Virus record (IMG/VR): IMGVR_UViG_3300025759_000549 | Span: 1 to 27,474 of that record | Strand: one strand, 5' to 3' | Length of the DNA stretch: 27,474 nucleotides | Source: a virus | Shown here: piece after piece, positions 1-27,474 of the stretch | How the letters are laid out: every line of letters starts with the position of its first letter | Position numbering within the stretch: the first letter of the stretch is position 1 | Made by a program: the position numbers and the translations under genes | The notes under the pieces: generated by a model | Seen by the model: only the letters and a program-made list of their open reading frames with translations | What the model was told of the DNA's origin: nothing | The model's database searches: none

Positions 1-1
1 T

Positions 2-1009
2 AACGCTTGGAGTCTTACAGGTCTATCTGGAGATGGTTCTGTAAATGGTGACGCTTGGAGAATAGAAGGTTCTGGTCAGATATGGAGTCAGACAGTTGCA
101 GATAGCGAAAACGATTTAACTATAATCTGTGCTATGAAGTATGTATCTAATCCAGATAACGATGAAGTTTTAATGACTCTTGATAATGGTTCTTACAGAG
201 TAGAAGTAAAAGCAAATGGTTCAAATAATAAAGTAAAGTTAGTTGGTGCTACTACTGCTACTTCTTCTGATTTAGATTTAAGTATGGCAGAAGATGATGC
301 AGTTCCAAGTCTTTTGCGACTTACTCTTGCGAATGACGGAACGGCAAGATTGTATATGCGAGAAATTATAGAAGATGACGATGCACAACAACATTATCTT
401 GAAGTTACGGCAACATCTTCTGTATCACAGACTGCGTCTTTTGGTAATACAACAGGAACAGTTGATTGGTATGTAGCATATTATACTCCATATGGTGCTT
501 ATTCCCCAGACGAAATGGATATGTCCGATTGGACTACTAACTCTCTTATTCGCACAGGTCTGAATATTGTTAATGTTCTTAAAGCAAGCAATAGATTCTT
601 AATCAAGACTCATGTCACAGAATCAAGTATTTTGTATGGTTACGACTTATCTTCGCAAGCCATGATAAATAGATTCAGACCTCCCACAATCCATGTCCTT
701 ACACAGAAATTAGAATCCCCAGAGTTTTTAGTTCTGGGAGGTCGTAGGACAGACCAGAGATATAATGTAATTATCTATGTTACAACTCGTGGAACAGATT
801 ACAAAAACGCATACCGTCTTGGTCTATCAATTATGGGAGAAGTTTTTGATGAATTGTATACTAAAACAGGACTTGAAGATGGAATTGATTCTCTAATATC
901 TTATGATGCAGTCCTTGATAGTAAGATAGATGATGATGAAGTTGTTTGTGTTCATACTCTAACACTAACTTATATGAAAAAGATTCGGATGTTCCAAAGA
1001 GAAGTATAA
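2..1009 (+). CDS. 5'-truncated structural protein: ConA/LamG-like domain plus tail-completion-like C-terminus
   Basis: The reading frame is open from base 2 with no stop, so the gene runs off the left edge and the ATG at 134 is internal. The visible N-terminal ~190 residues are a beta-rich, Asn/Ser/Thr-rich segment with the look of a concanavalin/LamG-type jelly roll, including a late WYVAYYTPYGAYSPDE strand pair typical of such domains in phage structural proteins. The last ~110 residues (from about PPTIHVLTQKLE to LTYMKKIRMFQREV) alternate strands and helices and resemble tail-terminator or head-tail completion proteins. Its place directly before the tube protein is where siphoviruses keep the tail terminator. 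The fold assignments are by eye. It could instead be another neck or minor tail protein. No promoter or start is visible in the window. Confidence 0.55.
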   Translation, partial: NAWSLTGLSGDGSVNGDAWRIEGSGQIWSQTVADSENDLTIICAMKYVSNPDNDEVLMTLDNGSYRVEVKANGSNNKVKLVGATTATSSDLDLSMAEDDAVPSLLRLTLANDGTARLYMREIIEDDDAQQHYLEVTATSSVSQTASFGNTTGTVDWYVAYYTPYGAYSPDEMDMSDWTTNSLIRTGLNIVNVLKASNRFLIKTHVTESSILYGYDLSSQAMINRFRPPTIHVLTQKLESPEFLVLGGRRTDQRYNVIIYVTTRGTDYKNAYRLGLSIMGEVFDELYTKTGLEDGIDSLISYDAVLDSKIDDDEVVCVHTLTLTYMKKIRMFQREV

Positions 1010-1014
1010 GAAGT

Positions 1015-1025
1015 CTTTATTAGAC
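1015..1025 (+). promoter_or_regulatory. Putative archaeal promoter (TATA-like box) of the tube protein gene
   Basis: TTTATTAG (1016-1023) runs into GAC and ends 22 nt before the ATG at 1046. The same box-GAC arrangement and spacing occurs before several replication genes on the other strand. The distance fits a TATA box with a leaderless or nearly leaderless transcript. A 5-bp inverted repeat, AGACA/TGTCT (1022-1026 and 1036-1040), lies between box and start. Confidence 0.5.
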
Positions 1026-1045
1026 AAACATACAGTGTCTGATAT

Positions 1046-2098
1046 ATGGCATTAAGTAATGTTCATAGGTATTTAGCCATTGGTAAAGAAACCACATATG
1101 CTACTGCGGTTCCTACAGACGCAGTAGGCGAAGTTGAATCAGAAACCTTTGGTCAGACTTTTGATGTAAACAAAAGAAGCGACATGAATTATTGGAATAG
1201 TAGACAAGCAGTTATGGGCAAAATCTCCTCCTCTGGAGGTTGGTCACAAGTCCTTCAACCTTGCCACTTCACAATGATGTGTATTCACGGTCTATTTGGA
1301 GACAACCCTACTGTCTTTGAATCAGCAGGGCCAACAACAGGTATAATCGCAGAACCAGCAATTACAAGTGTTACTGAATTACCTTCTTACACATTCCGCA
1401 TTGGTCGTGACGATGGAGAGGCACTATTTCCGGGTCAAGTTATGGAATCAATGTCAGTATCTGCTTCTGTCGGAGAATACGCTATGATTTCATTTGCTAC
1501 TATTGGTTCAACCCAGACCGCAGAGGCTGGTAGTTTAGGAACCGATGTTCCAACTTATACAGGAGATGCTTTGCATTTCGCAAAGACTTATGTAAACTTT
1601 GAAGAAGCAGCAACATCATCTGCATTTTCTTCAATGGTTCAGAGTATTGATTTTGAAATTAAAAATAACCACGATATAGACAATACTTACGCTCTTGGTT
1701 CAAACAGTGTAGCAAGAAAGCCACCTGTGACTACTCGTGAAGTAAGCGGTTCGATTACTTTCCACAAAATGACAGAAAGTGGAGACACAGGTCTTGACGA
1801 TGCTATAACTTACGCTGAAATGATGGGTGCTACATCTGCTAATGGTGCGGCAGAAGTCTATCCGGGCAGTAGCACACCTGCGCTATCTGTTTTGTTTGAA
1901 GACAGTGCTACAAACTTTATTAGATTTGATTTCTTTAATTTACATTATGAAATGCCAGAAACATCAGTAAGCGGTAGAGATTCACAGACAATGACTGTAA
2001 AGTTCCATGCTCTGTATGATTTAACTGCTACTTCCACCGTAAAAGTTGCTTTTGAAAGCACAGACTCTGCTTTATCTACACTTGACTTGGATGCGTGA
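1046..2098 (+). CDS. Major tail tube protein
   Basis: This 350-aa protein is probably the subunit that stacks into the tube of a long non-contractile tail. The N-terminus carries AIGKETTYATAVPT, the sort of Gly-Lys-Glu-x-Thr-Tyr-(A)TAV opening common in phage tail tube proteins. It is followed by beta-rich segments throughout, with a central DFEIKNNHDIDNTYALGSN stretch and a REVSGSITFHKM strand typical of the tube beta-sandwich. Its length is in the normal range for this family. It sits between a tail-completion-like gene and the chaperone/tape-measure genes, the standard siphovirus order. It has its own TATA-like box, which fits the high expression a tube protein needs. The family call rests on motif reading and gene order, not alignment. 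Confidence 0.8.
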   Translation: MALSNVHRYLAIGKETTYATAVPTDAVGEVESETFGQTFDVNKRSDMNYWNSRQAVMGKISSSGGWSQVLQPCHFTMMCIHGLFGDNPTVFESAGPTTGIIAEPAITSVTELPSYTFRIGRDDGEALFPGQVMESMSVSASVGEYAMISFATIGSTQTAEAGSLGTDVPTYTGDALHFAKTYVNFEEAATSSAFSSMVQSIDFEIKNNHDIDNTYALGSNSVARKPPVTTREVSGSITFHKMTESGDTGLDDAITYAEMMGATSANGAAEVYPGSSTPALSVLFEDSATNFIRFDFFNLHYEMPETSVSGRDSQTMTVKFHALYDLTATSTVKVAFESTDSALSTLDLDA

Positions 2099-2111
2099 TG
2101 GGGGTAGTTAA

Positions 2112-2300
2112 GTGCCTGTCGCAACCCCAGCAAACATAGCCGTAGAAACGATACACGGCACTCACCTAACATTAGGTGGTTTAATTGAAACATTTCTACA
2201 AAGTCTTACCGCCGGAACAGAAATATTTTCAATATCAGTAGTTAAACAAGCAGTAGGGAATAACTTTACTGCTACTATTGCATATGAAAGCCCACCATGA
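2112..2300 (+). CDS. Small protein of unknown function between tube protein and chaperone genes
   Basis: This 62-aa ORF starts with GTG, preceded by a GGGGGT Shine-Dalgarno-like stretch (2100-2105) 6 nt upstream, and begins 13 nt after the tube protein stop. I do not recognise it. It has no cysteines, no membrane segment and no clear catalytic motif. It is short and mixed alpha/beta, with a hydrophobic middle (LTLGGLIETFLQSL) and a polar end. The position in the tail operon suggests a minor tail or tail-assembly role. It ends just before the inverted-repeat region, so it is probably co-transcribed with the tube gene. Confidence 0.55.
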   Translation: MPVATPANIAVETIHGTHLTLGGLIETFLQSLTAGTEIFSISVVKQAVGNNFTATIAYESPP

Positions 2301-2315
2301 AGTGATATTCCATGA

Positions 2316-2340
2316 TTAGCAACAGTAGTATAATTGCTAA
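2316..2340 (+). repeat. Inverted repeat, 7-bp arms with 11-nt loop
   Basis: TTAGCAA (2316-2322) is the reverse complement of TTGCTAA (2334-2340). It lies in the 78-nt gap between the 62-aa gene and the chaperone gene. It may be a transcript processing or attenuation hairpin that lowers expression downstream of the tube protein. Confidence 0.5.
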
Positions 2341-2345
2341 ATGGA

Positions 2346-2362
2346 ACGAGTCAATGACTCGT
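2346..2362 (+). repeat. 17-bp near-perfect palindrome
   Basis: ACGAGTCA (2346-2353) and TGACTCGT (2355-2362) are reverse complements around one central A. As RNA it could form a 6-bp stem with a 5-nt loop; as DNA it could be a dimeric repressor site. It lies immediately after the preceding inverted repeat and 17 nt before the first possible chaperone start codon. Confidence 0.5.
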
Positions 2363-2378
2363 ATAAAAGTAAAGGAAA

Positions 2379-2738
2379 GTGATAAAAGTGCCTGTATTAA
2401 AGAAAGAGATAGAATTGAATGACGGAAAGAAGATTTGGGTAAGACAAGCCTCCGGTATGGATAAACTTGCTATTGAAAAAATCCAAGCCCAGACCTTTAG
2501 AAAATTTAGACATTTTGGAACAAACCCCGCAGAGTGGACTCCAGAGCAACATGAAGAATTTAATGATGCTCTGTCAGAAGCAGGTGCAGGTATTGATTCG
2601 CAAATTCAAGCATGGGTTCCAAGATGTGTAATTGAAGAAAATTTTGATATTAATACTCTTACTTCCGAAGAAGTTAGAGACATACTAAACTTCGTCAGAG
2701 GAGACGACTTAGAGGGTGCGGTCCCTTTGGATTCTTGA
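2379..2738 (+). CDS. Tail assembly chaperone, short form (gpG-like)
   Basis: This 119-aa protein probably coats the tape measure protein during tail assembly. It opens with KKEIELNDGKKIWVRQASG, a strand pair typical of tail assembly chaperones, followed by helical segments. Gene order is also diagnostic: tube protein, then two overlapping small ORFs, then tape measure. The frame carries CCCTTTG at 2723-2729, which would shift ribosomes into the next ORF. Two GTG starts are possible, at 2379 and 2388. The GGAAAG at 2374-2379 is better spaced for 2388, so the protein may start at MPVLKKE. A 13-codon mini-ORF (2341-2382) ends over the first GTG in a GTGA overlap. The chaperone role is inferred from family features and position. 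Confidence 0.75.
   Translation: MIKVPVLKKEIELNDGKKIWVRQASGMDKLAIEKIQAQTFRKFRHFGTNPAEWTPEQHEEFNDALSEAGAGIDSQIQAWVPRCVIEENFDINTLTSEEVRDILNFVRGDDLEGAVPLDS
2723..2729 (+). promoter_or_regulatory. Programmed -1 ribosomal frameshift site (slippery heptamer CCCTTTG)
   Basis: CCCTTTG reads C-CCT-TTG in the frame of the upstream chaperone ORF, the canonical X-XXY-YYZ pattern. Re-pairing as CCC-TTT moves the ribosome into the -1 frame three codons before the zero-frame stop at 2736-2738. The -1 frame is open from 2678 to the stop at 3011-3013. Purine-rich Shine-Dalgarno-like stretches (GAGGAG at 2698-2703 and AGAGGG at 2711-2716) lie upstream and could stimulate shifting. Downstream only a weak 5-bp ATGTT/AACAT hairpin is visible. 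Confidence 0.75.
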
Positions 2739-3013
2739 CCTCTGTTGCGCCGATGTTATGCTCAACATTTAAAGGGGTCTTACCAAGTGATTTGTTTGAA
2801 AAATACGATTGTAAGGGTGGATGGATAAAATTAGATTATGATTTAGAAATAGCACTCGAAATTAGCAGTAGAATAAAAGAACAATACGATGAAAAAGATA
2901 ATAAGATAGATGCTAAAAAAGCAGTAGCAAGAAGAAATCAAAGGAGAGCAGATTCAGCCACAGTAAAACCAAAAGATATGGGTAATATGTTAAAAGAATG
3001 GGCTGGTGATTAG
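2735..3013 (+). CDS. Tail assembly chaperone frameshift extension (gpT-like domain)
   Basis: This ORF overlaps the end of the upstream chaperone gene in the -1 frame and ends directly against the tape measure ATG. As a free ORF it would need a TTG start with no good ribosome-binding site. I therefore think it is made mainly as the tail of a fusion: 117 residues of the upstream ORF plus 94 from this frame, about 211 aa, with a junction reading VPL-GFL. The sequence has a hydrophobic start, a Trp-containing LFEKYDCKGGWIKLDYD segment, then a charged Lys/Arg-rich helix, as expected for a domain that contacts the tape measure protein. The arrangement matches lambda gpG/gpGT and similar pairs in many siphophages. 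Confidence 0.7.
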   Translation: MTSVAPMLCSTFKGVLPSDLFEKYDCKGGWIKLDYDLEIALEISSRIKEQYDEKDNKIDAKKAVARRNQRRADSATVKPKDMGNMLKEWAGD

Positions 3014-6000
3014 ATGGCAAAAGCAGGTGCAGCACGAGTATTTTTCGATGTAATAGGACAATTACAGTCGGAGAAGTTACTTGGTGATACTCGTGCCGCT
3101 ATGGTAGTCCAAGAAGCGATTGTTCTTGATACAATAAGTAGTATCGCTGACACTTTTTCAGAAAGCACATCTTACATAATTGATGCCGTAAATAGTGTTA
3201 CGGCGGCATTTTTTGAATTTGAAGAACAATTTGTAAGGGTTCGTAAATTCTATAACGCCGGAGAAGGCGAAGTTAGAGCATTCGCAGAAGCAGCACAAGA
3301 AATGGGTCACGCTTTCGCATTTACAGGTGCTGAATCTTTAGCCGCTGCAGCAAGAACGGCGCAGTTAAAGGCAGTATTGGGTTCCCAACTTGCAGTTATT
3401 GAGGCTACAAGACAGGGTCTATTGATGGCTCAAGTCGGTGAAATGGAAACCGAATTAGGTATGAATCGTTTTATTGCTTTAGCACAACAAACTCAATTCC
3501 TTATGGGCGGTCTTACTCAAGCCCAATATGATAACTTAACGGCAGAGCAACAGGCTAATCTTGTAAGAGAAGCATCAATACACGCCCTAAACCAACTTAA
3601 CACAATTGAAAATACTTCTGTTGCTACAATGGAAGATATTACATTCGTTCTTAACCAATTCGCAAGTCAAGCGGATATTGCAGGTGAGTCAATTGGTGAT
3701 ATGGCCGCTATGTCTGCTTTGCTACTTGAAACAGGTGAAGAAGTAAGCAGGGCGGGAACAGGTCTGCGTATGATTTATCAGCGTCTCGGAAATGCAAATA
3801 ACGAAGCAACAAAGGCTATTGCTGAATTAATTCCGGGTCTTGATGCTCAAGGAGTAGCGCAATTAAAATTAACTGATGTAATAGAAAGAATAACTCCAGC
3901 CTATAATGCTATGTCGGCAGAGGAAAAAAGAGCATTAGCAGTAAGTATTGCTGGTTCCCGTCACTATATCAAATTCCTAAAGATAATGGAAAATCAACAT
4001 CGTCTAACACAGATGCAAACTGATGCTTTCAACACACTTTATCCCGCTATTGAAGAGTTTGAAAATAAAACAAAATCTGCCGTTTTCCAAGCAACGCAAA
4101 TGGAAGCAAAGATAAATGACATGAAGGTAGCGATAGGGGAGGATTTAGCAGAAGCATATATGACTTCATATAGAGCGCAAGAGACATTCTTAAAGGGTGC
4201 AAAAACGGTTCTTGAAATTCCCGGTATGGATAAGGTAGCAGGTAATGTAATAGCAGCCTCAAACGCTTATCAACAATTAATTCAACCTCTGGCAGAATTA
4301 GCCCTTAGAGTTGTAGGTATTACAGTTGCATTCAAAGCATACCAAGCATCAAGACCGGATGCAATCAATAAAACAAGAATAGAGGCTATGGAATACAAGA
4401 AATTGTATGACGCAAGAACATTAGAAAATCTTGCGAATGAAAAAGGTATATTGACTACTTTCAGAAGTGCTACTGCTCTTAACAGAGAACAACAATCTGT
4501 TTTATCATCTGCGAATGCTTTAGTTAGAAAAAGACAGGCAGAAAGAGGGGCTTTGGAAGAAAAAATAAGGAATATAAGAGCAAAGAAGGAAGATGCTCTC
4601 CTTGCTTTACAGGAAGCACAGTCGGCTGGAGAAGCAGAAAAAGCATTAAGAAAACTTTCTGGTGCTTTAAGAAGTCAAGGAAATCAACTACAGAAGAATA
4701 TTGCTTTGAGAGGTCAATCTATGACAAATCAAAGAATCGCTAATAACGACCTTATATTTGAAAAACAAATAAGTCAGCAACTTATTGCTACTAAAGCCAC
4801 AAGAGAAGTAATAGACAAAAGAAGCATAACAACAATGTTTCAAAGTCTTGGTCTACAAGAAAAAATAAACCAATCTCTTACTGCACACGCAAATGCTATG
4901 GCAAATGAAGTGGTGTTATCAGAACAATTAGACTCTAAGACACTTAAGAGATTAACTACCAGACAAGCAGATTTATTATCTCTTCAAGAAGAAGCAAGGC
5001 ATCGTCTAATGGTTCTTCAAACAGAAAGGGCAGAGTTATTATCAAAAGGAAAGACAACAGTTGCTATTGATGAAAAAATAGCAAAAACAAGAGAAAATAT
5101 AATGACTTTAAATCAAGAAAGAATAGCAATAACTCAAGTCATTACGGCAGATGAGCAATTAGCAGTAGCACAGAAAAAGGCAGGTGCTTCTACAATGTCC
5201 TTTACGCAGAGCATGAAGGCTTCTCATGCTGCTATGATAGAAGGAAATATGTATTTAAAAACCACACAAAAGACTTTGATGGGATTCTCTTTACTCTTCC
5301 CTATGATTGTAGACGGTAGTAAACAAATGAGTGCTACTATGTATACTATGAGTTTAATGATGTTAAGTCAAGCAATTCCCGCTATTATCAAAATGACTAA
5401 GGGTATAAAGAGTATGGGAATGGCTCTACATATGTCTACGGGTGGTCTTACTGCCATAACAGGCGCACTTGTAACATTAGGTGCTTATCTTGGTTTTGAA
5501 TTATTTGACAGTATTTTTGGTGACAATTTCAATAGCGACCTTGATAATTTAGGAGGTCTCAATGATGAATTAAATAGGACTTCTGCGATTTTAGCAGAAT
5601 TATCTGGTACGGCAGGGCAAGAAGCGGTGTTGACAGGAGTCTTTGATATGTCTTTCAACGACTTAAAGCAAAATGCTGAATTAGCACAACAGACTTTAGA
5701 CGATATTCATACAAGAAGATTACGATTTGAACAGGCTCATGAAGCAGCAGTAAAAAGAGGAGATGTTGCTACTGCTAACGCTTACGAAGACCAAATATCA
5801 AAGTTGTCAGTTGTCGAACAACAAGTGAGTGCTATTACCGAAGCGCAAGATTTTCTTAGTAATGCAGATTTTGATATGGGTCAACAAATGTTAGATAGTT
5901 TGGTTCTTACAGAAAAAGAACTTACAAAAAGAATTGCAGGTATGGAAGTTAAGTATGGAGAAGTATATACAGTAGGTTATGTTACACCAGAAGGGGCCTT

Positions 6001-6472
6001 AAAAGAAGTTGCTTCTTTTGAAGGATATTATGAAGATATTTTCAGCGAGTTTGCTGATGGAAATGAAGCACTTAATGAGGCTCAAAAGGTTTACAATAAA
6101 GAGTTGGCAAGCATTAGAAACGCTTACTTTGCAGACGGAGATGAGTTTACAAAAGAATATTATGAAAGTCTTTTGAAAGTTGAAAAAGATGGTCAAGACG
6201 ATTTAGCAGATTCTCATAAGCAATTTTATGATACTTTAACTCAACAACAGAATGAGTTTGCGAATGCAAGAGAAGAATTATTCTTTGGAGAGAGGTCAAA
6301 CTTCACAGGTGCTATTTACAAACAAATCACACAAGGCGGAGTAGAAAGCCTTTTGCATAAAGTAGAGTTGATACAGACTAACAACTTTAATGGAATGACG
6401 CTACCAGAGATGGTTGAGCAAGTGACACAAGGAGTGACAGCAGAGTTAAGAGCGCAAGGTGTTCCAATATGA
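3014..6472 (+). CDS. Tail tape measure protein
   Basis: This 1152-aa protein would set tail length and is likely ejected with the DNA. Residues ~50-400 resemble the TP901-type tape measure core: a long helical region with TSVATMEDITFVLNQFASQA, AAMSALLLETG and the GTGLRMIYQRL segment typical of that family. Residues ~500-720 are a Lys/Glu/Gln-rich coiled-coil region. Residues ~755-840 are a hydrophobic, Met-rich stretch (for example GFSLLFPMIVDG and GGLTAITGALVTLGAYLGFEL) that could insert in a membrane. By the usual ~0.15 nm per residue, the tail would be about 170 nm. The ATG follows the chaperone stop directly, and its stop overlaps the next start (ATGA). No peptidase domain was recognised. 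Confidence 0.88.
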   Translation: MAKAGAARVFFDVIGQLQSEKLLGDTRAAMVVQEAIVLDTISSIADTFSESTSYIIDAVNSVTAAFFEFEEQFVRVRKFYNAGEGEVRAFAEAAQEMGHAFAFTGAESLAAAARTAQLKAVLGSQLAVIEATRQGLLMAQVGEMETELGMNRFIALAQQTQFLMGGLTQAQYDNLTAEQQANLVREASIHALNQLNTIENTSVATMEDITFVLNQFASQADIAGESIGDMAAMSALLLETGEEVSRAGTGLRMIYQRLGNANNEATKAIAELIPGLDAQGVAQLKLTDVIERITPAYNAMSAEEKRALAVSIAGSRHYIKFLKIMENQHRLTQMQTDAFNTLYPAIEEFENKTKSAVFQATQMEAKINDMKVAIGEDLAEAYMTSYRAQETFLKGAKTVLEIPGMDKVAGNVIAASNAYQQLIQPLAELALRVVGITVAFKAYQASRPDAINKTRIEAMEYKKLYDARTLENLANEKGILTTFRSATALNREQQSVLSSANALVRKRQAERGALEEKIRNIRAKKEDALLALQEAQSAGEAEKALRKLSGALRSQGNQLQKNIALRGQSMTNQRIANNDLIFEKQISQQLIATKATREVIDKRSITTMFQSLGLQEKINQSLTAHANAMANEVVLSEQLDSKTLKRLTTRQADLLSLQEEARHRLMVLQTERAELLSKGKTTVAIDEKIAKTRENIMTLNQERIAITQVITADEQLAVAQKKAGASTMSFTQSMKASHAAMIEGNMYLKTTQKTLMGFSLLFPMIVDGSKQMSATMYTMSLMMLSQAIPAIIKMTKGIKSMGMALHMSTGGLTAITGALVTLGAYLGFELFDSIFGDNFNSDLDNLGGLNDELNRTSAILAELSGTAGQEAVLTGVFDMSFNDLKQNAELAQQTLDDIHTRRLRFEQAHEAAVKRGDVATANAYEDQISKLSVVEQQVSAITEAQDFLSNADFDMGQQMLDSLVLTEKELTKRIAGMEVKYGEVYTVGYVTPEGALKEVASFEGYYEDIFSEFADGNEALNEAQKVYNKELASIRNAYFADGDEFTKEYYESLLKVEKDGQDDLADSHKQFYDTLTQQQNEFANAREELFFGERSNFTGAIYKQITQGGVESLLHKVELIQTNNFNGMTLPEMVEQVTQGVTAELRAQGVPI

Positions 6473-9400
6473 AGCAGGTAAATACATTATACAATTTCTG
6501 GGTAGGTGGCTACTATGATGATTTTTCATCTTCAAGAGCAGTAGCAGATGATTTAAATGATGCTAATGTAAGAACATTAGACCATACTAAAACCCACTTT
6601 GGTTCTGCAATTGGAGAAAACGCAAGACTAAATCCAAAATTTAAATATTCATTCCCAGAAAGAAAAAGAACAGGCATTTACCTATCGGGCGAACCTACTT
6701 ACGATTACACTACTGAATATCAACAATTAGGTGGTAGTGACGATGATAAACTTACTCATAATGGTAGTATATCTCAATGGTTAAAATATGATGAAACAAG
6801 AGATAATACCACAAGAACATTTTCGCAAGCAAAACCTAAAGTGCCTAACTCTGTTTTAGGAAATAGGCAGAGGCTTAAAGGTTCTGCCGGAGATTCATAT
6901 CTTGCTTTTTTTAACGGCCATGATTCTAACGGGAAATACTACTGTCCTCTTGGTGAAATGGATTTTAGTTGGGGTGTTTCACCTATTTCAAACCCAGACA
7001 TCGAAATATCAGCAAATGTTTTAGATAAGTATGCTGGTTCCCCAATATCCTTTTTACAGACAGGTAGGCAGACCTCTGGCTACCCATCCCACGATTCGGC
7101 AGATGGTAATCTAAATACTATTTCTTTCGCAAGTGTTTATGTTGCTGAAAGCCCTAACACAGACTCTACTGATAACAGACCTACCTTTATCAGCCATGAA
7201 ATAAAAAGTCCTTCTAAAAATGTATTTTTTATCAATAATATGTATGTGGCAAAGGGTTCTGGTAATCCTACTCCTACGGTTACATCTGGAACAGAGAGAG
7301 TAATAACTTACGATGGGCCACTTAGATTCAAAGGAATAGGAGAAAGTTTTCATTTGCGAATTGCTGTTCACAAAGTAATAACAGATACTGATTGGGATTA
7401 TACACTTAAAATAGGTTACAAATCTACAACAACATACAATAAATCTAATGATGATTTTGATGATACTACTGCTTTGATGACAGTTCCAATAACATTAGCA
7501 GATTTAGGAGTAGATACTGCATTTACTCGATTTGCTAATGGTTTTCCAGATGAGCAACCGGAAGTAGAGGCGTGGTGCGATATTGAAGTAGTTCCAGACT
7601 TTGTTGCTAATACTTGGAGAGCATATTCAAATGGAAGCACTACATCTTTTGCTAATGGCACTATCAATGTAGCAGTAGATAAGACTACTTCTTACGGGTG
7701 GTCTTTAGATGCTAATTGGAGTTTTAATTCTACCTACTATGCTAATATAGTGACAATGATAGATAGAGCCGCAATAGCAATCCCTCTTACAAACAAGTTT
7801 GATGGAACAATCCCCAACCCCGTAACTTCCTTCAATATGTCAACCGGCGCAAACAAAATTAGCATATTGAAAATAGATGTTTTAGACGATGACAATTCTT
7901 ACACATTAGCCCCTCTAACAACAGGAGTCGCTACAACAGAATGGAAACTATTTATGTTTTTAAACAATGAAGATAGACCTATTTGGCAAGGCACTATTGA
8001 ATCAGTAGACCATAGACAAGACACTAAAGCACAGACACTAAAAACAAGTATAACTGCAAGAGATTCACTTAGCATATTAGATAGAACCTTGCCTATATGG
8101 GAGTTAGGTCAAAATGCTTTCATAAGTCTAAGTAATCACCTTTCTATGGCTTCTCTTGTTGAAAAGAGAATAGATGAAACTACTGCTATTTCCGATTCTT
8201 TATTGATGGGTAGCGGAAATATGGGGGCAAAGGGAACGGAGTTAGGTTTCAGTAGGTATGATACAGATACCTATTCAGTGGGTATGAGTCCAATAGCAAA
8301 CGGAAGATGTTCTTTGTATTCTGGTTCTGCGATTCAGATATATATCAACGAAGACGAAGATGGGCCAAACAATGTTGAAGACGAATGGGAAGGTGACGAT
8401 GTGTTGCACATTATGGGGCATCATCCTAAACAAGTTGATAGAGAGTTTATTTTAAAGTTTGATGATAGAATATATACAGGCACACCATCCCCTATGTTGC
8501 ACATTGACACTTATGGTAATATACAGGATGGAGATACGATTGTTGTCAAAGGCACTACTGTTGACGGAACCTATACAGTAAATCAGATGTATTTGATTAA
8601 AGATAACTCTACCGAAGAAGATACATGGTTTGTTAGAATAAGAACCACAGATACTACCGGCGCAGATACAGACGACCAGATGTTTGAAGCCTCAAATCTA
8701 AAGTCTTTAAACTCTGATTATGAAGGAAAAACATTGATTGAAATCACAACTTCTTCCGCCCATAATCTTTCTTTAGGTGACGAGTTTTGTTTCCCCGTTG
8801 GAATTAGCATAGGTGCAAGCGTATTTCAGCATTTTACCGCAAGACCTCTAAAGGTTATAGCAGTTCCAACATCTACTACTTTACATGTATTAGTAGAAAG
8901 GTGGCCTTATGCAGTCAATAACAATCAGAGTGTGTCTGGTAGTGATGCTATGGCTTATGACTTAAGCGTAATCAACGGCTACGATTCAAAATCATATCCT
9001 AAAACTCCAGCCGTTCTTTACAAACAAAATACAATAAATCTTCAATTACCACAGATAAGGTCGAAATATCGCAATCTACACGCAAGATGGATGAGAGACT
9101 TACCTACATCTATTTGGTTCAAAGCACAGTTTGGTGTTATAGCGGCTAAACCTTATTGGAGACATGGTAAAGGCTCATTCTTAGATAGACCTTTTAACTC
9201 TACTCAAGGTTCGGTGCTAAATAGTCTTTATGGTTGGAATAGTGACGGCACTGTAAGTGTTGACACTCTGCAAAATGATTTGACTACATCAACTACTAAC
9301 TTTGGTGTTACAGACCCCGCTATGTGGTATCATATCAAAGCAAATAGGCTTAGAGAGTTTATTATTGATTTAGTTGATAAAGAGACAGGAGACCATCAGT

Positions 9401-12400
9401 ATATTATTGCAGATACAATAACAGAACCTAATAGCAACCACACTGTTACCTACAGTAAAACAAGTGAAGAGTTTACAACATCTTCTGCTCATAGTCTCGA
9501 TGATGGTCAAATAGTAGTCCATACAGGTTTTTATCAAGAAGAGTTAAATGGTGTGTTTATGGTAGCAGTCCAAGCATCAAGCACTAAATATAAAGCATGG
9601 AAAGTTTCTGATTTCCCCAACACAAACAATTCTTTTGCGTATCTAAAGGCAAAGAGTAGAGGGGAGTCAAATTGGAATCAAGGAATTAGTAGACATTATG
9701 AAGACCCAGATGGAATCAGTGCTACTCTACTACGAGTAGGTTCTACCGACTTTGACCCAGATTCAAGCACAAGCACTGTAGCAAAAGTCCGATATGGCAC
9801 TTCAACTATATCTGGAGTTAAAGGCATTAAAAGAGAATGGCTTAGAGAACACACCATTTATAGTTTAAGAAAGGTTGATGAAAGTAATGGCTACAAGCAT
9901 TGTTTTGCTCTTTGGGCTGATATGAGAAATGACGGAAATGCAGACGCAGACGGTGGTTATCGCAAACAAGACTTTGGTCTTATTCAACCTACTCCCCAGA
10001 ATTATGAAGTGTCCTTGAGTTTCGCAGACCAATTTGATGAAAACGGAGATGCTGATGTATTTACAGATTTGAAAATAGGAGAAGATTTGGATATATGGTC
10101 TCTTGACCCAACGGCGGAACCGTTTTCTGCTTCTACATGGGCTGATTTAGAAGGTGGTTCTAACGAGGAGCCTTTTGACCAATATCATAATTGGCAAGAT
10201 AAAGGAGGTGCAGTCTGCCTTATTGATGTATCAAGATTTTGGAATCTAAATACTAATGCTTGTGGTGGAAGACCGGGATATGAAAGTGGTGGGCTTGTAG
10301 ACTTTGGGGATTACGAAACAACAACTCAAGGTTTCCCATATCTAATTGATAATTATTATTTACACGCTACTGCGAATTATAAGAATACTAATAGTTCCTT
10401 CTTTATGAACACTCACCCAAACTCTAATTTATTCATTAATGATGGTACTGTCCTTTTACAACAAATAGATATTGGGGAAGATTACATTGTAGTCCAAGAC
10501 GCATCCCAATTTGAATCAAGTGGTTATGGGGTCATACAGTGCATAGGTGGCGCAAGTAGAGACTCTGAAACTAAAAACTATTACTTCTTTTGGGGTAGCA
10601 AAAGTACCCGCACCGATTCGGCAGGTAGGGTAGGTGATTCTTTAGAAGGTGTCTTCATAACAGAATATGAAATAGTTACGGGGCCTAAGAATGTTATAGA
10701 CCAATTGAAAGTTGATGAAACTGCTGGGTCGTCTGGAAGTGATGTAAAAATAGGTAGTAATGAGTTTTTAACTGAAAATGTTGAAGGTAATTTTGATAAA
10801 GTTAGAGTATTTAACTCTCCAGCCGCTTTGTTTTCTTTTAGACTTGTGTTAAATTTAACAGGTCTGGTAAAAGCACCTAACTCTGGAACATACTTTGCGT
10901 CTGATAAAATGAGATATATGCAATCAATGATTCTCACAGATAATTGGTCTTCAAATTCTTCTTTACCGTGTATTTCAGATATAGCAAACATCCCTAAAAC
11001 CAATGAGTTAGACTCTGACAACTTTGGTTCTGTTCACGATGCAAGAGGGCAGACTATTATGAATCTTCTAAATGATATGAAAGAAAAAGAAGGTAATGGT
11101 TTATCTGGAAATCTAAAGACATTTTCTTGGTTGATAGGAAGAGATAACAGATTAGATTTCAGAGAGTCTTACTCAAGCAATCACTCTTTCACAAGAAATA
11201 ATTTAAAATCATCAAACTTAGCAACACAAACCGGAGGTAAAATTACAAATGTAAGAGTTTACTACAATGGAAACTCTGCTTTCGCAGACTACCCAACTCC
11301 TTCTGGTAGTGATTTAAGGTGGAGAGTTTTAAATTATCCAGATATATTCAATAGAGAAGAAGCACTAAGTATCGCAAAACAAGAATATCTTAGAGAAAAC
11401 ACATCAAGAATTAGCGTAGATGCAGAAGTAATTAGAGATACAGGTGAATCAAACTTAATGACAAGTGGTGGTAGGTTTGGTTATGTATCAGATGTATCAA
11501 GAAACCTAACTTATGACAATAGATTCAGTTTATCTTGGTGGAGTAATAACTTAGGAGGTCAACCTTTCTTTGGTATACAAAATGCTTTAGACACTGATGC
11601 TTATACTTCTGATACAGATATTTCAACAGGTATAGTGTATGCTACAACTCATAATGGTTCATCGGCGGAAGATTGGGCTACGGATAACCAATTGAGATTA
11701 GGTATTGTATCTGACGATGATACAGGTTTAGGTAGTATTACGGCTGGCGCAAGTTTAGCCTCTGGGGGTCTGATTAGAATAGTTACCTCTTCTCCCCCTA
11801 CCTATGAATGGTCTTACGATAATAGTGGAACATATGGCCCACAGGTTGTTATGAATAGCAATAATACATGGTATACTTTAACACATACCATAGGTGGCAC
11901 TACTTACAGTCTATCGGTTTACAAAATAGATGGAACAGTTGCTGGCACTGTAAATGCCTTTACTTATTACAATAGAGCGCACAGGAGAACCGATTCTGCT
12001 TATTTTTGGTATGGTACAAACAGTTTAACAAATGCCGTACAAGTAGTCCACATTGATAAAAACACACCTAAAGTTAGTGAATCAACGGGTAATGAGATAA
12101 GACTTGCTATTGCTTATGATTCTGGGGCTACTTTTGATGTAGCAAACTTTAGATTATTCGCATTAGATTACTCTTTCGATGAAGTAGTTGATACAAGCGG
12201 TGGTGTCGGTAATGAACGACCTCCCCTATTAACTTCTACTTTACAAGGCTCTGCAAGCGTGGAGATTGACGGTAATGGTTATTTTGAAATAACTCTACCT
12301 GCGTCTTACACTTCTGGAACACATAAAGTATTATTTTCAGTAGATATTGATTATCTTCGGGATGTTTTGCGATTTAGAGGTAATAATAAAATGAAAAACG

Positions 12401-13530
12401 CTCACAATGTAGATGGAGATACAACCTATTCCACCTTTGATGATGACAGTTGCTTTCCTCTCGGTATGAGAAGATTCGATATTATGGGCGCACATGGAGA
12501 TGAAAGAGCCGCATTTTACGCACCGAGACTGCATATAGTTGACGATTTGAATTACATCCCAGCAACAACTTTGACATACACTGACGATTATATTGATTTA
12601 AACAGTGAGACTATGGTAATAAGAGATATTATATGGCAACAAAGTGGAAACTCACATGAAAAGGTAAATCTAAAGTTAGAAAAGGTTGAGAGTCACTACA
12701 ACTACGATTTCACAAGAGCGTTTAAACGCAATAACCCACAAAACACCCCAAGACCCGGAAACCCACCTTCTCCCGTTGGTCCAGCAAGACCGCCTTTCGG
12801 AGGAGGTTTGGGTAGTAGTGTAGGCGGTTTACAACAGTTATCAACTTCTTCTAATGTAAGAGATGAACAATCACAATTTGCAGGTCTATCATCTAATAGT
12901 ATGGCAAAGAGTCTAAGTAGAGGTCTGAAAGGTCGTGCTGACTTTGCATCCGATAGAGCATCGTCAAACGCAACATGGGGAGTATTAGGTAGTAAAACTA
13001 CAGGTAAAGCATCGTCTTTCGATAGGGCGATTGATGGTCTTGATAGTGCCATGTCTTCGTCTGGTTCTGCAATAGCAACATCAGAAGGTTTCACATTAGC
13101 CGGTATCTCCGACCCAGAAGCAGGGGCGCAGGGAGAAACACATTCGCATAGCATGAATGTAAGGGTTCCGAATGATGCAAGCACAGGATATGTATCTGTC
13201 CTTGCGAGTGTATCTCTGGAAAGCGTCTCAGGTGGCGGAAATGCAGAATTGACAACTACTGTAACTTGTAGCGAAACGGGTTCTTCTATATCTAATACAA
13301 AGATAATATCGCAAGGCTCAAACAACTCAAATGTAATACTTCTCCCAACTACATTCTTAGATGGTGCTTCTACTGCTAACAATACTCTCACAGTAACCTT
13401 TGAAAGAAAACCGGCGCAGGGTAATGATAATGCAGGGTATCAATCACTTGTTATACACAATGTATCAGTTAATGTAAGAAGGTACAACAACCCGACAATA
13501 GCGCAAAGCGATACCTTTAGAGGATATTGA
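6469..13530 (+). CDS. Giant tail-tip / baseplate hub and host-recognition protein
   Basis: This 2353-aa protein starts in a 4-nt overlap with the tape measure stop, the place of distal-tail, hub or central-fibre proteins. Residues ~464-546 look like a hub/distal-tail beta domain (EDRPIWQGTIESVDHR followed by TSITARDSLSILDR). Residues ~757-780 and ~1000-1030 carry SAH-(N/S)-L-x(2)-G repeats known from phage tail beta-modules (SSAHNLSLGDE, SSAHSLDDGQ, then LNGVFMV). Residues ~1484-1675 return to hub-like sequence, interrupted at ~1678-1910 by a concanavalin/LamG-like insertion. A Pro/Gly-rich linker (~2083-2118) leads to low-complexity Ser-rich sequence and a C-terminal beta-sandwich. The distal-tail, hub and receptor-binding roles of separate phage proteins appear fused. 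The domain calls are by eye; the tail-tip role is supported by size, order and composition. Confidence 0.75.
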   Translation: MKQVNTLYNFWVGGYYDDFSSSRAVADDLNDANVRTLDHTKTHFGSAIGENARLNPKFKYSFPERKRTGIYLSGEPTYDYTTEYQQLGGSDDDKLTHNGSISQWLKYDETRDNTTRTFSQAKPKVPNSVLGNRQRLKGSAGDSYLAFFNGHDSNGKYYCPLGEMDFSWGVSPISNPDIEISANVLDKYAGSPISFLQTGRQTSGYPSHDSADGNLNTISFASVYVAESPNTDSTDNRPTFISHEIKSPSKNVFFINNMYVAKGSGNPTPTVTSGTERVITYDGPLRFKGIGESFHLRIAVHKVITDTDWDYTLKIGYKSTTTYNKSNDDFDDTTALMTVPITLADLGVDTAFTRFANGFPDEQPEVEAWCDIEVVPDFVANTWRAYSNGSTTSFANGTINVAVDKTTSYGWSLDANWSFNSTYYANIVTMIDRAAIAIPLTNKFDGTIPNPVTSFNMSTGANKISILKIDVLDDDNSYTLAPLTTGVATTEWKLFMFLNNEDRPIWQGTIESVDHRQDTKAQTLKTSITARDSLSILDRTLPIWELGQNAFISLSNHLSMASLVEKRIDETTAISDSLLMGSGNMGAKGTELGFSRYDTDTYSVGMSPIANGRCSLYSGSAIQIYINEDEDGPNNVEDEWEGDDVLHIMGHHPKQVDREFILKFDDRIYTGTPSPMLHIDTYGNIQDGDTIVVKGTTVDGTYTVNQMYLIKDNSTEEDTWFVRIRTTDTTGADTDDQMFEASNLKSLNSDYEGKTLIEITTSSAHNLSLGDEFCFPVGISIGASVFQHFTARPLKVIAVPTSTTLHVLVERWPYAVNNNQSVSGSDAMAYDLSVINGYDSKSYPKTPAVLYKQNTINLQLPQIRSKYRNLHARWMRDLPTSIWFKAQFGVIAAKPYWRHGKGSFLDRPFNSTQGSVLNSLYGWNSDGTVSVDTLQNDLTTSTTNFGVTDPAMWYHIKANRLREFIIDLVDKETGDHQYIIADTITEPNSNHTVTYSKTSEEFTTSSAHSLDDGQIVVHTGFYQEELNGVFMVAVQASSTKYKAWKVSDFPNTNNSFAYLKAKSRGESNWNQGISRHYEDPDGISATLLRVGSTDFDPDSSTSTVAKVRYGTSTISGVKGIKREWLREHTIYSLRKVDESNGYKHCFALWADMRNDGNADADGGYRKQDFGLIQPTPQNYEVSLSFADQFDENGDADVFTDLKIGEDLDIWSLDPTAEPFSASTWADLEGGSNEEPFDQYHNWQDKGGAVCLIDVSRFWNLNTNACGGRPGYESGGLVDFGDYETTTQGFPYLIDNYYLHATANYKNTNSSFFMNTHPNSNLFINDGTVLLQQIDIGEDYIVVQDASQFESSGYGVIQCIGGASRDSETKNYYFFWGSKSTRTDSAGRVGDSLEGVFITEYEIVTGPKNVIDQLKVDETAGSSGSDVKIGSNEFLTENVEGNFDKVRVFNSPAALFSFRLVLNLTGLVKAPNSGTYFASDKMRYMQSMILTDNWSSNSSLPCISDIANIPKTNELDSDNFGSVHDARGQTIMNLLNDMKEKEGNGLSGNLKTFSWLIGRDNRLDFRESYSSNHSFTRNNLKSSNLATQTGGKITNVRVYYNGNSAFADYPTPSGSDLRWRVLNYPDIFNREEALSIAKQEYLRENTSRISVDAEVIRDTGESNLMTSGGRFGYVSDVSRNLTYDNRFSLSWWSNNLGGQPFFGIQNALDTDAYTSDTDISTGIVYATTHNGSSAEDWATDNQLRLGIVSDDDTGLGSITAGASLASGGLIRIVTSSPPTYEWSYDNSGTYGPQVVMNSNNTWYTLTHTIGGTTYSLSVYKIDGTVAGTVNAFTYYNRAHRRTDSAYFWYGTNSLTNAVQVVHIDKNTPKVSESTGNEIRLAIAYDSGATFDVANFRLFALDYSFDEVVDTSGGVGNERPPLLTSTLQGSASVEIDGNGYFEITLPASYTSGTHKVLFSVDIDYLRDVLRFRGNNKMKNAHNVDGDTTYSTFDDDSCFPLGMRRFDIMGAHGDERAAFYAPRLHIVDDLNYIPATTLTYTDDYIDLNSETMVIRDIIWQQSGNSHEKVNLKLEKVESHYNYDFTRAFKRNNPQNTPRPGNPPSPVGPARPPFGGGLGSSVGGLQQLSTSSNVRDEQSQFAGLSSNSMAKSLSRGLKGRADFASDRASSNATWGVLGSKTTGKASSFDRAIDGLDSAMSSSGSAIATSEGFTLAGISDPEAGAQGETHSHSMNVRVPNDASTGYVSVLASVSLESVSGGGNAELTTTVTCSETGSSISNTKIISQGSNNSNVILLPTTFLDGASTANNTLTVTFERKPAQGNDNAGYQSLVIHNVSVNVRRYNNPTIAQSDTFRGY

Positions 13531-13535
13531 AGTGG

Positions 13536-13615
13536 TGGGTCGGGAGTAGAGGTGAGAGAGCCAAAAACCAAAGGAAGAACCAACACATCATGGAAGTGAG
13601 GGAACTCCCGACCCA
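13536..13615. repeat. 12-bp perfect inverted repeat enclosing 56 nt at the convergence point
   Basis: TGGGTCGGGAGT (13536-13547) is the exact reverse complement of ACTCCCGACCCA (13604-13615). It lies in the 109-bp gap between the two converging gene blocks, so a transcript from either direction would carry the same stem. The 56-nt loop is purine-rich on the + strand. No run of T follows, so it is not a standard terminator. It could be a structured RNA end, a transcript-protecting stem or a protein site. Confidence 0.6.
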
Positions 13616-13639
13616 GACTGACATTAATCTTAAGAATTA

Positions 13640-14347
13640 TTAAGGTTTCCATTCCTTTCTTAAATCCTTTATTCTCTTTGCTAAGACTCTACCGACTCCC
13701 TTTATTTTCATAAGGTCTTTCTGTCTAACCTTTGTCTTTAGCAAATTAGGAATAGAACCGTATTGTTCCAATAGTCTTTCTGCTATATCTTGACTGATTC
13801 CTTGTATTCCCATCAGAGCCAGAAGTCTTGGGTCGGTAGGCAAACTCTTAATTTTCTTATTTAATTTCAGACTCGAAGTCATTTGTTTTTTGAGATGCGA
13901 AATAGCAAGCCATTCAACAAATTCATCCATAGTAGTGAATTGAATAACCCTTATTTTAGGAAAGTGTGAATACACTGTCATTTTGAAAGATTTGATTACT
14001 CTATTCATCTTTGCTATTTCCCTTGATATTTCATGGGCTTTAGCCTTCCTTCCTTTAAAATACGGTTTTAGTTGTGTTCCATAAATAGCGAGGAAAGGAG
14101 TATCGCAAGATTCAGATAATTCGTGGAGTTGATGATTGATTGTCCTACCATTCCTACCTATACCCAAGATACTACGATACAAATCATTTATCTCTTTAGC
14201 CTCTATCACCCATTCACCTAAGATATAGTCTCCATGAGGTAGTCTTTTTACCATCACCTCCCCCTTTGGGTCTATTTTGCGATTACCGCAAGCAAGAAAC
14301 AATTTATGCAGAAGTTTTTCGTTTTCCCTATCGTCTGCGTATATCAT
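13640..14347 (-). CDS. ERCC4/XPF-family nuclease with C-terminal HhH repeats
   Basis: This protein likely cuts branched DNA such as forks, flaps or recombination intermediates. The N-terminal half is an ERCC4 nuclease domain: IYADDREN near the start, then LPHGDYIL and VIEAKEINDL. These match the GDx(n)ERKx3D signature, with EAK in place of ERK, so the acidic and Lys residues are kept. The C-terminal ~70 residues hold two helix-hairpin-helix motifs (LMGIQGISQDIAERLLEQYG and MKIKGVGRVLAKRIK) for DNA binding. There is no helicase domain as in Hef, so it resembles a stand-alone XPF-like subunit. I chose the ATG at 14347 (MIYADD); an in-frame TTG lies upstream at 14359. It is the last gene of the minus block. 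Confidence 0.85.
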   Translation of the reverse strand: MIYADDRENEKLLHKLFLACGNRKIDPKGEVMVKRLPHGDYILGEWVIEAKEINDLYRSILGIGRNGRTINHQLHELSESCDTPFLAIYGTQLKPYFKGRKAKAHEISREIAKMNRVIKSFKMTVYSHFPKIRVIQFTTMDEFVEWLAISHLKKQMTSSLKLNKKIKSLPTDPRLLALMGIQGISQDIAERLLEQYGSIPNLLKTKVRQKDLMKIKGVGRVLAKRIKDLRKEWKP

Positions 14348-14354
14348 GTTATAA

Positions 14355-14368
14355 GACAAAACTTTGTC
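14355..14368. repeat. Short palindrome upstream of the ERCC4 nuclease gene
   Basis: GACAAA and TTTGTC are reverse complements around a 2-nt centre, placed between the putative promoter box and the ATG at 14347. It could be an operator, but a 6-bp arm in AT-rich DNA can arise by chance. Confidence 0.3.
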
Positions 14369-14369
14369 A

Positions 14370-14376
14370 TACTTAA
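14370..14376 (-). promoter_or_regulatory. Putative promoter box of the ERCC4 nuclease gene
   Basis: On the minus strand TTAAGTA is followed by TGAC and ends 22 nt before the ATG at 14347. It is a weaker match to the shared box but keeps the spacing. It overlaps the stop codon of the primase gene. Confidence 0.35.
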
Positions 14377-15365
14377 CTACAGTACCAGCAGTCTACTCCA
14401 TCACAGAGATTATGTTTGCGATACCAAAATGGTGAAGGGGCGTTTCTGTAGTTTTGCATACCAACCACATATTTTTTTGTGATATTAGGATGGTAGTCAA
14501 TCCAATCAAGAGCCTCAATAAAATCACAGATATTCTCTGCTATCTCATTCTTCTCTTCTTGCGATAAATCTCTTGGGTCAGCATACCACCTTAATTGTCT
14601 ACTCATCTCTTGAACCAAAGCGACACGGACATGATGGGGTGGGTTAGATACTCTGATGGCTCTATCAAGACAAGTAGGCAAAGCCACTTGTCCGTTATGG
14701 TTCCCCACTCTTACAGTTGCTCTCTGGGTGCTTGGTATTCTATCAACAAAAGGATTCTCATTATTCCACATTACTAAATCAAAACAAGAATCAGCGTTAA
14801 AATGACCTGTAAAGGGGTCTAAATGCTCTAAGGTAGGTTGGGGTCTATTTGGTATTTCGTAGCCCATAGGGTCGTTAGAGAAGCCTCTATGGTCAACTAC
14901 AACACACCAGCGACCCCTTGTAACATTGTAAGTATTAGAGACACGAGTAAGTTTTTCGGGATAACCTACCCCATCAAGCGAAGAAAGACCTTCTGCCATC
15001 TTACGCTCATATCTATCAAGATGCAAAGCCCACTGTCTACCTCTAACAGGTCTTTTGAAAAACTGATGAATATGAAAGCCTCTACCCGTTGCTACTAATC
15101 TAACTTCGCCTTCGAGTCTTGAAAGAAGAGTAGCAACATCGTTTTTTACTGTCTCCATGTCATAGTCTTCGTTAGTATCAAAATCCCACCACGCTCTATC
15201 AATAACTACGCTATCATAATCACCTAAATCATCGAAAGAATACAGACTCGTGTAGATATTACTCATACCATTTAGTTTAGATAGATAGGAAGTAAAGGTC
15301 TCGTAGTCGGGGCATTTCTGTCTCTTCAAACCTATCTGTCTGGGAAATGATAGTTTAACTCTCAT
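14373..15365 (-). CDS. Archaeo-eukaryotic primase with PriL-like C-terminal region
   Basis: This 330-aa protein likely makes primers for viral replication. The N-terminal half has AEP catalytic motifs: VVIDRAWWDFDTN (DxD-type metal ligands) and ATGRGFHIHQFF (the sGxGxH-type nucleotide motif). The C-terminal ~110 residues begin with PPHHVRVALVQEMSR and end in HNLCDGVDCWYC. That layout recalls the PriL C-terminal helical domain with its iron-sulfur cysteines, though only three closely spaced cysteines are visible. I chose the ATG at 15365 because TAGGGGGG lies just upstream, because the start at 15410 would run into the neighbouring 48-aa gene, and because a TATA-like box sits 23 nt before 15365. 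Single-chain PriS-PriL proteins are known in some archaeal mobile elements; the fusion here is inferred. Confidence 0.78.
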   Translation of the reverse strand: MRVKLSFPRQIGLKRQKCPDYETFTSYLSKLNGMSNIYTSLYSFDDLGDYDSVVIDRAWWDFDTNEDYDMETVKNDVATLLSRLEGEVRLVATGRGFHIHQFFKRPVRGRQWALHLDRYERKMAEGLSSLDGVGYPEKLTRVSNTYNVTRGRWCVVVDHRGFSNDPMGYEIPNRPQPTLEHLDPFTGHFNADSCFDLVMWNNENPFVDRIPSTQRATVRVGNHNGQVALPTCLDRAIRVSNPPHHVRVALVQEMSRQLRWYADPRDLSQEEKNEIAENICDFIEALDWIDYHPNITKKYVVGMQNYRNAPSPFWYRKHNLCDGVDCWYCS

Positions 15366-15381
15366 AATATTCCCCCCTACT

Positions 15382-15528
15382 TTAGTCTTTAATAATCTGC
15401 CTATGACCACACATCTTGCAGATATGATACCTTTCAGAAGCAGTATCTATATCTCCGGTAATCATCATTACGGGTGTAGCCCAATCTCCATCTGTTGCTA
15501 TAAAAGCATCACACATATCACATATCAT
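15382..15528 (-). CDS. Small zinc-ribbon-like protein (48 aa)
   Basis: This short ORF fills the gap between the Cas4-like nuclease and the primase. It starts at an ATG overlapping the nuclease stop (TAATG), with GGAGG 7 nt upstream, one of the clearest ribosome-binding sites in the window. It starts MICDMCDAF and ends with HICKMCGHRQIIKD, giving two CxxC pairs about 30 residues apart, a four-cysteine zinc site. No catalytic motif is visible. The coupling to the nuclease gene suggests a partner or regulator in DNA repair or replication, which is inference. Confidence 0.75.
   Translation of the reverse strand: MICDMCDAFIATDGDWATPVMMITGDIDTASERYHICKMCGHRQIIKD
15383..15396 (-). promoter_or_regulatory. 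Putative promoter box of the primase gene
   Basis: On the minus strand the box ATTATTAA (15389-15396) is followed by AGAC and ends 23 nt before the chosen ATG at 15365. The spacing equals that before the sliding clamp and 89-aa genes. A G-run (GGGGGG) lies closer to the start, so a ribosome-binding site may also be present. Confidence 0.45.
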
Positions 15529-16472
15529 TACAAATCCTCCCATAAATTTTCAAGCCCATTCTTTTCACTTTCGCAAGACATTGAGAAATCACACCACAGA
15601 GGACAAAAATAATCATTCCATTTCATATCCCACTGATGTTCCTTGATACCGCCTACGCATTTTTTAAGTGATTTGCTAAAAGAAGAGAGGCTTGCGCCGT
15701 GAACCTTCTCTACTACTAAGAAACCTTTAGCCCCTTCTGCTATTGCTACTTCTCTCTTGGAATTAGAATCGAGCCAACCCTTTTCGCAACAGAGAACCCT
15801 GTCTTCATCCCACTCATCCCAATCGTTTTTCCAATTGCATAATTCTGCTACAAACTTTGGATTGAATGCGTCTGGGGATAAATAGGCAAAGTGGGTTATA
15901 GGTCTGGTCTCCCCCATAAGTTTTAGCATATGAGTGTAGTAACACATCTCTTTGCGAGTCTTGTCAAACTTAGTTTTAGCCATATTACCTGTCTTCAATT
16001 CATATATACATAGACCGCCGTCTGGGTGTTCAAGAATACCATCAATTAGACCTACAAGCACTACTTCATTTTCAGCATCCCATACTACTCTCTTAACCTC
16101 ATATTCTACGGGTTTGAATTTTTCAAGACCCCATCTTTCTATCCGACATTCTTCTAAGAATGCGATTACCTCATTAGCAGGGTCTTCTCTGTCTTCGGGG
16201 ATTAGTGGGCCAAGAACAGACTGTCCTTCCCAATTATCATATAGAGTCTCTAAGTTAGTATGAACATACTTACCACGAGCCATAGCCTCTGTCTCCGGCA
16301 ATCTCCTGTCCTTGAGTTGGACTCTCGACCACCAATATTTACGAGGACAACCATCATAACCTATGAAAGAAGACTTCGACATTCTTAGGAGTTTGTCGGT
16401 GTCGTTAGGGTCATAACTGCTATTAGCATCTAACTCCTCAACAGACATTTCTGCTGGGTCTTTCATAATCAT
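15528..16472 (-). CDS. Cas4/RecB-like PD-(D/E)XK nuclease
   Basis: This ~314-aa protein is likely a DNA exonuclease used in replication, recombination or end processing. It shows SKSSFIGYDGCPRKYWW near the N-terminus, then RGKYVHTNLE (the GxxxH motif), VLVGLIDGILEH (Asp ligand), YELKTGNM (the ExK core of PD-(D/E)XK) and MCYYTHML, like the RecB QxxxY motif. One early Cys and a C-terminal FCPLWCDFSMSCE cluster give four cysteines, as in Cas4 and AddB-type nucleases that hold an iron-sulfur cluster. There is no helicase domain and no CRISPR context, so this is a viral repair or replication nuclease. The start overlaps the upstream zinc-ribbon gene by 4 nt. A second ATG at 16466 is better spaced from AGAGGA. 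Confidence 0.88.
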   Translation of the reverse strand: MIMKDPAEMSVEELDANSSYDPNDTDKLLRMSKSSFIGYDGCPRKYWWSRVQLKDRRLPETEAMARGKYVHTNLETLYDNWEGQSVLGPLIPEDREDPANEVIAFLEECRIERWGLEKFKPVEYEVKRVVWDAENEVVLVGLIDGILEHPDGGLCIYELKTGNMAKTKFDKTRKEMCYYTHMLKLMGETRPITHFAYLSPDAFNPKFVAELCNWKNDWDEWDEDRVLCCEKGWLDSNSKREVAIAEGAKGFLVVEKVHGASLSSFSKSLKKCVGGIKEHQWDMKWNDYFCPLWCDFSMSCESEKNGLENLWEDL

Positions 16473-16765
16473 TCCTCTTCTAAAGGTAGAGTAGTCTGCT
16501 CTGTCTCATCAAGAGAGGCTTCGCAGTAAGGACATATGTCTGGTCTTTCAATACCTTCAAATTGTGGTACTCTGATTGACCCAGAGCATGAAGGACATTT
16601 ATCTTCTGAAATCAAATCAAGATGTTGTAGTGTTCTTAGTATCAGAGTGTTATGCTTCTCCAATTCTTGCATAATCATATGTAGGAAGCCGTCAATCCTC
16701 CCAGCCATAATACTCATCTTTTCGTCAATCTGTTTTATCGTAGGTTTCTTACTTTCCCTGCCCAT
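16469..16765 (-). CDS. Helical protein with C-terminal zinc ribbon
   Basis: This 98-aa protein has a likely coiled-coil or long-helix N-terminal half (about residues 10-52, rich in Met, Leu and Glu). A zinc ribbon follows, with CPSC and CPYC pairs about 20 residues apart, and then an acidic tail (TTLPLEEE). No family is recognised. It is the first gene of a short unit with the Cas4-like nuclease, which overlaps it by 4 nt, and has a strong upstream promoter-like box. A small adaptor or transcription-factor-like role is possible but unproven. Confidence 0.7.
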   Translation of the reverse strand: MGRESKKPTIKQIDEKMSIMAGRIDGFLHMIMQELEKHNTLILRTLQHLDLISEDKCPSCSGSIRVPQFEGIERPDICPYCEASLDETEQTTLPLEEE

Positions 16766-16779
16766 ATTATCCCCACACT

Positions 16780-16795
16780 CCTATGACCTAATAAA
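16780..16795 (-). promoter_or_regulatory. Putative promoter / shared intergenic motif before the zinc-ribbon gene
   Basis: The minus strand reads TTTATTAGGTCATAGG, close to TTTAATAAGGACATAGG before the sliding clamp gene. The box ends 22 nt before the ATG at 16765. The GGWCATRGG part after the AT-rich box is conserved beyond what a plain TATA box needs. Confidence 0.6.
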
Positions 16796-16801
16796 CCTAT
16801 C

Positions 16802-19030
16802 TCACAACCAAACTACATCAGATAGACCATTTAGGGAATTTTGTAGAGGCATATAATCCCAATTCATAACTTCGTAATAGGGAATTACTTTTTCCAATAC
16901 AAATTTTCTTGCTAATTCTTTGAATCCAACTTTAGCAATACCTTGTATTTCAGATGGGTCATCAAAGGCTATGTATTCGCCATACTCGTCTAAAGTGCAG
17001 AGGAAGTAGTCATCTTTGCGATAACCTTTACCCAAATTATCATTAGCCCATTTAGCACCTGCTCTGGCTTCAGATAATACGGCATATTTATGTAAATCGT
17101 TGCTAAGTTTTGCTTTGATAGTTAAATCTGCAACGGGGATTTTCTCGGCAACAACATCTTCGATTAAATTAGCAAGAGAGTCGGTAGTTTCCCTCTCACT
17201 CACGCCTTTCAAGATATTATCAATGACTATCCCCATAGCGTTTTTCATAGCCTTTGGAAGCCTACTTTGCTTCATCTCAATACCTTTGACATACCTCTCT
17301 GCTTTATGATATTCCCCATCAGTCCAAGAAACAAGACCTGCGTAGCGGTTTTTAGCCATAACAAGGAATGATTCAGACCATTTTTCAAACTCTGTTACTA
17401 TAGGAGACATTCTTTCGTTGATAACCTTAAGAGCCTCTATACCCTTTTCTGGCGTAGGTACTTCGCACATAATAGAGTCGGTATGTCCGTATCTGACCTT
17501 GAAACCTAAATCCTCTGCGTGGTCTCTTAATTCACCCAAAGTCTTTCTCGAAGTGTATGTAATTGCGTCTGCGATTTTAGGGTGGTACATACCAAACTTA
17601 GCGTCACCGGCTACACCATACATAGAGGCAACCAAAGACTTAGTTGCGTATTGCAGAGCGTCATATCTCTTAGCCTCTTCTTCTGTCTTGGCTTGCGCCT
17701 TTCTCGCTTTGTATTCATTTCGCAAGTTAGTCATGTAGTCCATCTGTCTACCAAGAAGACCGCTTTTAGACATATCAAAACGAGTACCGTTGCCACAATC
17801 ACTACCTTTATCGCTTAGGGTAGTCCAGCAGATATTGTATTTTTTGACATTACTATGATACATAGCCTTAACATCAAAGATGCCTATGTTGTTATACACG
17901 CCAGCAACAGGAGTCATAATATCCGCACCTTCGTATTCTACTTTGTCAAATTGCGCTTTGCTTGGTATCTTCAAATCAAACTCTTCATCTCTCATACAGA
18001 GAATAGCAAACATCTTAGTGATGAATGGGGTTGAACGAATATCGCACTGAACGATATGCTGGAGGGCAGTAAAGTAGCCGAGAACATCTACCAAATCATT
18101 TAACTTTGGCAGTAACGCCACATCTTGTCTCGCATAATCAAGATAAGTACCAAAATCAGTATAATAAGTATCGTGTCCGTCTTTTAGAGGTACTTTTTCT
18201 TCGCCAAGACAGTGATTAGAAACTGCGTCAAGAGACATAGCCGGTAGTTGTCCGTTCTTCAAAGTCCATAACTTCTTGAAACCTACCATTAAATCTATGA
18301 CATTTCTGCCTACAATAGGTTGTTCCCAATCACCAAAACGCCACCTAACTCTGTTCATAGGGGATAGTATACCGGCTTTGATATTATTATGTCTCATACG
18401 AGTCAGAAGTTGTTTACAGTCAGCGTTAGTTACATTCCAACCTGTGATTATGTCTGGGTCATGAGCCTTCATAAGATTAGCAACATCTAACAACATCTCT
18501 CTTTCATTTGAGCAACATTTGAATTTCCTATCCCCTTTGTCGCAAGAGGTGTTTCCGTATGGATGGTCTTTGCAGGGTATACTATCGTAATACCCTGCCT
18601 CATAATCTGCATGTGTGAACCATACAAACTCACCTTTCTGCGAATCTCTTACCACTACTATTGTAATCTCCCCAGATTCTATTTTCCATTCCATATCAAT
18701 GTACCAGACTCTATGCTCATAATTATCAAAGAATTGATTGCTATCAGCAAGAACCTTGTTTTCCCATTTGATATTATTTTCCCATGTCTGCATACTATCT
18801 GCTATCTGTCTCATATCCTCCGTACCGTAAAAGGTCTGTTTGATTAATTTTTCTCCATAGAGACCTGTGTAACCACCTTCTTTCTTACACGCTATACCTA
18901 TATCCTTATCGCCTTCTTTAGTGTATAGGTAAGGCAACATATTCTTACCGAGAACGGCTTTTTTTCTATTGCCTTCTCCATCTCTGTAAAATACATTTAC
19001 GGAGTTTCCTCTACCTCTCTCTACTATCAT
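16802..19030 (-). CDS. polB: Family B DNA polymerase
   Basis: This 742-aa protein is the replicative polymerase candidate. The exonuclease domain shows WYIDMEW (ExoI DxE, ~residue 112), DPDIITGWNVTNAD (ExoII) and YLDYARQD (ExoIII YxxxD type). The polymerase domain has motif A DVKAMYHS (Asp ~386), motif B around TKSLVASMYGVAG (~460-475) and motif C VRYGHTDSIM (~513-520). Two family-typical residues differ: motif B has Ala where KxxxNSxYG has Asn, and motif C has His where YGDTDS has its first Asp. The second, catalytic Asp is kept, so activity is plausible. The length is slightly short for an archaeal PolB, with no intein seen. It is flanked by a 57-aa HTH gene and a zinc-ribbon gene, and has its own promoter-like box. 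Confidence 0.93.
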   Translation of the reverse strand: MIVERGRGNSVNVFYRDGEGNRKKAVLGKNMLPYLYTKEGDKDIGIACKKEGGYTGLYGEKLIKQTFYGTEDMRQIADSMQTWENNIKWENKVLADSNQFFDNYEHRVWYIDMEWKIESGEITIVVVRDSQKGEFVWFTHADYEAGYYDSIPCKDHPYGNTSCDKGDRKFKCCSNEREMLLDVANLMKAHDPDIITGWNVTNADCKQLLTRMRHNNIKAGILSPMNRVRWRFGDWEQPIVGRNVIDLMVGFKKLWTLKNGQLPAMSLDAVSNHCLGEEKVPLKDGHDTYYTDFGTYLDYARQDVALLPKLNDLVDVLGYFTALQHIVQCDIRSTPFITKMFAILCMRDEEFDLKIPSKAQFDKVEYEGADIMTPVAGVYNNIGIFDVKAMYHSNVKKYNICWTTLSDKGSDCGNGTRFDMSKSGLLGRQMDYMTNLRNEYKARKAQAKTEEEAKRYDALQYATKSLVASMYGVAGDAKFGMYHPKIADAITYTSRKTLGELRDHAEDLGFKVRYGHTDSIMCEVPTPEKGIEALKVINERMSPIVTEFEKWSESFLVMAKNRYAGLVSWTDGEYHKAERYVKGIEMKQSRLPKAMKNAMGIVIDNILKGVSERETTDSLANLIEDVVAEKIPVADLTIKAKLSNDLHKYAVLSEARAGAKWANDNLGKGYRKDDYFLCTLDEYGEYIAFDDPSEIQGIAKVGFKELARKFVLEKVIPYYEVMNWDYMPLQNSLNGLSDVVWL

Positions 19031-19042
19031 ATAGAGAGGTAC

Positions 19043-19216
19043 TTACCGAGTCAATATAAATCCTCTGATGCCTATACCATGAGACTCAAGGCAATCCATA
19101 ACAAACATAGGGGAAACTGAATACCTCTTTGCTATTAACGAAATAGTGCTTTTAACATACTGTTCTTCAAGCCATTTTTTATCTCTAAATCGTGTTAATT
19201 TATCATCTATTACCAT
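19043..19216 (-). CDS. Small helix-turn-helix protein (57 aa)
   Basis: This short ORF lies between the methyltransferase and the DNA polymerase. It starts at ATG (MVIDDKLTRF) and contains DKKWLEEQYV, then ISLIAKRYSVSPMFVMDCLE and SHGIGIRG. The pattern of a charged leading helix, a turn, a recognition helix and then HGI-x-IRG is typical of small HTH proteins in archaeal and phage genomes. It is in the same frame as the upstream methyltransferase, past its stop codon, so a readthrough product is conceivable. No good ribosome-binding site is visible, which fits a leaderless start. Its position just before polB suggests a local transcription regulator. Confidence 0.65.
   Translation of the reverse strand: MVIDDKLTRFRDKKWLEEQYVKSTISLIAKRYSVSPMFVMDCLESHGIGIRGFILTR
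19050..19060 (-). promoter_or_regulatory. Putative promoter of the DNA polymerase gene
   Basis: The minus strand reads TTTATATT followed by GAC, ending 22 nt before the ATG at 19030. It lies inside the last codons of the 57-aa HTH gene. TTTATATT is close to a textbook archaeal TATA box. Confidence 0.5.
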
Positions 19217-19231
19217 AGATTTTACGATGTT

Positions 19232-19250
19232 CTTTGTGACCTTTAATCAT
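19232..19250 (-). promoter_or_regulatory. Putative promoter of the 57-aa HTH gene
   Basis: The minus strand reads ATTAAAGGTCACAAAG (within 19232-19250), similar to TTATTAGGTCATAGG before the zinc-ribbon gene, and lies about 26 nt before the ATG at 19216. It overlaps the methyltransferase stop codon, as other copies overlap stop codons. Confidence 0.35.
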
Positions 19251-20044
19251 ACCCATTCCAGCGCATTTGTGTTTGGAATATCTTTAAGTTTCGCTCTTAT
19301 TCGCTCGCAAGATTCGGCATATAACTCTACCATAGTAGAGTTTCTTCCTAATAATTCGCAAGCGACTGCCGTTGTTCCAGACCCACCAAAGGGGTCTAAG
19401 ACCCAATCATCCTCATCGGTGCTTGCTAAAATACATTTAATCGGTAATTCAAGTGGGAAGGGTGCTTCGTGTCCGTTGTTAGCAGGGGTCATATCCCAGA
19501 CGGTGAAAAGATTATTCGCATTATAGTGATAGTCTGGGGATTTTGTTAGCATGAATATCTGTTCGTGTTTAGGTATAGGTCTTTTGATATAAGCCTCCGG
19601 TTGAGGATATGATTTGCTTTTATTCCATATTATCTCACTTCGCAGAATCCATCCGTCAGCCTGTAGAGCCAGAGCCAACCTCCAACCTACACCTATTAGA
19701 TTCTTTTTAGCAAGACCCCCAACATTCCTCGCACCCCATTTATTCTTAGAATCTTTGATACCACCTTCTTTGTAATCAGAACCAGCCCCGCCAGAACCAT
19801 TGTATGAATCCCCCACATTCAACCATAAAGTACCATCGTCAGTTAGATGTTCCCGTACTTTGCGACAAACTTCAACCATACTCCCTATATATTCATCGAG
19901 AGTTTGTCCTTTACCTATCTCATCAGAGTCATCACCATAGGTTCTCATCCCGTAGTATGGGGGAGAAGTTATACACGACCTAAATTTTCTATCTCCCAAA
20001 TCTGCTTTGAGGAAATCGGAACATATTATGTCGTGTTGCATCAT
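19247..20044 (-). CDS. DNA methyltransferase (N4-cytosine or N6-adenine, beta-type)
   Basis: This 265-aa enzyme likely transfers methyl groups from S-adenosylmethionine to an exocyclic amino group in DNA. Motif IV is TSPPYYGMR (~residues 27-35) and the SAM-binding FxGxG motif is LDPFGGSGTTAVAC near the C-terminus. Catalytic motif before SAM motif is the beta-class order. SPPY is commonest among N4-cytosine enzymes but does not settle the base. GVGWRLALALQADGWILRSEIIWNK is typical of phage-encoded members. No restriction endonuclease is nearby, so it is an orphan, probably protecting viral DNA. It overlaps the upstream winged-helix gene by 4 nt and follows the sliding clamp in the same unit. 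Confidence 0.9.
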   Translation of the reverse strand: MMQHDIICSDFLKADLGDRKFRSCITSPPYYGMRTYGDDSDEIGKGQTLDEYIGSMVEVCRKVREHLTDDGTLWLNVGDSYNGSGGAGSDYKEGGIKDSKNKWGARNVGGLAKKNLIGVGWRLALALQADGWILRSEIIWNKSKSYPQPEAYIKRPIPKHEQIFMLTKSPDYHYNANNLFTVWDMTPANNGHEAPFPLELPIKCILASTDEDDWVLDPFGGSGTTAVACELLGRNSTMVELYAESCERIRAKLKDIPNTNALEWV

Positions 20045-20406
20045 TTAATCCTCTTATACTCATAGATATTTGAATTGATTGGTATTCTCTGTATGTAGCC
20101 CCATTTTGCGAGAAGCATTAAGATTCTTGACACCATACGAGTATGTATTATCGCATTAGGTCTACAATATTCGTTAGCAAGATTAGCAATATATTCTGCC
20201 GTAAGAATCTGTCCTACTTCCATATCTCTAAGAACCGCATACATAACTACTATTTTTCTGTGTAATTTAGTGATAGACATAACAGAACCCATATGCTTCA
20301 TAGTCCATTCTATTTCAGAAGCAGGGAGTTTTATCCCCCTACTTGCTATATTCTGAATCCTATGAAGAGGTTGTTCTTCTGCCCAATCTGCTAAATTTAT
20401 GCTCAT
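20041..20406 (-). CDS. Winged-helix-like protein
   Basis: This 121-aa protein has a mainly helical N-terminal part. In the second half, QILTAEYIANLANEYCR and the later HTRMVSRILMLLAKWGYIQRI look like a winged helix, with a recognition helix followed by a wing strand. It has no enzyme motifs. It lies between the sliding clamp and the methyltransferase with ATGA overlaps on both sides, so translation is probably coupled. It is most likely a DNA-binding regulator or accessory factor; the exact family is not recognised. Confidence 0.6.
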   Translation of the reverse strand: MSINLADWAEEQPLHRIQNIASRGIKLPASEIEWTMKHMGSVMSITKLHRKIVVMYAVLRDMEVGQILTAEYIANLANEYCRPNAIIHTRMVSRILMLLAKWGYIQRIPINSNIYEYKRIK

Positions 20407-21215
20407 ACTACTCCTCTTTGAAATATAACATTGTTTTCCATGTCTACTAAGACTATAGAATAACCTTGCGATTCTTCTGTGAAATCTAAGAAGTAAAGGT
20501 TTACCAGACCGTCAGTAAGACATTTCTCTAAACCGCCTTCAAACTCAAACTCAAAAGGTGCTACATCATCTTCTGTGCTTGCTAAACAAGTCTCGGTTTT
20601 ACCCAATAAAATATTACCAGACTCAATATATAGACGCTTCATAGAATCCCACTTTAGCAAACACCTGTTTACTTTTTGCCCGTTTACATTACCAGCATCA
20701 ATAGCATTTTTAAATTCAGAACCCATTATCTGCAACTCAATAAAAGGCTCTCTAATACTGCCGTCTCGCATTTTGTAGGAACCTGTAAGTGGGTTGATAG
20801 AGGCTATTCTACCTTTTGATTCTGCATACCATTCACTAACTGTTTTCTTTGTATGGGGGAATGCTAAAGCCCTTGAATCAGCCGATAAGGTAGTCTGTCT
20901 GCCACTCGATTTAATAACTATCTTGTCTTCTTTAGATTCTAAAGTGATAACTCCACGATGAGGTTTTAAGACACCCAACATCTTCTCAATGTCCGGTATA
21001 ACATATTCTTGTTCGTCTACTTCGTTTGCTAAACATGAAAAAGTAGCAACACTTGATATTCCATCCCTAACTATGTTAGTAGTGGATAATAGATTATCAT
21101 CAGACCCACTAATCACACACCCCTTTACTTGAGGTATGGGTTTTCCATTGATATTACATACTCTCTGTGTTCTACTCAACAACTTCTCTAATTCTGCCTT
21201 ACTTACCTTAAGCAT
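20403..21215 (-). CDS. Sliding clamp (PCNA-like)
   Basis: This 270-aa protein is likely the processivity ring for the DNA polymerase. Its length is normal for PCNA (about 245-270 aa). It shows the repeating strand pattern of clamp domains, with a VIPDIEKMLGVLK segment followed by GVITLESKEDKIVIKSSG (the common PCNA-type pair of strands) and a C-terminal half ending NLYFLDFTEESQGYSIVLVDMENNVIF. Context is strong: PolB, RFC-like ATPase and primase lie in the same block. The sequence is divergent, and the call leans on size, strand pattern and neighbours. It opens a unit with the winged-helix and methyltransferase genes. Confidence 0.68.
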   Translation of the reverse strand: MLKVSKAELEKLLSRTQRVCNINGKPIPQVKGCVISGSDDNLLSTTNIVRDGISSVATFSCLANEVDEQEYVIPDIEKMLGVLKPHRGVITLESKEDKIVIKSSGRQTTLSADSRALAFPHTKKTVSEWYAESKGRIASINPLTGSYKMRDGSIREPFIELQIMGSEFKNAIDAGNVNGQKVNRCLLKWDSMKRLYIESGNILLGKTETCLASTEDDVAPFEFEFEGGLEKCLTDGLVNLYFLDFTEESQGYSIVLVDMENNVIFQRGVV

Positions 21216-21229
21216 ATACTACACACCTT

Positions 21230-21246
21230 CCTATGTCCTTATTAAA
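21230..21246 (-). promoter_or_regulatory. Putative promoter / shared intergenic motif before the sliding clamp
   Basis: The minus strand reads TTTAATAAGGACATAGG. The AT-rich octamer ends 23 nt before the ATG at 21215 and overlaps the stop codon of the upstream small gene. It shares TTAATAAGGACAT exactly with the copies at 23660-23676 and 25621-25637. Confidence 0.6.
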
Positions 21247-21463
21247 CCACCGTGATATAAGGATGCTTTTCTGCCATTCTTGCACACATCTTACACGGCT
21301 CTCGCTCTTTCAAATCACCGTTTTTATCAGTAGGTTGTTCTGATGTGTAGATACCAAAAGTGTCTACACCTCTACACAGTAAATACGATTTACCCGTCAC
21401 CCCTATGTCAACTGCGTAATGCCACTGTCTTTTGCGAGACGGGAATACCTGCCTAACCTTCAT
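21242..21463 (-). CDS. Small putative zinc-binding protein (73 aa)
   Basis: I chose the ATG at 21463 (MKVRQVF), which overlaps the end of the Sak4-like gene and has GGAG 8 nt upstream; an in-frame GTG lies at 21472. The layout is WHYAVDIG, then SYLLCRG, a ~25-residue spacer and CKMCARM. This His plus Cys and CxxC arrangement is seen in many short phage proteins that probably bind zinc. The 89-aa protein at 25337-25606 has the same plan. It is the last gene of the RPA-Sak4 unit. Function unknown. Confidence 0.6.
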   Translation of the reverse strand: MKVRQVFPSRKRQWHYAVDIGVTGKSYLLCRGVDTFGIYTSEQPTDKNGDLKEREPCKMCARMAEKHPYITVV

Positions 21464-22400
21464 TGTCAGCACTCCATTTCAAGAACGGCAGACCGAACCA
21501 TTCAACATTACCATCAGATACTCGCAAAACAGTATGCGTAGTGCCTAAATGTTCTTGGTTCCACCCTTTCATTTCTTCTATGGTTGCTCGAATTTCCCAC
21601 TCGTTTTCATTCATCTGTGGGTCAGACTTAACGCCAGCCGCAACATCACCTTTCTTGGTGTATCTTGCTAAGAAAATCTGTTGCGAGAACAATCTCATTG
21701 TTCCCTTTTCCCAATCCGGTTGTTCGCCTACTTTCATTAGACCTTTCTGCCCGTTTCCTATGTCTGCGAACTGCTTAACATCTTTTAGATGGTAAGTAAA
21801 GAATACTGCGTCAACGGGTAGTTGATGCGCTCTATTCATTACATCACGGAATAATTGGTTGCGAATGCGCCATTCTGCTTGATTGAATTTATCTCCATCT
21901 TCAACATTGATAGGATTCTTAGACCTATTCATCAGAACATCAGTCATAGCCAATTCGCACCACTTCAAGAAAGTAGAGCCTCCATCAATGATGACCGCAC
22001 CTATCTCTCCTTTCCTCGCTTCCTCTCCGATTAACTTAATGAAGTAACCCATCTTGTCAATCAGAGCAGTCCAATTAGTAGAATTATCTTCGTTGAAGAT
22101 AAAAGAATCGGTTTCGTCAAACAAAGGAACAACCTTTATATTTTTGTCATGTGGATAGTTACATGTAACTGTCTGAATCGCAGAATTATCAACATCTATG
22201 ATGATAATCTCTTTGTCCGTTCTCCCTCTGGCAATATCAACCGCCAGACCCGTCTTAGCACAGTTTTCCTTTGCGACAAGAGCCATTCTGATAGGATTAT
22301 CAGAGACTCTTGGTCTTGAGAACAATTCTCTGAAATGCTCTATACCATACTTTGCGCCTTCTTGCTCTTGTTTACTCTCCTCTTTTGTTCCCCAACTCAT
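21453..22400 (-). CDS. RecA-like ATPase, Sak4-type recombinase candidate
   Basis: This 315-aa protein looks like phage single-strand annealing/recombination ATPases of the Sak4 group, short RecA-core proteins. The P-loop region reads ALVAKENCAKTGLAVDIA: the KT of Walker A is kept but the usual glycines are replaced (AKENCAKT rather than GxxxxGKT). Walker B is clear (IGAVIIDGGSTFLKW), and AVFFTYHLKDV matches the strand that precedes the sensor loop. It follows the RPA/SSB-like gene by 4 nt, a common pairing of recombinase and ssDNA-binding protein, and is preceded by GGGAG. It may be a recombination mediator or a nucleotide-binding protein with weak hydrolysis. Confidence 0.72.
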   Translation of the reverse strand: MSWGTKEESKQEQEGAKYGIEHFRELFSRPRVSDNPIRMALVAKENCAKTGLAVDIARGRTDKEIIIIDVDNSAIQTVTCNYPHDKNIKVVPLFDETDSFIFNEDNSTNWTALIDKMGYFIKLIGEEARKGEIGAVIIDGGSTFLKWCELAMTDVLMNRSKNPINVEDGDKFNQAEWRIRNQLFRDVMNRAHQLPVDAVFFTYHLKDVKQFADIGNGQKGLMKVGEQPDWEKGTMRLFSQQIFLARYTKKGDVAAGVKSDPQMNENEWEIRATIEEMKGWNQEHLGTTHTVLRVSDGNVEWFGLPFLKWSADNEG

Positions 22401-22404
22401 TGTA

Positions 22405-23628
22405 TCACTCCCAATCGTCTATTTCAGTCTGGGAAGAAGAGTCAGTGTCCGTAAGGACACCGACTTCTTCAACACAGAACCAACCTGTCGTTGCTAATTT
22501 TCCGTCTCCGTCTCGATTCACATAAGGAGAACCGACTACGGCTACAACTGAACCAACACCGAATGAAACTTTAGAATCCTCTTCTTGCGATACATACAAG
22601 TCGAGAGGGGCTGATAGAGAGGTCAAATCTAAATCAGATAGAGTTAGAATATAACCACCACTTTCTCTTGGGTCAATGTGTGCGACTTCCATCACTATAC
22701 ATACAAGAGCATCCCACTTCTCTTTATCAGAGAGAGTATTTACATGGTCTTCGATAAAGTCAAGACCGTCAAGCATAGTAATGTGGTCTGGGATTAGACC
22801 AGAACCATCAGACATAAGAGGGGCTTTAGGGAAAATACTCGCAAGGTTTGAATCAAGAGTATATTGCGAAACTCCAGCCTTTGTATACGCTACGCCATTC
22901 TTAGATAGATTGGCAGGTATTTGTAGAGGAGAGAAGGTAGGATAATTTACCTTTGCTAAATCTCCTCTGAATTTCATAGGAATCAGTTTCGGCGCATCCT
23001 CACTACCCTGTTCTCTACCTAAGAAAAGGCAGGTTCTTTCTAAATCAGAAGTCGCTCTTGCCTTTCCATATGCGTAGTTAGGAGAACCCGAAGGATATGT
23101 AGGCGAGGTTTTGTTCTCGATACATACGAAGTAACCTGTGCCGTCTCCAATATCTGTCGCTTGTTTAGGCAACTTGTCACCGGACATTTCTCCCAATTCA
23201 ACTGCAAAAGGAGTCTTGTTTGTAAGTGTAGGATTGTGAACAATCCTATATCCGCCTTGCGAATCATCATGTAGATACAGAGTGATAAGACCTTGTGCTA
23301 CAAGGTTCTTTCTGCCTTCTTCGTCTAATGTCTTCAACATATTCTGATACTTTGTGTAAAACACTTTACCCCAATCTTTGTATCTTGGACTACTCAAGAA
23401 CATACCTTCTAACATAGTGCATCCACTACGGGATAGTCTTGCTTTCTCTGCTCTCATTTCAGCCGCTGCCATTCGCAAGGTCTTGTTTTCAACCTCTGCT
23501 TCTGATACACCCGCCGCTACGAGTGACACGGCATGTGTGTCCTTAGCCTTCTTGTGTCGTGCGAGTAATTCATTCAATGAACAACCCACATTCTTTGCTA
23601 CTCTTTCATACATCTCGCTACTTATCAT
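22405..23628 (-). CDS. RPA/SSB-like single-stranded DNA-binding protein
   Basis: This 407-aa protein has a helical N-terminus (~residues 1-110), a central beta-rich region (~130-250) that could be an OB fold, and a C-terminal beta segment (DLYVSQEEDSKVSFGVGSVV, then GWFCVEEVGV) also OB-like. It ends in an acidic tail, TDTDSSSQTEIDDWE. Acidic tips ending in an aromatic/acidic patch are typical of proteins such as bacterial SSB and phage ssDNA-binding proteins that recruit partners. It is followed directly by the Sak4-like ATPase. AGGTGA 6 nt before the ATG at 23628 fixes the start. The role is inferred from fold pattern, tail and context; no zinc motif was seen. Confidence 0.55.
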   Translation of the reverse strand: MISSEMYERVAKNVGCSLNELLARHKKAKDTHAVSLVAAGVSEAEVENKTLRMAAAEMRAEKARLSRSGCTMLEGMFLSSPRYKDWGKVFYTKYQNMLKTLDEEGRKNLVAQGLITLYLHDDSQGGYRIVHNPTLTNKTPFAVELGEMSGDKLPKQATDIGDGTGYFVCIENKTSPTYPSGSPNYAYGKARATSDLERTCLFLGREQGSEDAPKLIPMKFRGDLAKVNYPTFSPLQIPANLSKNGVAYTKAGVSQYTLDSNLASIFPKAPLMSDGSGLIPDHITMLDGLDFIEDHVNTLSDKEKWDALVCIVMEVAHIDPRESGGYILTLSDLDLTSLSAPLDLYVSQEEDSKVSFGVGSVVAVVGSPYVNRDGDGKLATTGWFCVEEVGVLTDTDSSSQTEIDDWE

Positions 23629-23659
23629 CAGTTTTCACCTGCTTCATATTTCCGTTATA

Positions 23660-23676
23660 CCCATGTCCTTATTAAT
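23660..23676 (-). promoter_or_regulatory. Putative promoter / shared intergenic motif before the ssDNA-binding gene
   Basis: The minus strand reads ATTAATAAGGACATGGG and overlaps the stop codon of the RFC-like gene. Here the box is 40 nt from the ATG at 23628, so the transcript would have a short leader with the AGGTGA ribosome-binding site. A spurious ATG with a 9-codon ORF sits 21 nt after the box. Confidence 0.55.
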
Positions 23677-24565
23677 CCCTCGATGCCAACATACGACAGA
23701 AATCCCAACGGACTATTGTCTCATCACAACCTTGCAGTATGTCTCTTTCGCTGATAATAGAGGACTCTATAACTCGCATCTTTGCTTCTGCTGATGCGTC
23801 TGAATTGACGGCATAATCGAAGACCTTTCGGATAACTACCCTCATAGGCATATCCTTAGTCAGACCTACCGCCATGTCTACACTTCTTTCCTTTGCACAT
23901 ATGCGAAGGAAAGTCTTAGGATTAAAATCTGATACATCAAGACTTAGAACAAAGGAGTCTCTATCTTGGTGTGTTACTGTATTGTATGCTTGAAGACAAT
24001 TAATAGCATTTCTCAAATCGCCTCTGTGAGCGTGTGCTATTGCTCTGATATGTTCATCGGGAACATAACAGTTTTCTTTGTTGGATATGTAGATTAGTTT
24101 CTCGATAATAGCATCTATCTCTATCTCTTTGAAATGACGAAGTTGACACCTCGACTGTAGGAAAGGAGTGACTTTGCTAATATCATTACAAGTCAGAACA
24201 AAATAACAAGTTGCGTTTTCGATAACACCTTTAAGTGCGTCTTGAGCCTGTAAAGTAAGTCTATCTGCTTCATCTAATAAGATGATAGTCTCCCACATAC
24301 CACTCTGCGACATAGGGATGATTTCTTCTTCGATAAACTCTATACCTCTGGTTCTTTTGCTACTCGCATTGTAGATATGCAAATTGAAATTAAGATGCCT
24401 TGCTAATAGATATGCTATTGAGGTCTTGCCTGTTCCAGCACCGACACTATGGAGGAGGAAATGATTCATATTTTCTGATGTAATATTCATCATCTCTGAT
24501 ACTATTATATCTTGACCTACGACTTCTTCAAATGTCTTAGGTCTATACTTCTCGCACCAAATCAT
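23672..24565 (-). CDS. Clamp loader ATPase, RFC small subunit-like
   Basis: This 297-aa AAA+ ATPase likely loads the sliding clamp at primer ends. The N-terminus is WCEKYRPKTFEEVVGQD, the classic RFC box. Walker A is GAGTGKTSIAYLLAR, Walker B is IILLDEADRLT (DEAD form), and QSRCQLRHF carries the SRC motif with its arginine finger. The C-terminal third is helical and shorter than in cellular RFC small subunits (~320 aa). No RFC large subunit is visible in the window, so it may form a homomeric or host-assisted loader. The start overlaps the 60-aa zinc gene by 4 nt, with GGGAG 8 nt upstream. Confidence 0.93.
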   Translation of the reverse strand: MIWCEKYRPKTFEEVVGQDIIVSEMMNITSENMNHFLLHSVGAGTGKTSIAYLLARHLNFNLHIYNASSKRTRGIEFIEEEIIPMSQSGMWETIILLDEADRLTLQAQDALKGVIENATCYFVLTCNDISKVTPFLQSRCQLRHFKEIEIDAIIEKLIYISNKENCYVPDEHIRAIAHAHRGDLRNAINCLQAYNTVTHQDRDSFVLSLDVSDFNPKTFLRICAKERSVDMAVGLTKDMPMRVVIRKVFDYAVNSDASAEAKMRVIESSIISERDILQGCDETIVRWDFCRMLASRD

Positions 24566-24744
24566 CTCATCATCTCCCTCATATCTCTCATGTGTAGGGC
24601 ATACATATCTTCATCATAAATCTGTTGGCACTCAAGACACAAAGTCATAGAAGTCTTTGCTATACTATCTTTACATATTTCGCAGAGAGGTATTCCTTCT
24701 TTTTTGAGAATCCTCTTTACAAGAAATCTACTTACTCTCTTCAT
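24562..24744 (-). CDS. Small zinc-binding protein (60 aa)
   Basis: The protein starts with a basic helix (MKRVSRFLVKRILKKEG), then IPLCEIC and, about 15 residues on, LCLECQQ, two CxxC pairs for one zinc ion. It ends with Met- and acid-rich residues. It is sandwiched between the dNMP kinase and the RFC-like gene with ATGA overlaps on both sides, and GGGGTG lies 7 nt before the start. No family is recognised; a role as a replication accessory factor is only contextual. Confidence 0.65.
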   Translation of the reverse strand: MKRVSRFLVKRILKKEGIPLCEICKDSIAKTSMTLCLECQQIYDEDMYALHMRDMREMMR

Positions 24745-25340
24745 TCCTCTTCACCCCATGTCTTTAGGAAGTCGTCAACTAAAGGAACGAGTCTTCTATA
24801 CATACCGAGAGGAGACATACCCGTAGTATCAAAGAATATGCTCTGATGGGCATATTGCGTTTCCGATAATACTTCATCAACGGGTTCCAACTGCTCGCTT
24901 ATATGTGCAAAGCCTGTAGCACCACGATTAATTAGAGTCTGTTGGTTTGCGTCTAAGCGTATTACCATCCCACCCATGTTAAGTATATGCAAGGCTTCGT
25001 TGGTATGTCTAACATCATCAATAATAGCAACGCCGTAACCTTGTTTGTCAGCATATTTCTGTAGTCTCTCAACCCAATAGTCGGGGTCAACTAATGCCCT
25101 ACGACCTTGACCCCATGCTTGAAGAAGAGGTCTTGTGCGAGTCTTATCTTGTGCTTCTAATAAATCCCATAAGTAACGAGCCTCACGCTTCTGTTGCTTA
25201 TGGAAAAATGCCTGTGCTACTTCTTCTCTAAGACTTTCTGCGAAAGATAGTATGGGTAAGTCGAATTTCTGTGCAAGCAGACCAGCAAGAGTAGATTTAC
25301 CGGATTTCATATTTCCGCATATACCTATGTATAATGTCAT
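24741..25340 (-). CDS. Deoxynucleoside monophosphate kinase
   Basis: This enzyme likely phosphorylates dNMPs to dNDPs to raise the nucleotide supply for viral replication. The P-loop is GNMKSGKSTLAGLLA near the N-terminus. A DVRHTNEA segment (residues ~110-120) matches the DVRxxNE motif of phage dNMP kinases, and TRTRPLLQAWGQGRR fits the lid and substrate region. Its length (~199 aa) is normal. I chose the ATG at 25340, which overlaps the upstream stop as ATGA and has AGGGGGTG 5 nt before it; an in-frame GTG lies at 25346. It is grouped with the RFC-like gene. Confidence 0.85.
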   Translation of the reverse strand: MTLYIGICGNMKSGKSTLAGLLAQKFDLPILSFAESLREEVAQAFFHKQQKREARYLWDLLEAQDKTRTRPLLQAWGQGRRALVDPDYWVERLQKYADKQGYGVAIIDDVRHTNEALHILNMGGMVIRLDANQQTLINRGATGFAHISEQLEPVDEVLSETQYAHQSIFFDTTGMSPLGMYRRLVPLVDDFLKTWGEEE

Positions 25341-25606
25341 AACCACACCCCCTTGCGGGAGTGAGAGACGGAACGCTTTGCGCTCTGCTTCACCGCCTCT
25401 TCACCCCCTGCGGAGGTATCTTTCCCATATCCCTGTATACCTTCTGGGAAGCAGTCGGTACAGAGAGGAAGTGAAAGTGCTTGTTTGTCTGTAATCTCGC
25501 CCATATCGTGTATAGGCGCACCGCAGTAATACTTACCTCCTTTGGAAGTAAGGTGCGATTCGTTGTTAGTCCTGTGGAGTCTCCATTCCGCTTTGATTCT
25601 CACCAT
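25337..25606 (-). CDS. Small putative zinc-binding protein (89 aa)
   Basis: Layout: HRTNNESHL, then KYYCGAP, a ~20-residue spacer, and LCTDCFPEG, followed by a basic Ser-rich tail. The His, Cys and CxxC plan is the same as in the 73-aa protein at 21242-21463 and in small proteins common in phages. No enzyme motif was seen. It is the first gene of the unit with dNMP kinase, a zinc protein and the RFC-like ATPase, and starts 23 nt after a strong promoter-like box. Function unknown. Confidence 0.6.
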   Translation of the reverse strand: MVRIKAEWRLHRTNNESHLTSKGGKYYCGAPIHDMGEITDKQALSLPLCTDCFPEGIQGYGKDTSAGGEEAVKQSAKRSVSHSRKGVWL

Positions 25607-25620
25607 ATTAGTGAGTAAAC

Positions 25621-25637
25621 CCCATGTCCTTATTAAT
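25621..25637 (-). promoter_or_regulatory. Putative promoter / shared intergenic motif before the dNMP kinase unit
   Basis: The minus strand reads ATTAATAAGGACATGGG, identical over 17 nt to the copy at 23660-23676. The box ends 23 nt before the ATG at 25606 and overlaps the stop codon of the upstream winged-helix gene. Confidence 0.6.
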
Positions 25638-26046
25638 CAGACGGTCTTCTCTGACATATCAGACATTCAGACCAATCCTCTTGTATCAGCCTCATTTGTT
25701 TACAACCTAAACATCTAATGGCATTCTTTTTTTCTGCAACAGTCATACTCGAATAAGGTCTTGTAAACACTAAGTCTTCTTCGTCTTTGATAATCGAATC
25801 ATCAATCGCATAGACAGAATTGATAGTCATTGTACCATCCCCAACATCAACCTTATCTGTTCCTGTCTGTATTATCTGTATATTTTTAGCAAGCATAGCA
25901 GAGAGGCTTGCGTCAGAAGGCATTACTCTAAAATTACCTTCTTCTAAAAGAATACTCGCAACGGCAGAACGGGTCATTTCACCCCTCTCGAAGAGGATTT
26001 CTGCAATCCTTCTTCTTATTCTGGCGTTTGCGTTATTTTTAGCCAC
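25633..26046 (-). CDS. Winged-helix protein with C-terminal zinc ribbon
   Basis: This 137-aa protein begins with GTG, with AAGGA 6 nt upstream. Residues ~8-60 look like a winged helix (IRRRIAEILFERGEMTRSAV followed by SDASLSAMLAKNIQ). The C-terminus holds CLGCKQM and ECLICQR, two CxxC pairs forming a zinc ribbon. This build is shared with archaeal transcription factors and small DNA-binding adaptors. It is probably a single-gene unit with its own weak promoter-like box. The target is unknown; a viral transcription regulator is the simplest reading. Confidence 0.7.
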   Translation of the reverse strand: MAKNNANARIRRRIAEILFERGEMTRSAVASILLEEGNFRVMPSDASLSAMLAKNIQIIQTGTDKVDVGDGTMTINSVYAIDDSIIKDEEDLVFTRPYSSMTVAEKKNAIRCLGCKQMRLIQEDWSECLICQRRPSD

Positions 26047-26067
26047 ATACTGTCCTTGACTTTGCGA

Positions 26068-26075
26068 TATTTAAC
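26068..26075 (-). promoter_or_regulatory. Putative promoter box of the winged-helix/zinc-ribbon gene
   Basis: The minus strand reads GTTAAATA, ending 21 nt before the GTG at 26046. It lacks the GGAC extension directly after the box (an AAGGAC occurs later, near the ribosome-binding site), so it is a weaker match. Confidence 0.3.
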
Positions 26076-26263
26076 TACTCGTCTAACATACCTATGTAAG
26101 CCACCGACAACTCCCCAGAACCCTCTACATATTTATCATCGGAAAAGTATCTACTTTTTCGATTAAAAAGTATTCTAAACAACCTGTCAAGGACTTCGCC
26201 TTTCATAGGCATTAGCAAAAAGAGCCACATCAATATCATACAACCCTCGAATGTCAGAGCCAT
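26075..26263 (-). CDS. Small membrane protein of unknown function
   Basis: This 62-aa ORF has one hydrophobic segment (residues ~8-20, CMILMWLFLLMPM) followed by a basic stretch (FRILFNRKSRYF) and an acidic end. That suggests a single membrane helix with the tail in the cytoplasm. Its start overlaps the upstream gene by 10 nt. AAGGAG lies 11 nt before the ATG at 26263; an alternative ATG at 26239 has GAGGG 4 nt upstream. I cannot assign a role; lysis or host-envelope functions are possible but have no direct support. Confidence 0.45.
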   Translation of the reverse strand: MALTFEGCMILMWLFLLMPMKGEVLDRLFRILFNRKSRYFSDDKYVEGSGELSVAYIGMLDE

Positions 26264-26913
26264 GAAACAACATTCTCCTTAGTCTTCTTCATTTTCTTAG
26301 GTAACTTATCTCTGGGGATTTGCGCTCTAATAAGATTAGCAACTTCACCGTCTTTTATTATCATATCTCTATACTTATCGCTTTCTCTGAACATATGCAA
26401 TTCGCAATCCTCTACTTTCTTTTTCTTTTTGGGGAATGCTGGTCTGTGTTTTACAGGACTTATACCAAAACAAATAGTGGCTTGTTGCATATCCTCTGAA
26501 CACCAACGGAAAGACTTTGCTAAAAGTCTGTATATCTCAATGTCTCTGACATTCTCTCGTAGAAAGGAAAGCATAAGAGGAACAGGAACCCTCTGTGTAT
26601 TATTCCAGACCCTATTCCTATCTTGCCAACGAAGTGTCGCTTGAATCGCAGATATGTAATCTCTATTGCCTTTCTTTAAACTTCTATCGTAGATAACTCT
26701 ATCATCGTCAATCTTAGGTGCTTTATCGCAGACTATTATCATTCTGTATTTTATGTAATCGAGCCAACCTACACAATCCTCTGCGTCTGGTCTTTTGATG
26801 TGACAGATAACCGTAGTATCAATAGAGGGAGATGTGAAAAAACCATCACCCTCTATGTATTCGCCTACACGGTAAGGTTCAGCATCAAGCGTAAAAATGA
26901 GCATCCCCATCAT
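26254..26913 (-). CDS. Unknown protein in the replication module; possible clamp-loader partner
   Basis: About 219 aa. The N-terminal ~90 residues look alpha/beta, with hydrophobic strands (MLIFTLDAEPY, TTVICHIKR, YRMIIVCDKAPK). A helical region follows, with LRWQDRNRVW and PVPLMLSFLRENVRDIEIYRLLAKSF, then a KKKKK patch and a basic tail. No Walker or metal motif is visible. The half-Rossmann then helical layout recalls inactive clamp-loader subunits such as delta or HolA-like proteins, and no second RFC gene was found, but this is speculation. AGGTGA lies just before the ATGs at 26913 and 26910; GTG at 26919 is another possible start. It overlaps both neighbours. Confidence 0.6.
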   Translation of the reverse strand: MMGMLIFTLDAEPYRVGEYIEGDGFFTSPSIDTTVICHIKRPDAEDCVGWLDYIKYRMIIVCDKAPKIDDDRVIYDRSLKKGNRDYISAIQATLRWQDRNRVWNNTQRVPVPLMLSFLRENVRDIEIYRLLAKSFRWCSEDMQQATICFGISPVKHRPAFPKKKKKVEDCELHMFRESDKYRDMIIKDGEVANLIRAQIPRDKLPKKMKKTKENVVSWL

Positions 26914-27151
26914 ACTCACCTATCAACTTTGTAAATTCTTTAACACCGTTAGAATTTATGCGACTGATTAGAAGTCCTCTACTTGCCATAATTCGCAGAT
27001 GCCTTGATACAGAATAGACAGTTATACTACACGACCTCTGCGGTAGCGTCTCGATAGCCTTTGGCAGAAGTTGGTCTGCCGTAAACCAATCGGATAACTC
27101 CCACTCTTGGACTGCGGCTTCGACTGCTGAACCACGATACTTCTTACTCAT
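26885..27151 (-). CDS. Winged-helix protein (88 aa)
   Basis: I chose the ATG at 27151 (MSKKYRG), which overlaps the upstream stop as ATGA and has GGAGG 7 nt before it. The longer start at 27166 would lie inside the previous gene. WFTADQLLPKAIETLPQRS, then YSVSRHLRIMASRGLLISRI, and NSNGVKEFTKL as wing, read as a winged helix of the archaeal type. No other domain is present. It is probably a transcription regulator of the virus or host. The family is not pinned down. Confidence 0.65.
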   Translation of the reverse strand: MSKKYRGSAVEAAVQEWELSDWFTADQLLPKAIETLPQRSCSITVYSVSRHLRIMASRGLLISRINSNGVKEFTKLIGEYDGDAHFYA

Positions 27152-27447
27152 TGTGGAACCTCCCATTCTGTGTCTACTTCACGGTGGACTATGTCTAATA
27201 AATCTAACATCTCCATACACATAATATCTTCATCTGCATGTCTCTCCAATAATTCTCTGAACCTATCGAAGGCTAATGCTTTGCGCTCATACTCACGAAG
27301 AACATCTATTGTTTCTTCGTAAGTGTAAGGCTCTCGTTCATCTAACTCGACATTACCCCAACATATCTGCGATACTTCTTCACATAATTCCTCTACTTGT
27401 GGTGTATACCACTTCTCATCAAATCTAATCATACCTATTCTACTCAT
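27148..27447 (-). CDS. Helical acidic protein of unknown function (99 aa)
   Basis: It starts at ATG with a GGGGGTATATTGA stretch directly upstream; a second ATG at 27432 (MIRFDEKWY) follows a GGT. The protein is strongly acidic and mostly helical (YTYEETIDVLREYERKALAFDRFRELLERHADEDI), with a few cysteines but no CxxC pair. I do not recognise it. It is the first complete gene of a unit with the winged-helix, ~219-aa and membrane genes, whose promoter probably lies beyond or at the right edge of the window. Confidence 0.6.
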   Translation of the reverse strand: MSRIGMIRFDEKWYTPQVEELCEEVSQICWGNVELDEREPYTYEETIDVLREYERKALAFDRFRELLERHADEDIMCMEMLDLLDIVHREVDTEWEVPQ

Positions 27448-27474
27448 TCAATATACCCCCTTATCCCATAACCA

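Follow-up and report, generated by a model that had tools for sequence, protein, structure and literature searches.

The window, that is the whole stretch of marine viral DNA analysed here (27,474 bases), matches part of the 54,234-base record IMGVR_UViG_3300006916_000059 (G016) at 99.93% identity. One strand carries the replication genes, which are of archaeal type and encode PolB, an RFC-type clamp loader, an ERCC4 nuclease, a PDDEXK nuclease and a DNA methylase, and the opposite strand carries large presumed structural genes; the labels early and late are used in the following on the basis of strand and gene content only. The virus group is represented here exclusively by metagenome records. 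Neither the 301-aa late-strand protein nor the helicase-like protein had a relative in the GenBank phage collection, where PolB matches reach only about 22-24% identity. Relatives were drawn from viral contigs at 51-63% RFC identity, and the matches listed for the 315-aa protein served as a wider set.

Most gene boundaries of the replication strand discussed below are marked by a short repeat, of which a preliminary description had named four copies as well as weaker forms preceding the genes for the ERCC4 nuclease, the primase candidate, PolB, the 57-aa and the 137-aa protein. All of these are present on the minus strand, which encodes the replication genes, and the weaker forms share the register of the strong ones (Table 1); in the case of the primase candidate this applies only if translation starts at the ATG at 15365 and not at the upstream GTG at 15410. 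The AT-rich octamer lies at positions -30 to -23 relative to the start codon, so that its end is 22 nt away from the latter as had been described, the 407-aa protein gene with its more distant box being the exception. It is followed at -22 to -14 by GTCATAGGA, GACTCGGTA, GACATAGGA or GACATGGGG. Over the clade as a whole the consensus reads G(G/A)TTTATA-nn-GACAT-nG and keeps one register, with TATA at -30 to -23, GACAT at about -22 to -18 and GACAT-nG reaching to about -16. GG or GA is conserved directly 5' of the TT, where it may correspond to the purine-rich BRE that adjoins TATA on its upstream side in archaeal core promoters (BRE described in PMC11065993), and GTCAT replaces GACAT in some copies. 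The conserved stretch comprises about 18 bp and ends about 14 nt ahead of the start codon; from -13 to -1 the boxes of the window have no sequence in common.

Table 1. Boxes, late promoter-like site and candidate regulatory proteins in the window. Scores were obtained with a weight matrix derived from other virus species.
Feature	Sequence	Position	Strand	Score (bits)	Associated gene and remarks
Box, exact copy	GGTTTATTAGGTCATAGG	16780..16797	-	18.6	32 nt 5' of ATG, 98-aa zinc protein gene (16469-16765)
Box	GTTTAATAAGGACATAGG	21230..21247	-	15.9	32 nt 5' of ATG, 270-aa protein gene (20403-21215)
Box	GATTAATAAGGACATGGG	23660..23677	-	20.0	49 nt 5' of ATG, 407-aa protein gene (22405-23628)
Box	GATTAATAAGGACATGGG	25621..25638	-	21.4	32 nt 5' of ATG, 89-aa protein gene (25337-25606); top site of the 54-kb record
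Box	GATTTATATTGACTCGGT	19045..19062	-	16.1	32 nt 5' of ATG, polB (16802-19030)
Weak box	GATTATTAAAGACTAAAG	15380..15397	-	10.5	Primase candidate, ATG at 15365 taken as start
Weak box	TAGTTAAGTATGACAAAG	14362..14379	-		ERCC4 nuclease (ATG 14347); same register, below matrix cut-off
Weak box	GATTAAAGGTCACAAAGA	19231..19248	-		57-aa protein gene (19043-19216); same register
Weak box	GTAGTTAAATATCGCAAA	26061..26078	-		137-aa protein gene (25633-26046); same register
Late promoter-like site	TTTATTAGACAAACATACAG	1016..1035	+		Before structural gene 1046-2098
93-aa winged-helix protein		26885..27166	-		Possible reader of the box; no more than a lead
137-aa protein		25633..26046	-		Winged helix and C-terminal four-cysteine motif

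Eight of the nine boxes overlap the preceding stop codon, in agreement with the preliminary description. The box at 21230 overlaps the stop codon of 21242-21472 and precedes the 270-aa protein gene, whose product has no Pfam match and for which a PCNA-like function is a guess from gene context; that at 25621 overlaps the stop codon of 25633-26046. The box at 23660 overlaps the stop codon of the RFC gene and is followed by an AGGTGA in the leader ahead of the 407-aa protein ATG, and both this boundary and its longer leader are kept in relatives. The polB box sits within the end of the 57-aa open reading frame, and in relatives, too, a box is found at this boundary or close to it. The weak primase box is situated within the coding end of 15382-15543 and is also kept in relatives, where the protein end RQIIKD may partly explain its conservation. 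At both of these boxes, which lie within coding sequence, protein constraint contributes. The weak forms of the ERCC4 nuclease, 57-aa and 137-aa protein genes have poor scores, and genes that overlap or closely trail another gene generally start without a box.

The sequence TTWATWAGGWCATRGG has four exact matches, located at early-operon starts, while 0.005 are expected (mean of 200 dinucleotide shuffles, maximum 1), and no further matches appear when one or two mismatches are allowed. The motif GGWCATRGG proposed earlier has five exact matches on the minus strand and none on the plus strand, and a reversed control pattern gave no match; the fifth occurrence (15400-15408) falls by coincidence within the coding sequence where a 53-aa gene ends. 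A de novo motif search confined to the window species was based on a set too small for convergence (25 regions). The box was recovered independently of that species, when a zero-or-one-occurrence EM search was applied to 196 upstream regions from virus species other than this one: it yielded GGTTTATAwkrACwT with 47 sites and a peak 32-33 nt 5' of gene starts.

A weight matrix retrained on ten contigs of other species was then scanned over both strands of G016. Its top six sites, scoring between 21.4 and 15.9 bits, without exception mark starts of replication-strand genes, five at 32-33 nt from the start codon and one at 49 nt, although only about 2.4% of G016 positions lie this close upstream of a start; the motif is thus not equally common inside genes. 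One of these six falls outside the window, before a 268-aa protein gene at G016 position 10859. The seventh site, at 15.7 bits, is found where a small predicted open reading frame begins, the internal ATG of which would be 45 nt away, after which the score drops to 11.9 bits for the first clearly intragenic site. Since the maximum in shuffled genomes averages 14.1 bits, the scores by themselves back only the top few sites and it is their placement that is decisive. Among 50 matches above 12 bits in 11 viruses, 19 were found at 32 nt, eight at 33 nt, three at 34 nt and one at 31 nt, and a held-out group of relatives has the same box with six matches at 32 nt.

Archaeal core promoters carry an AT-rich TATA element about 26-30 nt ahead of the transcription start, and their mRNAs are commonly, if not always, leaderless and free of an SD sequence. 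The viral TATA element is located in the register expected for archaeal leaderless mRNAs, and the boxes are therefore almost certainly core promoters, as judged from the sequence. The mRNAs of the boxed genes are very probably leaderless for the most part. Of 31 genes whose box lies at 29-36 nt, 12 are preceded by an SD-like tetramer, as opposed to 192 of 266 closely spaced genes that lack the box; against all unboxed genes the contrast is nominal only (p = 0.04). In nearly all relatives the box of the 407-aa protein gene is found 42-59 nt upstream, often with an SD-like sequence in the longer leader. This longer leader with its SD signal and the scarcity of such signals in boxed genes are internally consistent and favour the promoter reading. 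The preliminary description had put forward promoters, leaderless mRNAs, a confinement to the replication module and conservation 3' of TATA, all of which are supported at the level of sequence; the regulator that it also invoked is retained below as a proposal.

In five long records, a box above 12 bits precedes 23 replication-strand genes and none of 87 genes on the structural strand. Before the structural gene at 1046, the promoter-like site places TTTATTAG in the register of the boxes and does not possess the GGACAT element; its 3' flank is ACAAACATA in the window and TTATAATATTC in relatives, and the orthologous boundary in G011 and G012 reads TTTATTAGTTATAATATTCATG. Because a single orthologous late boundary was available, a difference in promoter class between replication and structural genes is suggestive.

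For a comparison with potential hosts, Poseidoniales genomes were identified via the published MGII 16S probe sequence (PMC5471323, PMC5671491), and 655 gene upstream regions from 11 genomes were collected; these are sampled archaea and may not be the host. They contain a TTSAWA/TTNATA element at -30. The TATA half of the viral matrix peaks at 30-32 nt (8, 19 and 14 regions as compared to about 3 elsewhere), whereas the downstream half gives no peak in the 655 regions and none of them reaches the full-box score. For the viruses, a peak at 32-33 nt is obtained with either half. The TATA is therefore ordinary and the extension is foreign to the sampled Poseidoniales, which bears out the earlier suspicion about the GGWCAT part. 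Poseidoniales are plausible hosts. An RFC alignment scan of genome contigs yielded no relatives. The viral helicase-like protein had none in 390 Thermoplasmatota genomes, which means that no provirus or co-binned contig proves the host.

Further insight comes from the turnover of the box between lineages. The G-type box is kept in L258 and in L259, L261 and L262. In the sister lineages L269, L278, L272 and L274 (52-56% identity for the 315-aa protein) TTTATAT is retained but bordered by CC on its 5' side and a CC-rich 3' side, so that the box of these more distant viruses has the form CC-TTTATAT-nCC. Boxes differ again in viruses encoding a Poseidoniales-like TFB, as with TTAAATACCTTTGACACCCCATAGAAT in L202. 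While the TATA stays constant, the flanks switch together over several promoters of one genome, just as a change of the reader, or of the host, would produce. With the extension absent from the sampled Poseidoniales and the flanks differing between lineages, the downstream element is probably specific to the lineage, all of whose members would seem to rely on a gene-control code of their own. The lineage specificity contained in the proposal of a virus-specific regulator or an unusual BRE/initiator is thereby supported; the wording BRE/initiator is not, as the element lies directly 3' of TATA (-22 to -15) and corresponds in position to neither BREu nor initiator, but to the eukaryotic BREd or the GTC element of SIRV.

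Replication core promoters with a lineage-specific downstream element are, in our opinion, the likely explanation overall. The repeats almost certainly serve as core promoters of the replication, presumably early, transcription units, and transcription would start at or beside the start codon. Beyond this core-promoter identity we infer that host TBP and TFB bind the TATA and recruit the host RNA polymerase, and that the downstream element confers a shared identity on the viral replication promoters, which would be read by a trans-acting factor of the lineage. This could be a DNA-binding protein that the virus itself encodes, or a variant of a host TFB or activator that is recruited. Such a factor might set strength or timing relative to late promoters with TATA only. 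A regulatory function of the downstream element that is peculiar to the lineage, as opposed to its being a host core element, we hold to be probable, if slightly less so than the overall explanation, and the chances that its reader is encoded by the virus appear about even. TBP and TFIIB domains (PF00382 for the latter) were not found in seven viral records, some of them fragments, and a virus-encoded TBP or TFB was rejected on this basis.

Chance or coding constraint as the origin of the boxes is a negligible option and already refuted for the strong copies: it could draw on the polB and primase boxes within reading frame ends, but it is at odds with the shuffling results and with the recovery of the boxes by a matrix trained without the window species, and the GACAT of the four strong copies is located past the stop codon. 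The frequent overlap with stop codons would fit signals other than promoters, be it for transcription termination, translation re-initiation, packaging or replication. This is highly improbable given that spacing is fixed to the next start codon and not to the stop, that one box of the window is clear of a stop, that boxed starts elsewhere in the clade lie hundreds of bases past the previous called gene, and that the box contains neither a T-run nor a hairpin.

More serious competitors concern the function of the downstream element. The true host could use the whole box including GACAT as its normal core promoter, with a BREd-like TFB contact, and lineages would then differ because their hosts differ. 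The eukaryotic BREd lies directly 3' of TATA and is contacted by TFIIB; the position is alike, the sequence is not, and a TFB contact is putative here. A fixed register and a one-directional element adjoining TATA suit this alternative, the hosts of these viruses are unproven and possibly an unsampled archaeon, and Poseidoniales genomes encode a second TFB, which is divergent, as well as a weak second TBP-like protein, so that classes of host promoters may exist. We nevertheless consider it unlikely, as the 11 sampled Poseidoniales have TATA in near-identical register without the downstream element and the late promoter of the same virus consists of TATA without GACAT, from which it follows that the host machinery apparently does not need GACAT. 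GACAT forms no palindrome, in contrast to many sites of dimeric regulators, an observation that also suits a core element. Equally unlikely is an operator at which a virus-encoded repressor covers the 3' flank of TATA and shuts off early genes late in infection. The clade has a number of small conserved proteins of winged-helix-like type, and known regulators of archaeal viruses are mostly repressors (PMC5569661); on the other hand, the element lacks palindromic symmetry and keeps a rigid phase with TATA in every lineage that bears the box, and the repressor is putative.

Among the candidate readers of the lineage-specific element, the 93-aa protein is predicted to be a Fur-type winged helix (mean pLDDT 78, best PDB match with E = 1.2e-3). 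It is present in box-bearing lineages wherever the records cover the region and missing in the long records of the unboxed lineages L278, L269 and L264, as well as in L265 where the region is covered. In a tree of RFC and the 315-aa protein, which does not include support for deep nodes, the absences fall on three separate branches. The distribution of a 199-aa kinase gene tracks the box equally well, so that co-occurrence alone is weak evidence and the association of the 93-aa protein is a lead. It is a rather speculative and quite improbable idea that this protein reads GACAT beside TATA and acts together with host TBP and TFB as a virus-specific initiation co-factor at all replication promoters, protein and element being gained and lost together. 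If true, it would amount to a swappable viral promoter code with a fixed TATA in uncultivated marine archaeal viruses. The 137-aa protein weakly resembles TFIIE-alpha (E = 5.8e-3, TM 0.36). It was discarded as the source of the box difference and the 57-aa protein as a reader because both are present irrespective of the box; the 207-aa protein, found in two lineages without box, and the 121-aa protein, also found in lineages without box, were rejected as readers too.

The principle of a downstream element is known. In SIRV1 and SIRV2, a GTC motif downstream of TATA is present in most promoters (Kessler et al. 2004, per PMC5569661). These are likewise archaeal viruses combining a host-type TATA with a short virus-specific downstream element, and in our case, too, most promoters of the replication strand contain such an element. 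It is longer, however (GACAT-nG, with GG/GA 5' of TATA), confined to the replication strand of a different virus group, and its flanks are replaced in sister lineages. With a consensus of GACAT and not GTC, it may by analogy work like the SIRV element and is not classed as the same element. Halovirus HF2 contains class I and II intergenic repeats with TATA, one class at replication (early-middle) and another at structural genes, for which sequence-specific viral factors have been proposed; its class I repeats span 56-58 bp with a conserved motif around the start site (PMC8707807). Repeated intergenic TATA promoters with one class among replication genes are common to both systems, but here only about 18 bp are conserved, there is no start-site motif and most mRNAs are predicted to be leaderless. 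In the early-gene regulatory sequence of SIRV2 connected with Aca8, a TATA core is conserved and virus-specific flanks vary, linked to virus-encoded regulators; Sulfolobales viruses thus provide a precedent for virus-specific flanks around a constant early core (PMC11065993). A constant TATA core with virus-specific flanks is also what we observe, with the difference that anti-defence genes are marked there and replication genes here. Magrovirus-type viruses possess their own TFB, for which there was no match here in the seven records, some of them fragments, and our literature searches found no promoter description for magroviruses.

What is new here is another virus group, another sequence, the restriction to the replication strand and a turnover that can be traced. 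The box predicts operon starts and start codons and separates replication from structural units, which aids annotation. A small protein is named as a candidate to test, and the turnover of the flanks around a constant TATA makes the evolution of archaeal virus promoters testable from sequence.

Translation of the primase candidate on the minus strand of the window probably starts at the ATG at 15365 rather than at the GTG located upstream at 15410. Two further proteins are conserved across the clade. The 432-aa protein, judged from its motifs, appears to be MCM/AAA-like; its clade-wide identity amounts to 70-83%, far above the conservation of the RFC-type clamp loader, and searches of Pfam and PHROGs returned no match. 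The 207-aa protein (66-77% identity across the clade) carries a Cys/His motif and possibly an HTH, and a family search yielded no match.

Coordinates of the features discussed
Feature	Location	Remark
Primase candidate	window 14373-15365	
432-aa protein	virus record L116:11680-12978	MCM/AAA-like by motifs
207-aa protein	L116:13513-14136	Cys/His motif, possible HTH
Second box ATTAATAGGAGAAGCCCCCTATAAGAGGCTGAACAGGAGTGA / shorter forms	parent record G016, upstream of 3725, 7253, 8884	outside window
Box TTAAATACCTTTGACACCCCATAGAAT and variants	record of the TFB-encoding virus L202, upstream of 866, 4305, 12736	

Left-arm genes of the parent record are preceded by a second repeated box, the copy ahead of 7253 being still recognizable at orthologous starts in the related viruses G010-G013.

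Three Poseidoniales genomes (G001-G003) encode, besides the canonical TFB, a second, divergent TFB of 350-358 aa and, alongside canonical TBP, a weak second TBP-like ORF; in G004 a weak TBP-like ORF is present and TFB is single. TFB-encoding viruses possess a repeated promoter box of their own type.
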